From contig JASHNS010000092.1 of assembly GCA_030041515.1 (NCBI GenBank), forward strand, positions 62,001 through 126,000: a stretch of DNA of 64,000 bases, written 5' to 3'. Source of the DNA: Acidobacteriaceae bacterium. Lineage in GTDB: Bacteria; Acidobacteriota; Terriglobia; Terriglobales; Acidobacteriaceae. Positions 1 through 64,000 of the stretch are shown one piece after another. Each line of letters starts with the position of its first letter. The first letter of the stretch is position 1. Position numbers and translations under genes: made by a program. The notes below the pieces were generated by a model. That model was not told the origin of the DNA. It did no database searches and worked only from the letters and a program-made list of their open reading frames with translations.

Positions 1-94
1 TCTCGGGATGCGATTCGCGGAAGCGGACAGCGGTGGCGACCATGGGAGCAAGGCCGCGGGTGTGCTTCCAGGTCATGCCACGCAGACGAATCAC
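1..94 (-). CDS. Partial: extracellular solute-binding (ABC sugar type) protein, N-terminus only
   Basis: Only the first 31 codons are inside the window. The minus-strand frame starts with a GTG whose bases overlap the TGA stop of the upstream CoA-transferase (GTGA), so the two are probably translationally coupled. The N-terminus contains the string LRGMTWKHTRGLAPMVATA. That resembles the start of carbohydrate ABC substrate-binding proteins that lack a cleavable signal in their first residues (recalled family pattern, not searched). It is the last visible member of the minus-strand operon that begins with the SDR gene. Function beyond 'binding-protein-like' is inference from about 30 residues. 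Confidence 0.5.
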   Translation of the reverse strand, partial: MIRLRGMTWKHTRGLAPMVATAVRFRESHPE

Positions 95-1284
95 GCGGGG
101 TCCTGCTGGTTGACGATGCCATCTTTGCGAAGCTGATCGATTTCGGCGCCGGAGAAGCCCATCTCGTGCAGGATGGCGCCCGCGTGTTCGCCGAGGAGGG
201 GCGGCCGCTCGATCTCGCAGGGAGTGCGGCTGAACTTTGCCGGCGGCCCGATGGTGCGGAACCTTCCGACTTTGGGGTGGTCGAAGCTGACGATGGACTT
301 GTTGTGGACCACCTGGGGATCATGCTCCATTTGCGGAATCGAGTTGACGGGGGCGCACCAGATGTCGGCTGCGAGGAAGATCTCCACGAGCTCAGCGGTG
401 GTTTTTTGGGCGAAGCCGGGCTCGAGCGAGCGCTTGATCTCGTCGCGATTCTCGATGACATTGCGAGAGTCGTTGCCTTCCCAGCCGGAAAGGCCGACGA
501 GCTCGGCGATTTTGCCGATGGGCATCATGGCGACGACGATATAGCCGTCTTTGGTTTTATAGACTCCCATCGGAGCGCCGACACAGGGGTGGCCGATGCC
601 GGCGGCGCTGCGCTGCGGCTCCTTGCCGGTGTTCAGGTAGAGCGTGATCTCCTGGGTGGCGAGGGAAAGGATGGAGTTGAGCAGATTGATGTCGATGCGC
701 TGGCCGATTCCGGTGCGGTTGCGCTCGTAGAGCGCGGCCAGGATGGCGCCGACGATGTGGAACGATGCGGTGAGATCGGCAATGCCCATGCCGACGGGCG
801 AGGGCGGATCTCCGGCTTTGCCCTGGAGCGAGAGCACGCCGGCGACGGCCTGCGCCAGCAGATCCTGGCCGGGACGCGTGAGGTAAGGGCCATCCTGGCC
901 CCAGCCGCAACTGGCGCAGTAGATGAGCTTCGGGTGAATATTGGCGAGCGTTTCGTAGCCGAGGCCGAGTCGATCCATGACGCCGGGGCGAAAGTTTTCG
1001 AGAAGCACGTCGCAGGATTTGATGATGCGCAGCGCGATCTCTTTGCCGCGCGGATCCTTCAGGTTGAGCGCGATGCTGCGCTTGCCCCGGTTGAAGGCGA
1101 GGAAGGAGACGCTTTCGCCGTCGATCCAGGCATCGCCGAGCGACCAGTTGCGTTGCCAGTCGCCGTGGAGCGGTTCGATTTTGAGGATCTCCGCGCCCAT
1201 ATCTGCGAGCTGCTGCGTGGCGTTGGGTCCCTGAACGAGCTGGCTGAAGTCGGCGACACGCAGTCCCTGCAATGGTCCGCTCAC
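91..1284 (-). CDS. Class III (CaiB/BaiF, formyl-CoA-transferase-like) CoA-transferase
   Basis: This 397-residue protein has the normal length and landmarks of class III CoA-transferases, which move CoA between a donor thioester and an organic acid in the cytoplasm. Visible features are the N-terminal GLRVADFSQLVQGP stretch, the ENFRPGVM motif near residues 96-103, and Asp170 in GMGIADLTAS, which aligns with the catalytic Asp of formyl-CoA transferase. The start is GTG, overlapping by 4 bases the stop of the fused CoA-transferase gene upstream. Operon position next to a second CoA-transferase and an SDR suggests degradation of an organic acid through CoA esters; the actual substrate is unknown. 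Confidence 0.88.
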   Translation of the reverse strand: MSGPLQGLRVADFSQLVQGPNATQQLADMGAEILKIEPLHGDWQRNWSLGDAWIDGESVSFLAFNRGKRSIALNLKDPRGKEIALRIIKSCDVLLENFRPGVMDRLGLGYETLANIHPKLIYCASCGWGQDGPYLTRPGQDLLAQAVAGVLSLQGKAGDPPSPVGMGIADLTASFHIVGAILAALYERNRTGIGQRIDINLLNSILSLATQEITLYLNTGKEPQRSAAGIGHPCVGAPMGVYKTKDGYIVVAMMPIGKIAELVGLSGWEGNDSRNVIENRDEIKRSLEPGFAQKTTAELVEIFLAADIWCAPVNSIPQMEHDPQVVHNKSIVSFDHPKVGRFRTIGPPAKFSRTPCEIERPPLLGEHAGAILHEMGFSGAEIDQLRKDGIVNQQDPA

Positions 1285-3077
1285 TTCTTTTTCTCCTGAG
1301 TGCTTTTTGGCGGCCGGCCGGCGGCCACGTAGCGCACCATCGCCGCTTCGGCGTGAAGGATGCTCTCGATGAGTCCGAGGCGGTCGCGGCCGGGAACGAA
1401 TTCGAGGCGACGGATGCCGAAGGGGTCGATCTCTTCGCGCACCTGGCGCAGCTGTTCGGGCGTGGGCGGCTCGGTCACGGCGAGGTTGTCCGCGACGAGC
1501 AGGTCGCCGCCGGTCTTGTCGCGGACTTCTTCGAGCTGGATGCCGGGATGCAGGCTGACGAGGCGGAAGAGGCGATCCGCGTGCTTCATCTCGAAGATGC
1601 CGAGGTCGCTGATGAGCCGCACTTTGCCGGGCGGCAGGCCGGCGGCGCGACGCTCTTCATCGGTGAGCAGGCCGCGCGAGGCGGTGCTGAAGTCGACGGC
1701 CTCGACGAAGCGCTCGCGCGAGTGGCGCGCGAGGTAGAGGATGAAATGGCGATGGAGGTTGGCGACGTCGGCCATGCCTCCCTGGCCGGGCAGACGCAGG
1801 CGCTTCTCGCCGCTGCCGACCCAGGCGTTGTTCGTGCGGCCGCGATGGTCGATCTGCGCGGTGGTAATGACCTCGTGCGTGATGCGCCCCTGCTGGTAGT
1901 ACCAGTGGTAGGTTTCGTCCGCGCCCCAGCAGGCTTTCGCGCTGGCCATCTGCATGGGTTCGGCGGCGGTGAGCGACATGGCGTGGTAATCGATATCGAT
2001 GAAGCCGCCGTTGAGCGCAATGATCGTCAGCCGCGGCGCGTGGGTCTTCTTCGCAAGCAGATACGAAACCATGGCCAGCGGCGAGACGGAACCGACGGAG
2101 CAGATGCTTTGGTTGTCGTACTCGCGGGAGAGCACGACGGCCATCAGCTCGTCGATGGTGCAGGCTGCGGACTCGGCGGGAATACGAAAGTCGCGCAGCA
2201 CCGCAGGAGCGAGGTTGGCGGTGCGGATGGATGCGACGGAAGCGAGGAATTCTTTCCGCTCGGGAGCCGGAGCCGGAGGGAGGCTGGATTCGGCTGGCAC
2301 AGAAACCGCGGCGGCTTTGCGGCGGGATTGTTCGACACGCATGTAGCGGAGAAGCTCGCTGTAATCGGTGGAGTAGCAGGGCAGACACGAGGTGGGCCAG
2401 GCTCCCCAGGGTTGATGCGCGACGGCGGTGACGAATTCGCGGGGAAGAATCCAGGACAACCGCGCGCCCAGCTCACCAGGATCGACGATCTCCTCGGCGG
2501 TAACGAGGACTTTCTGCGCGGCGCCGAGAAGAGCCATGTCAAACCCGCGGGCGCCCTGAATTTCAACATTGCCGTCGCGATCAGCGCGCTGCGCGTGGAG
2601 GAGCAGAACGTCGACATCGATGCGGCGGGCCTGGCCGACCTGGCCCTGGCCGAAGACGGACGGCGTTGCTCGCCAGAAATCGCCGTGCTGCATGAGGTCA
2701 GAACCGGCAGGAAGCTGGAAGGGCATCTCCGGCAGGCGGAAGTGGGCGGCGTGGAGGCCCTGCATCATGGCCAGAGCGGTCCACTCTTCCACTTCGATCT
2801 GGTGCTTTTCGAGAGCTTCGCGGAAGCGAGGCGCGAGGCCGTAGATATCGAGGCTGGAGAAGCAGAACAGCAGCTTCCGGACGGCCCTCGCTTCGAGGAA
2901 GAGCTCGAGCGGCAGGCCTCCGCCCCAGCTGATGAAGGTGAAGTCCTTTTTGCCGGCGGCGAGCACCTCGCGGATGAGTGCCACGGGAAGACGCGAGAGA
3001 TGAACGCCTCCGATGCCGAGACGGATACCCGAGGGAACCTGAGCGGCGAGATCCTGAATGGAAACGATGCGTGACAT
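1281..3077 (-). CDS. Fused GctA-GctB / IpdAB-like class I CoA-transferase-family protein
   Basis: The frame can be extended upstream, but the conserved protein begins at the ATG at 3077 (MSRIVSIQDL), giving 598 residues. The first half resembles the A subunit of glutaconate CoA-transferase (glycine-rich GIRLGIGGVHLSRLP, then SWGGGLPLELF). The second half resembles the B subunit (SICSVGSVSPLAMVSYLLAK onward). The two subunits are normally separate genes. Where class I B subunits usually carry the catalytic Glu in an ENG/EYG-type motif I see ALNGGFIDID, so the enzyme may instead be an IpdAB-like acyl-CoA ring hydrolase. That is an inference. The stop overlaps the GTG of the next gene by 4 bases. 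Confidence 0.75.
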   Translation of the reverse strand: MSRIVSIQDLAAQVPSGIRLGIGGVHLSRLPVALIREVLAAGKKDFTFISWGGGLPLELFLEARAVRKLLFCFSSLDIYGLAPRFREALEKHQIEVEEWTALAMMQGLHAAHFRLPEMPFQLPAGSDLMQHGDFWRATPSVFGQGQVGQARRIDVDVLLLHAQRADRDGNVEIQGARGFDMALLGAAQKVLVTAEEIVDPGELGARLSWILPREFVTAVAHQPWGAWPTSCLPCYSTDYSELLRYMRVEQSRRKAAAVSVPAESSLPPAPAPERKEFLASVASIRTANLAPAVLRDFRIPAESAACTIDELMAVVLSREYDNQSICSVGSVSPLAMVSYLLAKKTHAPRLTIIALNGGFIDIDYHAMSLTAAEPMQMASAKACWGADETYHWYYQQGRITHEVITTAQIDHRGRTNNAWVGSGEKRLRLPGQGGMADVANLHRHFILYLARHSRERFVEAVDFSTASRGLLTDEERRAAGLPPGKVRLISDLGIFEMKHADRLFRLVSLHPGIQLEEVRDKTGGDLLVADNLAVTEPPTPEQLRQVREEIDPFGIRRLEFVPGRDRLGLIESILHAEAAMVRYVAAGRPPKSTQEKKK

Positions 3078-3099
3078 GATGGTTGCGCGTGTGTAGCGG

Positions 3100-3864
3100 C
3101 TAGAAGGCGCGAGCGGAAACGCCTCCATCGATCGCGAGACACTGGCCGGTGATCCAGGAGCTTTCTTCGCTGGCAAGAAAGAGCGCGCCATAGGCGACAT
3201 CGATGGGCTGGCCGAACCTGCCCAGCGGATGCATTTTGGCCCAGTTGGCTTTCAGGGCCTCGGGGTCGGCAACGCGCGAGAGGACGCCGTGATTCATCGG
3301 CGTATCGACCGTGCCCGGGGCGATGCAGTTCACGCGGATGTTATCCGCGGCGTACTCGCGGGAAAGCTGGCGGGTCATGGCGATGATGCCGCCTTTGCTG
3401 GCAGCGTAATGCGGATAACCGGGAAATCCGAGGAGGCCCTGGATGGAAGCGATATTCACGATGGCGCCGCGATGCAGGCTGATCATGCCGGGCAGCACGT
3501 ACTTGGCGCACAGGAACATGCTGGTGAGATTGACGTCGAGGATGTGGTGCCAGTCCTCCAGGCGGAGTTCGTGCGCGCGCGACTCGTGGGCGATGCCTGC
3601 AACGTTGGCCAGGACATCGATGGTGCCGAATTGCGCAAAGCCGGCCCGGACGGCGGTTTCGACGTCTCTCTCGTTGCTGACATCGGTGCGGACGAAGAGG
3701 CACTGGCCGCCGGCGTCGAGGATTTCGCGCTCGGTTTCCCTTCCCTGCTCGCTGATATCGGCAGCCATCACGCGCGCGCCTTCGCGGGCGAAGAGCAGCG
3801 CGATGGCCTTGCCGATACCCATGGCGGCGCCGGTGACCAGGGCCACGCGATTTTCGAGACGCAT
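3100..3864 (-). CDS. Short-chain dehydrogenase/reductase (SDR), classical type
   Basis: This is a 254-residue NAD(P)-dependent oxidoreductase. It has the Rossmann TGAAMGIG motif at residues 11-18, NVAG at 87-90, the catalytic Ser140, and Tyr153/Lys157 in YAASK. The C-terminal ITGQCLAIDGG is typical of the FabG-like branch. The ATG at 3864 was chosen because GGAGGT lies seven bases upstream on the minus strand and because family members start close to the glycine motif. It is the first gene of the CoA-transferase operon and is divergent from the SMP-30 gene. A sugar-acid or hydroxyacyl substrate is plausible but not shown. Confidence 0.9.
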   Translation of the reverse strand: MRLENRVALVTGAAMGIGKAIALLFAREGARVMAADISEQGRETEREILDAGGQCLFVRTDVSNERDVETAVRAGFAQFGTIDVLANVAGIAHESRAHELRLEDWHHILDVNLTSMFLCAKYVLPGMISLHRGAIVNIASIQGLLGFPGYPHYAASKGGIIAMTRQLSREYAADNIRVNCIAPGTVDTPMNHGVLSRVADPEALKANWAKMHPLGRFGQPIDVAYGALFLASEESSWITGQCLAIDGGVSARAF

Positions 3865-3902
3865 CGAGGGTACCTCCGGAACCGGCCCGGGAAATGCCAG
3901 GA

Positions 3903-3908
3903 TATCAT
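3903..3908 (+). promoter_or_regulatory. Candidate -10 element (TATCAT) for the SMP-30 gene
   Basis: TATCAT matches the sigma-70 -10 consensus in five of six positions. It ends 15 nt before the palindrome at 3924. That is the spacing seen between -10 and palindrome at other copies in this window. No good -35 is visible. Confidence 0.5.
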
Positions 3909-3923
3909 GCGGAAGTGTAGGAT

Positions 3924-3935
3924 TGAAAGCATTCA
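3924..3935. promoter_or_regulatory. Putative LacI-family operator copy 1 (TGAAAGCATTCA)
   Basis: This 12-bp imperfect palindrome lies between the divergent SDR operon and the SMP-30 gene. It matches TGAA-W-SS-W-TTCA exactly. Its reverse complement, TGAATGCTTTCA, is identical to the copy upstream of the LacI gene at 27953. The position just downstream of a -10 suggests repression of the SMP-30 gene, possibly of both directions. Confidence 0.7.
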
Positions 3936-3964
3936 TTTGGAGAAAATAGGCGGGAGGCGCACGC

Positions 3965-4867
3965 GTGAAAACCGAAGTCGAAACCATCGCCGACGACGGC
4001 AATCTGTGCGGCGAGGGGCCCCACTGGGACGAGCGCACGCAGGCGCTCTGGTGGACGGATATCGACGGAAAGAAGTTCTACCGCTATCTGTGGCGCGAGC
4101 GGCGGCATGAGCTGCTGGACGAAGGGTTCACGGTAAACGGATTCTGCCTGCAGGAAGAGACCGGGTTTGTGGTGACGAACAGCCAGGGAGCGTGGCTGTG
4201 GGCGCCGGGCGAGAAGCCGGTGCTGCTCGCGTCCGAGGCCGAGGGACAGGAGCTGCGGCTGAACGACTGCCTGGCCGATCCCGAGGGCCGCGTCTATTCA
4301 GGTTCGTATCACCTGAACGAAAAGGGCGAGTCCGACCCGAGCTTTCTGTTCCGCATCGACAACGACGGCTCGGCGCATGAGGTGGATGAGGGGATCAGGT
4401 TCGCGAATGGGCTGGCTTTTTCGCCGGATTGCGGGACGCTCTACTTCACGGATCTGGCGGCGCGCTGCATTTACGCTTACGACTGGCGGCGCAACGATGG
4501 CGCGTTGAGCCGGCGGCGCGTGTTTGTGCGCATCGATCGGGCGGAGGGCATGCCGGATGGGCTGACCGTGGATGCGGAGGGTTTTCTGTGGATCGCACAC
4601 TGGTTCGGCGGATGCGTGACGCGCTACGATCCGGACGGCAAACGCGAGCGGAAGATCGAGATACCCGCGAAACAGACATCGTCGATGGTGTTTGGCGGGC
4701 CGGATCTGGATGAGTTGTACGTGACCACAGCGGCGATGAACAACTGTCTGATGCTCGCGCCGGAGGGGTACGATCCGGCGAAGGTGTTTGTGGGCGGCCC
4801 GCTCTATCGTCTGCGGCCAGGGGTGCGTGGGAAGCTGAAGTTCCGGTCAAAGGTGCGGAAGGCTTAG
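3965..4867 (+). CDS. SMP-30/gluconolactonase family protein
   Basis: This 300-residue protein starts at a GTG and has the six-bladed-propeller landmarks of the SMP-30/LRE family, metal-dependent lactonases that open sugar lactones in the cytoplasm. Visible are the EGPHWD motif near residue 18 (metal-ligand Glu), LNDCLADPEGRVYSG near residue 100, FANGLAFSPD (ligand Asn) and MPDGLTVDAEGFLWIAHW (ligand Asp). It is divergent from the SDR/CoA-transferase operon and convergent with the PfkB kinase gene, whose end is 11 bases away. A palindromic operator at 3924 links it to the LacI regulon. Which lactone it opens is unknown. Confidence 0.88.
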   Translation: MKTEVETIADDGNLCGEGPHWDERTQALWWTDIDGKKFYRYLWRERRHELLDEGFTVNGFCLQEETGFVVTNSQGAWLWAPGEKPVLLASEAEGQELRLNDCLADPEGRVYSGSYHLNEKGESDPSFLFRIDNDGSAHEVDEGIRFANGLAFSPDCGTLYFTDLAARCIYAYDWRRNDGALSRRRVFVRIDRAEGMPDGLTVDAEGFLWIAHWFGGCVTRYDPDGKRERKIEIPAKQTSSMVFGGPDLDELYVTTAAMNNCLMLAPEGYDPAKVFVGGPLYRLRPGVRGKLKFRSKVRKA

Positions 4868-4877
4868 GGTCGGGGAG

Positions 4878-5810
4878 CTAGAGCGGGTTGCCGGCGGGAT
4901 CGAGATGCGGTGCGTAGCGCGTCCCTGCGGCCATGAGTGCCTCGACGCGTTCGACCGGCTGGATGCCGCCCCGGGCTCCGACACCGGTGCAGTTGAGGGC
5001 GGCGGCCGCGCAGGCGAAGTCGAGCGTGCGCTCGAGCTGCCAGCTTTGCAGCAGGCCGTAGATGAAGCCTGCATGGAAGATGTCGCCCGCGCCCGTTGTG
5101 TCGACGACGGGCACGTGGTACGCGGGCCGGTAGCAGAACCGGTCGCCATCGAAGGCGAGGACGCCGTCAGGGCCCAGCGTGGCTGCGGTCAGGCGGCAGC
5201 GGAAGCGTTCGCGCACGGCGGGCAGCGACTGGCGCAGATCGGAGCACCCCGCGATGCGGCCAGGAATGTCACGGCTGACGATGAGGTAGTCGACTTTGAC
5301 GAGGAGCCCTTCGACGCCGGGATAAAGCTCGTCGAGATCGGCGATAACGGGAATGCCGGCTTCATTCGCCCACGTCGCGGCGGCGATCGCGGCTTCCGTG
5401 TCGTGGCCGTCGAGGTGGAGGGCGCGGGCGTCGATGATCCAGTCGCGTTGCAAGTCTTCCGGGCGGAGGGTGATGCGCTCGTCGCGCTTCCAGAGGACGG
5501 TGCGCTCGCCGGAATCTTCTACCAGGATAAAGGCCTGCTGGCTGGGGCAGCCGGGGGCGGTGACGAGTTTGGCGTCGACGCCGGCCTTGAGGAATTCGGC
5601 GCGGTGGAGGTCGGCGGCGGCGTCTTCGCCGAGCTTGCCGATGTAGCGCGCGCTCAGGCCCCAGCGTCGGCAGGCGACCATGGCGCTGGCGACTTGTCCG
5701 CCGGGCAGGACCGAGGCGGAATGGAACTCGACCTTCGAGCCGGAGGCTGGGTAGCGGGGAACGGGAATCAGCGTGTCTGTGGCGTTGAGTCCGACGCCGA
5801 CAATGTCCAT
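4878..5810 (-). CDS. PfkB-family carbohydrate kinase
   Basis: This 310-residue kinase phosphorylates a sugar or sugar acid with ATP in the cytoplasm. The PfkB N-terminal GGQVASAMVACRRWGL stretch sits near residues 37-52. The anion-hole/catalytic signature DTTGAGD is at 237-243, with Asp243 as the expected base. It is downstream of the inositol oxygenase and transporter genes on the same strand. However, an 86-nt gap and its own upstream inverted repeat (5830-5848) suggest it can be transcribed separately. Candidate substrates are ribose-, fructose- or keto-deoxy-gluconate-like sugars; the sequence alone does not decide. Confidence 0.85.
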   Translation of the reverse strand: MDIVGVGLNATDTLIPVPRYPASGSKVEFHSASVLPGGQVASAMVACRRWGLSARYIGKLGEDAAADLHRAEFLKAGVDAKLVTAPGCPSQQAFILVEDSGERTVLWKRDERITLRPEDLQRDWIIDARALHLDGHDTEAAIAAATWANEAGIPVIADLDELYPGVEGLLVKVDYLIVSRDIPGRIAGCSDLRQSLPAVRERFRCRLTAATLGPDGVLAFDGDRFCYRPAYHVPVVDTTGAGDIFHAGFIYGLLQSWQLERTLDFACAAAALNCTGVGARGGIQPVERVEALMAAGTRYAPHLDPAGNPL

Positions 5811-5828
5811 GAGTGCGAGGGGCTTTCG

Positions 5829-5848
5829 GTGAATGCGCTTTCATTCAC
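5829..5848. promoter_or_regulatory. Inverted repeat upstream of the PfkB kinase gene
   Basis: GTGAAT and ATTCAC flank an 8-nt spacer. The inner 14-mer TGAATGCGCTTTCA (5830-5843) is a one-mismatch palindrome with the same TGAAT/TTTCA half-sites as the 12-bp operators, but with two extra central bases. It lies 20-38 nt upstream of the kinase start. TTGACC (5873-5878, minus) could be the -35. It is either a variant operator or a site for a related LacI-type regulator. Confidence 0.4.
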
Positions 5849-5896
5849 TGTAAATGGTTGCGCGTGGATGCGGGTCAACTCGCTTCGAGATGAACT

Positions 5897-7207
5897 TTAC
5901 GCAAACCGCGTCCTCTTCCACAGCATCCATCCCGCGCCGGCGAGGATGGCGATGGAGATGGCGAAGAGGGCAACGGCCGGGGCAATGTGGGCTTCGAGAC
6001 GTGGGATGTGTGCGCCGATGGCAAACCAGATGAAAACAGCGAGGGCGGCGAGGACGATGAGGGAGTCCCACCAGGAGCGTCTGCGCGCGGCGACCTCGTC
6101 CGCGCCGGCCTGCGCGCGCAGCGTTACGTCGAGATCCAGGCCGTAGCGGTCGCACTCGCGGCGCACGGCGCGCACGGTGGAGTCAGCTTCGCCGCCGGAG
6201 ACGCTGGCGCCGGCGATGAGCATGGCTCCGACGATGGTGACGGCCGACGCGCCGAGGGCGAGCAGGCGGACGGAACCATAAGAGCCGGCAAGCTCGCCGA
6301 AGACCAGCACGCCCCAGGCGAATCCCCAAAGCTGGTTGGTGTTGGAGAGCGGGATGGCGCGGCTGATGCCGACGTATTTGGTGGCGTACTGCTGGAAGAG
6401 ATCGCCGATGACCCAGCAGAATCCGCCGAGCAGGAGCCAGAAGACGGAGGGGCGCAGGGCGTGGAGATTCCGCCACAGCGCAGGCAGGCTGCCGGGCAGC
6501 GCCGCGCCAAGAAAAAGCATGGTGCCGACTTCGCCGAAGGTGAAGATGGTGACGAAGGAGAGTGGGTTGATGCCCGTGAGGTAGGCCTTGCGGTAGGGGA
6601 CGTACATGGTTCCCCAGAGCAGGCCGGCTCCGAGCGCGGCGGCGATGCCCTGGAGTGCGCGGTGGTGCGCCGCGCCGGCTGTGTGGACGGAGAGCAGCGA
6701 GAGAAAGACGGAGCCGGCGACGATGGCCGATGCGCCGAGGAGAACCTTGATCCAGATACGGGGCGATGCGCCGCGCAGCTCGTGGAAGAGCGCCCATCCC
6801 CAGAAGATGCCGATGAGGGTGTTGGTGTTCCAGAGCGGGAAGGCGATGGCCAGGCCGACGTCGCGGATGGCGTAGATGGTGAGCGTGTTCGCGACGGACC
6901 AGAGGGCTCCGGCGAGAACGGCCCAGAGGATGAGGTGCGGGCGGGCGCGGAGATCGGCGAAAACCGAGCGCGTGCCTTTGAGGACAACGGGCAGCGTCCA
7001 GCGGGCGAGGAAGACGCCGAGGACCATGCAGAAGGAGATGGCGAAGGGCGAGTAGTTCCCTGCGACCAGGCGGGCAGGAGCTTCCGCGGCTCCCAGCCAG
7101 GCTCCGGCGGCGAGGCCGCAGACGACGCCGAGACCGTGGCGCATGGGGGGCAGCGACGAGGATTCTTCGCCTCGCACTTTCGGAGCCCCGGTGAGGTTCG
7201 TCGTCAC
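5897..7207 (-). CDS. GRP-family (drug/metabolite transporter superfamily) sugar permease
   Basis: This 436-residue integral membrane protein has about ten hydrophobic segments arranged in two similar halves. Characteristic stretches are FPLWNTNTLIGIFWGWALFHE and, in the second half, IPLSNTNQLWGFAWGVLVFGE. This internal duplication is typical of glucose/ribose porter (GRP) proteins, which import sugars with a cation. A C-terminal extension of about 110 residues carries two more hydrophobic segments. The GTG at 7207 was chosen because GGAGG precedes it by five bases; an ATG at 7144 is the alternative. It lies 39 nt after inositol oxygenase, so import of inositol or a related polyol is a reasonable inference. 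Confidence 0.8.
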   Translation of the reverse strand: MTTNLTGAPKVRGEESSSLPPMRHGLGVVCGLAAGAWLGAAEAPARLVAGNYSPFAISFCMVLGVFLARWTLPVVLKGTRSVFADLRARPHLILWAVLAGALWSVANTLTIYAIRDVGLAIAFPLWNTNTLIGIFWGWALFHELRGASPRIWIKVLLGASAIVAGSVFLSLLSVHTAGAAHHRALQGIAAALGAGLLWGTMYVPYRKAYLTGINPLSFVTIFTFGEVGTMLFLGAALPGSLPALWRNLHALRPSVFWLLLGGFCWVIGDLFQQYATKYVGISRAIPLSNTNQLWGFAWGVLVFGELAGSYGSVRLLALGASAVTIVGAMLIAGASVSGGEADSTVRAVRRECDRYGLDLDVTLRAQAGADEVAARRRSWWDSLIVLAALAVFIWFAIGAHIPRLEAHIAPAVALFAISIAILAGAGWMLWKRTRFA

Positions 7208-7246
7208 CCTTGCCTCCGAGCAAGCAGGCACGACGCGATCTGCCTC

Positions 7247-8107
7247 TTACCAGGCCAGCGGCTCGGGGAAGAATTCGGCAATCAGGTCCTCGTAGTAGGG
7301 TCGGATTTCATGGAGGCTTGGTTTTTCCGCGCCCTTCGAGTAGAGGTCGTAGGGGTTGAACGTACGCACCCACTCGAACATCTCCTCGTCGTGCGCGTTC
7401 ATGAGATGCCGATAGGCGCCGTGCTGGTGCGCCGGATAGAAAGAGTGATAGCGCAACATGTAGAGCGCGGGCTCCGGCATCGAGCCCTTCACCACGCGGT
7501 AGATGTACTCATCGTGTCCCCACGACATGTGGACCTTGTCGAGGCCGCAGTGGGGCTCGTAGATCCCGTGCACGGTCTGGTACTCGGGAATTTTGACATC
7601 GGGGTTCTGCGCAAAGAATTCGTGGAAGACAATCTGATCGGACCAGGCGCAGCCGACGGGAAACGTATCGCCGACGACGCACCATTGCGGCTCACCAAAG
7701 AGGCAGAGGACTTTGCCGAGATCGTGGAGGAAGCCGGCCATGACCATCCAGCGTGGATGGCCGTCGCGGCGGATGGCTTCGGAGGTTTGGAGCAGGTGCT
7801 CGATCTGGGAGAGGTCGGTGTCTGGATCGCTCTCATCGACGAGCGTGTTGAGAAATTCGGCTGCTTCCCAGATGGTGCGGCGGCCGTGGGAGAGCGATCC
7901 GTACTCGCGTTCCTTGCCGAGAACGAAGTCGAGGGTTTGCCGTGTATGGTTCTGGCGGTAAAACTCGGCAATGGGCGAGTCCGTTTCCTTTTCGAAGTTG
8001 CGGAAGTCGGACTGTTCCCTGCCCTTCCGATAGCGTCCGGCGACAAAGTCGTCCCATTCATTGACGTGTTTCAGCGGTTCCGGCGAAACGGGAGCGTGGC
8101 TATTCAT
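7247..8107 (-). CDS. myo-Inositol oxygenase (MIOX), di-iron
   Basis: This 286-residue protein is very close to animal MIOX length. It should cleave myo-inositol with O2 to D-glucuronate in the cytoplasm. All six expected iron ligands of the family are visible: His104 in [11 protein letters not shown], His128-Asp129 in GFLHDLGK, His198 in WGHDEY, His221 in RYHSFYP and Asp254 in NPYDLYSK. The ATG at 8107 follows AAGGAG with six bases spacing; a start seven codons upstream is less likely. It heads the minus operon with the GRP permease and PfkB kinase. No uronate isomerase is visible in the window. Confidence 0.95.
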
Positions 8108-8227
8108 GGGGAACTCCTTCTGCGGCACGCTGAGCTACAGCTACCGTGTATCACCGAGGTTGGAAGCCGTGCAAGGGCGAACAGAAGCCCGGAGAGATGC
8201 GCGGCAAGGGGAAGATATACTGGCAGC

Positions 8228-8317
8228 GTGCTGCGATCGATCCTGACCGACTCTCATTTTTGGGTTCCTCTGCTGGCCCTGGGGGCCGGGGTCGCGCTTT
8301 TGCTGCATCTGGTGTAG
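8228..8317 (+). CDS. Putative 29-residue single-span membrane peptide
   Basis: A GTG start is followed by a short polar head (LRSILTDSHFW) and a continuous hydrophobic helix (VPLLALGAGVALLLHLV), then TAG. The layout, a charged or polar N-terminus followed by an exactly membrane-length helix, looks like a real small membrane protein. The ribosome site is weak: AAGGGGAAG lies about 15 bases upstream. It sits alone between divergent MIOX and the convergent PIG-L gene. No function can be assigned. The rest of the gap up to 8484 shows no further coding signal. Confidence 0.45.
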   Translation: MLRSILTDSHFWVPLLALGAGVALLLHLV

Positions 8318-8484
8318 CGATTCCCTGGGCAACCGATAAACGCAATCAGCGGCTCAAGCCGTCCTGATTTTGCGCCGGTTACGGCACGACTGAAACTCGT
8401 GCGCTGATCCGAAGCCCCCGGTTTCGGAGAATTCTTCCGCAAGCTGCAAGTCCTGCCCTGATACAAGGTCCGGTTTTGGCGGAG

Positions 8485-9840
8485 TTACTGCGGGACGCCG
8501 TCCATTTCCAGAAAGACTGCCAGATGCACTGCGCCGATGGGCTTGCCGTTCACGGTTGCAGTCCAGGTGAGCGTTTGCGGCGATGACTGCCCCGGTCCCG
8601 ACGGCGCGGTGTAGAAGAGCTGCGCGGGATACTCGCCACCCGGAGGCACGGGATAGATGCGGTCTGCCGTTTCGCCGGACCAGCCGACGGGAAGGTCAGC
8701 GTGGATGGTGATGTTCTCGGCGCTGCTGGTGTTGTTTCGCAGCAGGAGGGGGACCCAGAGCTGATGGCCGGAGCTGAGAGCCGTCTGCAGCGGCTTGACC
8801 AGGCCCTCCATGGCAGTGAGCCCGTACGCGCGATAGAACGTGCGATAGAAGGCCCAGGGTCCGCCGAGCTGGACGGTCGTTCCGGTGCGGGGGATGGGAT
8901 GGTAGCCGGGCGGGGGAGCGTAAGCGATGGGCTTGTCCGCCACGCCGTCAAAGACGCCGCCCGTGACCGGGGCGGGCACCAGCGATTTGCCAAGCACCAG
9001 GTATTCCGGCTGATTGACAAAGTAATCCAGCGTGCTCTGACCAAAGTCGATCTGGGTGGCGTAGGCCTCCCATGCCTTTCGGTTGAGCGCGGCATAGCTG
9101 ACGTGTTTCGAGGGCGAGATATCGCTGGCCAGGAACGCCGGGCCGTGGCCCTTCAGGAAATCAGGATGCGTGGCGTCTGAAAAGAAGTAGAGCTTCTGCG
9201 GCTGCCAGGGCTGGAGGCCTTCGCCGTACATGCCGACACCGCGATACCAGCGGGGCGCGGTGAGCTGCTCCGGAAAGATCGTGGGATTGCCAGCCATGCT
9301 GAAGGATTCAATGGCGAGGACGGATGAGGCCTGGTGGTCGCCGTGATTTTCGCCCGCCACGTATGCGGGCATCCATGTCAGGATGACCTCGGGACGGGTG
9401 AGGCGCACGAGGCGAACCATTTCCTCCAGCAACTGCCCGTGGTCCATTGTTTCGAGCGAGTGCAGCACGTCCTGGGTGGGCGTGTCGCGACCATCGAGGA
9501 ACCAGACGTTCGTGATGCCGCGGGCGGCGAGGGAACGGCGGGCTTCGATCTCGCGCTCGTCAGCCAGCGCCTTGCCCTGGGCCATGCTGACAGCATCGGG
9601 GCCGGAGCCGCCGCGGTTGGTGAAGATGACGGCGACGCGCCTGTGCTCGTCGTAGACGGCCTTTGACAGATATGTCGAGACGCCGGTGTCGTCGTCGGGA
9701 TGCGCGACGATGACGAGGAGGTCGGCCTTGTAGCGGGGATCGGGCGGCGGCACAGGCGCCTGCATCTGGGCGCGCAGAGGCAAACAACCGATCAGGAACA
9801 GAGCGGCGAACAGGAAGCCTTTTGCGGGAGGAGTGCGCAT
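8485..9840 (-). CDS. Exported PIG-L/LmbE-family deacetylase with C-terminal beta domain
   Basis: This is a 451-residue protein with a signal peptide ending near residue 25 (LPLRAQ). The PIG-L zinc site is clear: AHPDDD at 46-51 and HGDHQASS further on. The family removes N-acetyl groups from amino sugars such as GlcNAc-inositol. The last 150 residues (PVGWSGETADRIYPVPPGGE...) look like a beta-sandwich of the NPCBM/alpha-galactosidase-associated type, suggesting carbohydrate contact outside the cytoplasm. The ATG at 9840 follows GGAG with five bases spacing. It lies directly downstream of the TonB receptor, separated by a strong hairpin. Confidence 0.85.
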   Translation of the reverse strand: MRTPPAKGFLFAALFLIGCLPLRAQMQAPVPPPDPRYKADLLVIVAHPDDDTGVSTYLSKAVYDEHRRVAVIFTNRGGSGPDAVSMAQGKALADEREIEARRSLAARGITNVWFLDGRDTPTQDVLHSLETMDHGQLLEEMVRLVRLTRPEVILTWMPAYVAGENHGDHQASSVLAIESFSMAGNPTIFPEQLTAPRWYRGVGMYGEGLQPWQPQKLYFFSDATHPDFLKGHGPAFLASDISPSKHVSYAALNRKAWEAYATQIDFGQSTLDYFVNQPEYLVLGKSLVPAPVTGGVFDGVADKPIAYAPPPGYHPIPRTGTTVQLGGPWAFYRTFYRAYGLTAMEGLVKPLQTALSSGHQLWVPLLLRNNTSSAENITIHADLPVGWSGETADRIYPVPPGGEYPAQLFYTAPSGPGQSSPQTLTWTATVNGKPIGAVHLAVFLEMDGVPQ

Positions 9841-9871
9841 TCCTTCTCCATGATGGCACGGGGAAAACAAG

Positions 9872-9905
9872 ATGGGTTCCGGCTCCGGAGGGAGCCGAAA
9901 CCCAT
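9872..9905 (-). terminator. Long hairpin after the TonB receptor gene
   Basis: The arms 9872-9886 and 9891-9905 pair over 15 bases with one mismatch around a 4-nt loop. On the minus strand it begins 18 nt after the receptor stop codon and is followed by ATCTTGTTTTC. That fits an intrinsic terminator or attenuator between the receptor and the PIG-L gene. Confidence 0.65.
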
Positions 9906-9922
9906 GTGACAGAAGCACGAAC

Positions 9923-12900
9923 CTAATAAGTGAGCTTCAGGCTCACCTGAATCTCGCGGGGATCGTTGCGGGTGCCGAAGATATCACCGACGTCGTCGTA
10001 ATCGATCGTGTTCCCGATGTTATAGGAGCCACCGTAGATCGGATGGTTGAAGGCGTTTAGAGCATCGCCGCGGAGCTGTGCATGCAGCCGCTCGCCGCCG
10101 AAGTCCTTGGCCAGGCTGAAATCGAAGTTTTTGTTGGGAGCTTCGCGCAGGGTGCTGAAGCGTTGCGGCTCGTTGCCGAACCGGGCATAGAAAGGCTGAC
10201 AGGGAGAGTACGTGCCGTAGGAGTTGGTGATGAGGGCGCAGGATTCGTCGCCGGTGGTGTCGTCGCCATAGGAGCCGGCAAACGCTCCGGGGTTGATCCA
10301 TTGCTTCCGGCTGCGGTGCAGTTCGGGGTTGCCGGTGAGGTCCGGAAGCCCGGGTCCCGGAAACCCGAAGTCGGCGATTGGGTTGTAGCTGAACTGAACC
10401 GGATTCGGCAGCGGCAGGCCACTCTCAAGCTGGAAATCGCCGGAGAGGTTCCATCCGCCGACAACCTGATTCAGCACCTGATTGCTGCTGCTGCCCCAGC
10501 GCCGGCCGTGACCGTACGGCAACTGGTAGAGGAAGGCTTCCGCGAAACTCTGAGGAATGTCATGGGTGCTGACGCCGTAGTCCAGTTTAGGATTCGTCGC
10601 GTCACGCCACATGTCATTGATGGTCCAGCCGAGCAACGCCTCGGACCCGTCATCCATGTTTTTCGACCACTGGTAGGTGGTGATGGAAGACAGGCCGTTG
10701 TTGAAGGTGTGGTTGAATTTCGCCGCGAGCGCGTCGAACTGCGAGTCCGCGCCGGGCGTCGAACGCGTCTGGACGAGCCATCCATACTCCGGATAGGGCC
10801 GCAGCAGCGCGTTGTAGGAGACGGTCGACTGGCTGAGATAGTAGTTGGGATTCGTGATGTAAGGGGCAAGAGGATTCGTAACGCTGTTCACCAGCGCGTC
10901 ATACCCGAGTGACAAATACTTGTCGGGCATCTGATCGAGATCGAAGTTCGGGTTGCCGAAGAGCAAATGGCGGCCGCGAACGCCGGTGTATCCGATCTCG
11001 AAAACGTCATTGTTGCTGAGCTGGTCCTGGATGTCGGCGCTCCACTGATAGAGAGTGCCAACCTTGTGCGGGCCCCTGACCCAGATCTGGCTGTCGCCAG
11101 AGCCAACCAGAGTCATCGCCCCCTGGCTGTTGCCTGTCGGCAGCTGGATGCCCTGCGGGAAGGGATCGCTGACCAGGTTCAGCGGGGTGTAACCACCGTT
11201 GGTTGTAGCAATCCAGTTCGTCTGGCCCGTGTAGCCGGGCGACTGTCCGCCGTCGTCGAAGCTGAGCATGGCGGAACTGGGCCCATAGAAGACGCCGATT
11301 CCTGCGCGCGTGACGATCCTGTCGGTGGCGCGATAGGAGAAACCAATACGGGGCCCGAAGTTGAGGTTGTCAGGATTCCACTCGTAACGGCCTCTGCCGT
11401 CCACGCCGGCGTACTCGAATTCGCCTTTCAGCGTCGATCCGACCGCTGCGCTGAGCGGGTTGATGGCGTTCGGGTCGAAGTAGGCGACGCGGTTGTGCCT
11501 TTCCGTGGCCGGGCGCTGGTTTTCATAACGTAGTCCGGCATCGACGGTCAACCGGGGAGTCGCGCGCCATTCGTCTTCCGCATACATGCCGAAGGCGTGC
11601 TCGCTCATCGCAGGATCCATGCTGATGTCCGCCTGGCCGCCGGTTCCGACACCGAGCAGCATGCTGGCGATTGCGTTGCCGCTCAGATCGCTGGAGCTTG
11701 CGGGAACTTTGCAGGGCGCCCCTGGAACCGGATTTCCGCTGGAATCCGTATCCGGATCGCAGGCAGTCGACGACGTATCGAAGTTAAAGGTTCCTGGCGC
11801 GTCCTCGCGGTTGTTGATCATGTTGACGTCGTAATTGAAGCCGAACTTGATCGTGTGCTGCCCCAGTTGGCGTGTAACGTCGATGATGCCCGTGGAGAGA
11901 TAGCGAATGTAGCGGTCGTAGCTCGAATAGGTGCTGCCCAGGGTGTAATAACCGGTTGCGTTGACCAGAGGGAGCATGTTCACCTGGAAAAGGCTGGGCG
12001 AAAGTCCGACCGTACTGGCATTGGCGACGCCATAGCCGATGGAAGTCTGGCCTTCCCACCACCGGGTGTAGCCGGCATAGCCGTTAACAACCCAGTTCGG
12101 GCTGGGAGTCCACGTATCGTTCCACACCAGCTGCAATCCGTGGTCGTCGTTGTTGGCGGATTCGTCAGCCCCGTTGCACAGGAAACAGGCCGGCGTGTTG
12201 TTTTCACGAAGCCTGTCCGACATGCGCCAGAACATGCGGTTCTTCTCGCTGGGCGACCAGTCAATGCGCCAGTCGAACTTGTCGTTGTCCGTCGTGCCGG
12301 GACCCTGCTTGTAATAGTTGTTGGAGTCCATCAGGGTCTGGCTGGAGTTGGGCCGGTTCGGCGCCGCGTAGAGAGCTGCGATTTTTTGTCCGACCGGATC
12401 CATCATGCCCTGGGTAATGGTGTTATTCGGGATGGGATCGCGCGTCCAGTAGGTGTTGCCCAGAGAATCCGTAACCTGATGCGTGGAGAACGGGTTGTAG
12501 ATGACGGCGATCTGGCCCTGGCTGTTGTATGTTTGCGTGAAGTTGCCTTTGGTTTCTGCCTGTGTCGGCATGGTGTCCAGGCCGCTGTTGTCCGTCTCCG
12601 GCTGCCGCAACCCCTCGTAGGCGCCGAAGAAGAAGAGATGATGCTTCGCCCAGATCGGTCCGCCGGTGTCTGCGCCAAACTGCTCACGGTGAAATTTGCC
12701 TTTGGGCTGATTGTTCAGGTCGTTCGACCAGAGGTTGGCATCGAAGCCCGAATTGCGCATGTAGTCGTAGGCCTCGCCATGGAACTGCGGCGTGCCGCTC
12801 TTGGTGATCAGGGTGACGACGCCTTCACCACCGCGCTCGTACTGCGCGTCGTAAACGTTATCGATGACCTGCTGTTCCTGGACAGAATCCTGAATCGGCG

Positions 12901-13582
12901 AAACCATCATGCCGCCCCAGTCGATGGCGGTCGATGGTGCGCCGTCGACCAGGATCTCCGACTCGCCGGAACGGCCGCCGTTGATGCCGAAGGTGCTGCC
13001 AAACTGATCGAAGGAAGTGGAGCGGGAGGTCATGCCGTCCTGAGCGGGAGTGGTGCCGGCCAGATCATAGACGAAATTCAGCGGCTGCAGAGTGTTCTGT
13101 GGCAGGGCCGCGAGCAGCTGACTGTCCATAGTGACCGAGTTCGTCGCGTTCTCGGTGTTGAGCAGGACGGTGGAACCGGAAACAACCACCTGCTGCTGCG
13201 CAGTGCCAACCCGCAGGGAAACGTCGATGGTGGCCGCCGTGCTGGCGTTCAGGACCATGCCGGTTTTCACATACTTTTCGAACCCGGGTGCCCCCGCCGT
13301 AATCTCGTAGACACCAGGAAGCAGGTTGGGGAAGGTATAGAAGCCCTTGTTGTCCGACTTCGCCACGCGAAGATCTTTGGTGTTGATGTTCTGCAACTGC
13401 AACTGCGCACTGGGAATCACGGCTCCGCTGGAGTCGGTAACGGTGCCGGAGATGGAACTGGAAAATGTCTGGGCCGCAGCGGGATGGAGGAGGCAAAGCG
13501 CCACCAGCAGCCACAGCACCCCCGAAAGACCCCGATAGACGAGGCGCAATGTAGTTTTGTTTTTAATCTCAGTGGTGTGCAT
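9923..13582 (-). CDS. Oar-like TonB-dependent outer-membrane receptor
   Basis: The 1219-residue product has a signal peptide (cleavage near AAAQ, residue 38) and a carboxypeptidase-regulatory-like domain at about 40-122 (SISGTVTDSSGAVIPSAQ...). A plug follows at about 125-240, with FGINGGRSGESEILVDG, and then a very long beta-barrel ending in LKLTY. This giant Oar/SusC-like class is typical of Acidobacteriota and is thought to import oligosaccharides or other large nutrients. The ATG at 13582 has AGGAG seven bases upstream. Two LacI-type palindromes and a TTGACA promoter lie upstream, tying it to the sugar regulon. No TonB box is obvious. Confidence 0.93.
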   Translation of the reverse strand: MHTTEIKNKTTLRLVYRGLSGVLWLLVALCLLHPAAAQTFSSSISGTVTDSSGAVIPSAQLQLQNINTKDLRVAKSDNKGFYTFPNLLPGVYEITAGAPGFEKYVKTGMVLNASTAATIDVSLRVGTAQQQVVVSGSTVLLNTENATNSVTMDSQLLAALPQNTLQPLNFVYDLAGTTPAQDGMTSRSTSFDQFGSTFGINGGRSGESEILVDGAPSTAIDWGGMMVSPIQDSVQEQQVIDNVYDAQYERGGEGVVTLITKSGTPQFHGEAYDYMRNSGFDANLWSNDLNNQPKGKFHREQFGADTGGPIWAKHHLFFFGAYEGLRQPETDNSGLDTMPTQAETKGNFTQTYNSQGQIAVIYNPFSTHQVTDSLGNTYWTRDPIPNNTITQGMMDPVGQKIAALYAAPNRPNSSQTLMDSNNYYKQGPGTTDNDKFDWRIDWSPSEKNRMFWRMSDRLRENNTPACFLCNGADESANNDDHGLQLVWNDTWTPSPNWVVNGYAGYTRWWEGQTSIGYGVANASTVGLSPSLFQVNMLPLVNATGYYTLGSTYSSYDRYIRYLSTGIIDVTRQLGQHTIKFGFNYDVNMINNREDAPGTFNFDTSSTACDPDTDSSGNPVPGAPCKVPASSSDLSGNAIASMLLGVGTGGQADISMDPAMSEHAFGMYAEDEWRATPRLTVDAGLRYENQRPATERHNRVAYFDPNAINPLSAAVGSTLKGEFEYAGVDGRGRYEWNPDNLNFGPRIGFSYRATDRIVTRAGIGVFYGPSSAMLSFDDGGQSPGYTGQTNWIATTNGGYTPLNLVSDPFPQGIQLPTGNSQGAMTLVGSGDSQIWVRGPHKVGTLYQWSADIQDQLSNNDVFEIGYTGVRGRHLLFGNPNFDLDQMPDKYLSLGYDALVNSVTNPLAPYITNPNYYLSQSTVSYNALLRPYPEYGWLVQTRSTPGADSQFDALAAKFNHTFNNGLSSITTYQWSKNMDDGSEALLGWTINDMWRDATNPKLDYGVSTHDIPQSFAEAFLYQLPYGHGRRWGSSSNQVLNQVVGGWNLSGDFQLESGLPLPNPVQFSYNPIADFGFPGPGLPDLTGNPELHRSRKQWINPGAFAGSYGDDTTGDESCALITNSYGTYSPCQPFYARFGNEPQRFSTLREAPNKNFDFSLAKDFGGERLHAQLRGDALNAFNHPIYGGSYNIGNTIDYDDVGDIFGTRNDPREIQVSLKLTY

Positions 13583-13652
13583 CACCTGTCTCCTCGCAAA
13601 CAACGCAGCCGAAGCAGGGACTCTGGGGTCCGTGCTTCGCTGTCTGGGAAAT

Positions 13653-13664
13653 TGAAACCTTTTA
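13653..13664. promoter_or_regulatory. Degenerate LacI-type operator copy (TGAAACCTTTTA)
   Basis: This differs by one base from the copy at 15946 (TGAAACCTTTCA). It is the second, start-proximal site in the TonB receptor leader, centred 45 bp from the copy at 13698. That is about four helical turns, which would allow cooperative or looped binding. Confidence 0.5.
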
Positions 13665-13697
13665 AAAGCGAAGGACACGCCTTCCGCCTGTCTTTCT

Positions 13698-13709
13698 TTA
13701 AAGCTTTCA
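13698..13709. promoter_or_regulatory. LacI-type operator copy (TTAAAGCTTTCA)
   Basis: This differs by one base from the perfect palindrome TGAAAGCTTTCA at 28165. It lies 15 nt downstream of the -10 of the receptor promoter. The same spacing is seen at 3924 and 15946, so it probably marks the repressor-binding site for the receptor gene. Confidence 0.6.
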
Positions 13710-13724
13710 AAATAGTTCCCCGCA

Positions 13725-13754
13725 AGGTTAGTTTCGTTGCGCCGGGATTGTCAA
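13725..13754 (-). promoter_or_regulatory. Promoter of the TonB receptor gene
   Basis: On the minus strand a perfect TTGACA (13749-13754) is followed by an 18-nt spacer and TAACCT (13725-13730). The arrangement is the same as at the other regulon promoters in this window. Confidence 0.6.
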
Positions 13755-13793
13755 GGACAATCTTTGGCGGAGTAGTTTCGGCTTTCATTCAAA

Positions 13794-13821
13794 CGAAAAA
13801 CCCTGGAAGGCTACGCCAGGG
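13794..13821 (-). terminator. Intrinsic terminator of the ribokinase/nucleoside hydrolase operon
   Basis: Read on the minus strand, CCCTGG and CCAGGG (6 bp, 9-nt loop) are followed directly by TTTTTCG. It lies about 100 nt after the nucleoside hydrolase stop and upstream of the receptor promoter. It therefore separates the two transcription units. Confidence 0.75.
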
Positions 13822-13918
13822 ACTTGCGAGAAGACCTCTCCGAAGGAGCATCTGGCGCGGCTCTGCGCCGCACGCTCGCGCTGTGCAATGGCTGAATCGC
13901 CTCAGGGCATGGCGCCCG

Positions 13919-14854
13919 TCAGTGCGTGAGCCGGCGTGTGCAGAAGGCGATGAATCGGGCAGGATCATTCTGGACGGCGACCAGGGCGTTGGCCGGCTTG
14001 CCGGGAACTACAACGGTTCTGCCGTCGGTCGTGATGCGGATGTGCAGGGATTTTCGGGTGCACAGACCAGAATCCAGCAGCAGTCCGACCGCCATGGGAT
14101 CGTGCAGAGTCGGCGTGGGCTGTCCCCAAAGCCGATCCACCGCATAGAGCGCATGCGCCAGCGGCGTGGACTGCGCATAGATACGCTGCTGGTGAGCGGC
14201 GTCGAGTTGCAGATGCCAGGTCACATCGAGGGGGGCCATCTCAATGGGCACGCCTGACGTAAAGACGACGCGTGAGGCAGTGGCATCGGCGGCAATGTTG
14301 TACTCCGCCGTGGGGCCGGAGCTGGGATAGTACCCATGCGCGATCGATCCGCCCATGAGAACGATCCGGCGAATGTTTTTCTTTTCGCCTGGGTATTGCG
14401 CGAGCAGGGAGGCAACATTGGTGAGGGGTCCAATTGCGACGATGACGGCCCGCCCGTGATTCCGGTCGATCTCCCTCTTCATCAGATCGACTGCCGATTC
14501 GCTCACCAACTGGGGACTGGTGAAACCGTCGGCCCAGCGGGTTTGGGCGATGGGCATTGGCGCGCCGGGCACACCTGCGGCTACAGGGATGTTGCGCCGC
14601 CCATCGACCCACAGCATCTTTGCAGCCAGGCGCGCACGCGCCGCTGTGTCGCCGGAAACCGTGGTGACCGCAAGCAGTCGCAGTTCCGGGCTCTTCAGAA
14701 TCAGAGCCAGGGCAAAAGCGTCATCGATGTCGGTGCCAATGTCGGTATCGAGAATGACGGGAACGGGGCGAGGGACCGCCGCGCGGGCCACAGTGACCGC
14801 GGCCAAACCAATCGCGAGCAGCGGCAGAAGTCGGCCGCGCCCTCGGAATCTCAA
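13919..14854 (-). CDS. Exported inosine/uridine-type nucleoside hydrolase
   Basis: This 311-residue protein has the Ca-binding signature DTDIGTDIDD at residues 36-45, preceded by a signal-peptide-like segment (LLPLLAIGLAAVTVARA), and LHDP near the end. The family hydrolyses the N-glycosidic bond of nucleosides to base plus ribose. Export to the periplasm is inferred from the leader. The start is an unusual TTG overlapping the ribokinase TGA (TTGA), supported by GGGAG six bases upstream. Translation coupled with ribokinase suggests that the ribose released outside is taken up and phosphorylated. It could also act on other ribosides. Confidence 0.88.
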   Translation of the reverse strand: MRFRGRGRLLPLLAIGLAAVTVARAAVPRPVPVILDTDIGTDIDDAFALALILKSPELRLLAVTTVSGDTAARARLAAKMLWVDGRRNIPVAAGVPGAPMPIAQTRWADGFTSPQLVSESAVDLMKREIDRNHGRAVIVAIGPLTNVASLLAQYPGEKKNIRRIVLMGGSIAHGYYPSSGPTAEYNIAADATASRVVFTSGVPIEMAPLDVTWHLQLDAAHQQRIYAQSTPLAHALYAVDRLWGQPTPTLHDPMAVGLLLDSGLCTRKSLHIRITTDGRTVVVPGKPANALVAVQNDPARFIAFCTRRLTH

Positions 14855-15852
14855 AGCCGGCTCCCGGCCGGCATCGCGGCTGCCCGTCGGCCATTGGCGC
14901 TCTGCCGAAGGCGGGGTGCCCCGGTTGTTTGATTCCCCAGAAACCGATCGACCTCGCCGCTCCGGGGCATCGAGGCCTGCGCGCCCGGCCGTGTAGCAGA
15001 GAGCGCGCCAACGGCGGAGGCAAAGCGCACCGCCCGGGGCAGATCCATGCCTCGCATCAGGGCGACGGCCAGGCCCGCGTTGAAGGCATCGCCGGCTGCG
15101 GTGGAATCAACGGCTTTGACTTTGAAGGCCGGAATCAGCTGGCGCAGCCCATCCACTCCCGCCACGTACGCGCCGAAGCGTCCCATCTTAACGATCACAT
15201 TGGCCGCGCCGCCCTGCAGGAACTGCGCGTAGCGGGCGACAGTGGCCGGACTGAGTTCGGACGGCGAGATCCCGCAGAGAGCGCAGGTTTCCGTCTCGTT
15301 GGGCGTGAGATACGTAACGCGGCGCAGCAGGTTGCGGGAAAGAGATCGCGCGGGCGCGGGGTCGAGGACGAAGGGAATTGCATGCCGCTGCGCCACGGTG
15401 GAGAGGTATTCCACGGATTCCATGGGGATTTCGAGCTGGGTGAGGATGATGCCGGCGGACCTGAGCTGCGGGAGGCATTTTTCCAGGTCACGCGGAAGCA
15501 GTTCATCGTTCGCGCCCGGCACCACGGTGATGCTGTTCTGCCCTTTCGCATCCACCGCGATCATCGCCACACCCGAAGCGGCCGACGCCGCAGCAGAGAC
15601 GCCGCGGATGTTGATGCCCTCGCTCTTCAGCCCCTGCTGCAGGCGCTTGCCGAAGTCATCGGCTCCGACCTTGCCAATCATGCTGACGGGGTAACCGAGC
15701 CGGGCGGCGGCTACGGCCTGGTTGGCGCCCTTGCCCCCATGAAAGGTGTGGAACGTGTCGCCCTTCACAGTTTCACCGGGACCCGGAATACGCTTGCCAA
15801 TGGAGACCAGATCAAGATTGATGCTGCCAGCTACGACGATGGGGCGGTTCAT
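14851..15852 (-). CDS. rbsK: Ribokinase
   Basis: This 333-residue PfkB-family kinase has the ribokinase substrate motif HGGKGANQA (38-46). Its catalytic signature is DSTAAGD (249-255), the form most common in ribokinases; Asp255 is the expected base. It phosphorylates ribose to ribose 5-phosphate in the cytoplasm. A C-terminal tail of about 30 basic, low-complexity residues is extra to the usual length. It is the first gene of a two-gene operon with the nucleoside hydrolase. The operon has a clear promoter and a LacI-type operator upstream. Confidence 0.92.
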   Translation of the reverse strand: MNRPIVVAGSINLDLVSIGKRIPGPGETVKGDTFHTFHGGKGANQAVAAARLGYPVSMIGKVGADDFGKRLQQGLKSEGINIRGVSAAASAASGVAMIAVDAKGQNSITVVPGANDELLPRDLEKCLPQLRSAGIILTQLEIPMESVEYLSTVAQRHAIPFVLDPAPARSLSRNLLRRVTYLTPNETETCALCGISPSELSPATVARYAQFLQGGAANVIVKMGRFGAYVAGVDGLRQLIPAFKVKAVDSTAAGDAFNAGLAVALMRGMDLPRAVRFASAVGALSATRPGAQASMPRSGEVDRFLGNQTTGAPRLRQSANGRRAAAMPAGSRL

Positions 15853-15945
15853 GGAAAGCTCACTTTGCAGTTATTGGAGAGGGCGGCTGACCGGTTTCGT
15901 CGTGGATGGAGCGGGGCGCATCGGGGGCGCCAGCGTTCGGCAATT

Positions 15946-15957
15946 TGAAACCTTTCA
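15946..15957. promoter_or_regulatory. LacI-type operator copy (TGAAACCTTTCA)
   Basis: This is an exact match to the 12-bp TGAA-W-SS-W-TTCA pattern. It lies 15 nt downstream of the ribokinase -10, at the expected start of the transcript, so a bound repressor would block initiation or early elongation. Confidence 0.72.
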
Positions 15958-15972
15958 TCGCGGTCGAACTTG

Positions 15973-16001
15973 ACTGTATCCCGCCTGCCCTGCACTGTCA
16001 A
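15973..16001 (-). promoter_or_regulatory. Promoter of the ribokinase operon
   Basis: On the minus strand, TTGACA (15996-16001), a 17-nt spacer and TACAGT (15973-15978) form a good sigma-70 promoter. The transcript would start about 110 nt upstream of the ribokinase ATG. Confidence 0.7.
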
Positions 16002-16039
16002 GAATTCCGTTCATCCCTGCACGGCTTCCGGCTATGGCC

Positions 16040-17110
16040 TCAGCACCCTCTTTCCCGAATCAGCTCTGCGACTCTGCTAAATGTTTCTACCTGATTCTGC
16101 GGGATGCGGCCCGTATTGTCCGGCGCCATGTTCATGAGCATATTTGCATTGCCCTTCATGCAGAGCCGATAGGCTTCCGCGATAACTTCCGGGCTTTGCG
16201 GCTTATACCACGGATGCCAGAACCAGGTGTGCATGGTGGGCATGGGCGGATAAATCGGGCCGGTGGGAAACCATGTCTCGAAGGGCATGTACCAGGACTT
16301 TTTGTCGTAGACCAGGTGGGGGTCGTGGCCTTCCAGCGGCGGCAGCGTGTCCTCGCCATTGACGACATCCGTGGGCCAGCTTGCCGATTCGCAAAAGCGG
16401 CCCTGATTAACGCGGCTCTGCCTGAATCCCTGGTTGTCCACCACCACGCAGTTGGGGCTCAACTGCTTCACCAGGCGATAGAGCTCCCAGCGCTGCTCCG
16501 GACTCAACTTCCACGTAATGTCGAAAAGCTGATAGAAAACGCCAGGATACATGGTGTGAAGCTGCGTAATGTGGCGCCTGATCAACTGAAAGTATTTGTC
16601 CGAGATGGGCGCATTCCAGTCAAATTTGCCCTCGTTGTGAGGGTCGAGAATGCAATAGTAGAAGCCGGGACGAACACCGAATTCGTGGCACGCCGCCACG
16701 AACGCCGCGACGACGTCGGTCTTGTTGCCGCTCTGCGCGACCGTGTAGTCGTAACCTTTCGACGGCCACAGGCAGAACCCCGACATATACTTCGCAGTGA
16801 GCACAGCATATTTTGCGCCTACTCCGTGCGCCACCTGAATCCATTGCCGGACGTCGAGATGAGTCGGGTCATAGACGGTCGCCGGCTTGTTGCCCACATC
16901 GTAATCGTCGCCGGTGAACGTTGGCGTGCTGAAGTGGAAAGAGCAGCCGAAACGCAGGCGCTGGTAGGTGGCCAGAAGCGGGGTCTGCTCGGTGGCGGGG
17001 CCAACGGATGCTTCGGAGTCCTGCGCGGCCAACAGGGGGCGGGCCACGGAGTTCACCACAGCTCCCGCCGCCGGAAGAGCCATCGATTTGAGCAAGTCTC
17101 GACGATTCAT
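16040..17110 (-). CDS. GH29-like (alpha-L-fucosidase family) exported glycosidase
   Basis: This 356-residue protein has an N-terminal NRRDLLK export leader and the fold landmarks of GH29: CSFHFSTPTF at 56-65, KYAVLTAKYMSGFCLWPS at 100-117, and Asp197 in YQLFDITW as the likely nucleophile. Canonical fucosidases carry HHDGF where this protein has YMSGF. Two fucose-binding histidines are therefore missing, and specificity may differ. The C-terminal NMLMNMAPDNTGRIP matches the family. It is divergent from the six-hairpin glycosidase gene, with a LacI-type palindrome between them. A GH29-type fold is secure; fucosidase activity is not. Confidence 0.75.
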   Translation of the reverse strand: MNRRDLLKSMALPAAGAVVNSVARPLLAAQDSEASVGPATEQTPLLATYQRLRFGCSFHFSTPTFTGDDYDVGNKPATVYDPTHLDVRQWIQVAHGVGAKYAVLTAKYMSGFCLWPSKGYDYTVAQSGNKTDVVAAFVAACHEFGVRPGFYYCILDPHNEGKFDWNAPISDKYFQLIRRHITQLHTMYPGVFYQLFDITWKLSPEQRWELYRLVKQLSPNCVVVDNQGFRQSRVNQGRFCESASWPTDVVNGEDTLPPLEGHDPHLVYDKKSWYMPFETWFPTGPIYPPMPTMHTWFWHPWYKPQSPEVIAEAYRLCMKGNANMLMNMAPDNTGRIPQNQVETFSRVAELIRERGC

Positions 17111-17146
17111 GAAAACCTTTCGCCAGCTGAGCAGTTTCGCATCTTT

Positions 17147-17158
17147 TGGAACGATTCA
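17147..17158. promoter_or_regulatory. Variant LacI-type operator (TGGAACGATTCA) between divergent glycosidase genes
   Basis: This is one base from TGAAACGATTCA, the reverse complement of the copy at 24618. On the minus strand TATGAT (17172-17177) ends 13 nt before it, so it probably controls the GH29-like gene. It may also control the gene starting at 17201. Confidence 0.5.
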
Positions 17159-17200
17159 AGATTGCGTTACGATCATACCGAAACCACGTTGAGGTGTTCC

Positions 17201-19546
17201 ATGTCACGGTGCGGATTCCGTTTTCGCTTCTCTCTCTGCCTGGCCCTGTTCATGGTCAACGGCGCGGCCTATGCCCAGACGCCGGCGCCGATGGTGAACC
17301 CGAAGATCGACCAGCAACCGGGACCGTTCTCGTACTACTCGCAGTCCGTGGACGAGATCGGTGTGATGGACGCACCGATGGCGACGGAGATCACGCCGTC
17401 AGGCTCGCTGTACACCGGGTATGGTGAATTGCTCTTTCTTCTGGGGCCGGAGATGACGCCCATCCACCCGCGCATCCGCACGCTTGAAAAGGGTTATCTG
17501 CCAATCCTGCACTTCTCGCAGCAGCAATACGGCATTGATTACCAGTTCACCTTCTTTGCCGCGAAGCTGGACGACGGAACGATTGTGAACTTTGCACGGG
17601 TGCTGGAGAAAAATACGAACAACCAGCCCACGCGAGCGGTGCTGACAGCCGCCACGCGTTACCAAAACGACACTGTAAACGGCACCGGCATGGGCGAGCA
17701 TGAGTTTGCCCGTCCGGTGGATGACGGCAAGCCAGGCGACTACCGGCAGCCGGGTGTGAAGTTCGATCCCAACTGGGTGTACAGCTTTTCGCAGAACGCG
17801 TTCCTGCGCAGCGGCAAAGTTTTCTATCTCTTCCCCGATCCTCCGGACCAGAAGATGCTGACCGAGAAACAGTATTACAACATCCAGATTGATAACTCGC
17901 CGCGCAAACTCGATGTGTTCCCGACAAGCCTGGTGGGACTGGTGAGCTACAACAGCATCCTCGCGCCCGGCGCGGAGCGGACGATCACGCTGCTGATGCC
18001 GCTGGTTCCTGTGGAAGAAGGCGCGCAGACGACGACAATCCTGAAGGCCAGCTATACCGGCGAGATCAACGCCACCATCGACCAATGGGAAAATGTTTTG
18101 CACGCCGGCATGGAGATCGAGACTCCGGAGGCGAAGGTGAACGACACCTTCAACGCGAGCCTGGTCTACGATCTGCTGGCGCGCGACCATATCGGCGAGA
18201 ACTACATCCAGACGGTGAACAAGCTGCAGTACCACGCCTTCTGGCTGCGCGATGCGTCGGACATCGTCAACATGTACGACCTGACCGGGTATCCAAAGTA
18301 CGCCAGCCAGGACCTGGACTTCTTCGCGCGCTTCCAGCAGCCGGACGGACAGTTCCTGTCGCAGCCCGGCCAGTACGACGCGCAGGGCGAAGTGCTGTGG
18401 GTTTACGGCCAGCATTACCTGATGACGCACGACCTCGCCTTTGCACAGCGAGTGTTCCCTTCGGTAGAACGCGCGGTGGACTGGCTCGAAAAGGCGCGAG
18501 CCGCTGACCCGCTGCACCTGATTCCGCCGTCTTTCGTGCGTGACAACGAGTATGCGAATGGACACATCACGGGCTATAACCTGCTGGCGCTGGGCGGCCT
18601 GAAAGATGCGGCGATCCTTGCCGATGCGGTTGGACAGCCAGAGAAGGCCGCGCAATACCGCGCGGACTATCAGGCGTATCGCGCGGACTTTCTGAAAGCG
18701 CTGGACCGGTGCACGAAGCTGGACGGCGGCTACATTCCGCCGTCGCTCGATGGAGACTGCGGAGGGCAGGACTGGGGGAATCTGCTGGGCACGTACCCCG
18801 AGCACATTTTCGCGCCTGACGATCCCCTCATAACGGCGACGCTCGCGCACGTGCAGAGCAAGTATCGCGAAGGCCTGACGACTTACGGCACACTGCGCTA
18901 CCTGCATGATTACCTGATCATGAAGAACACGCTCACCGAGATCGAGCGTGACGAGCAGCAACAGCCGCTGAAGGACCTGTACGCGATGCTTGTGCACACC
19001 AGTTCCACGCAGGAGGGTTTTGAATTCGCCATCCGCGTGTGGGGCAACCGCGACTTTGCCGACAATCTGCCGCCGCACGGATGGTTTGCGGCGGAATACC
19101 GGATAGTGCTCCGCGACATGATGGTGCGCATCGACGAGGGCCAGGTGCATCTGCTGTCGGTGATGTCGCCGGCGTGGATGGGCGCGGGGAAATCGATCCG
19201 CGTGGAGCGGGCTCCCACAGAGTACGGCAACGTTGGTTTTACGCTGACGCAGCCGGATGATGACTCCGCACGCATCGCGCTCGACATGCAGTGGCGGCAA
19301 CAGCCGAAGGCGATCTGGCTGCACCTGCCATGGTTTGCGAATGTGAGCAGCGTGTGGGTCGACGGCAAGCCGGTTGCACAGACGAATGGCATGGTGCGCA
19401 TTCCCACGGATGCGCGGGAGGTGCGGATCGCCTGGACGCGGCCCGCAGATACGCCGGAGTGGAGCTACGATCAGGCGGTCGCGCAGTACAAGCAGGAGTA
19501 CCGGCGGCACTGGGAGACCCACATGCATGGGCCGGCGGCCCAGTAA
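17201..19546 (+). CDS. Exported six-hairpin (alpha/alpha-barrel) glycosidase
   Basis: This 781-residue protein has a signal peptide ending near AAYAQT (residue 26). An N-terminal beta domain of about 290 residues is followed by an alpha-toroid with a rhamnosidase/trehalase-like appearance: KLQYHAFWLRDASDIVNMYD, QPDGQFLSQPGQYDAQGEVLWVYG, NEYANGHITGYNLLALGG. A C-terminal beta domain ends in AWTRPADTPEW. Acidic residues in the WLRD and QYDAQGE segments are candidate catalytic groups. The family is not certain; amylo-glucosidase, GH78-like and GH15-like proteins all share this fold. It is likely periplasmic or secreted and acts on glycans brought in by the neighbouring system. Confidence 0.75.
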   Translation: MSRCGFRFRFSLCLALFMVNGAAYAQTPAPMVNPKIDQQPGPFSYYSQSVDEIGVMDAPMATEITPSGSLYTGYGELLFLLGPEMTPIHPRIRTLEKGYLPILHFSQQQYGIDYQFTFFAAKLDDGTIVNFARVLEKNTNNQPTRAVLTAATRYQNDTVNGTGMGEHEFARPVDDGKPGDYRQPGVKFDPNWVYSFSQNAFLRSGKVFYLFPDPPDQKMLTEKQYYNIQIDNSPRKLDVFPTSLVGLVSYNSILAPGAERTITLLMPLVPVEEGAQTTTILKASYTGEINATIDQWENVLHAGMEIETPEAKVNDTFNASLVYDLLARDHIGENYIQTVNKLQYHAFWLRDASDIVNMYDLTGYPKYASQDLDFFARFQQPDGQFLSQPGQYDAQGEVLWVYGQHYLMTHDLAFAQRVFPSVERAVDWLEKARAADPLHLIPPSFVRDNEYANGHITGYNLLALGGLKDAAILADAVGQPEKAAQYRADYQAYRADFLKALDRCTKLDGGYIPPSLDGDCGGQDWGNLLGTYPEHIFAPDDPLITATLAHVQSKYREGLTTYGTLRYLHDYLIMKNTLTEIERDEQQQPLKDLYAMLVHTSSTQEGFEFAIRVWGNRDFADNLPPHGWFAAEYRIVLRDMMVRIDEGQVHLLSVMSPAWMGAGKSIRVERAPTEYGNVGFTLTQPDDDSARIALDMQWRQQPKAIWLHLPWFANVSSVWVDGKPVAQTNGMVRIPTDAREVRIAWTRPADTPEWSYDQAVAQYKQEYRRHWETHMHGPAAQ

Positions 19547-19553
19547 AAGTGAA

Positions 19554-19575
19554 GGCCCCGGGCTGGGGCGGGGCC
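19554..19575. terminator. GC-rich hairpin between convergent genes
   Basis: GGCCCCG (19554-19560) pairs with CGGGGCC (19569-19575) around an 8-nt loop. On the minus strand it is followed by TTCACTTTTAC, so it can end the acyltransferase operon. Its position right after the stop at 19546 also suits the plus-strand gene. Confidence 0.5.
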
Positions 19576-19601
19576 GAGAGCACGGCACGACCTGAATTCG
19601 C

Positions 19602-20750
19602 TCAGATCTTCAGGAAGATCTTCTTCCGCCACAGCGGGTAGGTCAGCAGCCAGCAGACGGCGGCGAAGGCGATGGAGTAAAGGAGCGAACCGAGGCCCAC
19701 GGGCTGGATGGGCGCGAAGATGGGCATGTAGATCGCGGTCCAGAACATCTCCGTGTGGTGGTGCAGCGCCTGAATCCACAACGTGGAATTCAACAGCTCC
19801 GAAAGCATGTAGGCGAAGATGGCGTTCGTGCCGAAAACGATCCAGGGCTGCGTCCAGGCCCTGCGCCAGCCTTTGATGTCGATCATCCAGTAGAGGGCGC
19901 CGAGCAGCAGCGCTGAAGTCCCGGCAGAGAAGAGGACGTACGAACTGGTCCAGAGATTCTTGTTGAGGGGGAAGCTGAGGTTCCAGAGCTCGCCCGCGGC
20001 GATCAGGACCACGGCGGCGCCGAGAAGGCCGCCGGCGATTTGCTGGCGGGAACGCTGGGTTCGCATCCAGAGACCGGCGAGCACGCCGAGCAGGGTGGTA
20101 GCGATGGAGGGGAGATCGCTGAGGAGGCCCTCAGGATCGCGGTAGCCGACATAGAGGCGGCCGGGGAAGATGTGGCGATCGAGCCAGGCCGGCCAGTTCT
20201 GCCTCATGTCCATGAACGGGATGGTTTTGCCGGGGATGCCCGCGCCGGGAACGGGCACGTAGCGCAGGAGGATCCAGTAGCCGACGAGAAGCACGACGAT
20301 GGCGACGATCTTGCTGGTCGCGTCGCGGCGCCACAGATAGAAGAGCGCGACGCAGCAGTAACAGATGGCGATGCGCTGGAGGACGCCGTAGATGCGCAGC
20401 GTGGCCCAGGGGAAGTGCGGATAGCCGTTGACGATGAGGCCGAGACAGAAAAGGATGACGGTGCGGCGCAGGATGCTGACCACGATGCGGCCCTTTGGAA
20501 CTCCCCGCTCAAAGCGCTTGCCGAAGGCCAGCACGATCGATACGCCTACCAGAAAGAGAAAACACGGAAAAACGAGGTCCGTGGGCGTCCAGCCGTTCCA
20601 CACGGAGTGCGTAAAGGGATGCCAGGCGTGCGCGCCGTTGTTGTTCACCATGATCATGAACGCGATGGTGATGCCGCGCGCGATATCCACGGAGAGCACA
20701 CGGCCGGTGGTCGTAGACGCTGGTGCCGAATACGTTGTGCTGGCAGCCAT
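19602..20750 (-). CDS. NagX/HGSNAT-like (DUF5009) membrane acyltransferase
   Basis: This protein of about 380 residues has 9-10 membrane spans. Landmarks of the heparan-alpha-glucosaminide acetyltransferase-like family are RVLSVDIARGITIAFMIMVN near residue 20 and WNGWTPTDLVFPCFLFLVG near residue 53. The human homologue passes acetyl groups across a membrane onto amino sugars. Bacterial NagX-like proteins occur in GlcNAc or polysaccharide utilisation loci. The ATG at 20750 follows AAGGGA by six bases. It is last in a minus operon with GH13 and GH39-like genes. Confidence 0.85.
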   Translation of the reverse strand: MAASTTYSAPASTTTGRVLSVDIARGITIAFMIMVNNNGAHAWHPFTHSVWNGWTPTDLVFPCFLFLVGVSIVLAFGKRFERGVPKGRIVVSILRRTVILFCLGLIVNGYPHFPWATLRIYGVLQRIAICYCCVALFYLWRRDATSKIVAIVVLLVGYWILLRYVPVPGAGIPGKTIPFMDMRQNWPAWLDRHIFPGRLYVGYRDPEGLLSDLPSIATTLLGVLAGLWMRTQRSRQQIAGGLLGAAVVLIAAGELWNLSFPLNKNLWTSSYVLFSAGTSALLLGALYWMIDIKGWRRAWTQPWIVFGTNAIFAYMLSELLNSTLWIQALHHHTEMFWTAIYMPIFAPIQPVGLGSLLYSIAFAAVCWLLTYPLWRKKIFLKI

Positions 20751-20780
20751 CAATGGTCCCTTCTGCTGACTTCGCGGGGG

Positions 20781-22190
20781 TTATTGCTCCTGCGCTTTCA
20801 GCGGCGCAAGTGGAATTTGTTTTCCAACCACATAACCATAAGCCTTTAAATCGGCGGAGACGCGGCCGGAGTAGAGCGAAAACCAGGTCTTACCCGGATC
20901 CAGCAGGTTCTGGACCGCATAGTAATCCATCACAGGCAGGTTGACTGTGACGTGAACGTCGCGGTTCGACAAATTCAGGATCACCAGGACCCGGGTGTTG
21001 CCCTTTTGGCGGAGGAAGCTGAGTACGCTGTCTGGCTGCGTGTTGTCGATCCAGATCAGACTCCCGGAGGTGAGAGCCGGCTCGGAGGCCCGCATAGCGA
21101 AGAGGCGCTTGTACAAGGCTTCGGTGTCTTCGATCGACTTTTCGTCGGCGGGATTGGCGGGGTCGGACCAACGGATCGGCACCAGCTTGCGCCAGGGCGT
21201 GGCGTGCGGATCGTTCACTTCCTGGCCGTTGTAGATGAAGGGAATGCCGTCGAGGGTGAAGTCGAGCACCTGCGCCAGGCAGGCGCCCTTTTCACCTAAT
21301 TGCATCACGGCCCGTGGCCAGTCATGGTTATCGTCGTAGCGAATGAACCGAGCGCCCATGGGGAAGGTGGCGTGCATCTGCTCCCAGCTTTTCCGAATGT
21401 CGATCGCGGGCGCACCGTCACGCATCACCTTCATGAGCGCGAGATAGCCCTGGAAGTTGTAATTGATGTCAAAGGCCTGTAGCTGGTCGTCGGGGCGATC
21501 AGACTCGGAAAGCATGATGATCTGCGGATTCACCTTATCCAGAGCCTGGCGCGCCTCGACCCAGAAGGATTCGGGAACGCCGCCGCCCACGTCGCAGCGG
21601 AAGCCGTCGATGCCGAAGTCGCGCACCCAGTGGACAAGGCTGTCGATGAGATATTTGCGAACCTTCGGATTGTTATAATCCGGCAGCGGCTGCGGCCAGA
21701 ATCCGCGCGCGATCCTGCCGTCCGGCGTTTTCACGTAGAAGGAGGGGTCCTTCATCATCACGTTGTCGGGCGCGGTGTGGTAGTAGACGATGTCGAGCAT
21801 CACCTTCAGGTGCAGCTGGTGCGCGGCGGCGACAAAATCATGAAGGTCCTGCGCGGTGCCCACCTGCGGGTCGATCGCATTGTAGTCGGCGATGCTGTAC
21901 GGCGAGCCGTTGGGATTAGCGGTGCGCTTCGCGATGGGGCCGAGATACACAATGTTGGCGCCCAGATCGGCGATGTGCTTCAGCCCCGGAATCGCTCCAC
22001 GCAGATTGCCATCTTTGCTGAAGGCATTCACCCAGAGTTCGTAGATCGACGATTGATAGAGCCAGGGCGGAACGGTCCGCGCCGGACGCGAGCCGAACGA
22101 CAGATTCTGTGCAGGGACGGCAACGGTGCATCCGACGCTCAGCAGGAAGGTAACGATGGCACAGCGCCAAAATGGAAATCGGACAGGCAC
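20781..22190 (-). CDS. Exported GH13 alpha-amylase-family enzyme
   Basis: This 469-residue protein starts at a GTG with AAGGGAG seven bases upstream and has a signal peptide ending near VPAQN (residue 29). All GH13 regions are present: DIVYYH (133-138), the nucleophile Asp200 in GFRCD, the acid/base Glu229 in LSESD, and DDNHD (287-291). The family cleaves or transfers alpha-glucosidic bonds. The YYH in region I, instead of the usual NH, places it outside classical amylases; trehalose- or sucrose-acting subfamilies are possible. It lies 87 nt after the GH39-like gene and 30 nt before the acyltransferase, in one operon. Confidence 0.88.
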   Translation of the reverse strand: MPVRFPFWRCAIVTFLLSVGCTVAVPAQNLSFGSRPARTVPPWLYQSSIYELWVNAFSKDGNLRGAIPGLKHIADLGANIVYLGPIAKRTANPNGSPYSIADYNAIDPQVGTAQDLHDFVAAAHQLHLKVMLDIVYYHTAPDNVMMKDPSFYVKTPDGRIARGFWPQPLPDYNNPKVRKYLIDSLVHWVRDFGIDGFRCDVGGGVPESFWVEARQALDKVNPQIIMLSESDRPDDQLQAFDINYNFQGYLALMKVMRDGAPAIDIRKSWEQMHATFPMGARFIRYDDNHDWPRAVMQLGEKGACLAQVLDFTLDGIPFIYNGQEVNDPHATPWRKLVPIRWSDPANPADEKSIEDTEALYKRLFAMRASEPALTSGSLIWIDNTQPDSVLSFLRQKGNTRVLVILNLSNRDVHVTVNLPVMDYYAVQNLLDPGKTWFSLYSGRVSADLKAYGYVVGKQIPLAPLKAQEQ

Positions 22191-22277
22191 AATTTCGCTC
22201 CCTTGAGAGATACCTGGAGCCGGCACGGGCACGGCGAAAAGGCCAGGCCGCCGCGTCCGGCAGCCAGGCATATGGGA

Positions 22278-23825
22278 TTACTTCGACACTACGGCGACCG
22301 CGAATGGCGAGAGCGTGATGCTGCTGCCAGTCAGATTCTCCTGCCGCGGCGCGTCCTCGCCTGACTTCAGGTCGACTACTTGCCCATGCAGGCTGGAAGA
22401 GCTGAACGCACCGGACAGATTCACCGCAATGTCGTGATCCGTCGTGTTCACCAGCAGAATCTTTTTGCCCTTGCGGGTGATCGCAGCCTGCGCGCGAACA
22501 TCCAGGGTCGACGAGTTCGTTGCCGTGAGTTTGTCGCCGGGGCCGAAGTTGTGATTGATGAGCCACAGCGCCCAGTAGTGCGCATTCGGCTTCGCGGTCG
22601 TGTAGTCGAACATGGCGATCGAGGGGCACTGCGTCGGGTAGCCGACCATCTGGGACATGCTGATGAGGGGCAGGCCCAGATTCTCCGCGTTGATGAAGCT
22701 CACCGCCCAGTTCGCGCCGGTCGCGTTCCAATAGAGCGGGTTATAGGCCTGGTAGGGCTCGTTGGCGCGGCAGGATTCCTCGCCGGGCTTCACGATGTTA
22801 AAGGTGCCCATCTCATCCACGATCACTTTGGTTTGCGGCGAAAGCTGGTCGCGGATTTTCAACACCGTCTCAATGCGCTGTTGGAACGCGTCGGCGGAGG
22901 CGCCATTGTCGGGGCCCTTGTCGGGATCGGTGAAGTAATCGCCGTGCCAGGTGGAGGGATCGTTGGGGGCGTTCACATAATTATGGAAACTGAAGTACTC
23001 GAGCGGCAGCAGCGCGCCGGGGGCGTGATTCTTCGCGTCCAGGAAGTATTTCGCCCACGCGATCTCGGCGCCGGAAACTTCCGGAGCGAAGAACTGCACG
23101 TGCGGATCGATCTTGTGGATCGCCATGGTCACGGCATCGTAAATCTTCGTGTACTGCTGCACCGTGATGTGATTCTCAAAGTCCGGCTCGTTCAGCACGC
23201 CCCAGTAGTCGATCCTGTAGTGGTGCCCGGAGTGGTGGTAGTGGCCGAGCTCGTCGGTGAACCCGCCCTTCGTGTACCACTCGTACAGGCGCACCTGATA
23301 ATCCGCGAACTGCTTGCCGCTGGGATCTTTGAGGAGCGAACCCTCGGTACCGTCGGTGTAGTGGTAGAACGATGCGGCTGGATCCGTGGGGACGTCGACA
23401 GGCGCGACCCTGAACATCCAGCGCGGAATGCTCCCCATATTGATGTGGTGCCTGCCCGTCGTGTTCGCATAGTAGTCGGCCACGAGGGGGTCCATGTACT
23501 GGAAGTCCCAGAACGTCCGCGTCGCGGTGGGTGGCTTCAGTTCCGGAAGCGCGGCGCGCGTGACGGAGAACCAGAACTGCAGGCGCGTGTCGTTCGTATG
23601 CAGATTGCGCAGAGCCCGCATCAGCGGGTCGTGCAGCGGGCTGGAGCGCAGCGTAAACGCATGCGCGAGAATCTGCGTCGTCGGGACCGTGCCGGACACG
23701 CGCTCGACGTTCGTCCATTGCGCGCTCACATCCGCCGAGTTCCCGGCAGCCTGTGCCGCGGCGAGGATGGGGACAGCCACGAACGCCGCCAGAACCGCGA
23801 GAACAACATTTTTTCCTGCCTGCAT
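22278..23825 (-). CDS. Exported GH39/clan-A-like glycosidase
   Basis: This 515-residue protein has a signal peptide ending near AAAQA (residue 26). A TIM-barrel follows with the acid/base Glu213 in WGVLNEPDF and a probable nucleophile Glu338 in VIVDEMGTF, about 125 residues later as expected for clan GH-A. A C-terminal beta domain (residues about 430-515, ending LSPFAVAVVSK) resembles that of GH39/GH79 enzymes. Substrates in these families include beta-xylosides, iduronides and beta-glucuronides, and I cannot choose between them. The ATG at 23825 is the start that gives a normal signal peptide. A TTGACA lies at 23866-23871 on the minus strand, but I see no convincing -10 or operator. Confidence 0.78.
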   Translation of the reverse strand: MQAGKNVVLAVLAAFVAVPILAAAQAAGNSADVSAQWTNVERVSGTVPTTQILAHAFTLRSSPLHDPLMRALRNLHTNDTRLQFWFSVTRAALPELKPPTATRTFWDFQYMDPLVADYYANTTGRHHINMGSIPRWMFRVAPVDVPTDPAASFYHYTDGTEGSLLKDPSGKQFADYQVRLYEWYTKGGFTDELGHYHHSGHHYRIDYWGVLNEPDFENHITVQQYTKIYDAVTMAIHKIDPHVQFFAPEVSGAEIAWAKYFLDAKNHAPGALLPLEYFSFHNYVNAPNDPSTWHGDYFTDPDKGPDNGASADAFQQRIETVLKIRDQLSPQTKVIVDEMGTFNIVKPGEESCRANEPYQAYNPLYWNATGANWAVSFINAENLGLPLISMSQMVGYPTQCPSIAMFDYTTAKPNAHYWALWLINHNFGPGDKLTATNSSTLDVRAQAAITRKGKKILLVNTTDHDIAVNLSGAFSSSSLHGQVVDLKSGEDAPRQENLTGSSITLSPFAVAVVSK

Positions 23826-23957
23826 GGAAGCACCTGCTTTCTCCTGAAGACTCCGCGATCGCATTTGTCAAGGGTCTGCCCGGGAAACTGCGGCGGAACG
23901 ACGCAAGACCGGCCCGTCGCGCGATGAGCGCGAACCGTTCAGCTCACGTTCGTGCAA

Positions 23958-24392
23958 TCAGGAAGGAAAGACGACCCCTTTCTTGAGCAGAATGCAGCCG
24001 TATGGGCGCTGCTCGCCGGTAACGAGCACGGCGAACGCCTGGCGCGCGCGCTCGTAGAAGGCTTCGCGGGAGATGCCCTTCATCTCAACCGGCCGGCCCT
24101 CGGCCTTGTCGATGATCTTCTGGCAGGCCTTCTGAACCTCCGGAATCTCATCCGGCGCATGGACCTGCTGCATCCTGAATGCGGCGTCCTTCACAAAGGT
24201 ATCCAAAGGGAAGAGCTGAAGGCAGGCTTGCAGAGCGGTAGCGAGGTCGGAACCGTCGAGGCGCACAAGGCGCTGCGCGGTGGAGACGGCTGGAAAATTT
24301 GAATCTACGAGAGCGATCTCATCACCATGGCCCATGGAAGCAAGAATGTGCAAAAGCTCCGGCGTATGCAAAACGGAAAGGGTCTTCAACAT
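23958..24392 (-). CDS. fucU: L-fucose mutarotase (RbsD/FucU family)
   Basis: This 144-residue protein aligns by eye over its whole length with E. coli FucU: the MLKT start, MGHGDEIALVDSNFP at 20-34, EAFYERARQAFAVLVTGEQ and the C-terminal YGCILLKKGV. The family interconverts pyranose, furanose and anomers of fucose and ribose, so it supplies the form needed by kinases or isomerases. It lies between the LacI-controlled divergent promoter region and the GH39/GH13 operon on the same strand. With ribokinase and a GH29-like enzyme in the same regulon, either ribose or fucose could be its real substrate. Confidence 0.9.
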   Translation of the reverse strand: MLKTLSVLHTPELLHILASMGHGDEIALVDSNFPAVSTAQRLVRLDGSDLATALQACLQLFPLDTFVKDAAFRMQQVHAPDEIPEVQKACQKIIDKAEGRPVEMKGISREAFYERARQAFAVLVTGEQRPYGCILLKKGVVFPS

Positions 24393-24473
24393 AAGGGTGT
24401 GTTCCTTGCCAGCTAAGATGAGCTGCGGCCCGGCGGACAGAACGCGCTGGAAACGGCGAGGAGCGAGCCGGGT

Positions 24474-24485
24474 TGAATGGTTTCA
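24474..24485. promoter_or_regulatory. LacI-type operator copy (TGAATGGTTTCA), fucU side
   Basis: This is an exact match to the 12-bp pattern. It lies 12 nt downstream of the minus-strand -10 at 24498 and about 80 nt upstream of the fucU start. Confidence 0.7.
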
Positions 24486-24497
24486 AAGCCTGCCTGA

Positions 24498-24527
24498 ACG
24501 TTACTGCCGCATCGCATTTTCTGTCAA
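24498..24527 (-). promoter_or_regulatory. Promoter of fucU
   Basis: On the minus strand, TTGACA (24522-24527), an 18-nt spacer and TAACGT (24498-24503). The architecture is the same as at the TonB receptor promoter. Confidence 0.55.
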
Positions 24528-24573
24528 CGAGAATCTATCGCAAACCTCGGAACCGCGGACGAGGATTCGGAAG

Positions 24574-24603
24574 TTGACACCGCGAGAGGCGCGCGTTTAG
24601 CGT
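24574..24603 (+). promoter_or_regulatory. Promoter of the LamG-domain gene
   Basis: TTGACA (24574-24579), an 18-nt spacer and TAGCGT (24598-24603). The operator copy at 24618 follows 14 nt later. Confidence 0.55.
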
Positions 24604-24617
24604 GAGCACGGGACTTC

Positions 24618-24629
24618 TGAATCGTTTCA
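24618..24629. promoter_or_regulatory. LacI-type operator copy (TGAATCGTTTCA), LamG side
   Basis: This is an exact match to the 12-bp pattern, 14 nt downstream of the -10. Together with the copy at 24474 it places both divergent genes under the same regulator. Confidence 0.7.
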
Positions 24630-24672
24630 AGTTTCCGGCCGCGTCGCGCCGCGGTACAAAAAGGGGACGATT

Positions 24673-26772
24673 ATGCAACGCGTGCTGATCGCGCTCTCTC
24701 TTGCCGCTCTGCTCATCTCCGTCGCCCAGGCTCAGAGCCAGCAAGTCGACGTGCGCTGGGATTTTGCGCAAAGCCAGGGCGCGGCGCCCGTCGACAGCCT
24801 TCAGGGTGTGAAGGCTTCCCTCGAGGGCGAGTACACGTACGTGTCCGGCATTTCCGGGCAAGGGATTCGCTTCGACGGTTACACCACCAGCATGACCGCC
24901 CCATGGCGCGACGCGGACCGTCAACTCCGCAACGGGTTCACCGTGCAGGCCTGGGTCGCGCTGAACACCTACCCATGGAACAGAGTTCCGATCGTTGATC
25001 AGGAGCAGGACGATCAGCAGGGCTTCTTTTTCGGACTCGACGCGTTCGGGCATCTCGCCTTCGACATTTCCATCGACGGCCAGTGGCAAACCCTCACGTC
25101 CACGGCGACGCTGCCGCTGAAGCGGTGGGCACAGATCACAGGAACATATCGCGCGACGGGTGAGGAGGGTGAGTTATCCATCTTCATCGACGGCAAGCCG
25201 GCCGGGCAACTGGCCGTTCACGGCCACATGCTTCCTGCGCAGACCGATCTCCTGATCGGCCGCGTACGCCAGGCCATGCTTCCCTTCCCGGACGCCGCGG
25301 CGAAACCGCAGTACCCCATCTGGTACTCGCTGGATGGCATCCTGTCGGACATTGGACTCACTCGCGAAGTTCGCAGCGCCGCCGAAATCGCCAGCACCTA
25401 TGCCGCCGCGCACGCTCCCCCTGCGGATGTGCTGCCATGGCCGAAGCTCCCGGAAGGACCGGCGGGACCGGGACGCTTTGGCGCCTATTACGCGACGCTG
25501 AAGTACCAGGACACGTGGGATCGCCTGCGCCGCATGGGCCCGGATTCCGACGTCGTCGTCCGCTTCGACGAGTCGCCGATCCGCCTCGTCTTTTGGCAGG
25601 GCACTAACTACGAGCCCGCGTGGGTAACCGAAAACGACAAGTGGTACACCGACGAATTCGTGGAGACGTGGGACAAGGGCTGCCCCGCCGGTGGCGACTG
25701 TGAGCCGATGTCAGACAAGCAGAGCCGCTACTCGCGCGTGAACATCATCGAGAGCAATCCAGCGCGGGTCGTGGTGCACTGGCGTTATGCCGATGCCGAG
25801 GTGGAGCAGTTGCTGGGCGCGTGGCCCAATCCGCGCACCGGATGGTTCCAGTGGATTGACGAGTACTGGACCGTGTATCCCGACGGCGTCGCAATCCGGG
25901 AGCAGATGCTGCACGCGACCGACACCAGCCGGCCCCACGAGTGGCAGGAGACGATCGTGCTGCATCAGCCGGGCGCGCGGCCCGAAGACGACATCCATTT
26001 CGACGCAATCACGCTCGAAAATATGCAGGGGCAGACGAAGACCTACACGTGGCGCCCAAAGCCCTACGGTCTGCTGCACACACCCTATGGACCGCCGGGA
26101 GGCATCACCGGGCCGCCTGACCCGAACATTCAGCTCGTGAACATGAAATCGCAGTGGAAGCCATTCCAGATTCACACGCCGGAAGGCGCGAGCGCCGACA
26201 TATATAACAACGAGCTCACTTACTTCTCCTTCCTCTGCTGGAATCACTGGCCGGTGGCGCAGATTGCCTCCAGCGACCGGCCCTGCGTCGCGGCCGATCG
26301 CGCCTCGCACAGCTCGCTCTCGCACCTTTACTGGAAGCCGTATTTCCAGAACCAGCACACTGAGATCAAGCTGCTGATGGACGGATTGACAACAAAGACG
26401 CCGGCCGAATTATTGCCGCTGGCGAAATCGTGGCTGTCGCCGCCGGCACTCCGCGTCGATGGCTCGGGATATCAGAGCAACGGCTACGATGTCACCCAGC
26501 GTGACTACGTTGTTACGCGCACTGATCCGGCCGCGGCTCTGCAAATCACGCTGGAGGCCAGCTCCGGGTCCCCTCTGGTCAATCCGGCGATCCTCGTCAG
26601 GAACTGGGGCGAGAGCAACGCGACGCTGCGAGTCAACGGCCGGGCGGTGGCGTGGGGCAAAGAGGATCGAGTGGGACATATCGAGCATCTGGACCGGACG
26701 GATCTGATCATCTGGATCCAGGCGCAGTTCACGCAGCCCTGCCAAGTCGAAGTAGACTCGTCTCCACAGTGA
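24673..26772 (+). CDS. Exported LamG/concanavalin-like domain protein of unknown function
   Basis: This 699-residue protein has a signal peptide ending near AQAQS (residue 20). A LamG/ConA-like beta-sandwich spans about residues 22-235 (GFTVQAWVALNTYPW..., ITGTYRATGEEGELSIFIDGK). The remaining 450 residues belong to no family I can name with certainty. They are rich in aromatic and acidic residues (WQGTNYEPAWVTENDKWY, CEPMSDKQSRYSRVNIIES, WFQWIDEYWTVYPDGV, HEWQETIVLHQPG), as carbohydrate-active proteins often are. Its own promoter and operator tie it to the sugar regulon. A new glycan-degrading or glycan-binding enzyme family is a reasonable guess, nothing more. Confidence 0.7.
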   Translation: MQRVLIALSLAALLISVAQAQSQQVDVRWDFAQSQGAAPVDSLQGVKASLEGEYTYVSGISGQGIRFDGYTTSMTAPWRDADRQLRNGFTVQAWVALNTYPWNRVPIVDQEQDDQQGFFFGLDAFGHLAFDISIDGQWQTLTSTATLPLKRWAQITGTYRATGEEGELSIFIDGKPAGQLAVHGHMLPAQTDLLIGRVRQAMLPFPDAAAKPQYPIWYSLDGILSDIGLTREVRSAAEIASTYAAAHAPPADVLPWPKLPEGPAGPGRFGAYYATLKYQDTWDRLRRMGPDSDVVVRFDESPIRLVFWQGTNYEPAWVTENDKWYTDEFVETWDKGCPAGGDCEPMSDKQSRYSRVNIIESNPARVVVHWRYADAEVEQLLGAWPNPRTGWFQWIDEYWTVYPDGVAIREQMLHATDTSRPHEWQETIVLHQPGARPEDDIHFDAITLENMQGQTKTYTWRPKPYGLLHTPYGPPGGITGPPDPNIQLVNMKSQWKPFQIHTPEGASADIYNNELTYFSFLCWNHWPVAQIASSDRPCVAADRASHSSLSHLYWKPYFQNQHTEIKLLMDGLTTKTPAELLPLAKSWLSPPALRVDGSGYQSNGYDVTQRDYVVTRTDPAAALQITLEASSGSPLVNPAILVRNWGESNATLRVNGRAVAWGKEDRVGHIEHLDRTDLIIWIQAQFTQPCQVEVDSSPQ

Positions 26773-26790
26773 ACGACGGCGGATGCCGGA

Positions 26791-27855
26791 TCAGGAGGCC
26801 ACGCTGCGCGATTTACGGTGGCGGATCGGCGGACTCGCACTCATGTCCGCAGGCGGAGCTGCCACCGAATCGCGAATTCTCAGCTCGGTTTTCAGCACGA
26901 TATGCTTCACGGGAGCATCCTTGTGCGCCACGCGGTCGAGCGCTAGCTGTGCGGCCGCGGCGCCGAGCTGGTAAGGCGACTGATAGACCGACGATAACTG
27001 CGGCGTGGTGGTCTCCGTCAAATCCAGGCCGTCAAAGCCAACCAGAGAGATATCGTCCGGGCAGTGCAGCTTCTCTTCGCGGATGGCCATGAGCGCGCCA
27101 AGCGCGATCAGGTCGTTGCAGGCCAGAATGGCCGTCGGGCGGGGCACCATCTTCAGCAGCACCTTGGTCTTCGCGTAACCGCCGGCGCGATCGAAGGTAG
27201 CTTCCTGCATATAACCAGGAGCCAGTTCGAGGTCCGCCTGCCTGAGCGCGCGCTTGAAACCCTTCAGCCGGTCCTGCGAGTTTGTGAGGTGCAGCGGCCC
27301 GGTGATGACGGCTAAGTGGCGATGGCCGAGCCCAATCAGGTAAGACGCGGCATTGGACGCGCCATCCGTGTTGTTGATGGTGACGCTGTCCCCGTTCCAG
27401 TTGCGCGGGAGACGGTCGATGCAGACCACCGCGGCGCCCGCGCGCCGATAGGATTCCGTCTGCGCGGTGAGATCGCTGAAGTCCGAAGGAATGACAATCA
27501 GGCCGGAAGGCAAATACGTCCGCAGAGCATTCAAATGCATGACTTCCTTGCCGTGATCATTATCGGTATTACACAGAACGAGGCGATATCCATTGGCAAA
27601 GGCAACGTCTTCAGCGCCACGCACGACACCCGGGAAGAAAGGATTCAGGATATCCGGGATAATCATCGCGAGTATGTTGGTCTTATCCCGGCGCAGCCCG
27701 CGGGCCAGCTGGCTGGGTTGGTAGCCGGTGACGCGCACCGCCTCCAGAACCCGCTTGCGCAGCGGCTCGCGCACTCTCGCCGTGCCATTCAGCACGTGGG
27801 AGACAGTCCCCAGAGAGACCCCGGCCAGCTCAGCGATTTTCTTCATGTTGGCCAT
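26791..27855 (-). CDS. LacI-family transcriptional regulator
   Basis: This 354-residue protein has the LacI helix-turn-helix at residues 4-23 (MKKIAELAGVSLGTVSHVLNG). The hinge helix YQPSQLARGLR is followed by a periplasmic-binding-protein-like effector domain (NILAMIIPDILNPFF..., AILACNDLIALGALMAIREE, DISLVGFDG). The effector is unknown. The frame is open upstream to 27987, but the ATG at 27855 fits the family start. It also leaves the palindrome at 27953 in the promoter, where it would give autoregulation. The local abundance of LacI-type palindromes makes this the most likely regulator of the region. Confidence 0.93.
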   Translation of the reverse strand: MANMKKIAELAGVSLGTVSHVLNGTARVREPLRKRVLEAVRVTGYQPSQLARGLRRDKTNILAMIIPDILNPFFPGVVRGAEDVAFANGYRLVLCNTDNDHGKEVMHLNALRTYLPSGLIVIPSDFSDLTAQTESYRRAGAAVVCIDRLPRNWNGDSVTINNTDGASNAASYLIGLGHRHLAVITGPLHLTNSQDRLKGFKRALRQADLELAPGYMQEATFDRAGGYAKTKVLLKMVPRPTAILACNDLIALGALMAIREEKLHCPDDISLVGFDGLDLTETTTPQLSSVYQSPYQLGAAAAQLALDRVAHKDAPVKHIVLKTELRIRDSVAAPPADMSASPPIRHRKSRSVAS

Positions 27856-27952
27856 ATTGCTGTTGCTGCCTCTCCTCCCGTGCCAAAGTTTGCCGGTTAA
27901 CTCCGTGAAGCTCTCGCGGATTCCAGGATAGAACCGCGTTGTTTGGCCCTGC

Positions 27953-27964
27953 TGAATGCTTTCA
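27953..27964. promoter_or_regulatory. LacI-type operator copy upstream of the lacI-like gene (TGAATGCTTTCA)
   Basis: This is an exact match to the 12-bp pattern, about 100 nt upstream of the regulator start. It suggests autorepression. Confidence 0.68.
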
Positions 27965-27984
27965 CTGAGCATAGCAGAGAGATT

Positions 27985-28014
27985 CATATAACTTCCGCGC
28001 CGAGTTAATGTCGT
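27985..28014 (-). promoter_or_regulatory. Candidate promoter of the LacI-family regulator
   Basis: On the minus strand, ACGACA (28009-28014), an 18-nt spacer and TATATG (27985-27990). The operator follows after 20 nt. The -35 is weaker than at the target genes. Confidence 0.4.
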
Positions 28015-28118
28015 GCATATGCGTCCGATGGCGGTATCTCACGGAATTCGAAAATGCGCGGCGGGAAGAGCGCGAGCGCACGCACACTGCGTCGGCGGCA
28101 GAAGCTGAAAGGAAGAGC

Positions 28119-28148
28119 TTGACAGCGCTTTGGTGCGAATACTAGACT
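28119..28148 (+). promoter_or_regulatory. Promoter of the epimerase-permease-rpiB-ROK-GH127 operon
   Basis: Perfect TTGACA (28119-28124), an 18-nt spacer and TAGACT (28143-28148). The operator begins 16 nt downstream. Confidence 0.65.
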
Positions 28149-28164
28149 GCGGACGAACTCAGCT

Positions 28165-28176
28165 TGAAAGCTTTCA
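28165..28176. promoter_or_regulatory. Perfect LacI-type operator (TGAAAGCTTTCA)
   Basis: This is the only fully symmetrical copy of the palindrome. It sits 16 nt after the -10 of the five-gene operon, where bound repressor would block transcription. Confidence 0.75.
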
Positions 28177-28257
28177 CTTTCCACCGTGATCCATTCCGGG
28201 CGGGAACGCGCCGCCGCCCTGCCCGATCCTCGAATGAAGGGACATCCCGGGTCCGCT

Positions 28258-28947
28258 ATGCCTAAGCCGATCAGGATCGAAGCTTCGGTCGCCTGCGCTA
28301 ATTTCGCCGCGCTCGAATCCGACCTTCGGCAGCTCAGCTCCGGTGGCGTCGACTACCTGCATATCGACATTATGGACGGCAGATTCGTGAACAATTTCTG
28401 CCTCGACTTCTCCATCATGGAGACGATCCGCGGCATCTGCGACATCCCCATGGATTGCCACCTCATGATCGAGGAGCCCGAGCGGTATATCGGGCGCGCC
28501 GTGGCAGCCGGCGCCGAGTGGCTCACCATCCATATCGAGGCGACCCGACACGCGCAGCGCGGGCTGCAGCAAATCCGGGAGGCCGGAGCGCGGCCCGGCA
28601 TCGCGCTCAATCCCGCCACGCCGCCGGAATCCCTCCACTACATCCTCGACGATATCGAGATGGTAACGGTGATGACCGTGAATCCGGGCGCCGTCGGCCA
28701 ACGCCTGATTCCCGCCACGGTGAAAAAGATCGGCGACGTGCGGCGCCTGCTCGATGATTCCGGGCACGAGAACGTGGAGATCCAGGTGGATGGCAACGTC
28801 AGCTTCGCCAACATTCCGGCTATGATCGCCGAGGGCGCCACGATGCTGGTCGGCGGTACGTCCAGCATCTTTCACAAAGACTATTCCATCCCCGACGCCA
28901 TCAACGCAGTTCGAAAACTCGTGGAAACTCCGGGACGGGCTCAATGA
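28258..28947 (+). CDS. Ribulose-phosphate 3-epimerase family (Rpe / AlsE-like)
   Basis: This 229-residue TIM-barrel epimerase starts at the ATG at 28258, where the family sequence begins (MPKPIRIEAS). Metal and catalytic residues are visible: His35 and Asp37 in HIDIMDG, His68 in DCHLM, and Asp178 in IQVDGN. The usual NPGFGGQ loop reads NPGAVGQ here. The HIDIMDGRF form recalls AlsE (allulose-6-phosphate 3-epimerase) as much as housekeeping Rpe. It heads an operon with RpiB and a ROK kinase, the same three activities as the E. coli allose pathway. Either C5 or C6 keto-sugar phosphates could be substrates. Its stop overlaps the permease start (ATGA). Confidence 0.85.
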   Translation: MPKPIRIEASVACANFAALESDLRQLSSGGVDYLHIDIMDGRFVNNFCLDFSIMETIRGICDIPMDCHLMIEEPERYIGRAVAAGAEWLTIHIEATRHAQRGLQQIREAGARPGIALNPATPPESLHYILDDIEMVTVMTVNPGAVGQRLIPATVKKIGDVRRLLDDSGHENVEIQVDGNVSFANIPAMIAEGATMLVGGTSSIFHKDYSIPDAINAVRKLVETPGRAQ

Positions 28948-29951
28948 TCACAGTTCACTCCTATCCACTTGCCGTCGCGCTGTGTGTGCTGACGATGTTC
29001 TGCTGGGGTTCCTGGGCGAACACGCTGAAGATGGAGCCCCGCTCGTACGCCTTCTCCCTCTTCTACTGGGACCAGGGCGTCGGATACCTGCTGCTGCCGC
29101 TGATTCTTGGCCTCACTTTCGGCAGCTTCGGATCCACAGGTCGCAGCCTCTTCGCCGATCTGCATCAGGCGAGCGCCGCAACCTACGGCTGGGCGCTGAC
29201 TGGCGGCGTGGTGTTCAACCTGGCCAACATCCTCTTCATGGCCGCGCTGGATCTTGCCGGCATGGCCGTTGCGTATCCGATCGCCATTGGCCTTGCCCTG
29301 GTCGAGGGCGTTGTCATCAATTACATCGCCGATCCGCACGGTTCGCCTCTGCTCATCTTCGTTGGCGTTGCCTGCATTACGCTGGCCATTGTGCTCGACG
29401 CGCTCGCCTATCGCAACGCGCAGGGCAGCACCAGCGAACCGAGCAGGCTGCGGCTGGGCATCTCGCTGGCTTTGGCCGGCGGCATTCTGATGGGACTGTT
29501 TTACTTCCTGGTGGAGCGGTCGATCTCGCTCGACTTCAGTCATCTGACGCCAGGCAAATTCGGGCCCTACGCAGCGGTCCTGATCTATTCGCTGGGGTCG
29601 TTCGTTTCGAATTTCGTCTTCAATCGCTACCTGATGAGCCACCCCATCCAGGGGCCGAAGGTGACCTACTCGGATTACTTCAGGGCGGATTTCAAGTATC
29701 ACGCCATCGGCGCGCTGGGCGGGATCATCAACGGCATCGGCGTCACATCCAACTTCGTTGCTTCCAGAGCGGCAAGCCCCGCGATCGCTTACGGTCTGGG
29801 GCAATGCGGCACGATGATTGCCGCCATCTGGGGCGTCTTTGTCTGGAAGGAAATCAAAGGGGCTTCGAAAGGGACGAATGCGCTGGTCTTCTTCATGTTC
29901 GTATTCTTCCTGGCCGGCCTCAGTCTGCTGGTCACCTCCATGCTGCGCTGA
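28944..29951 (+). CDS. GRP-family (ribose/glucose porter-like) sugar permease
   Basis: This 335-residue protein has ten predicted membrane spans beginning MITVHSYPLAVALCVLTMFCWGSWANTLK, a start typical of GRP-type permeases. Other landmarks are LALVEGVVINYIADP and SFVSNFVFNRYLM. It probably imports the sugar that the downstream kinase and isomerase use. It differs strongly from the other GRP permease at 5897-7207. Translation is coupled to the epimerase by a 4-base overlap. The substrate is inferred as ribose or allose from context only. Confidence 0.82.
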   Translation: MITVHSYPLAVALCVLTMFCWGSWANTLKMEPRSYAFSLFYWDQGVGYLLLPLILGLTFGSFGSTGRSLFADLHQASAATYGWALTGGVVFNLANILFMAALDLAGMAVAYPIAIGLALVEGVVINYIADPHGSPLLIFVGVACITLAIVLDALAYRNAQGSTSEPSRLRLGISLALAGGILMGLFYFLVERSISLDFSHLTPGKFGPYAAVLIYSLGSFVSNFVFNRYLMSHPIQGPKVTYSDYFRADFKYHAIGALGGIINGIGVTSNFVASRAASPAIAYGLGQCGTMIAAIWGVFVWKEIKGASKGTNALVFFMFVFFLAGLSLLVTSMLR

Positions 29952-29971
29952 CGCGCTGAACTCGTGAAAAG

Positions 29972-30454
29972 ATGGCGGTACCCATGATTGCAATCGGTTC
30001 AGATCACGCGGCGTTTGCGTTCAAGGAAGACATCAGAGCCTGGCTGGTGGAGAAGGGCTACCAGGTCCGCGACTTCGGCGCCTGCGGCACCGAGCGCGTG
30101 GACTACTGCGACTTCGGTTTTCGCGTGGGCGAGGCTGTGGCGCGCGGCGAGTGCGAAAAAGGGTTGGTGTTCTGCGGCACGGGCGTTGGCATTTCCATCA
30201 GTGCCAACAAGGTCAAGGGGGTTCGCGCAGTCGTGTGCAGCGAGCCGTACTCCGCGAAGCTGTCGCGCGAGCACAACGACACCAACATTCTGGCTCTGGG
30301 TGCGCGCGTCGTAGGACCCGAGCTGGCGCGTATGATCGTTGAGATCTGGCTGACCACCGAGTTCGAAGGCGGCCGTCATCTCGACCGGATCAAAAAGATC
30401 GCCGCCTACGAAGAGGGCCGCCTGGATCCCAGGCCTCTCGGGGAGACCCGATGA
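29972..30454 (+). CDS. rpiB: Ribose 5-phosphate / allose 6-phosphate isomerase B
   Basis: This 160-residue protein has the complete RpiB/LacAB pattern: GSDHAAF (9-15), catalytic Cys68 in VFCGTGVGISISANK, and SREHNDTN at 98-105 with His101. It isomerises ribose 5-phosphate and ribulose 5-phosphate; in E. coli it also acts on allose 6-phosphate. An ATG four codons downstream is an alternative start. The last codons overlap the ROK kinase start by 4 bases. Its place between permease and kinase supports a dedicated catabolic role rather than housekeeping. Confidence 0.92.
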   Translation: MAVPMIAIGSDHAAFAFKEDIRAWLVEKGYQVRDFGACGTERVDYCDFGFRVGEAVARGECEKGLVFCGTGVGISISANKVKGVRAVVCSEPYSAKLSREHNDTNILALGARVVGPELARMIVEIWLTTEFEGGRHLDRIKKIAAYEEGRLDPRPLGETR

Positions 30455-31431
30455 CCGCTCTGCATCTCGGGGTCGACATCGGGGGCACGAACATCAAGTT
30501 CGGCGTTGTCGATGAAGCCGGCACAATTCTGCTGCGGAGGAGAACAGAAACTGGCGCGCAGCGCGGCAGCGGGGCCATCGTCTCCTCCATCGTGCAGGAG
30601 ATCGAATCTGTGCTGAAGGATCCCCTGTTGCAGAACCGGAAGCTCGAGAGCATCGGCCTCGGCGTTCCCGGCACCGCCGATTCCGTCCGCGGCGTGGTCG
30701 TCTATGCACCCAATCTTTTCTGGCGTAACGTCGAATTGGCCGCGGCCCTTCAGCCGGTCTTCCAGACGCCCGTCTTTGTCGCGCAGGATACCCGTGCCGC
30801 GGCATGGGCGGAATATCTGGTTGGCGAGGGTCGCGGATTACGCGGTCTCGCCGCCGTCACGCTGGGCACGGGGATTGGCTGCGGCCTTGTTCTGGACGGC
30901 AAGATCTTTCACGGCGCGCTGAACACGGCTGGAGAATTCGGCCATCAGATCGTCGCCATCGGGGGCGAGGCCTGCAATTGCGGGCGGTGTGGCTGCCTGG
31001 AAGCACATGCGGGCGGCCTGGCGATCGTGCGCGAGGCAAAGAAACGGATCGCAGCGCTGGACGCCCTCCTCGACAGAGATTCGTCCAACGTTACAGTGGC
31101 CGACGTCTACCGTCTCGCGGAGCAGAATCATCCGCAGGCTCGCGAGCTCACCGAAAGCGTCGTGCGCTTCATTGGCATTGGCCTGGTGAATCTGATTAAC
31201 CTGACGAGCGTGGAAATGATCTGCCTGAGCGGTGGCATCAGCAATGCGCCGCGCGCGCTGCTGCTGGATCCGCTGGTGGAGTTCGTGCGGACCCGGGCCT
31301 ACGAAGCGGCGTCGAACAGTGTGCGCATCTGCCGCTCCATGCTGGGCGAAGATGCTCCGATGATCGGGGCTGCGCTGCTCTGCCACGGGATCTCCGGCCC
31401 GGCACAACCCCGGACAACGCGCGTGAACTGA
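30451..31431 (+). CDS. ROK-family sugar kinase (AlsK-like candidate)
   Basis: This 326-residue kinase has the ATP motif DIGGTNIKFG (9-18), the catalytic Asp113 in QDTRAAA, GEFGHQ (161-166) and the zinc cluster CNCGRCGCLE (175-184). ROK kinases phosphorylate hexoses such as glucose, N-acetylmannosamine and allose. No DNA-binding domain is present, so it is a kinase and not a ROK repressor. With RpiB and the epimerase next to it, an allose to allose-6-P to allulose-6-P to fructose-6-P route can be proposed. The evidence for allose is context only. Confidence 0.85.
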   Translation: MTALHLGVDIGGTNIKFGVVDEAGTILLRRRTETGAQRGSGAIVSSIVQEIESVLKDPLLQNRKLESIGLGVPGTADSVRGVVVYAPNLFWRNVELAAALQPVFQTPVFVAQDTRAAAWAEYLVGEGRGLRGLAAVTLGTGIGCGLVLDGKIFHGALNTAGEFGHQIVAIGGEACNCGRCGCLEAHAGGLAIVREAKKRIAALDALLDRDSSNVTVADVYRLAEQNHPQARELTESVVRFIGIGLVNLINLTSVEMICLSGGISNAPRALLLDPLVEFVRTRAYEAASNSVRICRSMLGEDAPMIGAALLCHGISGPAQPRTTRVN

Positions 31432-31446
31432 ACAGGGAGAGCATTG

Positions 31447-33534
31447 ATGGATTCAAGGGACTTGGGCACCGGCCTCAACCGCCGCGATTTTGTGCGTTTG
31501 GCGATGATGGGTTCCGCGCTGATGATGGGTCCTGGCGCGCTGGCGGCCGAGACAGAATCCGCGGAGCAGCCGGTGCCGTATCACGGTGCTCTGCGCGCAT
31601 TGCCGCCCGGGACCGTGAAGCCGGAGGGTTGGCTGCGCGGCTACCTGCAGAAGCAGGCCGAGCAACTCGGCAGCAATCTGCCCAGGGTTTCCTGGCCCTT
31701 TACCCGGGATTTCTGGGGCGACCAGCTTCAGGGCGATTACTGGCTCAGGGATCAGCAGTGGGAAGAGTGGTGGCCATGGGAGCAGCGCGCCTACTGGATT
31801 GACGGCGCCACGCGGCTTGGCATTCTGCTCGGCGACGAGAATCTGCTGGCTGCGACCACGGCGCCGATGATCTACACGCTTACCCACGCGGACAAGGAAG
31901 GCTACCTCGGTCCGCAGCTCTTTCAGGATCCGCTCGCCGATTATCATCGCTGGCCGCACGTTGTCTTCTTCCGCAGCCTGGCCGCGGTGTCCGGCTCGCA
32001 CACGCCGCTGAAGGGGATCACGCACACCCAGATCGCCCAGGAAATGCAGCGCCACTACCTCAATGACGACGCATCCTACGGCAAGCCGAAGCGGAATATC
32101 AACAACGTCGAAGACATGCTGTGGTGCTACGAGCAGACGCGCAATCCTCAACTGCTCGCCCTCGCCGAGAAAGCCTGGAAGGAATTCATGCAGACCAACG
32201 ACACTGAGGTCGATCTGGGTCTGCTCCGCGTGATGAGCAACTCGCCCATCAACGCCCACGGCGAATCCTACGCCGAGACATCCAAGCAGCCGGCGATCCT
32301 GTACATGTATACGGGCAAGCAGGATTATCTGACGTTCGGCCTGGCCGCGCAGCGCCGCATCTTCGACTACCACATGCTCATCGACGGGATTCCGTCGACC
32401 TCAGAGTGGTTTTCGACAACGACCTCGCTCGATTCGCACGAAACCTGCGACATCGTGGACCACACGTGGTCGTGGGGCTATTATCTGATGGCCACCGGCG
32501 ACAGCCGGTGGGCCGACCACGTCGAGCGCGCCTGCTTCAACGCCGCCCCGGGCGCGATCCGTAATGACTGGAAGGGCGTGCAATACTTCTCCTGCCCGAA
32601 TCAGTTCCTGGCCACGCTTGACTCCGACCACAACTGGCCTCTCTTTCCGGAACACGGCGGTTACTTCATGGCGTACCAGCCCAACCCGGGACATCGCACC
32701 GCCTGCTGCGGCGGCAACGTGCATCGCGTGGTGCCAAACTACGTCATCCGCATGTGGATGAAGCGCAGCGACGGCGGCCTGGCCGCGGTGCTCTACGGGC
32801 CCTGTACGGTGAAAGCCACCGTCGGCCCGCACAACCAGCCCATTGAAATCGTCCAGTCCACGCGCTACCCGTTCGAAGAAGAAATTCGGCTGACGATCAA
32901 ATCCGGCGCGCCGGTGGAGTTTCCTCTGTCTCTGCGCATCCCCGGCTGGTGCCGGGAGCCACGCCTGACGCTGAACGGCAAGTCTATGGACGCGCGACCT
33001 GATGCTCACGGATTTGTCACTGTGGAGCGTACATTTCAGTCCGGCGACCAGATCGCTCTCACTTTTCCCATGCGTCTGGCCCTCTCGCGCTGGCCGCAGA
33101 ATGGCATCGGGCTTGAGCGGGGACCCCTGGTTTATTCTCTGCCCATCCGCGCCCGGTGGACGACCACCGTCGTCCCGCGGTACTCCACCCCGGAGTTTCC
33201 CTGCTTTGAAGCCCGTCCGCAGAGCGAGTGGAATTACGGTCTCGCTCTGCAAGAGGCCACGCTGGACGAGGACGTACAGGTCATCCAGCGACCCATCGCA
33301 CCGGATCAGGCATTCGATCCATGGGAGAATCCTCCAGTCGCGCTGACCGTCCCGGCCAGAAAGGTCGCGGGCTGGGAACTCATGGCGAATCCGGATAAGC
33401 CCGAGCAGAAATTCACCCCATGTCTGCCCGATGTGCAACCCGATCAGGTGAGCGAAGCGAAGGAGCGCATCCGGCTCGAGCCCTACGGCTCGACAAAACT
33501 GCGTCTGACGATCTTTCCCGAAGTGAAGTCGTAA
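31447..33534 (+). CDS. Exported GH127-family (DUF1680-type) glycosidase
   Basis: This 695-residue protein has an NRRDFVRLAMMGSALMMG export leader of Tat-like appearance. The GH127 zinc/catalytic residues align well: Glu332 and Cys334 in SHETCDIV, and the Cys420-Cys421 pair in TACCGGN. In characterised GH127 enzymes the second Cys of that pair is the nucleophile and the substrates are beta-L-arabinofuranosides. The ATG at 31447 has GGAG seven bases upstream. It is the last gene of the LacI-controlled operon, 15 nt after the ROK kinase. Its real glycoside may therefore be one that releases the sugar metabolised by that operon. Confidence 0.88.
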   Translation: MDSRDLGTGLNRRDFVRLAMMGSALMMGPGALAAETESAEQPVPYHGALRALPPGTVKPEGWLRGYLQKQAEQLGSNLPRVSWPFTRDFWGDQLQGDYWLRDQQWEEWWPWEQRAYWIDGATRLGILLGDENLLAATTAPMIYTLTHADKEGYLGPQLFQDPLADYHRWPHVVFFRSLAAVSGSHTPLKGITHTQIAQEMQRHYLNDDASYGKPKRNINNVEDMLWCYEQTRNPQLLALAEKAWKEFMQTNDTEVDLGLLRVMSNSPINAHGESYAETSKQPAILYMYTGKQDYLTFGLAAQRRIFDYHMLIDGIPSTSEWFSTTTSLDSHETCDIVDHTWSWGYYLMATGDSRWADHVERACFNAAPGAIRNDWKGVQYFSCPNQFLATLDSDHNWPLFPEHGGYFMAYQPNPGHRTACCGGNVHRVVPNYVIRMWMKRSDGGLAAVLYGPCTVKATVGPHNQPIEIVQSTRYPFEEEIRLTIKSGAPVEFPLSLRIPGWCREPRLTLNGKSMDARPDAHGFVTVERTFQSGDQIALTFPMRLALSRWPQNGIGLERGPLVYSLPIRARWTTTVVPRYSTPEFPCFEARPQSEWNYGLALQEATLDEDVQVIQRPIAPDQAFDPWENPPVALTVPARKVAGWELMANPDKPEQKFTPCLPDVQPDQVSEAKERIRLEPYGSTKLRLTIFPEVKS

Positions 33535-33545
33535 TCGTCCCGGGT

Positions 33546-33779
33546 TAGAAGTGAATGTCCGGATGCCATGGCTTCTGATTGATATTCCGCGAAATCATGA
33601 GCTTCAGGGTCCACTTGTCGGATCCGGCCGTCATGCCATAACCCGCACCCGCCTCAACATCCCAGATCCTGCCGTTGTGGTCCATCACGCCCCACACTTC
33701 GTGGAATTGATTGTGCAGGATGGCGAGATTGTCGAATGGCGGCAGCCACCGCCAGATGACAGCTCTGTCATCTGGTCAC
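33546..33779 (-). pseudogene. Remnant of an outer-membrane beta-barrel protein (C-terminal end only)
   Basis: Reading the minus strand back from a TAA at 33546-33548 gives about 75 clean residues, including LHNQFHEVWGVMDHNGRIW and AGAGYGMTAGSDKWTLKLM, ending in HPDIHF. The alternating aromatic/polar pattern and terminal Phe are those of a last barrel strand. Upstream the frame hits TGA at 33776-33778, and there is no usable start codon. I take it as the surviving 3' end of a deleted gene. It fills the gap between the GH127 and xylanase genes; nothing else is seen there except a palindrome. Confidence 0.5.
33752..33775. repeat. Perfect 11-bp inverted repeat
   Basis: CCAGATGACAG and CTGTCATCTGG flank a 2-nt centre. 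It sits exactly where the barrel remnant stops being readable. There is no T-run, so it is not an obvious terminator. It could be a deletion junction or a protein-binding palindrome. Confidence 0.6.
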
Positions 33780-33822
33780 AATGCCCGTGGCGCGGGACGG
33801 CTGAATCCCCGAAGAACTCGCC

Positions 33823-34950
33823 TTACCTCGCTTCGCCCGGCACGTTCAGAATCGCCGCAAACGCGGGCACCGGCTTGCCTTCGCGGTCCAAGAGCAGAGG
33901 ATAGTTCGTCCGCCCCGGAATGGGCCAGTTATTCAGCCACGACTGCGCATTCGTCACACCCCAGAAGGTCACCCGGCTGATGTCGGCGCGATCCTTGTAG
34001 AAGACCCTGAACAGCGCGGCGTACTGATCGGTCAGCTTCTGCTGCACGTCTCGCGGCAAACCGTTCGGCCACGGATTCCACTTCGGGCTCGATGCCATGT
34101 GCATCGAGACTTCGGCTGTATTTCCCGTCCCCGGCCACGGCAGCACATTGATGTCGAGTTCGGAAATCGCGACTTTCACACCCGTGACGGCGATCGCGCG
34201 AATGGCGGCATCTTCCTCCGCCGCCGTGGGCGAATCCAGGTGATCGTGGTTCTGCATCCCCACGCAGTCGATGGTCACGCCCTCCGCCTTCAGTTGCTTC
34301 ACCAGCCGAATGACGCCGGCAAGTTTCTCCGGATTAGTGAGGTTGTAGTCGTTGTAGGTGAGCTGAGCTTTGGGATCGGCCTCGTGCGCGTACTGGAACG
34401 CTTTCGCGATGTAGTCAGGACCGATGATCCTGTACCAGAGCGAGTGCCGCAGCGTTCCGTCGTCGTTCAGCGCTTCGTTCACCACGTCCCAGCTCTGGAT
34501 TTTGCCTTTGTAGCGGCCGACTTCCAGGAAGATATGCTCCTTCATCCGCGCCAGCAGGGCGTCACGGGTGAGCAGTTTGCCATCTTTGCCGCGAAAGACC
34601 CAGGCAGGCACCTGGTTATGCCACACCAGGTTGTGGCCGACGATCCACATGTGATGCTCGACGCCGAACGCGACGTATTGATCGGCCAGCCCCCAGTTAT
34701 ATTGTCCCGGCTCCGGATTGACGATGGCCCACTTGAGCGCATTTTCCGGCGAGATGGAATTGAACTGTTCGAGGATGATCGCGTCGCTGCGCTGATCCTG
34801 GCCGGTAATTTCAGCGGCGTTCATCGCCGCGCCGACGTAGAAATCGCCCTGATACGCCTGCTTGAGCGACGCGGGTTGCTGGGCCCAAGCTGTGGCGGCG
34901 ATCAAGACTGTCGCGAAGAGAACTGGCCTCGTGAAGCAGGACGCGCGCAT
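33823..34950 (-). CDS. Exported GH10 endo-1,4-beta-xylanase
   Basis: This 375-residue protein has a signal peptide ending near AWAQQ (residue 24) and a complete GH10 catalytic domain. The acid/base is Glu159 in WDVVNEA and the nucleophile Glu264 in ISELDIN; NALKW, GHNLVWH and the TFWGVTNAQSW segment are also present. It should cut xylan backbones outside the cytoplasm. It is last in a minus operon after GH3 and a GPH symporter, with 24 nt between. No LacI palindrome is seen near this operon, so it looks separately controlled. Confidence 0.95.
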   Translation of the reverse strand: MRASCFTRPVLFATVLIAATAWAQQPASLKQAYQGDFYVGAAMNAAEITGQDQRSDAIILEQFNSISPENALKWAIVNPEPGQYNWGLADQYVAFGVEHHMWIVGHNLVWHNQVPAWVFRGKDGKLLTRDALLARMKEHIFLEVGRYKGKIQSWDVVNEALNDDGTLRHSLWYRIIGPDYIAKAFQYAHEADPKAQLTYNDYNLTNPEKLAGVIRLVKQLKAEGVTIDCVGMQNHDHLDSPTAAEEDAAIRAIAVTGVKVAISELDINVLPWPGTGNTAEVSMHMASSPKWNPWPNGLPRDVQQKLTDQYAALFRVFYKDRADISRVTFWGVTNAQSWLNNWPIPGRTNYPLLLDREGKPVPAFAAILNVPGEAR

Positions 34951-34974
34951 CTCTGGAATTCCTTCCTGAGCAAA

Positions 34975-36342
34975 CTACGGTTGCGCCGCAGCAGGTGGCG
35001 CAAAGCCTTTCCGCCGTCCGGCCAGATCGTCGGAAATGCTGCGGTTGAGCCCGCGTGAGATTGGATAGAAGAACAACACCGCGGCGGTAGCGAAGAAGAA
35101 GAGTCCGGACCACAGCCCCGCCGTCAGCCGGATGCCGTCCAGAGCGCGCGCGGTCTGCACCGCGTTGGCAACGTAACCGTAATAGGAGAAGAGCCACCCG
35201 GCAATCGCGCCGCCGATGGCCAGCCCTACCCAAAGCGCAAACACCACCGCTGAAGTGACCGTCGCCGTAGCGCGGCGTCCCGTCTTCCACTCGCCGTAGT
35301 CGGCCACGTCGCCCATCATCGCCCACAGCAGCGGCCCCGAGGTCCCGAAGCAGAACTGGCGCAGCACTTCGGAGACGATTATCGGCGCCGTGGCCGTCGC
35401 CGGCAAAAACAGGACCGCCAGGTTGAACACGCCTGTCAACGCCATGCTGAGGATGAAGAGCGGGCGCTTGCCCATGCGCTTCGAAAGCGCCGTCGAGCAG
35501 AACACGCCCAGGATGAGCGCGGCCAGACCGAATCCGTTGAACCAACTGAAGAGAAATTCGTTGCCCGCGTTGTATTTGAAGTAGGGCAGCATGACGCTGC
35601 CGCGCATGGCCAGCGCGGCAAAGTAGAAGGTAGTAGCGAGGAAGAGAACGATCCAGGCGGGATTGCTGAAGAGGTCGGCGAGATCTCGGCCGAGCGAAGT
35701 CTTCTGCTGCGGATCAGGTTGAATGCGCTCCTTGCTGCTGGCGAAGGCGATTAGGAAGAAGATAGTACTCAGGATCGAGAGCAGCCCCATCGTCCACTGG
35801 AAGCCCCGCGCGGAGTTGCCGTGCCCGAAGAATGCGACCATCGGGATCGCCAGGCTCTGCACGATAAATCCTGCCGCGTTGGCCAGCACCTGCCGGTACG
35901 TCGCAATGCTCGTCCGCTCGTCCGGATCACCGGTCAGCACGCCGTTCAGCGTCGCATACGGGACATTGTTCACCGCATAAGTAAGTCGCAGCAGCAGGTA
36001 CGTGATCCACGCATACGCGAGCTTCCCGGTAATGCTCAGGTTCGGCGTCGTGAAGGTCAAAATGCCCAGGATGCCGAACGGCAGCGCGGTCCACAGCAGC
36101 CACGGCCGGAACTTGCCCCACCGCGTGTTCGTACGGTCGGCAATCACTCCCATGACCGGGTTGAAAACCGCGGCGGTAATGCCGACGACCAAAAAGAGGC
36201 GAGCGGCCTGGGCAGGACTCAGTCCGAAGACATCGATGTAGTAGAAAAACTGCAACGCCAGCAGTGCCTGGAAGATGAAGTTGGCGGCCATGTCCCCCAG
36301 GCCGTAACCCAGCTTCTCTTTGAACGAAAGTCTCTCGATCAT
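34975..36342 (-). CDS. GPH-family (glycoside-pentoside-hexuronide) cation symporter
   Basis: This 455-residue protein has 12 membrane spans and starts MIERLSFKEKLGYGLGDMAANFIFQ, the N-terminus typical of the MelB/XylP-type GPH family. The loop DRTNTRWGKFRPWLLW near residue 68 matches the family DRT-RWGKFRPW signature. It probably imports xylo-oligosaccharides or beta-glucosides with Na+ or H+, given the xylanase and GH3 neighbours. The start at 36342 was preferred to an extended frame because of this N-terminus. Confidence 0.9.
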   Translation of the reverse strand: MIERLSFKEKLGYGLGDMAANFIFQALLALQFFYYIDVFGLSPAQAARLFLVVGITAAVFNPVMGVIADRTNTRWGKFRPWLLWTALPFGILGILTFTTPNLSITGKLAYAWITYLLLRLTYAVNNVPYATLNGVLTGDPDERTSIATYRQVLANAAGFIVQSLAIPMVAFFGHGNSARGFQWTMGLLSILSTIFFLIAFASSKERIQPDPQQKTSLGRDLADLFSNPAWIVLFLATTFYFAALAMRGSVMLPYFKYNAGNEFLFSWFNGFGLAALILGVFCSTALSKRMGKRPLFILSMALTGVFNLAVLFLPATATAPIIVSEVLRQFCFGTSGPLLWAMMGDVADYGEWKTGRRATATVTSAVVFALWVGLAIGGAIAGWLFSYYGYVANAVQTARALDGIRLTAGLWSGLFFFATAAVLFFYPISRGLNRSISDDLAGRRKGFAPPAAAQP

Positions 36343-36399
36343 GGTGGCCCTGCTTTCTGGCTTATCTGCCCGCCGCCTCGAGCGGCGCTTCATCCACAG

Positions 36400-38718
36400 T
36401 TACTCGGTTACCTGCAGCGTCAGCTTGTGCAGATCGGCGTCCCGCGACGACGTCCCGACCATCAGCGTGAATTCTCCCGGCTCGACAACGTACTTCATGT
36501 TCACGTCCCAGAACTTCAGCAGATCGGGGGTGACCTCGAACGTCACGGTCGCGCTCTCGCCCGGCTGCAGCCGCACCTTGCGGAAGCCCTTCAACTCCTT
36601 GACCGGCCGGGTCACCGAGCTTACCACGTCCCGGATATACAGCTGCACCGTCTCCGTACCCTGCCGCTTGCCTGTATTCGTAACATCCACGGATACCTTG
36701 GCCGACCCATCCTTCCGTATCTTCTTTTTGCTCAGCCGTGGATTCTCGACCGCAAAGGTCGTGTAACTCAGCCCGTAGCCGAACGCGTACAGCGGCGACA
36801 CATCGTCGAAGAGATAGCCGCGCCGCGCCGACGGCTTGTAGTTGTAGAAGACCGGCAAATGTCCCACCGAGCGCGGAATGCTGATCGGCAGCTTCCCGCC
36901 GGGGTTGTAGTCGCCGAAGAGCACATCAGCGACGGCGCGCCCCGTCTCCTGCCCCAGGTACCAGCACTCGTAGATCACCGGCACATTCTGCGCCAGGGAA
37001 TTGATGGAGAGCGGCCGCCCGTTGAACAGGAAAACGATCACTGGTTTGCCCAGCGCGAGCATCGCGTCCACCAGCTCCTGCTGCCGCCCAATCAGGTCGA
37101 GACTGGTGCGGTCGCCCATGTGGTTCAGCCCCCACGCCTCGCGAGAGGTCTGCTCGTTCCCGCCGATCGCCAGCACGATGACGTCCGCCTGCTTCGCGAC
37201 CCCGACGGCTTCTTTGATTTGTCGCCTGTCCTCTTCCGGATCGCTGGGCACCACCGCATCCTGATTCCAGTTGCCGCCAATCGTGATCCTGCAGCCCTCA
37301 CTGTAAAGGACTTTGGCTTTGTTGCCGACCTTCGCCCGAATGCCGTCGAGGACCGTGATTTCCTGCTTCGGCACGCCGCTGTAGCCGCCCAGCAGCGTCC
37401 GGTGCGCGTTCGGTCCGATTACCGCGATGGTCTTCACCTTGTCCAGATTCAGCGGCGCCACGTTGTTCTCGTTCTTCAGCAGCGTGATCGCCTCGTGCGC
37501 CGCGGTCAGCGCCAGCTCGCGATGCGCCTCGCAGCCCACCAGGCGATCGGCTTCATCGGGATCGACGTACGGATCGTCAAACAGGCCCATTTCGAACTTC
37601 CAGAAGAGCATCGGCGCGACCAGCTCATCCAGTTGCCGCTCCTTCAGCACACCCTTTCTGACCAGATCAACGAGGTGCAGGTAGCAGTCCGGATCGGGCA
37701 GCTCGATATTCACGCCCGCCTCCACCGCGAGCCGGCACGATTCCCTGCTGTCCTTCGCGACGAAGTGCCCATGCGTGTCCGGCCGGTAGCCCAGTTCCCA
37801 GATCGCGTAGTAATCCGAGACGACGAAGCCTTTGAAGCCCCACTCCTTGCGGAGCACATCGCGCAGCAGCCACTTGTTCGCATGGGAGGGCACGCCGTCG
37901 ATCTCGTTGTACGAGGCCATCAGCGTGACCGCTCCCGCCTCGCGCAACGCCTCCTGGAAGGTGTACAGGAACGTCTCCCGCAGAACGCGCATGGAGACGT
38001 TCGCGGGTGCGCAGTTCATCCCCGACTCCGGCTGCCCGTGCCCGACGAAATGCTTCAGAGTCGCCAGTACGTGCCGCTTGTCGCGGAAATTCCTGTCGCC
38101 CTGAAAGCCCTTCACCGCCGCGATCCCCAGCCGCGCGACGAGAAACGGGTCTTCGCCGTAGGTTTCTTCCACGCGGCCCCAGCGCGGCTCGCGCGCTACG
38201 TCCACCACGGGCGTCAGCGCATGATGCGCCCCGCGCAGCCGGGCCTCCAGCGCCGTCATCGTGAACAGCTTCTCCACGAGCTCCGGATTGAACGTTGCCC
38301 CCAGCGCAATGGGCTGCGGAAAGCTGGTGCCGCCCGGCGCGGCATGCCCGTGCAGACACTCCTCATGGAACATCACCGGAATTCCCAGCCGCGTGTTCTC
38401 GAGGAAAAACCTCTGGATCGCATTCGTCAGCTCCGCCGTCTGCCGCGGATTCCGCCCCCCGCCCGCGTCGCTCGGTCGGCCGACCTGCCCCAGCCCGCGT
38501 TTGTCGCGGAATGACTTCTTCGCCCTGGCCAGGTCGAAATTCCCCGCGGCATCGGTCATCGTCTCAGGCTTTTTCTGCCAGATGCAGAGCATCTGCGCGG
38601 CCTTCTCTTCCAGCGTCATGCGCGACAACAAATCCTTCACGCGACGCGCCGAAGGCAGGCCGGCGTTCTTATACGCGGAAGCTGCGGCGCTTCCCGATTT
38701 CTTCGATTTCTTCTTCAT
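36400..38718 (-). CDS. GH3 beta-glucosidase / beta-xylosidase
   Basis: This 772-residue enzyme has the GH3 N-terminal barrel with nucleophile Asp302 in GFVVSDYYAI and KHFVGHGQPESG near residue 222. A C-terminal alpha/beta sandwich (FNGRPLSINSL) and a fibronectin-III-like end complete it. The N-terminus is a lysine-rich stretch (MKKKSKKSG) with no signal peptide, so it is likely cytoplasmic. It would hydrolyse oligosaccharides imported by the symporter next to it. The upstream extension of the frame to 38904 has no family similarity and was not used. Confidence 0.92.
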   Translation of the reverse strand: MKKKSKKSGSAAASAYKNAGLPSARRVKDLLSRMTLEEKAAQMLCIWQKKPETMTDAAGNFDLARAKKSFRDKRGLGQVGRPSDAGGGRNPRQTAELTNAIQRFFLENTRLGIPVMFHEECLHGHAAPGGTSFPQPIALGATFNPELVEKLFTMTALEARLRGAHHALTPVVDVAREPRWGRVEETYGEDPFLVARLGIAAVKGFQGDRNFRDKRHVLATLKHFVGHGQPESGMNCAPANVSMRVLRETFLYTFQEALREAGAVTLMASYNEIDGVPSHANKWLLRDVLRKEWGFKGFVVSDYYAIWELGYRPDTHGHFVAKDSRESCRLAVEAGVNIELPDPDCYLHLVDLVRKGVLKERQLDELVAPMLFWKFEMGLFDDPYVDPDEADRLVGCEAHRELALTAAHEAITLLKNENNVAPLNLDKVKTIAVIGPNAHRTLLGGYSGVPKQEITVLDGIRAKVGNKAKVLYSEGCRITIGGNWNQDAVVPSDPEEDRRQIKEAVGVAKQADVIVLAIGGNEQTSREAWGLNHMGDRTSLDLIGRQQELVDAMLALGKPVIVFLFNGRPLSINSLAQNVPVIYECWYLGQETGRAVADVLFGDYNPGGKLPISIPRSVGHLPVFYNYKPSARRGYLFDDVSPLYAFGYGLSYTTFAVENPRLSKKKIRKDGSAKVSVDVTNTGKRQGTETVQLYIRDVVSSVTRPVKELKGFRKVRLQPGESATVTFEVTPDLLKFWDVNMKYVVEPGEFTLMVGTSSRDADLHKLTLQVTE

Positions 38719-39146
38719 TCCCTGGTTCCTGGTTGCTGGCGAGACAAAAGGACGGACGGCCAATGAACCACCTCCCGGGACCGGCGCACCACTCTCCCGG
38801 TTCAGATCAACATGCGCTGCGTCGCCTGGTTCAATGTAGCCGCTTGCCGGGATGGAGGGCAACAGCAAATCGATTTTCCAGACATCCCGCCCGAACACCC
38901 GCATCCCTGTTTACGCAGTCCCCGCCCGGAACCACGTCCGTTACAATTCCCCGCATGTATGGCTTCCATCCGGAATAATGGTTTGTATAATGAGCGCGTG
39001 CTCGGGAATGCCGGAAGGATGCCGGTGGGAGCGCGCCTCACTTGCGGTGCAGAGTTGCAGGTCTTTCCCGCCCCCAGGCGAAGGAGCCTGAATCGCAGCG
39101 TTTGCGCCTCGGTTCGATTTTGGGGCTACGATGGGAGGAACTTGCC
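38719..39146. other. Intergenic region between GH3 and the acidic-protein gene
   Basis: These 428 bases separate divergent genes. The left part shows no clear promoter for GH3 and no LacI-type palindrome. The right part holds a perfect TATAAT. The 150 nt after it are GC-rich and can fold, but I recognise no riboswitch class and no coding sequence. Confidence 0.4.
38986..38991 (+). promoter_or_regulatory. Consensus -10 (TATAAT) upstream of the acidic-protein gene
   Basis: This perfect -10 hexamer is followed by a leader of roughly 150 nt before the ATG at 39147. The candidate -35 (CTTCCA, 17 nt upstream) is poor. Confidence 0.45.
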
Positions 39147-39878
39147 ATGTCGGATGGCGCGCCCAACCCGGAAGTCGTATTCGACCCGGCCCTCGCCACG
39201 CCGGGAGCGGCACAGCCTGACCCATCGCCGGCGGAAACGCCCGGCACTGAACCGGATCGCGTCGTAGCTTCCCTGCGTGCGGAATTCAGGGGATCACTCG
39301 AAGAAAAGGCCAAATCCGAATCGCGTCTTCGGAGTTTCTTTTCCCGCAGGCGCCGGTCTGACTCTGCCGTCGGCGTCCAGACAACTCTGGCGCCGCGGGA
39401 GCCCGCATTCATCAGTCCGGTGATGGGTGAATTCTCCGCCGGCTATGCCGAAGCTGAGCCCCTGACCACGGAGGAGCCAGAACCGCAGGAGCCAGTCGAA
39501 GAAGCTTCTTTCGTCTCCGCGCCTCCGCCGCGGGAATCCGCTGAATCTTCCTGGCCGGAAGAAATGCAGGCCGACGGGCCATCGGAGCCCGCCCCCGTGG
39601 AGCCGGAGTTTGCAGCTTCTGCAGAAGTCGTCGAAGAGGAAGTCATCGCGGCGGCGCCGGCAGCAGGCGCCGGTGCCGTCTCCGAACAGGCCATCGAATA
39701 TGGCGCCGAACCCGCATCCGCGAAGGAGGCTCAGCCTTCCGCCCTTCAGGGCGAGGTGCTCCCGCCGGAGCGCTCTCCGGACCGCGCCCGCACGAGCGAC
39801 CCCGCGCGCGTGATCACCATGCAGCCAGGAGTTCCTCGCTCGGGGTCCGAAGAGCCCCCGGCGTCTGCGTCTGAGTGA
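39147..39878 (+). CDS. Acidic, low-complexity (disordered) protein of unknown function
   Basis: This 243-residue protein has GGGAGG eight bases before the ATG. It is dominated by Ala, Glu, Pro and Ser (EPLTTEEPEPQEPVEEASF) with one short basic patch near residue 62 (RSFFSRRRRSD). No membrane segment, signal peptide or known domain is visible. The composition suggests an intrinsically disordered linker or scaffold. It is convergent with the GGDEF-EAL gene, with only 9 bases between. Codon-position GC bias looks normal for a gene here, but no function can be given. Confidence 0.6.
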   Translation: MSDGAPNPEVVFDPALATPGAAQPDPSPAETPGTEPDRVVASLRAEFRGSLEEKAKSESRLRSFFSRRRRSDSAVGVQTTLAPREPAFISPVMGEFSAGYAEAEPLTTEEPEPQEPVEEASFVSAPPPRESAESSWPEEMQADGPSEPAPVEPEFAASAEVVEEEVIAAAPAAGAGAVSEQAIEYGAEPASAKEAQPSALQGEVLPPERSPDRARTSDPARVITMQPGVPRSGSEEPPASASE

Positions 39879-39887
39879 ACGCCCGGT

Positions 39888-41591
39888 TCAGGCATCCGCC
39901 TGCACCGCATGCTTCGCCTGCCATCCCCCGGAGTTCACCAAAGCCTCCGCCGCGTGCGCGTCCATCGGCCGCGCGAAGAAGTACCCTTGCCCGCACGGGC
40001 AACCCAGCGACTTCAGCCGCTTGAGCTGCTGGGCATCCTCGATACCCTCGGCGACGACATCCAGGCTGAACGAGCGCGCCAGATCCAGAATGCTGCGGAC
40101 AATCTCCTGCGACTCTCGATCCTGCGCGATTCCGCGGATGAACGACCGGTCGATTTTCAGCGTGTCGAAGGGAAACTTGCGCAGATATTGAAGAGAGCTG
40201 TAGCCCACACCAAAATCGTCCATGTGTAGCCCCACACCGGACTGGCCCAGCTCCCGCATCGTCTTCGCGGCTCCGGGCGCGTCGTCGATCACGCTGCTCT
40301 CCGTCACTTCCAGGCGAAGGCTGGCCGGCGCCAGACCCGTTTCGTCCAGCACCTGCCGTACCCGCTCCACCAGATCGCCCTGGACGAATTGCCTCCCGGA
40401 GAGGTTCACGCTCATGCGCGCGTTCTCCATCGCGGGATGTCCCTTTTCGCGCCACTTCACCAATTGCCGGCACGCCTCCTGCAAACCCCAGTCTCCCAGG
40501 GACAGAATCAAGCCCGTCGTTTCGGCCAGCGGAATAAAATGCGACGGTGGCAGCAGTCCCAGCCGCGGGTGGCGCCAGCGCATCAGTGCTTCAAACCCAA
40601 TCATGCGCCCCGTGCGCAGATCCACCTCGGGCTGATAGAACATCGTCAGTTGCCCCTGCTGAATTGCCCGTTCCAGATCCGCTTCGAGTTCGAGCTTTTT
40701 CAGCGCCTGCTCCCGCATCCCATCGGAGTAACAGACAATGCCGGGCGTCTCCTGGCAACGCGCCCGGCTCAGCGCGCTCTCCGCTCGCCCCACGAGGTCC
40801 TCCGGATGCCTGCAGTCGGCAGCCGCCTGCGCGATGCCGACCGCCAGTTGGGCTGACACCCGCATGCCGTGCCACACGAAGGCCTCGCGGGAGGCCGCGG
40901 CCGCATCCTCCGCGAATGCCACTGCCTGCGCTTCCCGATGAATTCCCTCCAGGCAGATCAGGAACTCCGCCCCGCTCAGATGCGCCGCCAGAGACCCCTC
41001 CGGCAGAATGCTCTGCAGGCGGTACGCGGCTTCCATCAGCAGATAATCGCCCGCCGCCGAACCCAGCGTCTCATTCACCCGCTCAAAACGCTCCAGCACC
41101 AGAGCCAGGACGGCAAAATTGCGGTCCCCGCGCTCCATCCGGTGCTCCAGATGATCGAGGAAGAAATGGCGATTCGGCAGGCCGGTCAGAGCGTCCGCTG
41201 TGCGGCGCTCCGTATTGTCGATCAGCGATCCCGCCACATGCGTGATCCGCCCGGCATCGTCCTCGGCCGCCCTGGCGCGCACCACCACCCACCGCCACCG
41301 CCCGTCTACGTGCCGCACCCGATGCTCGTTTTCAAGGCTCCGCGACTTGCCGGCGCGTACCGCCCGCATCTCCGCCTCGAAACGCGGTTTGTCACAGGGG
41401 TGCACCCGCTCCATCCATGCGCTCACCGGCACGCAGGACTCGCCGACCCCGGTCAGCGCCTGCCACCGATGCGATCCCCACAACCGATTCGCAATCAGAT
41501 CCCAGTCCCAAAAGCCTTCCTGCGAAGCCTCCAGCGCCAGAGCGTAGCGGTGCCACTCTTCTGGTTGCCAGCTTTCTCGCTTCTGTGGCAT
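39888..41591 (-). CDS. PAS-GGDEF-EAL protein; degenerate cyclase, intact phosphodiesterase
   Basis: This 567-residue signalling protein has a PAS sensor at about 10-130. A GGDEF domain follows at about 131-290, whose active motif is SGAEF (206-210), so diguanylate cyclase activity is probably lost. The EAL domain has EAL at 334-336 in GFEALMRW and DDFGVGYSSL further on, both intact, and should hydrolyse cyclic di-GMP. There are no membrane segments, so it is cytoplasmic. The ATG at 41591 was chosen because the upstream extension is low-complexity. The degenerate GGDEF may act as a GTP-sensing regulatory domain, as in known homologues (inference). Confidence 0.9.
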   Translation of the reverse strand: MPQKRESWQPEEWHRYALALEASQEGFWDWDLIANRLWGSHRWQALTGVGESCVPVSAWMERVHPCDKPRFEAEMRAVRAGKSRSLENEHRVRHVDGRWRWVVVRARAAEDDAGRITHVAGSLIDNTERRTADALTGLPNRHFFLDHLEHRMERGDRNFAVLALVLERFERVNETLGSAAGDYLLMEAAYRLQSILPEGSLAAHLSGAEFLICLEGIHREAQAVAFAEDAAAASREAFVWHGMRVSAQLAVGIAQAAADCRHPEDLVGRAESALSRARCQETPGIVCYSDGMREQALKKLELEADLERAIQQGQLTMFYQPEVDLRTGRMIGFEALMRWRHPRLGLLPPSHFIPLAETTGLILSLGDWGLQEACRQLVKWREKGHPAMENARMSVNLSGRQFVQGDLVERVRQVLDETGLAPASLRLEVTESSVIDDAPGAAKTMRELGQSGVGLHMDDFGVGYSSLQYLRKFPFDTLKIDRSFIRGIAQDRESQEIVRSILDLARSFSLDVVAEGIEDAQQLKRLKSLGCPCGQGYFFARPMDAHAAEALVNSGGWQAKHAVQADA

Positions 41592-41749
41592 CGTCGTCGG
41601 TTCCCGCAGGTCAGGCTCGGCGCACAGCGCCCGTATTGCCTTTATCGGCCAGGGCGGGAACGCCTTCAATCGGCGCTCCCTCGGGTGTCCCCGGCCTGGA
41701 CAGCACCCATCCCCCCAGCCCTTCCAACAGCGAGGAGGTGCGGTCAGGA

Positions 41750-42511
41750 TCAAATTCCCTCGCCCATGCTCACCATTCCGTCGCCGGCCTGCTGGCTCCG
41801 GTATTGATCCCGCTCCTCTTCTTCACTCGCCAGCGAGTGCACCTCGTCCATGTCGCGCGCCGCCTGCTCCAGTTGGCCATCCAGGCAGTCCACGCGCGCG
41901 CGCAGCCGCCGCACTTCCTCCGCAAGGGCAATGATGACCCCCGAGAGTGGATCCTTCACCTGATTGGGATCGGTGATCAGTACCCGCTCGCCGTTCTGAT
42001 ACACGATGTGCGCGGGCACGCCCACCACTGTCGAATCCGGAGGAACGTCGCGCAGAACCACCGATCCAGCCCCCACCCGAGAGTGTTCGCCAATGCAGAT
42101 ATTGCCGAGAACTTGCGCATTGCTGCCGACGAACACTCCAGCCCGCAGCGTCGGATGGCGTTTGCCCCGCTCATGGCCCGTTCCGCCCAGCGTCACGCCC
42201 TGGTAGAGGGTCACATCGTCGCCGACAATGGCCGTCTCGCCGATCACCACCCCCGCCCCGTGATCGATAAATACCCGGCGACCGATCCGTGCGCCCGGAT
42301 GGATCTCAATTCCCGTCCAGAACCGGGCCATCTGCGACAGCATGCGCGCCGGCAGATGCATCCCCGCCTGCCACAGCCGTGAACTGACGCGGTGCGTCCA
42401 CACCGCGTGCAGCCCCGGATAGCAAAGCACCACCATCGCCCGGGAGTTGGCCGCCGGATCGCGCTCCAGCACCGACCGGATATCCTCGCGCACGACAGAC
42501 AAGAGCCCCAT
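41750..42511 (-). CDS. cysE: Serine O-acetyltransferase
   Basis: This 253-residue acyltransferase makes O-acetylserine, the precursor used by cysteine synthase. The start [20 protein letters not shown] matches the family. The left-handed beta-helix follows ([28 protein letters not shown], with the catalytic His in DHGAG), then [10 protein letters not shown]-terminal acidic tail of about 60 residues is extra. ATG 42529 or an upstream TTG are alternative starts. cysK lies about 600 nt away on the same strand, separated by a small plus-strand gene, so the two are not a simple operon. Confidence 0.92.
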
Positions 42512-42821
42512 GCGCAACAGGGTACAGGCCATCGCCCACCAGGTCGAGCGGCGTGCACGTTTGCTCTCGCCCGCAAGACCGTTCGCGATCTTCTTCCGTC
42601 TCAAAAAAACTCAGTTACTTTCGAGATACGCCTCTCCCCCATTCGGGGTGTTCGCTGCCCTCAACGGGACATTGCCTCTGCGCCCCAATTCAGCGAAACT
42701 CCCCCAAATGCATGACTTCATCGCGCCTCCGCGCCTCCTCCCAGGACGCCGGCGGGGCGTTCGTTTGTCTGCCGCTGAAGCATCCGTCGTCAACTGCAGC
42801 CAACCCGCTAACGGAGAAAAA
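42512..42821. other. Intergenic region between cysE and a small gene
   Basis: These 310 bases separate divergent genes. There is a short CCCC-ATT-CGGGG hairpin-like motif near 42640. I see no convincing promoter hexamers, operator or RNA element. Confidence 0.3.
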
Positions 42822-43055
42822 ATGAGCACCATGACGACTGCCCTGGCCAGCACGGAAGCAAGGGTCAACCGCGAACACCTTGCGGAACTGCGGAGTGTTT
42901 GCGCAGTCACCCCCTTCGACCCCCTGGCACGCGGTGTCGAAACCAAGGTCGAAGCGGGCGAAACTCTCAATCCGCTCGAATACGGGATCCTCTGGCATGG
43001 AATCACAGAGGAGACGCTGGAATTCATCCGTCAGCACGCTGAATTGCTGAGCTGA
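42822..43055 (+). CDS. Small soluble protein of unknown function (77 aa)
   Basis: ATG with GGAG six bases upstream opens a 77-residue protein. It has a Thr-rich N-terminus (MSTMTTALAS) and a compact acidic core with SVCAVTPFDPLARGVETK and ILWHGITEETLEFIRQHAELL. There is no signal peptide or membrane helix. The mix of aromatic, charged and helical segments looks like a folded small protein rather than chance. It sits between cysE and cysK but on the opposite strand. No family is recognised. Confidence 0.6.
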   Translation: MSTMTTALASTEARVNREHLAELRSVCAVTPFDPLARGVETKVEAGETLNPLEYGILWHGITEETLEFIRQHAELLS

Positions 43056-43116
43056 TCCTCCGGCGGCCTGCCACGGCCGGGCCCCCGGGGGAAGCCCGTC
43101 CCCTTCCGATCAGGCT

Positions 43117-44082
43117 CTAAACCGGTGCTGTCGGCAACTGCTGGGCCTCGTTCCGCAGCCCTTCGAACAGAACCGTCGACAAATACCGCTCTCCGAAGTC
43201 CGGCAGGACCACGACGATCAGCTTCCCCGCGTTTTCGGGCCGTTTGGCTACCTGGACGGCTGCGTGAGCCGCCGCGCCCGAGGAGATCCCGACCAGAAGC
43301 CCCTCCTCGCGGGGAAGCCGCCGCGCCATCGCGATCGCCTCGTCATTCGAAACCTGCATGACCTCGTCGATGAGCTTCGTATTGAGGACGCCCGGCACAA
43401 ATCCCGCCCCGATGCCCTGGATCTTGTGCGGGCCGGGCTTTCCGCCGGAGAGGACAGGGCTGTCGGTCGGCTCAACCGCAATGGCACGGAACGAGGGCTT
43501 CCGTGGTTTGATGTACTCCGCAACACCGGTGAGCGTGCCCCCCGTTCCAATACCCGAGACGAGAATGTCCACCTGGCCGTCGGTATCATTCCAGATCTCC
43601 GGGCCGGTCGTGTTGTAGTGGATTTTCGGATTTGCCGGGTTCTCAAACTGCTGCAGCATGTACCCGTGAGGAGTCTCCGCAAGGATCTGCTTCGCCCTCG
43701 CGATCGCGCCGTTCATCCCGTTCGGCCCCGGCGTCAGCACAATCTCTGCGCCAAACGCGAGCAGAATAACGCGGCGCTCCTGGCTCATGGTCTCCGGCAT
43801 CGTCAGGATGAGCTTGTAGCCCTTGACTGCGGCCACAAAGGCAAGGCCGATGCCGGTGTTGCCGCTGGTCGGCTCGATCAGCACCGTCTCGCCTGGTTTG
43901 ATCCGCCCTTCGCGCTCTGCCGTTTCGATCATCGCAAAGCCGATGCGGTCTTTCACACTGTTCACCGGGTTCGCGCTCTCGAGCTTTGCCACCACGCGGG
44001 CGTGGGCTCCGGCAGTTACGCGATTCAACTGCACGAGTGGAGTCTTCCCGATAAGATCCGTGACGTTGCCTGCGATTTTCAT
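43117..44082 (-). CDS. cysK: Cysteine synthase A (O-acetylserine sulfhydrylase)
   Basis: This 321-residue PLP enzyme makes cysteine from O-acetylserine and sulfide. The Schiff-base Lys44 lies in NSVKDRIGF, the substrate loop is [10 protein letters not shown] (71-80), and the phosphate-binding [10 protein letters not shown] follows. The C-terminal [11 protein letters not shown] is typical. The ATG at 44082 starts the conserved [17 protein letters not shown]. It is functionally paired with cysE nearby. Confidence 0.96.
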
Positions 44083-44160
44083 GGATTGCCCCCGGCGCCT
44101 TCAGTGTAGACGACGGCGAAAGGGAGTGGGACGCAAAGATGTCTGCCCCTCGGCCAGCGG

Positions 44161-44904
44161 TCAGCCGCCCAGTTTAGCCAGCGCGGCGGCCGAGCGCAGC
44201 CTCCGTTCGAGATGCCGCTCCAGCGCCTGCACCGCAAACCGGCGCAGATCGGCGGAGCGGTGGGCGGGCCATGACTCTTCCGTGAGCGCCGCGATCGGTG
44301 ACTGAAAGATGCGCCGCGCCAGAAGCAATGACTCAGCGGAGAGCATGCGGCTGCCTGGCCGCTTGTGCCTGCCGCAGACCAGCCCGTCCTCCTCGGCGTG
44401 AAACCATGCTGGCTCACGGCCGAATGCCTCGCCGCAGACGGCGCAGTCGGTCACTGACGGCATCCAGCCAAGCAACCGCGTGATCCACAGCGCGAAGTAC
44501 GAGACGGGCATCCAGATGTGGCTTGTACGGCTGTGGTGGAGCACCGCCAACAGCAGCCGGAAAGCCGGCTCATTGGGATCATGATCCGGCAATGCCTCTT
44601 CCAGAACCTCGGCGTAGAACGCCAGTGCCGCAGCGCGAAGATAATCGACCGGATCGGAGAGGGGAGACGACAGCACCTCACAGGAATCGAGCCGGACGAG
44701 ATCCTGTTTGGGTTTTTCGACGTAGCTGGCAGAAACCCAGGTCATCGGCTCCAGCGCGCCGCCAAAACGGCGACGCGATTTGGCCGCTGCCTTCGCAACG
44801 CCACGAATCCGGCCATGAGGTCGGGTGAACAGCGACACGATCTGGTCGGCTTCCTGGACGGGCCAGGTGCGGAGAATGACGGCTTCAGCCTGATACGCGT
44901 TCAC
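44161..44904 (-). CDS. recO: DNA repair protein RecO
   Basis: This 247-residue protein loads RecA together with RecR during recombinational repair. The N-terminal OB-fold is seen in AEAVILRTWPVQEADQIVSLF and RIRGVAKAAAKSRRRFGGAL. The zinc-finger region has CAVCG and LVCGRH in the middle, and the C-terminal helices follow. The start is GTG without a strong ribosome site. It lies 78 nt upstream of cysK on the same strand, and the two may be co-transcribed. Confidence 0.93.
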   Translation of the reverse strand: MNAYQAEAVILRTWPVQEADQIVSLFTRPHGRIRGVAKAAAKSRRRFGGALEPMTWVSASYVEKPKQDLVRLDSCEVLSSPLSDPVDYLRAAALAFYAEVLEEALPDHDPNEPAFRLLLAVLHHSRTSHIWMPVSYFALWITRLLGWMPSVTDCAVCGEAFGREPAWFHAEEDGLVCGRHKRPGSRMLSAESLLLARRIFQSPIAALTEESWPAHRSADLRRFAVQALERHLERRLRSAAALAKLGG

Positions 44905-44947
44905 TCAGGACCAGATTACCGGTGAATCCGGTCCCGAGCGCCGCGAT

Positions 44948-45298
44948 TCACTCGCCCCACATAGCCAGCTCATTCCCTCCTGGATCGGCGAAGTGGAAAC
45001 GTCGTCCTCCGGGAAACAAGAAGATCGGCTTCAGGATCGGTGCTCCGGCCGCGCGAACAGCCGCTTCGGTGGCTTCCAGGTTCGTCGAAAACAGGACCAC
45101 CAGAGCTCCTGCCCCACGTACCGGCTGGCCGCGCTGGAATCCGCCAGCCACGCCCGCCTGCTCGAAGCTGATGTAGTCCGGGCCCCAGTCCTGAAATTGC
45201 CAGCCGAAGACAGAACTGTAGAAAGCTTTCGTCACGTTGAGGTCCGCTGCCGTGAACTCGATGTAATGGATGTGGTGATGGTGCTCGCTCAGATTCAT
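44948..45298 (-). CDS. VOC-superfamily (glyoxalase/bleomycin-resistance fold) protein
   Basis: This 116-residue single-domain protein has AAGGAG eight bases before its ATG. The VOC pattern is clear: HIHYIEFTAADLNVTKAFYSSVFGWQF near the start and FHFADPGGNELAMW at the end, the latter containing the usual metal-ligand Glu. An N-terminal run of four His residues (EHHHH) is unusual. The cellular substrate is unknown; the family includes lyases, dioxygenases and resistance proteins. Confidence 0.88.
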   Translation of the reverse strand: MNLSEHHHHIHYIEFTAADLNVTKAFYSSVFGWQFQDWGPDYISFEQAGVAGGFQRGQPVRGAGALVVLFSTNLEATEAAVRAAGAPILKPIFLFPGGRRFHFADPGGNELAMWGE

Positions 45299-45360
45299 GA
45301 CGCTCTCCTTGCATCAGGTTGTGGGGAGCGATGCGCGGGAACCGCTGGACAGAGGTGGGC

Positions 45361-45447
45361 GCACACCGCTTCCGGTGTGCTCGCAACTCCTCCATCCGGG
45401 TCCTCCGCGAGCTGGAGGGCACCGAGTAGAGTCCCGAGCCGGGACTC
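45361..45447. repeat. Cluster of perfect hairpins downstream of the ThiF-like gene
   Basis: GCACACCG/CGGTGTGC (45361-45380, 4-nt loop) and GAGTCCCG/CGGGACTC (45429-45447, 3-nt loop) are perfect 8-bp stems, with a weaker CCTCC/GGAGG pair between them. None is followed by a T-run. They fill most of the 207-nt gap between the ThiF-like and VOC genes. Confidence 0.5.
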
Positions 45448-45505
45448 GCGAGGTACAAGGGATTTGTAGCTCGTCAGCGCGCACCGGTCAAGCGCAGGAC
45501 ACGTC

Positions 45506-46537
45506 TCAGGAGCCGACAAACCGGGCGTAAAAGCTGCGCGCCAGAGCTACGTCCGTCGTTCCCTGCAGGATGGCTCGCCCGTCAGGGAACAGCGTGAGCG
45601 TGAAGTCGCCGCGCTGGAAGCGCAGGAGCATCGGGTTCCGGCGGACCTCGCCGTGCGGCCGCAGGCGAGCCTCCATTTCGCCCAGGTCCACAGGCCGGGA
45701 ATGCTCGTGAATCTGCACCGAGTTCCGGCCGCAAAGAGTGATGTGTGGCCGGCCTTCACCGCGCAGATGCCGGAAGTCCCTGAGGGCGCACACCGCGCAG
45801 TCCGGCCGTCGCCGGCCCGTGGCAATTTCAGACCACTCGTTGCTCCACAGATCGCAGGAGAGGAGGCTGCGCCGCATCCGATCCCTCGCGCCGACCATCC
45901 ATTTCAGGGCCTCGGTGACCTGGATCGAGGCCGCCAGGTTCACGGCGCTGTTCAGGATTCCGGCGGTATCGCAGGTTTCCACCACGCCGCCCGGCGGCTC
46001 GGGGAAGATACACGCCAGGCAGGCCGCCTCGCCGGGGACAACGTTCATGGTGGCGGCGTAGGCGCCGACCGCAGCGGCATAAATCCATGGTTTGCCCTGC
46101 TCCACGGCATAGTCGTTCAGCAGATACCGGGTCTCAAAATTGTCGGTAGCGTCAAGAACGATCTCCGCCCCGCGCAGCAGCTCATGAATGTTGCCGGGAA
46201 CCAGGTCCGCCACAAGAGCATGGGTCTCCACCTCGCTGTTGAACGCTGCGATCTTCCGGCGCGCCGCCTCCGCCTTGGGCAGCGCCTCGCGCGCGTCGGC
46301 TTCATCAAACAGCACCTGGCGCTGCAAATTGCTCTCTTCGACGAAATCCCGGTCGATCAGGGTCAACGTCCCCAAACCGGCCCGCGCCAGCAGGCCTGCG
46401 GCCGCTGCGCCGGTTGCCCCTACCCCCACCACCGCCGCATGCGCCCGACGCAGCCGCTGCTGGCCTTCCGGGCCAATCCCCGCAAAGAGCGCCTGGCGCG
46501 AATATCTTTCGGCAACGGCCTGAGACGACTGTGGCAT
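45506..46537 (-). CDS. ThiF/MoeB/HesA-family E1-like adenylyltransferase
   Basis: This 343-residue enzyme has the ATP-binding GVGATGAAAAGLLARAG (38-54), the DRDFVEESNLQRQ stretch (62-74) and the CxxC zinc pair Cys173/Cys176 in CLACIFP, with a second pair in CAVC. Cys189 in VETCDTAG is a candidate catalytic cysteine. Family members adenylate the C-terminal glycine of ubiquitin-like sulfur carriers such as ThiS or MoaD. The C-terminal 70 residues are not rhodanese-like. A TATACT lies only 8 nt before the ATG on the minus strand, which suggests a leaderless transcript. Confidence 0.9.
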   Translation of the reverse strand: MPQSSQAVAERYSRQALFAGIGPEGQQRLRRAHAAVVGVGATGAAAAGLLARAGLGTLTLIDRDFVEESNLQRQVLFDEADAREALPKAEAARRKIAAFNSEVETHALVADLVPGNIHELLRGAEIVLDATDNFETRYLLNDYAVEQGKPWIYAAAVGAYAATMNVVPGEAACLACIFPEPPGGVVETCDTAGILNSAVNLAASIQVTEALKWMVGARDRMRRSLLSCDLWSNEWSEIATGRRRPDCAVCALRDFRHLRGEGRPHITLCGRNSVQIHEHSRPVDLGEMEARLRPHGEVRRNPMLLRFQRGDFTLTLFPDGRAILQGTTDVALARSFYARFVGS

Positions 46538-46649
46538 CCGCCAGTAGTATAGAAATTTATTGCATGCGAAAGGGCGAGACCGGTACTCGGCTTGGGGCCT
46601 CGCACGCCCTGCCTCGTGGCATCTCACCTTCCCTGGGCACATCCTTTCC

Positions 46650-49600
46650 ATGCAGGATGAGGGCAGTTTGGGTTCGATAGAGTCTTCCGCATCGCGCAAG
46701 CATCGGCCACCGCGGAGAACGCTCCCCTTGCCCGTTGCCGCGATAGCCCGGGCTCTGGCGCTGCTGGCGCTGTTGCTCGCCGGCAGCGTGCCCCTGTTTG
46801 CGCAGCAGCCGGTGAATCCTGCCCCCCAGACGCCCCATCCGACCTCCCCGGCTCGACGGCGCAGAAGAAGTCCGGCGGTGGCGCCGGGCGCCGTCCTGCC
46901 CTCGTACAACGATCTGAACCCGTCACCGGCCGTGACCACGGTGCCGACAGCGGCAACACTGAGCGGGTGGACAGGGCTGATGGTCAAAGAGATTCGATTT
47001 GAGGGGGTCACGCGCGCCGCGCTCGATCCGCTGCCCGGGCAACTGGAGCAACAGCCCAACGCTCCCCTCGACCCGGTAAAAATGCGCGAAAGCCTGCGCC
47101 GCCTGTACGCCACGGGCCTCTACAACTCGATTGCCGTCGATGCCCGGCGTCAGGGGGACGGCGTCGTGCTCATTTATCGCGGGGTGCCCACGCTCTTCGT
47201 GGGCCGGACCTCTGTGACCGGCGTCAAAAACACGCAATTGGCCCTGCAACTCAGCTACTCGACACGGCTCAATCCTGGTACACCCTTCACCCAGCAGAAG
47301 GTGACCCGCGCCGCCGGACTCCTCCAGCAAACCCTCCAGGACAACGGCTATTACGAAAGCAAAGTGACGCCGCACACCGCGGTGGACCAGACCAACGCTG
47401 AAATGAACGTGGATCTGGACGTGAAGACCGGGCCGCAGGCACGGGTGGGAGCGGTGGCGGTCCAGGGCGACAGCGGACTGACAGCTTCCGCATTTCGAAA
47501 GAAGGCAAAGCTGAAGCCTGGCTCGAAAGTGACTCCCGATACCGTGGGCCGCGCCCTGAATAATCTGCGCAAGTATTACCAGAATCAGCAGCGGCTGGAG
47601 GCCAGCGTGACGCTTGCCTCGAAGCAGTTTCAGCCCGCGGACCATCGGCTGAATTATGAGTTTCACGACCAGCGGGGACCGATCGTCAGGATCGATGTTG
47701 TGGGCGCCCGCCTGAAAAAGGGCCAGATTCGCAGCCTCGTTCCGGTCTACTCCGAGGGCACGCTGGACGAAGACCTGCTGAATGCAGGGAGCCGTCGCAT
47801 CCGGGACTTCTTCCAGCGGGAGGGCTTTTTCGCCGCGAAGGTGACGCACACGCGGAGCACGCAGAACGGCGTCACCCAAATCACCTACCAGGTCAAGCTG
47901 GGCCCCGTCGATCGAATCCAGTCCGTCTCCGTTACCGGAAACCACTATTTCGGGAACTGGTTGATCGAAGAGCGGCTGGGCGTGCAGGCGGCGACATTCT
48001 TTCTGCGGCACGGAGTGTACAGCCAGGCGCTGCAGGAGGCTGACGTGGACGCCATCACGTCGCTGTACCAAAGCAATGGTTTCACGCACGTTCAGGTGAC
48101 GCCGGAGCTTCGCCAAATATCCGTCACAAAGGGCGAACGCAATTTGGCCATGGTTTACAGGATCAAAGAAGGCGTGCAGCAAAAGGTCGGAACCCTGAGC
48201 ATCCTGGGAGTGACGCCGCAGCAACTGGCCGACATTCGGCCCTCGCTGAACCTGACCACCGGGCAACCGTACTCCGGAACCAGCCTGGTTGCGGATCGCA
48301 ACATCATCCTCAGCTATTTCCTCGATCGCGGATACGATCACGCCCAGGTGAACCTGCAGCAACGGCCGCAGAAGACGAACAGCAATCTCATCGATGTGAC
48401 CATCAGCGTCATTCCGGGGGATCAGATATTCGTCCGGAACGTCCTCGTCAGCGGCCTTCATTACACGCGGCCATCGACCGTCAGGCGCGACATCCTTGTG
48501 AAACGGGGGCAGCCGCTGGATCAGGCGACGCTGCTGGAAACACAGCGCCGGCTTTACAATCTCACCCTCTTCAATCAGGTCAACACGGCGGTCGAGGATC
48601 CGGCCGGCGATGTTCCCCGCAAGAATGTGCTCATCCAGTTCGACGAGGCACGGCGGTGGGATATCGACTACGGCGCTGGATTCCAGGCACAGACGGGAAC
48701 GCCCAGCACGAATTGCCCCACCCCGACGAGTCTGATCGATCTGGGAATCAATCCCGTCGGTTACGTCTGCAATCCGAACGGCAAGTTCGGCGTGAGCGCT
48801 CTGGTGGAACTCGATGTCTCGCGGATCAACCTTTTCGGCCGGGACCAGAGTCTGGGGTTCCGAGGCGAGTACGGCAGCCTGGAGCAGGAGTTTACGACCA
48901 ACTACAGCGCACCCAACTTCCTGAACCATCCGACTTTGGCGTTTTCCCTCAGCGGCGGCTACATCAATGCCATGAACGTCATCACATTTGCCTCCTCCAC
49001 CTCGGAAGGAGACCTGCGCCTGACGCAGCGGGCAAATCCGGCCGATACGCTGATTTATCAGATAACCTACCGGCGCGTGGCGGTGGATGCCAACACGATC
49101 CAGGTTTCCCCGGCACCCAGTTTCCTGTTTAACCTGCTCACTGAACCGATCCGTGTCGGAGGTCCGGAACTCACGTGGATTCACGACTCGCGGCGACCGG
49201 AACCGCTGGACGCTCGGGCGGGTATGTACAACAGCATCCAGATTTTCGCCACGGATAACTACTTCATGAGCTCCCAGTCCAACTTTGCCCACTTCGACTG
49301 GACGAACTCCACCTACTACGCACTGGGCAAGCGAAAGGACCTCGTGCTGGCGCGCAATACCCGCTTCGGAATGGAGCGCGCTTTTGGGGAAAACAAGAAC
49401 GAGTTCATCCCGTTGCCGGAACGGCTGTACGCCGGCGGCCCGGAATCGCTGCGCGGCTTCGCCCTGAACTCGGCTGGCCCGCGCGACGCCGAAACCGGCT
49501 TCCCCATCGGAGGCGCAGGGGTGTTCGTGAATCAGACGGAACTCCGCTTTCCTGAGCCGGATCTTCCCTACTTCGGAAGAGCGCTGGGCTTCGTCCTGTT

Positions 49601-50000
49601 CGAGGACATGGGCAACGTGTTCAATAACTCATCTGAAATCTGGCCGAGCCTGTTGCGTGTGCGGCAGCCGCACACATCTACCTGCACCGCGCCGCAGTAT
49701 CTGACAGGCGCAGCCCAGTCAGCGGTCTCTCGTTCCTCCAGCACCAACCCAACGGGAACCTGCAGTTTCGACGATTTTTCGCAAACGGTCGGGACGGGAC
49801 TTCGCTATCACACCCCGATCGGACCGATACGCGTTGACCTGGGCTACAACCTCAATCCTCCCGTGTATCCGGTGATTGTGAACTACGGAGCGAGTTCGAC
49901 GGAACCTTCCAACGCGTGTGAAAACAGTTCCCTGGCGCCTCCCTGCGTGGGGCGCGCCGGCCACTTCAATTTCTTCTTCAGTATCGGGCAGGCGTTCTGA
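46650..50000 (+). CDS. Omp85-family outer-membrane assembly protein (BamA/TamA-like)
   Basis: This 1116-residue protein has a basic N-terminus and signal peptide (ALALLALLLAGSVPLFAQQ), then a Pro-rich linker. A long series of POTRA-type repeats runs through about residues 105-660; examples are VKEIRFEGVTRAALDPLPG, VDRIQSVSVTGNHYFGNW and IFVRNVLVSGLHYTRPST. A C-terminal barrel follows with the L6 signature SLRGFALNSAGPRD and a final strand ending GQAF. It inserts beta-barrel proteins into the outer membrane. The length exceeds typical BamA (about 800). Its operon partner is tamB, so a TamA role is possible. Confidence 0.92.
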   Translation: MQDEGSLGSIESSASRKHRPPRRTLPLPVAAIARALALLALLLAGSVPLFAQQPVNPAPQTPHPTSPARRRRRSPAVAPGAVLPSYNDLNPSPAVTTVPTAATLSGWTGLMVKEIRFEGVTRAALDPLPGQLEQQPNAPLDPVKMRESLRRLYATGLYNSIAVDARRQGDGVVLIYRGVPTLFVGRTSVTGVKNTQLALQLSYSTRLNPGTPFTQQKVTRAAGLLQQTLQDNGYYESKVTPHTAVDQTNAEMNVDLDVKTGPQARVGAVAVQGDSGLTASAFRKKAKLKPGSKVTPDTVGRALNNLRKYYQNQQRLEASVTLASKQFQPADHRLNYEFHDQRGPIVRIDVVGARLKKGQIRSLVPVYSEGTLDEDLLNAGSRRIRDFFQREGFFAAKVTHTRSTQNGVTQITYQVKLGPVDRIQSVSVTGNHYFGNWLIEERLGVQAATFFLRHGVYSQALQEADVDAITSLYQSNGFTHVQVTPELRQISVTKGERNLAMVYRIKEGVQQKVGTLSILGVTPQQLADIRPSLNLTTGQPYSGTSLVADRNIILSYFLDRGYDHAQVNLQQRPQKTNSNLIDVTISVIPGDQIFVRNVLVSGLHYTRPSTVRRDILVKRGQPLDQATLLETQRRLYNLTLFNQVNTAVEDPAGDVPRKNVLIQFDEARRWDIDYGAGFQAQTGTPSTNCPTPTSLIDLGINPVGYVCNPNGKFGVSALVELDVSRINLFGRDQSLGFRGEYGSLEQEFTTNYSAPNFLNHPTLAFSLSGGYINAMNVITFASSTSEGDLRLTQRANPADTLIYQITYRRVAVDANTIQVSPAPSFLFNLLTEPIRVGGPELTWIHDSRRPEPLDARAGMYNSIQIFATDNYFMSSQSNFAHFDWTNSTYYALGKRKDLVLARNTRFGMERAFGENKNEFIPLPERLYAGGPESLRGFALNSAGPRDAETGFPIGGAGVFVNQTELRFPEPDLPYFGRALGFVLFEDMGNVFNNSSEIWPSLLRVRQPHTSTCTAPQYLTGAAQSAVSRSSSTNPTGTCSFDDFSQTVGTGLRYHTPIGPIRVDLGYNLNPPVYPVIVNYGASSTEPSNACENSSLAPPCVGRAGHFNFFFSIGQAF

Positions 50001-50749
50001 TGAATCGCGGGATGGTGATTTCGACAATTTACGCGGTCCTGGCTGCTGCACCGCTGTCTGCCCGCTCGCAAACCCAGGCTCCCGGTCCGCCGCCCGGCGC
50101 CGTGCAACTGGACCACGTGGTCGCCGCGATCGGCAACAATGTCATCCTCGAGAGCGATGTGCGCGAGGAGATGCATTTTTCGGAGCTGGAACCCCTGAGC
50201 GTGCTGCCGGGACAGGACACACCGAATCGGGCACTGCGCCGCCTGATCGATCGGACCCTCATTCTGGAACAAATGAAAGTTCAGCGGCAGCCGGTGACGA
50301 CGCCGCAGGCAGAGGTCGAAAAGGCCATCCACCAGTTGCGGCGGGAAATCCCTGCGTGCGCGCGCTACGATTGTGAGTCTACACAGGGATGGGAGTCGTT
50401 CCTGCAGGCGCACGACCTGACGCCGGAACTGGTCCAGGAACGCTGGAGCCAGCGGATCGCCATCCTGCGCTTCATCGACATACGCTTTCGTGCAGGAATT
50501 CGCATCTCGAAACAACAGATCGCGGACTATTACCAGAAGACACTGGTTCCTGCGCTCACAAAAGCCCACGAGGCGGCACCGCCCCTCGCCAATGTCTCTC
50601 CGCGCATTGAGGAGATCCTGCTGCAGCAGCAGGTGAGCAGCCTGTTTCAGGACTGGCTGGCGAGCCTGCGCGACCAGGGCAATGTGCGGATTGTCGATCC
50701 GGCCTATACGGCCGACCTCAGCGCGCAGAGCGGGGATGGTAACGAATGA
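50000..50749 (+). CDS. SurA-like periplasmic chaperone without a parvulin domain
   Basis: This 249-residue protein has a signal peptide ending near LSARSQT. It resembles the SurA N-terminal chaperone domain: LDHVVAAIGNNVILESDVREEM near residue 38, ALRRLIDRTLILEQMKVQR, and a C-terminal helix with EEILLQQQVSSLFQDWLASLR. The peptidyl-prolyl isomerase (parvulin) repeats of SurA are missing. It overlaps the Omp85 stop by one base and tamB by four, so it probably escorts unfolded outer-membrane proteins to that machinery. Confidence 0.8.
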   Translation: MNRGMVISTIYAVLAAAPLSARSQTQAPGPPPGAVQLDHVVAAIGNNVILESDVREEMHFSELEPLSVLPGQDTPNRALRRLIDRTLILEQMKVQRQPVTTPQAEVEKAIHQLRREIPACARYDCESTQGWESFLQAHDLTPELVQERWSQRIAILRFIDIRFRAGIRISKQQIADYYQKTLVPALTKAHEAAPPLANVSPRIEEILLQQQVSSLFQDWLASLRDQGNVRIVDPAYTADLSAQSGDGNE

Positions 50750-53700
50750 GTGCCGCAGCGCAACCCGATCCGGCAATGCCGCGCGGCCGCCGCGGCCACA
50801 TGGCATTGCTGGTCGTGTTCTGGATACTGATCGGCATCGCCGTGCTCGTCGGCGCGCTGGCCTGGTATGCGTCCACGGAGGGCTTTGCGAACCGGGTGCG
50901 GCATACCGTGATTGCCAGGCTTGAACAGGACACCGGCGGGCGCGTTGAGCTGAAGTCGTTCACCTGGCAGCTGAGGCATCTCGAATTCACCGCCCGGGAC
51001 CTGACCATCCACGGGCGCGAAGCTCCCGGCCAGGTTCCGTGGCTGCACATCGACCGGCTCTACGTGCGCCTGCAAATCCTCTCGTTTTTCTCGCCGAAGA
51101 TCGCGCTCAATGACCTCGATGCCGATCACCCGGTCTTTCACCTCATTGTCTATCCGGATGGATCGACGAACCAGCCGCGTCCCCGTCACCCCAGCCAGAG
51201 TTCCGTCAAAAACGAGGTCTTCAATCTCCAGATCGCCCACACGGCCGTCACCAACGGCCTGGCCATTCTCAATGAGACGAAATTCCCGTTTCAGCTGGCT
51301 GCCGGAAATGTCGCCGCGCGGGTAAGCTATGTCCCTTCCAGCGATCATTACCTCGGAACCCTCCACGCAGAAGATCTCGTGGCGCAGCGCGGGACCGAAG
51401 CGCCCGTTCATTCCATCCTGAACGCGCAACTCGACGTCGGGCGTGGCAGCGCCAGGCTTATCTCGCTGACCCTGGAAAGCGGCCCGCGCAATCACCCGCA
51501 GAAAACGGTCTTCCGTTTGAGTGGCGGTCTGACGAACTTCGCCAATCCCCGGTGGGAATTCTTCCTGAAAGGCGCCGTGGACGCGCGCGAGATCCATGCG
51601 CTGACCGGCGCGCCAGGACTGACGGCCGGGATCGCGCAGCTCAGTGCCACCGGCCACGGGGCTCGCACCCTGTTCACCGTGGATGGACGGGCTGGAATCA
51701 CCGGCGGAGCCTACCGCGAAGGTACCGTCGACATCACCGGCGCCAGCGCAACCTCGCACGTTCACGTCACGCAGAATCAAATTGCCCTCACCGGCATCCA
51801 TGCGCGCATGGCGGCCGGAGGGTCGGTGGATGGCAGTCTGCTGCTGACTGACTGGCTTTCGTCCGTCCCCGCAGCCTCGCAGGGAGTCCGCGCCGCACAG
51901 GAAAAGGGTGCCATTCATGCCCAGCTGGCCGGCTTTTCCCTCGATTCCATTCTCGATGCTGTGGCGCCGAAGCGCTTTCGGCGGCTCGGCTTCGCAACGG
52001 TAGCGACGGGAACCGCCAATGTGAACTGGACCGGCCCGCCCTCATCGCTCACCGGCACCGTGAACGTCACGCTGAAGCCGCCCGCGACCACCCCGGCGCA
52101 TGAGGTTCCAGTGAGCGGCCTCGTTCAGGCCACGTACGTGCATCGCGCAGGAACGGTTTTGGTCGGACAATTCCACATCCGGACTCCGGCTTCGGAAATC
52201 CGGATGGCGGGCACGCTGGGCGTCTACCCCACGACGCGCCCATCCGAGGTAACTGCAACAGCGACCACCCGCGATTTGGCCGAATTCAACCCAATCCTGA
52301 CGGCGTTTGGAATCTCCGCGGCAGGAGAGACGAATCCGATTCCCGCGCGCCTTCACGGCGAAGCGAGGTTCCAGGGCAGCGTGACGGGCACTCTCGACTC
52401 GCCGGAATTTCGCGGGCACGTGGAGGCGACCGATTTCGAAATCGCCTCCAGCGATCGGTCGCCCTCGATGCAGGCGCTGGGCAACCTCCACTTCGATCGG
52501 CTGACTGCAGATGCCGACTATGCCGCGGGAACGCTCGCCATCCACACCGCCACCCTGGTGGAAGGCAAAACGACCATCCACATCGACGGACAGGTGCAGG
52601 GAAATCCGAAAAAGCCCACCGAACTCTTTGCCCAATCCTCCGGCGTCCGCGCGGCGCTGCAGGTGCGCAACGCCGATCTGGCGCAGTGGATCGCATTAAC
52701 CGGCAGGAGCTACCCGGTCTCCGGCACGCTGAACCTCGCCGCGCAGGCGACGGGCACGATCGGCGACCTGCATGGAAACGGCACGATCAGCCTCGCGCAC
52801 GGTCTGGTGGACGGCGAACCTTACCGGTCACTGACTGCGGATTTGCAGATTCAGGGCCGCGCCCTGGATGCGTCGCATCTGGAGCTTGCCCTCGACGGAG
52901 GCCGCATCGCCGGCAGTGCCGGATACGATTTTGCGGCTCGCACAGCGCAGTTCGATCTGCAGGGCAGCGGCTTCGAGCTGGCGCATCTTCGCCGCGTTCA
53001 GATGGAGCAGTACCCGATCTCCGGTGCAGTGTCTTTTGCAGTGCGCGGCAGCGGTCCCCTGGAATGGCCCTCGCTCGAAGGCACCGTCCACATCCGCAAT
53101 CTCAGCCTTGCCCAAACGGCAACCGGTTCAGTAGATGCCGACGCACATTCGCAGAACGGGATGTTGCAACTCCGCGTACGGGCTAACCTGAACACCGCAA
53201 CACTAACGATGGCCAGCGAGACGCAGCTGGGCGGTGAGTTCCAGACACATGCGCAGCTCGATGTCGCCCGCCTGAACATCGACCCGTTGCTCAAGACGTT
53301 CAGTGTATCCGGAATTCGTGGAAGCTCTGAGATCGGCGCCACGATCACCGTCGCAGGGCCCCTGCGCCATCCAAAACAACTCAGCGGCGACGTAAACGTC
53401 AGCGAGCTTGCCGTCACGCTCGAGGACGTTCCACTGCACAGCCAGGGCACCCTGCATGCAGCCCTTCAGAACGGGACGCTGCGGCTGGATCCGGTGCGCA
53501 TTGTCGGCCCGGACACCGATGTCCACGTCCAGGGCTCGCTGGGCTTGTTTTCTTCCCCGCACCCCATCCAAATGAACGCCGGCGGGGCCATCAACATGGC
53601 CCTGGCGGAGACCCTCGACACAGACATCGTCGCTTCCGGCCATGTGGACTTTACCGTCGCGGCCCAGGGGTCAACCCAGGCGCCGGACCTGAGCGGCCAG

Positions 53701-54840
53701 GTGAAGTTCACGAATGTCAATCTTGCCCTGGACGACATTACAAACGGCTTGAGCCGCATGAACGGTACCCTGGTTTTCGATCAGGATCGCCTCGACTTCA
53801 AGGATGTGACCGCCTATTCCGGCGGCGGCCTGATCCGCGTCGGCGGATTCGCTACGTATCATCACGGCCTTTACGTCGACTTGAGCGCAACCGCCGACCA
53901 GGTGCGCATTCGCTATCCCGAAGGGGTCACATCGACGGCCAATGCCCGCTTCCGCTTCCAGGGAACCCAGGCCAGCATGGTGTTGAGCGGGCACGTCACG
54001 CTCACCGGTTTTGCCATCAGCCCCAACGTCGATTTCGCCGCTCTTACCTCGGTTTCCACCAGCGCGTCTCTGCCGCCCGATCCCAACTCGCCGGCCAATC
54101 GCGTGCGGCTCGATATCCGCATCACCTCGGCTCCGTCGCTCAATTTCCAGAACTCCTTCGCCCGTCTGGCCGGAAACGTCAACCTGGCAATCCGCGGGAC
54201 GCTGGCTCAGCCCACGGTGCTGGGGCGCGTCACCATCACTGAGGGTACTGCTACCTTCAACGGCTCAAAGTTCCAGCTGCAGCACGGCGAAATCTACTTC
54301 AGCAATCCGGTGCGCATCCAGCCGGTCATCGACCTCACCGTCACAACCCGGGTGGAGGATTACAACATCACCATCGGCCTGCAGGGATCTCCTTCGAATC
54401 TGACGACCACGTTCCGCTCCGAACCGCCTCTCTCTGAGCAGGACATTTTCTCCCTCCTCGCGATGGGCCGGACCCAGGAAGAGCAGCAAATCTACCAGAG
54501 TGAAGAGCAGCAGGCCGGCGTTAACTCCACCGCGAACGCCCTGCTCGGGGGCGCGCTCAACGCCACCATCAGTAATCGCATTCAGAAACTCTTCGGGGGC
54601 GGATCCGTCCGCATCGACCCTACCTTTGTCAGCGGCGTGGGCAACGCGACGGCCCGCATTACCGTGACGGAGCCCGTTTCCAAACAGGCCACTCTTACTT
54701 ACGCCACGAATGTGAACTCCACCGCCGAGCAGTTAATCCAGGGCGAATGGCACCTGACCCAGGACTTTTCCATCCTCGCCGTCCGCGACGAATCGGGCGT
54801 CTTCAGCCTGATTTTCCGGCTGCACCGCCGCTATCGCTAA
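50746..54840 (+). CDS. tamB: Translocation and assembly module protein TamB (DUF490)
   Basis: This 1364-residue protein has one N-terminal membrane anchor (MALLVVFWILIGIAVLVGALAW). A very long region of repeating beta-strands follows, the AsmA/TamB beta-taco architecture. The C-terminal DUF490 domain has GTLAQPTVLGRVTITEGTATFNG, FRSEPPLSEQDIFSLLAMG and GEWHLTQDFSILAVRDESG. It spans the periplasm and is implicated in lipid transport or barrel-protein assembly. It forms a three-gene operon with the Omp85 protein and the SurA-like chaperone. Confidence 0.93.
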   Translation: MSAAAQPDPAMPRGRRGHMALLVVFWILIGIAVLVGALAWYASTEGFANRVRHTVIARLEQDTGGRVELKSFTWQLRHLEFTARDLTIHGREAPGQVPWLHIDRLYVRLQILSFFSPKIALNDLDADHPVFHLIVYPDGSTNQPRPRHPSQSSVKNEVFNLQIAHTAVTNGLAILNETKFPFQLAAGNVAARVSYVPSSDHYLGTLHAEDLVAQRGTEAPVHSILNAQLDVGRGSARLISLTLESGPRNHPQKTVFRLSGGLTNFANPRWEFFLKGAVDAREIHALTGAPGLTAGIAQLSATGHGARTLFTVDGRAGITGGAYREGTVDITGASATSHVHVTQNQIALTGIHARMAAGGSVDGSLLLTDWLSSVPAASQGVRAAQEKGAIHAQLAGFSLDSILDAVAPKRFRRLGFATVATGTANVNWTGPPSSLTGTVNVTLKPPATTPAHEVPVSGLVQATYVHRAGTVLVGQFHIRTPASEIRMAGTLGVYPTTRPSEVTATATTRDLAEFNPILTAFGISAAGETNPIPARLHGEARFQGSVTGTLDSPEFRGHVEATDFEIASSDRSPSMQALGNLHFDRLTADADYAAGTLAIHTATLVEGKTTIHIDGQVQGNPKKPTELFAQSSGVRAALQVRNADLAQWIALTGRSYPVSGTLNLAAQATGTIGDLHGNGTISLAHGLVDGEPYRSLTADLQIQGRALDASHLELALDGGRIAGSAGYDFAARTAQFDLQGSGFELAHLRRVQMEQYPISGAVSFAVRGSGPLEWPSLEGTVHIRNLSLAQTATGSVDADAHSQNGMLQLRVRANLNTATLTMASETQLGGEFQTHAQLDVARLNIDPLLKTFSVSGIRGSSEIGATITVAGPLRHPKQLSGDVNVSELAVTLEDVPLHSQGTLHAALQNGTLRLDPVRIVGPDTDVHVQGSLGLFSSPHPIQMNAGGAINMALAETLDTDIVASGHVDFTVAAQGSTQAPDLSGQVKFTNVNLALDDITNGLSRMNGTLVFDQDRLDFKDVTAYSGGGLIRVGGFATYHHGLYVDLSATADQVRIRYPEGVTSTANARFRFQGTQASMVLSGHVTLTGFAISPNVDFAALTSVSTSASLPPDPNSPANRVRLDIRITSAPSLNFQNSFARLAGNVNLAIRGTLAQPTVLGRVTITEGTATFNGSKFQLQHGEIYFSNPVRIQPVIDLTVTTRVEDYNITIGLQGSPSNLTTTFRSEPPLSEQDIFSLLAMGRTQEEQQIYQSEEQQAGVNSTANALLGGALNATISNRIQKLFGGGSVRIDPTFVSGVGNATARITVTEPVSKQATLTYATNVNSTAEQLIQGEWHLTQDFSILAVRDESGVFSLIFRLHRRYR

Positions 54841-54956
54841 AAAAATGAATCTCCCTAATCCAGCCTTCCGCCCAGGAAGTTCGGGCTGACGAGCCCAAAA
54901 ATCTGTAACAAATCGCGCATCCAAACGGCTCGTCCCGGTGTCTGATTAGGTGGAAA

Positions 54957-55036
54957 GGCTGTTTCCCCAGGCGTCAAACCGGCTGCAATTGCGGCTTTCA
55001 GGATCCGCCCAGACAAGAAAACCCCAGGAAACAGCC
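54957..55036 (+). repeat. Long-range inverted repeat in the leader of the BON gene
   Basis: GGCTGTTTCC (54957-54966) pairs perfectly with GGAAACAGCC (55027-55036), 60 nt apart. The right arm touches the GGGAGAG ribosome site of the downstream gene. In RNA it would form a closed stem next to the start region. Confidence 0.5.
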
Positions 55037-55048
55037 GGGAGAGTATGC

Positions 55049-55792
55049 ATGAAAACCTTTGCCATGCTTTTGCTTGCTTCTGCCGTAGCTGTGCCGGCCG
55101 CCTTTGGCCAAAACCAGCTGCAAAGCGCAGTCCAGAAGCAACTGAAAGGATCGCAGTTCAGGAACGTTCAGGTTTCCGTGGAGGGCAGCGATGTCACCCT
55201 GTCCGGGACCGTGAACACGTATGAAGCCAAGTTGCAGGCGGAAAAGAAGGTCCACAAGGTCCACGGAGTTTCGGCCATCAACGACCAGATTCAGGTCGGC
55301 GGCCCTGAGATTCCGGACGCGCAACTTCAGGAAAAGCTCATCGAAAAAGTGACCAATGGACTGGTGGGCTATGTTCCGGTGCAGTTTCAGACCATCATGA
55401 TCGAAGTCCACAATGGGGTGGTCTATGTGGGCGGCCATGCCGCTGGTCCCATCGCCGCGAACGACGCGATGTCCATCATCGACAGCACGCCTGGCGTGAA
55501 GGGCGTCGTGAACCGGATGAAGGTCGATCCTGTTTCCCCCATGGATATGCAGCTCCGGGTCGCGGTGTACCGCGCCGTCTACAGCTCGCCTTTCCTGACC
55601 AACTACGCGATCAACCCGGCAAAGCCCGTCCGGATTCAGGTTGAGAACGGGCATGTCGTTCTGTATGGCGTAGTCGACAGCCAGGCAGCGAAGGACGCCG
55701 TGGGCATTAAGGCCAACAGCGTGCCCGGCGTCTTCAGCGTGCAGAACAATATCGAAGTCCTGAACCAGCAGAACGAAAAACCCACGAAGTAA
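55049..55792 (+). CDS. Exported BON-domain protein (three repeats)
   Basis: This 247-residue protein has a signal peptide (MLLLASAVAVPAAFGQ) and three BON repeats: about 23-87 (VQVSVEGSDVTLSGTVNTYE), 88-160 (IMIEVHNGVVYVGGHAAG) and 165-240 (PVRIQVENGHVVLYGVVDSQ). BON domains occur in periplasmic proteins such as OsmY and bind phospholipids or other envelope components. The start has GGGAG upstream inside a structured leader. It probably helps envelope stability under stress; the neighbouring TamB operon gives weak support. Confidence 0.88.
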   Translation: MKTFAMLLLASAVAVPAAFGQNQLQSAVQKQLKGSQFRNVQVSVEGSDVTLSGTVNTYEAKLQAEKKVHKVHGVSAINDQIQVGGPEIPDAQLQEKLIEKVTNGLVGYVPVQFQTIMIEVHNGVVYVGGHAAGPIAANDAMSIIDSTPGVKGVVNRMKVDPVSPMDMQLRVAVYRAVYSSPFLTNYAINPAKPVRIQVENGHVVLYGVVDSQAAKDAVGIKANSVPGVFSVQNNIEVLNQQNEKPTK

Positions 55793-55865
55793 GCAGCGCT
55801 CCGGGCCTGCTTCCCCAGGCGGGCCCAATCTGCCGCTTCAGCCATGGACCTTGTACGCTGGGTTC

Positions 55866-56732
55866 ATGGCTTTTTTGCGCAGTGTCCGCGTCACGCTGGA
55901 GATGATCCGGTGGGAGCACTCCATCTTCGCCCTCCCTTTTGCGCTCACCGGAGCCATGCTGGCCGCGCGCGGCTGGCCTTCGTGGTCGAAGATCGTCTGG
56001 ATTGTCATCTGCATGGTCGCGGCCCGCTCCGCGGCCATGGCCTTCAACCGCTGGGCCGATGCTGACCTGGACGCAGCCAATCCGCGTACGCGTGCCCGCG
56101 CCATCCCCGCCGGACTGCTCAGCCGCAGGTTCGCCGCGGGCTTCACCCTGGTGATGTCCGCCGTTTTCTTCCTCGCAGCCGCGGAGCTGAATCGTCTGGC
56201 GCTGCTGCTTTCGCCCCTCGTACTCGCCATCCTCTTCCTCTACTCATTCACCAAGCGCTTCACCCGCTGGTCGCATCTCTTTCTCGGTCTGGCGCTGGGC
56301 CTTGCGCCTTCCGGCGCGTGGATTGCCATCCGTGGATCGCTCGATCCCCGCATTCTGGTTCTCACCGCCGCCGTTCTCTTTTGGGTCTCCGGATTCGATG
56401 TTCTCTACGCGTGTCAGGATGAGGCACACGACCGCTCCTGCGGTCTGCTGAGCGTTCCCGCCACGCTGGGCACGAGAACCGCCTTCCTGATCGCCCGAAC
56501 CATGCACCTGGCGATGCTGGCGCTCCTCGTGTGGCTGGTCGCGCTCTTCCACCTGGGGCCGGTGGCCCTTGCCGGCGTCGTGGCGGTGGCTTTGCTGCTG
56601 CTGTGGGAGCATTTGCTGGTATCGCCCCGCGACCTCAGCCGCCTGAATGCCGCATTCTTCACGATGAACGGCGTGATCTCCGTGATCTTTTTTCTCTTTG
56701 TCGCTACGGATCTGCTGCTGCGACGGCCCTGA
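55866..56732 (+). CDS. UbiA-family prenyltransferase (menaquinone/ubiquinone type)
   Basis: This 288-residue protein has 8-9 membrane spans and the two Asp-rich motifs of UbiA enzymes: NRWADADLD (Asn61, Asp65, Asp69) and the second one in DVLYACQDEAHD. It transfers a polyprenyl chain to an aromatic quinone precursor in the inner membrane. The ...AFNRWADADLDAANPRT form resembles the UbiA-like branch associated with menaquinone synthesis, but the acceptor cannot be read from sequence. It ends 3 nt before the convergent scoA stop. Confidence 0.9.
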   Translation: MAFLRSVRVTLEMIRWEHSIFALPFALTGAMLAARGWPSWSKIVWIVICMVAARSAAMAFNRWADADLDAANPRTRARAIPAGLLSRRFAAGFTLVMSAVFFLAAAELNRLALLLSPLVLAILFLYSFTKRFTRWSHLFLGLALGLAPSGAWIAIRGSLDPRILVLTAAVLFWVSGFDVLYACQDEAHDRSCGLLSVPATLGTRTAFLIARTMHLAMLALLVWLVALFHLGPVALAGVVAVALLLLWEHLLVSPRDLSRLNAAFFTMNGVISVIFFLFVATDLLLRRP

Positions 56733-56735
56733 GCC

Positions 56736-57437
56736 TCAGCGGACCGTGCGCCGCTCAATGCGCTTTTCGTAGCCGCAGCCGTGCACGATGCGCTGAACAT
56801 AGATCCCGGGCGTGACAATGTGATCGGGATCGATGGTTCCGGGTTGAACCAGTTCCTCGACCTCGGCAATGGTGACGCGCGCCGCCGTGGCCATCATGGG
56901 ATTGAAATTCCGGGCGGTCTTCCGGTAGACGAGGTTCCCGGCCGTGTCGCCCCTCCACGCCTTCACCAGCGCATAATCCGCGCGCAGCCAGCGCTCCAGC
57001 AGATATATCTTGCCGTCGAACTCGCGCGTCTCCTTGCCCTCGGCGACGATGGTTCCCACGCCGGCCGGCGTATAGAACGCGGGAATGCCCGCGCCGCCTG
57101 CGCGGATTCGCTCCGCCATTGTGCCCTGCGGGGTCAGGCGCAGATCGAGTTCGCCTTTGAGGACCTTCTCTTCGAGCAGCTTGTTTTCGCCGACGTAGCT
57201 TCCGGTATGAGAGACAATCATCTGGTTCTCCAGCATCAGGCCCATCCCGCAGCCGTCGACCCCCATGTTGTTGCTGATGGTGTGCAGGCCGGTGAGGCCC
57301 CGCCGCGCGTGTTCCGCGACCAGCGCGGCAATCAGGTTCTCCGGAATGCCGCACAGGCCAAATCCCCCAATCATGAGCGTAGCGCCCGATGGGATATCCG
57401 CGACCGCCGCTTCGGCGCTCTCAAAGACCTTGTCCAC
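56736..57437 (-). CDS. scoA: 3-oxoacid CoA-transferase subunit A (orphan)
   Basis: This 233-residue subunit A of succinyl-CoA:3-ketoacid or acetoacetate CoA-transferase has GATLMIGGFGLCGIPENLI (18-36), HTISNNMGVDGCGMGLM, and the PAFYTPAGVGT segment. The GTG start has GGAGGG six bases upstream. Subunit B, which carries the catalytic Glu and normally follows directly, is absent: the next gene is the convergent UbiA. The partner must be encoded elsewhere. The complex would activate acetoacetate with succinyl-CoA. Confidence 0.88.
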   Translation of the reverse strand: MDKVFESAEAAVADIPSGATLMIGGFGLCGIPENLIAALVAEHARRGLTGLHTISNNMGVDGCGMGLMLENQMIVSHTGSYVGENKLLEEKVLKGELDLRLTPQGTMAERIRAGGAGIPAFYTPAGVGTIVAEGKETREFDGKIYLLERWLRADYALVKAWRGDTAGNLVYRKTARNFNPMMATAARVTIAEVEELVQPGTIDPDHIVTPGIYVQRIVHGCGYEKRIERRTVR

Positions 57438-57517
57438 TCCATACCCTCCGCGCAGAGCAGAATATCCGGGATGAGAGAGACTTCGCCAGCCTGCGGCTCG
57501 GTATCATCTCACCAGCC

Positions 57518-58807
57518 ATGAGCACTACGCCGGACCACAGCAGTCTGCTGCGCGAGACGCTGATCTTCGACTGGCCGAAGTGGAATCCGGGCGTCGCCTG
57601 GCGTGGCATACCCGCCGTGGCCGCCGTGTTGGCTTCTGGAATCGCCCTTGGATATCCGGGCGCGGGCCTGATCGCCGCTGCCGGCGCCTTCACCGCGGGT
57701 CTCGGCTCCCTGCAGAGGATTCGTGGCTCCTGTCTCATCCCCATGCTCCTGGCGGCCGTGGGCATGGCCTTCTCCACGTTTGTGGGGATGGTCCTCGGCC
57801 ATCAGAGTGTCGCCTTCGTCTTCGTTGCCGCACTTTGGGCCGCCGTCTATGCCCTGCTGACCGCGATCAAAGGAGGCACCAGCTGGGTCGGCCTCCAGTG
57901 CTGCGTTTTCCTGCTGGTGGCCGGCGCCTTCCACACCACCCCGCGGGGCTCGCTGGAACGCTGCGGCCTCGTCCTGGCCGGAGGCCTCTTCCAGACGCTG
58001 GTTGCCGTGTTCCTGCTGCACGGTCCGTGGAAGCAATGGTGTCCGCAGGAACCCTCCCTCGACGAATCCGGCGCGGCTCTCCGGCTCAACAGCCTGCGGC
58101 ATTGTGCTTCCCTGCGCACTCCCGTTTGCCGCTATAGCCTGCGCATGGCGCTGGTGGTCATGGCGGCAACGGAGATCTTCCGGCACACGAATTTCATCAG
58201 CGGCTACTGGATTCCGATGACGACCTTGCTCGTCGTCCGCCCGGACTTCTTCCAGACCCTCACCCGCGGTGTTCTGCGCGTGGCCGGAACCCTCCTCGGC
58301 GCCGGACTTGCGGGCCTGATCGTCCATTGGGTTCATCCCTCCCCAACCCTGCTCGCGGCGCTGGTCGTCTTCTTCGCCTGGTGGGCGTACAGCCTCCTGA
58401 ACGTGAACTATGCCCTGTTCACCCTGAATCTCACGGCCTACATTGTGTTTTTGCTGTCGCTCGCCGGGCTGCCGCCGGCCGCGGTCATCCATCGCCGAGC
58501 TCTGTTCACGCTGCTCGGCGGAGCGATCGCTCTTCTCGCTTATATCGACGTCTTCCGCCGGACTCGCACGCGCATCCGCGCCGTCCGCGAAACCATCGCC
58601 GGCACCCCGACCTCAAAAGCAACGGGGCCGACGCAATCAATCCGTAGATCCGGCCCCGTTGTCCGAGGAGGTACTACTGCATGGAAAGCCCGCCGGGACT
58701 TCCCACGCCTTGTTCTGACCCGGCCTCTCTGCCAAAGTTGCGGGCCGCCCCCATCAGTAACGCCCCCCTCGCCCAGGCGTTTCATCTTCGGCAGGCACAT
58801 GCACTAG
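57518..58807 (+). CDS. FUSC-type multi-span membrane protein
   Basis: This 429-residue protein has two clusters of membrane helices, about residues 28-170 and 205-350, joined by a soluble stretch. This matches the FUSC / aromatic-acid exporter (AaeB-like) topology. Typical is SGYWIPMTTLLVVRPDFFQTLTRGVLRVAGT in the second cluster. The last about 60 residues are Arg/Pro-rich and lie over a strong hairpin (58621-58660). The true end of the protein may therefore differ, for example by a frameshift, or the tail may be non-conserved. The function may be efflux of organic acids. Confidence 0.7.
   Translation: MSTTPDHSSLLRETLIFDWPKWNPGVAWRGIPAVAAVLASGIALGYPGAGLIAAAGAFTAGLGSLQRIRGSCLIPMLLAAVGMAFSTFVGMVLGHQSVAFVFVAALWAAVYALLTAIKGGTSWVGLQCCVFLLVAGAFHTTPRGSLERCGLVLAGGLFQTLVAVFLLHGPWKQWCPQEPSLDESGAALRLNSLRHCASLRTPVCRYSLRMALVVMAATEIFRHTNFISGYWIPMTTLLVVRPDFFQTLTRGVLRVAGTLLGAGLAGLIVHWVHPSPTLLAALVVFFAWWAYSLLNVNYALFTLNLTAYIVFLLSLAGLPPAAVIHRRALFTLLGGAIALLAYIDVFRRTRTRIRAVRETIAGTPTSKATGPTQSIRRSGPVVRGGTTAWKARRDFPRLVLTRPLCQSCGPPPSVTPPSPRRFIFGRHMH
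58621..58660 (+). other. Strong hairpin inside or after the FUSC gene, upstream of DAHP synthase
   Basis: AACGGGGCCG (58621-58630) and CGGCCCCGTT (58651-58660) are perfectly complementary around a 20-nt loop. They are followed by GAGGAGG (58666-58672) and an ATG at 58681 that opens a 42-codon frame ending at 58809. This could be a leader/attenuator for the aroF-type gene at 58829 or a processing site. Confidence 0.4.
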
Positions 58808-58828
58808 ACTGAGCCTGAGGACTCCACC

Positions 58829-59893
58829 ATGCTCGTCGTCATGAAGGCGCAGGCCACACGCGAAGAAGTGCAGGCCGTCTGCGACCAAATTGAGGCCATG
58901 GGCTACCGCGCGCATCCTCTTCCCGGTGCGCAGCGGACGGCCATCGGCATTACCGGCAACCAGGGCGAGATTGAACGCGGCAACCTTGAGGAGATGTCCG
59001 GCGTCGCCGAAGTCATTCGCGTCTCCAAGCCCTACAAGCTTGTCAGCCGCGACGTAAAGGAAGACGACACGATCCTCCGCTTCCCGGGAACCAACGCCAC
59101 CATCGGCGGCAAGAATCTCGCCATGATCGCAGGGCCCTGCTCCATCGAATCGCGCGAGCAGGCGTTTGCCATCGCCGAACACGTCGCCCACGCCGGAGCC
59201 CAGTTTTTCCGCGGTGGCGCCTACAAACCCCGCACGTCGCCGTATGCCTTTCAGGGACTCGGCGAGGAAGCCCTGAAAATCATGGCGGAGATTCGCGACC
59301 GTTTTGGCCTCCGCATCGTCACCGAAGCCATCGACCATGAAGCCCTGGAGCTGGTGGCCGAATACGCCGACGTGATTCAGATCGGCGCCCGCAACATGCA
59401 GAACTACTCGCTGCTGAAAGCCGCGGGGCGCAAGCGCAAGCCCGTCCTGCTGAAACGTGGCCTCGCCGCCACTCTCGACGAGTTCCTGATGGCCGCCGAA
59501 TACATCATGAGCGAGGGCAATTACGAGGTGGTCCTCTGCGAGCGCGGCGTGCGCACCTTTGCCGACCACACCCGCAACACGCTCGACCTTTCTATAGTTC
59601 CCGCCGTGCAGCGGCTGAGCCACCTGCCCATCATCGTCGATCCCAGCCACGGGACCGGGAAACGCAACAAAGTGCTGCCGCTGGCGCGTGCCGCCGTCGC
59701 TGTCGGCGCCGACGGCCTCATTATCGAGGTGCACCATCAGCCGGATAAGGCGCTGTCTGACGGCATTCAGTCCATCCTGCCCGAGCAATTTACGCAACTC
59801 ATGGACGAGTGCTCGCAGATCGCCGCCGTCCTGCACCGCGCCGTGCCGCGCGGCGTGCAAGTGGAGGCCGGCGCCGCCGCTGCCGCGCGCTAA
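58829..59893 (+). CDS. aroF: 3-Deoxy-7-phosphoheptulonate (DAHP) synthase, type I-beta
   Basis: This 354-residue enzyme condenses phosphoenolpyruvate with erythrose 4-phosphate, the first step of aromatic amino-acid synthesis. An N-terminal ferredoxin-like regulatory domain (residues 1-75) is followed by the catalytic barrel. The barrel has [31 protein letters not shown] and DPSHGTGKR. This is the Thermotoga/Bacillus-like form in which the N-terminal domain mediates feedback by Tyr or Phe. The ATG has TGAGG eight bases upstream. Confidence 0.95.
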
Positions 59894-59945
59894 TGGACCG
59901 CGGACCGTCTTTTGTCCACCTCCAGGCACGCGTATTCTGATCCGG

Positions 59946-61163
59946 ATGATTTCCAGCCCGCAGCAAGCAGGTTCCTCTCGCCGGCAAAGAGGCAGAAAGC
60001 GTCTGGTCGTTGGCCTCTTCGCGTGCGCAACTCTGCTGCTGGCTGGCTGCCGGCAACGCGGCTTTCCACATTACCCCTCCAACTTTCGCGAGTATGCCTG
60101 GGTCACGGACGGCGGAAGCAATTCCGTGACGGTCCTCGACCTGGTCAATATGGTCTCGGCCAAAACCATTCCCGTGGGCGCTGATCCGGTCGCCGTCGCC
60201 GTCAATCCGAAAAAGAATGAAGTCTACGTCGCGAACGCTGGCAGCGGCACCATCAGCGTCATCGATGCCGCCACGAATCGCGTGACGGCGACCATCAGCG
60301 TCCATCGCGAACCGGTCTCGATCGACGTCAACGCGGAGGGTACACGCGCCTACGTGGCGAATTCTGGCTCAAACAATGTTTCCGTGATCGATCTCCGGGC
60401 GCGCCAGCAGATTGCCACCGTTGGGGTCGGCGAATCTCCCGCCATCGCCCGCATCTCCCCGGACGGCAATACGCTGGTGGTCACGAACCGCGGCGCAAGC
60501 AGCGTCAGCATCGTCGATGCGCGCAGCCTCACCGTCCGCGCCGTCTTTACCGGGTGTTCGCAGGCTTCCGACGCTGTCATCCTGCCCGACTCGTCGAAGG
60601 CTTTCGTCGCCTGTTCCGGCAGCCATCAGGTGATGACGATTGGCCTGGCTCGCCCAAAAAGCGAGTTGCCCGAGGAGCATACCGACCATCTGCTGGATTT
60701 CCTCGATGTCGGCCCTCAGCCCATCCACCTCGCTCTGAAGCCGGATGGCGGAGAGATCTTCGTCTCCAATTTCGGCAGCGACACCATTTCCGAGATTGCA
60801 ACCAGCAACAACGAGGTGGGCTGGAGCTACATGATCGGGGAGCACCCCTGGGGCGGCGCGGTCAGCGCGGATAACTCCACGTTGTGGGTGAGCAATTCAG
60901 GGGACAACACCATCGCCGCCTACTCCATTGATGACGGACAGCGGGTGAACACCGTACAGGTCGGCGACGGGCCCGGGCCTCTCGCCCTCTCGAGCGATGG
61001 ATTTCTGCTCCTGGCCGTGGACACCCTCTCCGGCGACGTTTCCGTGCTGCGGACGCTGAGCTATACCCCCAAAGGCCAGCCTGTCACCGGTTCTCTGTTT
61101 ACCGTGCTCGCCGCCGGCAGGAGTCCCAACGCAATTGCGGTGAAGGGCTTTCGAGTGCCCTGA
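59946..61163 (+). CDS. YVTN/NHL-type beta-propeller lipoprotein
   Basis: This 405-residue protein has a basic N-terminus and a lipobox LLAGC with Cys35 as the lipidation site. At least seven beta-propeller blades follow with the YVTN-like pattern (VYVANAGSGTISVIDAATNRV, AYVANSGSNNVSVIDLRARQQ, IFVSNFGSDTISEI). Such proteins sit on the envelope and mediate protein or surface contacts; no enzymatic residues are apparent. It is convergent with the MerR-TPR gene. Confidence 0.87.
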   Translation: MISSPQQAGSSRRQRGRKRLVVGLFACATLLLAGCRQRGFPHYPSNFREYAWVTDGGSNSVTVLDLVNMVSAKTIPVGADPVAVAVNPKKNEVYVANAGSGTISVIDAATNRVTATISVHREPVSIDVNAEGTRAYVANSGSNNVSVIDLRARQQIATVGVGESPAIARISPDGNTLVVTNRGASSVSIVDARSLTVRAVFTGCSQASDAVILPDSSKAFVACSGSHQVMTIGLARPKSELPEEHTDHLLDFLDVGPQPIHLALKPDGGEIFVSNFGSDTISEIATSNNEVGWSYMIGEHPWGGAVSADNSTLWVSNSGDNTIAAYSIDDGQRVNTVQVGDGPGPLALSSDGFLLLAVDTLSGDVSVLRTLSYTPKGQPVTGSLFTVLAAGRSPNAIAVKGFRVP

Positions 61164-61183
61164 GGGGACCGCCTCCATCTGGG

Positions 61184-62098
61184 TCAGCGTTGCAGAGAAA
61201 GTTTGGCGCGATTATTCCGCCAGGCGATCCTCAGCCCTTCGCGGTCCAGGATCTTGCGCGACTGCAGCCGCGCATGGTTTGCCCAGGGGCCCACCGGATC
61301 CAGCCTGACGTACGCATTCCAGTGCCGCAGAGCCCTGCGCCTTTCGCCGGAACGCTCGAAAGCCAGCGCGAGGTTGTAATGCGCATCCGCGTAGCCCGGC
61401 GCCAGCCGGATCGCCGCGCGGTACGCCTCAATCGCCTCCGGTAGCCGCTGCAGCTCATCCAGCGCATTGCCAAGGTCGAAATATGCCAGCGCGTAATCGG
61501 GATTCGCCACTGTAGCCCGCCGATAGAGCTGCTCTGCGCGATGAAACTGGCGCTGGTTGTAAGCAATCGTTCCCAGATTGATGGCCGCCGGCGCGTGCTC
61601 CCCCAGCCCCAGCGTCTGCTCGTACAGCGCGGCTGCCTCCGTGAGTTCGCCCTGTTCCTCGCAGCGCACGCCTTCCAGAAAAAGCGCTTCCATCCGATTC
61701 TGCCGCTGGCCCGCTGACGCGGCATCGTCCCGCAGCGCGGCCAGCCGCGGACCGCCCGCCTCAAAATCAAACTCGAATTGCCGCGCAATCGGGTCCATCG
61801 CCGCTCCGGAATGCCGGAAGACCATCCTCGGCCCGCGCGTCGTTACGCCTGCTTCCAGCAGCGGATTGGCCATGCCGGAGACTGCCCGCATCGCACACAA
61901 GCTGGCGCGAATGCTCGCGGCGGAGATGCGCACCGCCCGCAGGTCGCGAAGTTTTCTCAGTTGAACCAGATCCTCGAAGCCGTAATCGGAGCCGACGGCA
62001 ACGAGCCCTGCTCTCTCCCACGCGGCCAGTTGCCGGGAAGAGATGGAAAGAATCCGAAGAACATCCTGACGGCTATATCGGTTCACTCGGCGGAGCAA
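61184..62098 (-). CDS. MerR-type helix-turn-helix fused to TPR repeats
   Basis: This protein of about 304 residues begins with a MerR-like DNA-binding domain: YSRQDVLRILSISSRQLAAWERAGLV at about 8-33, then YGFEDLVQLRKLRDLRAVRIS. After a linker it has four or five tetratricopeptide repeats (about 135-280), including AAINLGTIAYNQRQFHRAEQL, ALAYFDLGNALDELQRLPEAIEAY and ADAHYNLALAFERSGERRRAL. The pairing of a MerR reader with TPRs is unusual and suggests a regulator controlled by protein-protein contact. The start is uncertain: TTG at 62098 has AAGGAG only 2 bases away, and GTG at 62086 is the alternative. Confidence 0.8.
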   Translation of the reverse strand: MLRRVNRYSRQDVLRILSISSRQLAAWERAGLVAVGSDYGFEDLVQLRKLRDLRAVRISAASIRASLCAMRAVSGMANPLLEAGVTTRGPRMVFRHSGAAMDPIARQFEFDFEAGGPRLAALRDDAASAGQRQNRMEALFLEGVRCEEQGELTEAAALYEQTLGLGEHAPAAINLGTIAYNQRQFHRAEQLYRRATVANPDYALAYFDLGNALDELQRLPEAIEAYRAAIRLAPGYADAHYNLALAFERSGERRRALRHWNAYVRLDPVGPWANHARLQSRKILDREGLRIAWRNNRAKLSLQR

Positions 62099-62257
62099 GG
62101 CTCCTTAGTATTTGAACCGATTATCCCTGGAGAGCGGGTTCGGGGCAAGCGCGGGAATGAAAAATTCAGTGGATAAGACGGTACAAAACAAGGTTCGTGT
62201 TTCCGGCGACAACGGCACTCAGACCGTCCCTGCGGACAAGCAGTTGTACACGCCGGG

Positions 62258-64000
62258 CTAATTTCCACCGCTCGTTTCCGGAGCCGGCGTCGTCGCTGCC
62301 GGAGCTGCGGGCCGGACCAGCAGCGCTGTGCGCGGGAATGTGAACGTCCCACCGGCGTCGTCGATTACGTTGATTTGGCAGATATAGGTCCCCGGCTTCA
62401 GGCTGTCCAGCGGCAGATCGAACTGGAAGGCAACAGCGTTTCGGTCCGGCACGTTGATCTGCGTCGCCTGGACCACCGGCGTCTCAAACACCTTCGCCGA
62501 ACCACGCAGGAACTCGATGCTGGTCATCACCCGTACTGCCGCGGCTTCCGGCTTCACGTCCTTGCCGGATTTCTCCGCAGCAGCCTTCACGGCCGTCGCG
62601 TGCGCGGGATCGTACACCTCGTACAGCAGGTACAAATGCTGGTTCGTCCGGAAAACATGCGGCAGATTCGGCACCAGTTCCTGCCCATTGCGCACCAGCG
62701 GACTGTCCTGCTGCTTCCGCGCGGGCGCCAACTGGCTGGCCAGCACCACCGAACTCATCTTGAGAGGCACCTTGTGCAGGTCTGGAACGAAAAGATCCGT
62801 CTCGAAGGAGCCCATCCGTCCCGTCTCATTTTCCCGAACCACAAACTTCACATGATATTTTCCGGTCGGCAGGCTGAACCCCGTCGTGTACTGCACGTTC
62901 TTCTGGCGCACCTGCTCGGACTCATTCACGGCCAGTTTCACCGTGTCGCGCACGTCACCGATGTCACGGCCGTTCATGTCGCGCACCTGGCCGATGATGT
63001 CCAGCGTGGCCTTGTCGCGGTCGCCACCCTTCACAAACGGAATCTCCGAGCCTGGCACCACCAGCGAAATCGGCACGAAGAAGCGCCCCGGCGCCTGGCG
63101 GAAATAAAGCGCTTCCAGATACACCGGGAGGTCCGTCGCCGGCAGCGGGCTGGCCAGCTCGTCTTCCAGTTGCTGTTCGCGCTCATCCTTCGTCGCGTGC
63201 CTGTAATCTGCGGGCGCATAATAGCCGCGCCGGTACTCGAGCTTCAAATCTTTGCGATCCACTTTGATCGAGATCCGCCGATAGCGCCCGTCCCGTCGCG
63301 GGTCGGTCGAATGATAGCCGATCACGTAGTACGCCGACGTGTCTTTCTGCATCTGCGCGAACGCCGGCGAAAAATCGTTGGAGTCGAAGAACGCCTTGCC
63401 CCCGGTATCCGACGAGAGCGTCGCCATGACTTCCTGTGTATTGAAATTAGCGTCCAGATTGTTCTGCGTGGCCGCTCCGTTGTAGGCGTTCGCTCCGCGC
63501 AGGCTGCCGGTGGTCGCGTCCCCCAGCGGTGAAATTGCCTCAAGACCGCGCGCATCCACGCTGTAGACCGACAGATTGGCGCGCACCGCCGCGTTGATGG
63601 CCGCATTCAGCGACGCCTGGTTCTCGATACCGTCGCGCTGGATGCCTCCGGAAAAATAAAGCAGCGACTTCTTCTCGTTCAGATACGTCAGCGACTTCGC
63701 AATGTCCTCGATGGCAAACAACTCCCGGTCGGTATTGATGTCGTTGTACTCTTCTTCGTCCGGCGTAAACGACGTGGCATCCTCCACCTGATTCGTCGTA
63801 CTCGTCGCCCCTGGCGCAAATCCCTGCTCTTCCGTCCCCGAGTAGCTGTCCACCGCGCGCAGCAGCAATTGCTTGTTCGCCGTGAAATCCTGGTCCAGCG
63901 ACAAAGTCGTGTTCAGCGAGACCATGGCCACAAGATCCGCGGGCCGCATCTGCTTGTCGATATAGTTCCGCGCTGCCTCCTGGGCCCGCTCCACGTCTTC
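62258..64000 (-). CDS. VWFA-related exported protein, acidobacterial type (5' end outside the window)
   Basis: At least 580 residues are visible. The N-terminal part is the second half of a von Willebrand A-like domain (RPADLVAMVSLNTTLSLDQDF, LTYLNEKKSLLYFSGGIQRDGI, NLSVYSVDARGL). DTSAYYVIGYHSTDPRRDGRYR and a Tyr-rich RRGYYAP segment follow, features of the 'VWFA-related Acidobacterial domain' proteins. The C-terminal half is a beta-rich region with a Pro/Ala tail. The gene continues past base 64000. These proteins are exported and of unknown role. They are a good phylum marker. Confidence 0.88.
   Translation of the reverse strand, partial: EDVERAQEAARNYIDKQMRPADLVAMVSLNTTLSLDQDFTANKQLLLRAVDSYSGTEEQGFAPGATSTTNQVEDATSFTPDEEEYNDINTDRELFAIEDIAKSLTYLNEKKSLLYFSGGIQRDGIENQASLNAAINAAVRANLSVYSVDARGLEAISPLGDATTGSLRGANAYNGAATQNNLDANFNTQEVMATLSSDTGGKAFFDSNDFSPAFAQMQKDTSAYYVIGYHSTDPRRDGRYRRISIKVDRKDLKLEYRRGYYAPADYRHATKDEREQQLEDELASPLPATDLPVYLEALYFRQAPGRFFVPISLVVPGSEIPFVKGGDRDKATLDIIGQVRDMNGRDIGDVRDTVKLAVNESEQVRQKNVQYTTGFSLPTGKYHVKFVVRENETGRMGSFETDLFVPDLHKVPLKMSSVVLASQLAPARKQQDSPLVRNGQELVPNLPHVFRTNQHLYLLYEVYDPAHATAVKAAAEKSGKDVKPEAAAVRVMTSIEFLRGSAKVFETPVVQATQINVPDRNAVAFQFDLPLDSLKPGTYICQINVIDDAGGTFTFPRTALLVRPAAPAATTPAPETSGGN

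Follow-up and report, generated by a model that had tools for sequence, protein, structure and literature searches.

We analyzed a 64,000-nucleotide stretch of an Acidobacteriaceae genome (the window), in which the ORF calls place five genes in order on the plus strand. These encode a ribulose-5-phosphate/allulose-6-phosphate 3-epimerase family protein with AlsE-type active-site motifs (28258-28947; PF00834, 213.4/21.1, Pfam scores being given as bits/curated cut-off), a GRP/DMT-type sugar permease (28944-29951; PF07168, 75.7/27; PF06800, 32.5/26.3), an RpiB of the E. coli type (29972-30454; PF02502, 191.7/24.7), a ROK sugar kinase (30451-31431; PF00480, 222.5/22.9) and a GH127-like enzyme with a twin-arginine-like N-terminus (TTG start at 31444, alternative ATG at 31447, end at 33534; PF20736, 79.6/24.2; PF07944, 50.1/24.9). 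The permease gene overlaps the epimerase gene by 4 bases, rpiB begins after a 20-base gap and the ROK gene overlaps rpiB by 4 bases. The operon of the original prediction is thus confirmed in its coordinates and single strand, its overlaps and short gaps are borne out, and its assignment of a GRP permease holds with both domains above cut-off. A divergent lacI gene (26791-27855, minus strand) stands ahead of the operon. By eye, we read a putative plus-strand promoter from the alignment, TTGACA at 28119-28124 and TAGACT at 28143-28148; TTGACA and CTAGACT are retained in the three aligned species.

Functionally, the unit appears to extend beyond the 28258-33534 span. The plus strand also carries a LamG-domain protein gene (24673-26772), which lies in the cluster of three species, and a gene for a partial TIGR01577 (oligosaccharide amylase) protein (17204-19546, scanned as 17180-19546; 56.2/820.7 bits) with no match in the Pfam scan. 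On the minus strand lie genes for an RbsD/FucU-family mutarotase nearer to FucU (23958-24392; FucU 112.6/141 and RbsD 46.2/93, neither cut-off being passed), a GH39-like protein (22278-23864; 24.5 bits in Pfam, under the cut-off of 26) and four proteins assigned by profile match: a GH13 alpha-amylase-family protein (20781-22271), an HGSNAT_cat/NagX-like membrane protein (19602-20753), an Alpha_L_fucos (GH29-type) protein (16040-17110) and a TonB-dependent-receptor-type outer-membrane protein with CarboxypepD_reg and an OMP barrel (9923-13678). The same strand holds a PfkB-family ribokinase gene (14851-15852), whose product passed TIGR02152 (325.5 bits against a cut-off of 299.65), and a nucleoside hydrolase family gene (13919-14854), also a profile match, whose product begins with what looks by eye like a signal sequence. 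L111 is syntenic with the window from HGSNAT through GH127 at 83-93% identity, and in L112 the same block is syntenic from HGSNAT onward at 62-86% identity until the contig ends within the ROK gene. The arrangement is therefore not a product of chance.

A palindrome, TGAAWSSWTTCA, whose consensus was taken from the window itself, occurs nine times in the 4.77-Mb genome, and six of these copies lie within the window, where a predicted start follows each of them at a distance of 29-97 bp (the SDR and LacI starts were corrected by us). The sites precede the operon (TGAAAGCTTTCA, a perfect palindrome, 28165-28176), its lacI gene (TGAATGCTTTCA, 27953-27964), the LamG gene (TGAATCGTTTCA, 24618-24629), the RbsD-like operon (TGAATGGTTTCA, 24474-24485) and the genes for ribokinase and nucleoside hydrolase (TGAAACCTTTCA, 15946-15957); the sixth (TGAAAGCATTCA, 3924-3935) lies between an SDR gene (minus strand) and an SMP-30 lactonase gene (plus strand). 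Shuffles gave an expectation of 0.05 copies in the window against the six observed, the reversed control pattern occurred once genome-wide against nine, and among 360 permuted half-site palindromes (mean 0.05) the real one alone reached six. The remaining three genomic copies comprise two in coding frames and one in a region devoid of ORFs of 200 codons, about 850 bp ahead of another TonB-receptor frame.

Three of the window sites, those of the operon, the LamG gene and the RbsD-like operon, are conserved in both L111 and L112; a site at 2696 of L111 falls within the GH13 frame. The site before lacI has no pattern match at L111 or L112, and its position suggests possible autoregulation. The ribokinase site has a matching place in G001 (L229:5932). 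An operator-like sequence with one mismatch (TTAAAGCTTTCA, 13698-13709) lies 5' of the TonB-dependent receptor gene, where G001 has the perfect TGAAAGCTTTCA (L229:8149). The SixH/GH29-type intergenic stretch contains a pattern match in G001 and none in the window.

The start of the LacI-family regulator was moved to MANMKKIAELAG by alignment. Its best NCBIfam model is RbsR, barely ahead of PurR (231.4 versus 228.6 bits), and it stays below both RbsR equivalog cut-offs (NF007743, 231.4/531; NF047341, 227.9/382). The nearest relatives of the permease outside the genus adjoin ribokinase-family and nucleoside-hydrolase-family genes. For seven of the eight best relatives in a class draw outside the genus, a PfkB gene is adjacent and an IunH homologue lies in the stretch read; the nucleoside hydrolases of permease loci share 23-33% identity with that of the window, except for 50.6% in L102. 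The operator was absent from all of the 20 permease loci read first, a set that includes the nearest relatives of the permease. Among 15 permease loci read in the same family, however, 10 carry likely orthologues of the LacI protein (58-68%, judged from identity without a tree). All 10 (L242-L246 and L252-L256) also carry the permease gene, a PfkB kinase gene and the identical operator pattern, and nine have a TonB-receptor match. The PfkB proteins of L242, L246, L253 and L254, the four that were scanned, all exceed the ribokinase cut-off, and L254 additionally holds an RbsD-like and an adenosine-deaminase-family gene. Genes for the epimerase, RpiB, ROK kinase and GH127-like enzyme occur in none of the 15 loci within the 18 kb read per locus.

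The epimerase phylogeny separates 14 Rpe-type rows from the 15 others with support of 100/98, and the operon epimerase falls outside the Rpe clade. Its placement is thus not firmly with housekeeping Rpe, the outcome that would have refuted the original prediction, although an AU test did not reject the epimerase and Rpe on one side of the branch (p 0.358). The same test disfavoured the epimerase and AlsE as a single clade (p 0.029; the group was named after the tree was seen). The protein missed the AlsE model (NF007266, 173.7/271) and narrowly the rpe equivalog (208.7/212.6), and passed the rpe subfamily model NF004076 (182.1/165). It carries the AlsE-type motifs S-x-[MAV]-C (T in Niallia AlsE), [AV]GQ rather than GGQ (AEQ in L113), VDGN/S rather than VDGG, and G[TS]S[SG]xF, which is longer by one inserted residue. 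These motifs also occur in PfkB-linked epimerases of Priestia and Enterococcus and may therefore be ancestral. The AlsE-like epimerase first proposed thus stands by its motifs and its position outside the Rpe clade, but not by model cut-off or membership of the AlsE clade. From its sequence, we judge that the enzyme is no copy of housekeeping Rpe.

Sequence comparison assigns the operon RpiB to the dual-function type of E. coli: it shares 58% identity with E. coli RpiB/AlsI and 42% with the other RpiB of this genome, and it passes the plain rpiB equivalog TIGR01120 (193.5/138.65). The operon type was found in three of 12 genomes of the genus. Another Rpe and another RpiB are encoded in the genome, both differing in sequence type from the operon copies. 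The ROK kinase missed the AlsK model (NF007251, 119.8/253) and branches apart from AlsK; it is not an AlsK orthologue, which speaks against the AlsK-like kinase of the original prediction. Among PDB sequences it is closest to glucokinases, and the residue before the catalytic Asp, a weak indicator, is Q, compared with R or K in all three AlsK rows and N in five other ROK rows. A kinase of the ROK family suggests a hexose substrate.

The PF07944 match of the GH127-like enzyme spans profile positions 171-373 of 376 only, and the GH127 domain matches are limited to about residues 211-572; the family assignment is therefore valid at the domain level and the protein remote. With this restriction the proposed GH127 identity was upheld, both domains being over cut-off and the catalytic residues in place. 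Numbered from the TTG at 31444, E321, E333, C335, C421 and C422 occupy the expected Zn-Cys catalytic places and align across the window protein and 12 relatives. They correspond by motif, the HypBA1 sequence lying outside the alignment, to E322, E338, C340, C417 and C418 of HypBA1, an enzyme with a described Zn-Cys mechanism (PMC10728902). The only NCBIfam match is aceric acid hydrolase, far under its cut-off (91.9 versus 950 bits). An NRRDFVRLA N-terminus, read by eye, makes the protein a putative exported enzyme, and a new specificity is possible.

Our preferred reading, with about even confidence, is of an enlarged RbsR-type (ribose) regulon in which the operon provides sugar uptake and the sugar-phosphate steps. 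A related LacI protein and a shared operator occur at permease and ribokinase genes, and the ribokinase gene of the window lies under that operator; the RbsR, RbsD and RbsU equivalog scores were not reached, the permease having no RbsU match in the NCBIfam profile comparison. The LacI-family repressor would bind at other promoters of the cluster and, at the operon promoter, to the palindrome immediately 3' of the -10 element; a compound containing D-ribose (nucleoside or glycoside) would release it. Monosaccharides would be freed by the exported nucleoside hydrolase, the GH127-like enzyme and other glycosidases. D-ribose would be taken in by the GRP permease and converted to ribose 5-phosphate by the PfkB ribokinase, from which RpiB and the epimerase would yield ribulose 5-phosphate and then xylulose 5-phosphate. 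A second sugar set free from that material, most probably a hexose, would be phosphorylated by the ROK kinase; were it D-allose, RpiB and the epimerase could run from allose 6-phosphate through allulose 6-phosphate to fructose 6-phosphate. What the data show directly is the gene content, the synteny, the operators as sequence, the similarity of the regulator and the active-site residues, from which repressor binding, effector, export, substrates and the direction of flux are inferred. Since the operon appears to belong to the gene set of a ribose-type repressor, it may serve the use of ribose, of allose or of both.

Against ribose, the ROK kinase goes unexplained and a ribokinase is already present in the cluster. 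Moreover, with a second Rpe and RpiB in the genome, ribose alone needs no operon copies. D-allose is the six-carbon analogue of ribose, and it is possible, if doubtful, that a D-allose or alloside operon has been drawn into the ribose regulon, the ribose-type permease carrying D-allose and the ROK kinase, RpiB and epimerase forming allose 6-phosphate, allulose 6-phosphate and fructose 6-phosphate in turn. The epimerase motifs and clade, the RpiB identity and, weakly, the Q of the ROK kinase argue for this, and the trio of epimerase, kinase and RpiB recurs in an als operon, preceded by a lacI gene, on a Chloroflexota plasmid. The enzyme set for allose originally proposed is indeed complete, with a kinase, an isomerase and an epimerase for a D-ribo hexose, but it falters at the missed AlsE and AlsK cut-offs and in its ribose-type circuit, and a source of allose is not evident. 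Since the regulator and operator (those of ribokinase loci), the kin of the permease, the ROK kinase and the placement of the epimerase speak against an als operon, the ribose route, which the original prediction had offered as its alternative, is now the better supported frame.

The trio could instead act on another 3-epimeric hexulose or hexosamine phosphate, such as allulose or Amadori-type psicosamine compounds. L113 hints at this: its epimerase, a 66% relative, lies in a same-strand row of SIS isomerase, ROK, Gfo/Idh/MocA, APC-type permease and epimerase genes, a hexose-amine-like context that also counts for the allose reading. SIS and APC-type genes were not seen in the window operon by ORF and Pfam analysis, however, and the L113 SIS protein and permease match FrlB and FrlA weakly (27.1/430 and 36.1/800), making this proposal distinctly unlikely. 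We consider it very unlikely that the operon merely caught redundant pentose-phosphate copies serving no specific sugar, namely a duplicate Rpe, a duplicate RpiB and a glucokinase-like ROK kinase. The kinship of the ROK kinase and the models passed by RpiB and the epimerase would fit, but gene order (62-93% identity) and operators are kept in three species and the sequence types are unlike those of the other Rpe and RpiB of the genome.

The permease-PfkB loci of the family share the regulator and operator with the window and lack the four enzyme genes in the 18 kb read. The E. coli als system (alsRBACEK and rpiB) likewise has a ROK kinase, an RpiB and an Rpe-family epimerase, but the window has a GRP permease instead of AlsBAC and a LacI-type regulator instead of AlsR, which belongs to the RpiR family; by cut-off or tree, its epimerase and ROK kinase are not AlsE and AlsK orthologues. 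The GH127-like protein shares both Pfam GH127 domains and the Zn-Cys residues with the GH127/GH146 beta-L-arabinofuranosidases HypBA1 and BT0349 and with aceric acid hydrolase, but differs in its remote, partial match and its sugar-phosphate enzyme neighbours. The published rbsUDK-rbsR ribose set of Lactobacillus sakei (PMC3146418) consists of a permease, RbsD, ribokinase and repressor. Compared with this set, the window has in common a LacI-family repressor, a ribose-type permease, an RbsD-family mutarotase and a ribokinase under one control; it differs in having several units, a TonB receptor, a nucleoside hydrolase and several glycosidase-family genes, and it adds the RpiB, AlsE-type epimerase, ROK kinase and GH127-like enzyme.

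The locus offers a concrete and testable regulon in a group of soil bacteria, with one repressor, one operator and about six predicted promoters. It also offers a clear example of annotation that, taken enzyme by enzyme, leads to allose, with a control circuit that leads to ribose. We suggest, as a rather unlikely proposal, that the GH127-type Zn-Cys enzyme cleaves a sugar of D-ribo configuration (a D-ribofuranoside or D-allose) off a natural glycoside, the RbsR-type operator coupling it to the permease, ROK kinase, RpiB and AlsE-type epimerase in a combined ribose/allose harvesting locus. If the enzyme does cleave a ribose or allose glycoside, this would give the zinc-cysteine glycosidases a new substrate and name a natural source of a rare sugar.

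All five open reading frames of the compact operon that the original prediction had placed at 28258-33534 were found there on the forward strand, and Pfam agreed on the family of each (epimerase at 28258-28947, GRP-type permease, RpiB, ROK kinase and GH127-like protein). The genes overlap by four bases at 28944 and 30451 and are otherwise separated by short gaps. The source genome (4.77 Mb in 123 contigs) has a second Rpe on contig C55 with 37% identity to the operon epimerase, a second RpiB on contig C109 with 42% identity to the operon RpiB, and nine ROK-family matches, indicating that the Rpe-family, RpiB and ROK genes of the operon are extra copies; RpiA had no match in the genome. Adjacent genes for a GH10 xylanase, a GPH symporter and a GH3 beta-xylosidase-like protein at 33823-38904 on the reverse strand apparently form a separate xylan unit.

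RpiB with at least 79% identity was present in three of 12 same-genus genomes (G000, G001 and G009) but absent from all 49 genomes outside the genus, where the best matches were 50-51%; the 61 genomes searched include the source genome. At E <= 1e-55, a threshold meant to exclude ordinary Rpe, the epimerase was recovered from one of 299 class genomes, namely the source genome, and G001 and G009 were not among the matches of that draw. Among the best 80 of 200 loci in the named genomes, epimerases above 43% identity occurred only in the same-genus loci L111 (86%) and L112 (69%) and in a third locus, L113 (66%). L111 keeps the entire block from HGSNAT to GH127 and extends to the GH10, GPH and GH3 genes, and L112 keeps it from GH13 until the contig ends within the ROK gene. 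G009 and L112 seem to be one genome, because contig C81 of G009 and L112 have an identical gene table. The G009 GH127-like gene (72%) starts at the edge of another contig, followed by genes resembling, by eye, enolase and phosphoglycerate mutase, and likely adjoins the ROK gene. In the same-genus genome G003, the 20 kb read holds a GH127-like gene (59%) but not the operon. No epimerase, permease or ROK match was found in the 7-16 kb read around RpiB relatives of 45-51% identity in 11 other genomes, and the other operon genes were absent from nine loci (L049-L057) with GH127-like relatives at 24-33%. The LamG-domain protein encoded at 24673-26772 has 64-83% identity among cluster copies; its final ~500 residues matched no Pfam family and no PDB sequence, and the AlphaFold model predicted from 3 rows has a mean pLDDT of 39.3, too low to be informative.

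The upstream regions have diverged among the window, L111 and L112, but TTGACA and CTAGACT, along with the perfect palindrome TGAAAGCTTTCA, are preserved in the alignment of all three. The window has six copies of the degenerate operator TGAAWSSWTTCA (3924, 15946, 24474, 24618, 27953 and 28165) versus 0.05 expected, each site lying 29-97 bp upstream of a predicted start. Permuted half-site palindromes (n=360) averaged 0.05 copies, and six copies were reached by the true one only. The genome-wide count, nine copies versus one for the reversed control pattern, is partly circular because the consensus came from the window itself; operator conservation in other species is not circular. Two of the genome sites outside the window fall in coding frames, one of a TonB receptor and one of COX1. 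The third (L228:4474, contig C119) has a TTGACA element close by and precedes another TonB-receptor frame by ~850 bp; it is possibly a further regulon member or the site of a paralogous LacI. L111 and L112 both retain the sites at 24474, 24618 and 28165. In G001, further sites precede the ribokinase and TonB-receptor genes, the latter site being perfect there while its window counterpart has one mismatch; another separates SixH from the GH29-type gene, a place where the window has no match. The operator before lacI (26791-27855, reverse strand) had no match at that place in L111 or L112, and one L111 site lies within the GH13 frame. A cluster at 1281-8128 of the window comprises myo-inositol oxygenase, a second GRP-type permease, PfkB kinase, SMP-30 lactonase, SDR and CoA-transferase-family genes, and the operator-like site at 3924 sits between its SDR and lactonase genes.

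The eight best class-draw relatives of the permease outside the genus (50-55% identity) are in other families. PfkB adjoins the permease in seven of them, with a nucleoside-hydrolase homologue (23-33%) in the stretch read; the eighth locus ends at a contig edge. The 20 permease loci first read (L090-L109) contained PfkB in 10 and IunH in nine, none had the operator, and a LacI homologue was present only in L104 (39.9%). Fifteen further permease loci were hand-picked from the permease-locus list after L088 and L089 had shown a LacI of 66%; the 14 genomes represented all belong to the window's family, several of them to a single genus. Ten of the 15 encode a LacI at 58-68% and all ten carry the operator, although these are not ten independent cases because several genomes are closely related and L242 is nearly a copy of L243. 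The 15 loci hold 21 operator sites, with shuffles giving at most 0.04 each. L249 has a LacI at 46% and two sites; three of the four loci without LacI have no operator and L247 has one. A PfkB gene is present in 14 of the 15, the ribokinase cut-off was passed by all four PfkB proteins scanned, and L254 has an RbsD-like and an adenosine-deaminase-family gene besides. Epimerase, RpiB, ROK and GH127 had no match at E <= 1e-10 within the 18 kb read at any of the 15 loci. Since related LacI, operator and PfkB/ribokinase co-occur in same-family permease loci, the window regulator is RbsR-type in wiring. The protein misses the curated RbsR cut-offs, and its PurR score is almost equal. No report of an RbsR regulon for ribose in Acidobacteria was found in the open-access literature searched, which is not proof of absence. 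A gene of ~720-780 codons lies near the PfkB or LacI gene in L242, L246, L249, L252, L253, L254 and L256, and the five copies scanned (L242, L246, L249, L253 and L254) have an FGE-sulfatase C-terminal domain.

The GH127-like protein passes both Pfam domains and keeps E321, E333-x-C335 and C421-C422 when aligned with 12 relatives (one of 15 rows, own_C9_106bits, a wrong-strand reading frame, was uncounted), in agreement with the catalytic residues named in PMC10728902. Solved GH127-type sequences matched only within residues 328 to 572, and the AlphaFold model predicted from 2 rows has a mean pLDDT of 31.6, too low to be informative. The open-access literature searched yielded no report linking allose with GH127, which is not proof of absence.

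The operon RpiB belongs to the E. coli type (58% identity); by the title of a study cited in PMC3212906, the E. coli enzyme isomerises allose 6-phosphate too and the M. tuberculosis enzyme does not. The best PDB sequence matches of the ROK kinase are glucokinases. Its tree, which left out two wrong-strand reading frames and the partial L112 ROK and used BLAST-aligned segments with gaps removed for four relatives, did not indicate specificity. The residue before the catalytic Asp, which may serve as a soft hint to specificity, is N in three, S in one and G in one of five paralogues compared (from eight other ROK matches in the genome). The epimerase tree comprised 29 of 31 rows, leaving out Shinella (a wrong-frame reading frame by its letters) and the long-branch Sinorhizobium B11. 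The original prediction had named a firm placement with housekeeping Rpe as evidence against itself; the four acidobacterial epimerases fell outside the 14 Rpe-type rows (100/98), but a topology with epimerase and Rpe together on the same side of a branch was not rejected (p 0.358). They also fell outside the six AlsE rows, and union with AlsE was disfavoured (p 0.029); both tested groupings were named after viewing a first tree. Its active-site motifs conform to the AlsE type apart from minor exceptions, and may be ancestral because PfkB-linked relatives have them too. In L113, the epimerase relative belongs to a gene row (445-9675) with SIS isomerase, arylformamidase-like, PDH-type E1 alpha, ROK, Gfo/Idh/MocA and amino-acid permease genes, together with what look by eye like genes for E1 beta and lipoyl E2; this is an unusual pathway, possibly of Amadori type. 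Plasmid-borne relatives lie beside ribokinase genes (L191 and L195), in a CO2-fixation operon (L193) and in a housekeeping context (L194). One AlsE/Rpe-like epimerase gene (L192:2085-2762), carried by an E. coli resistance plasmid, has an IS26 element and a gene for an EamA-type transporter close by.

The proposed allose-type trio therefore holds in part: the kinds of enzyme present point to a D-ribo hexose, for instance allose, but AlsK was ruled out for the ROK kinase by profile cut-off and by tree, and the epimerase stands outside the AlsE rows. Allose is the main rival sugar, a possibility we hold tentatively. A search of titles and the beginnings of abstracts in the open-access literature gave nothing to the point on an allose operon in Acidobacteria, which is not proof of absence. 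The ribose route, offered originally as the alternative, is favoured by the control wiring, the permease and the neighbours, and we put ribose as the core sugar at about even chances. A report on Listeria allose genes treats ribose as an allose analogue and states that ribose-pathway proteins can serve allose (PMC5893763). The ribose and allose readings of this operon can both be true, since D-ribose has D-allose as its six-carbon analogue.
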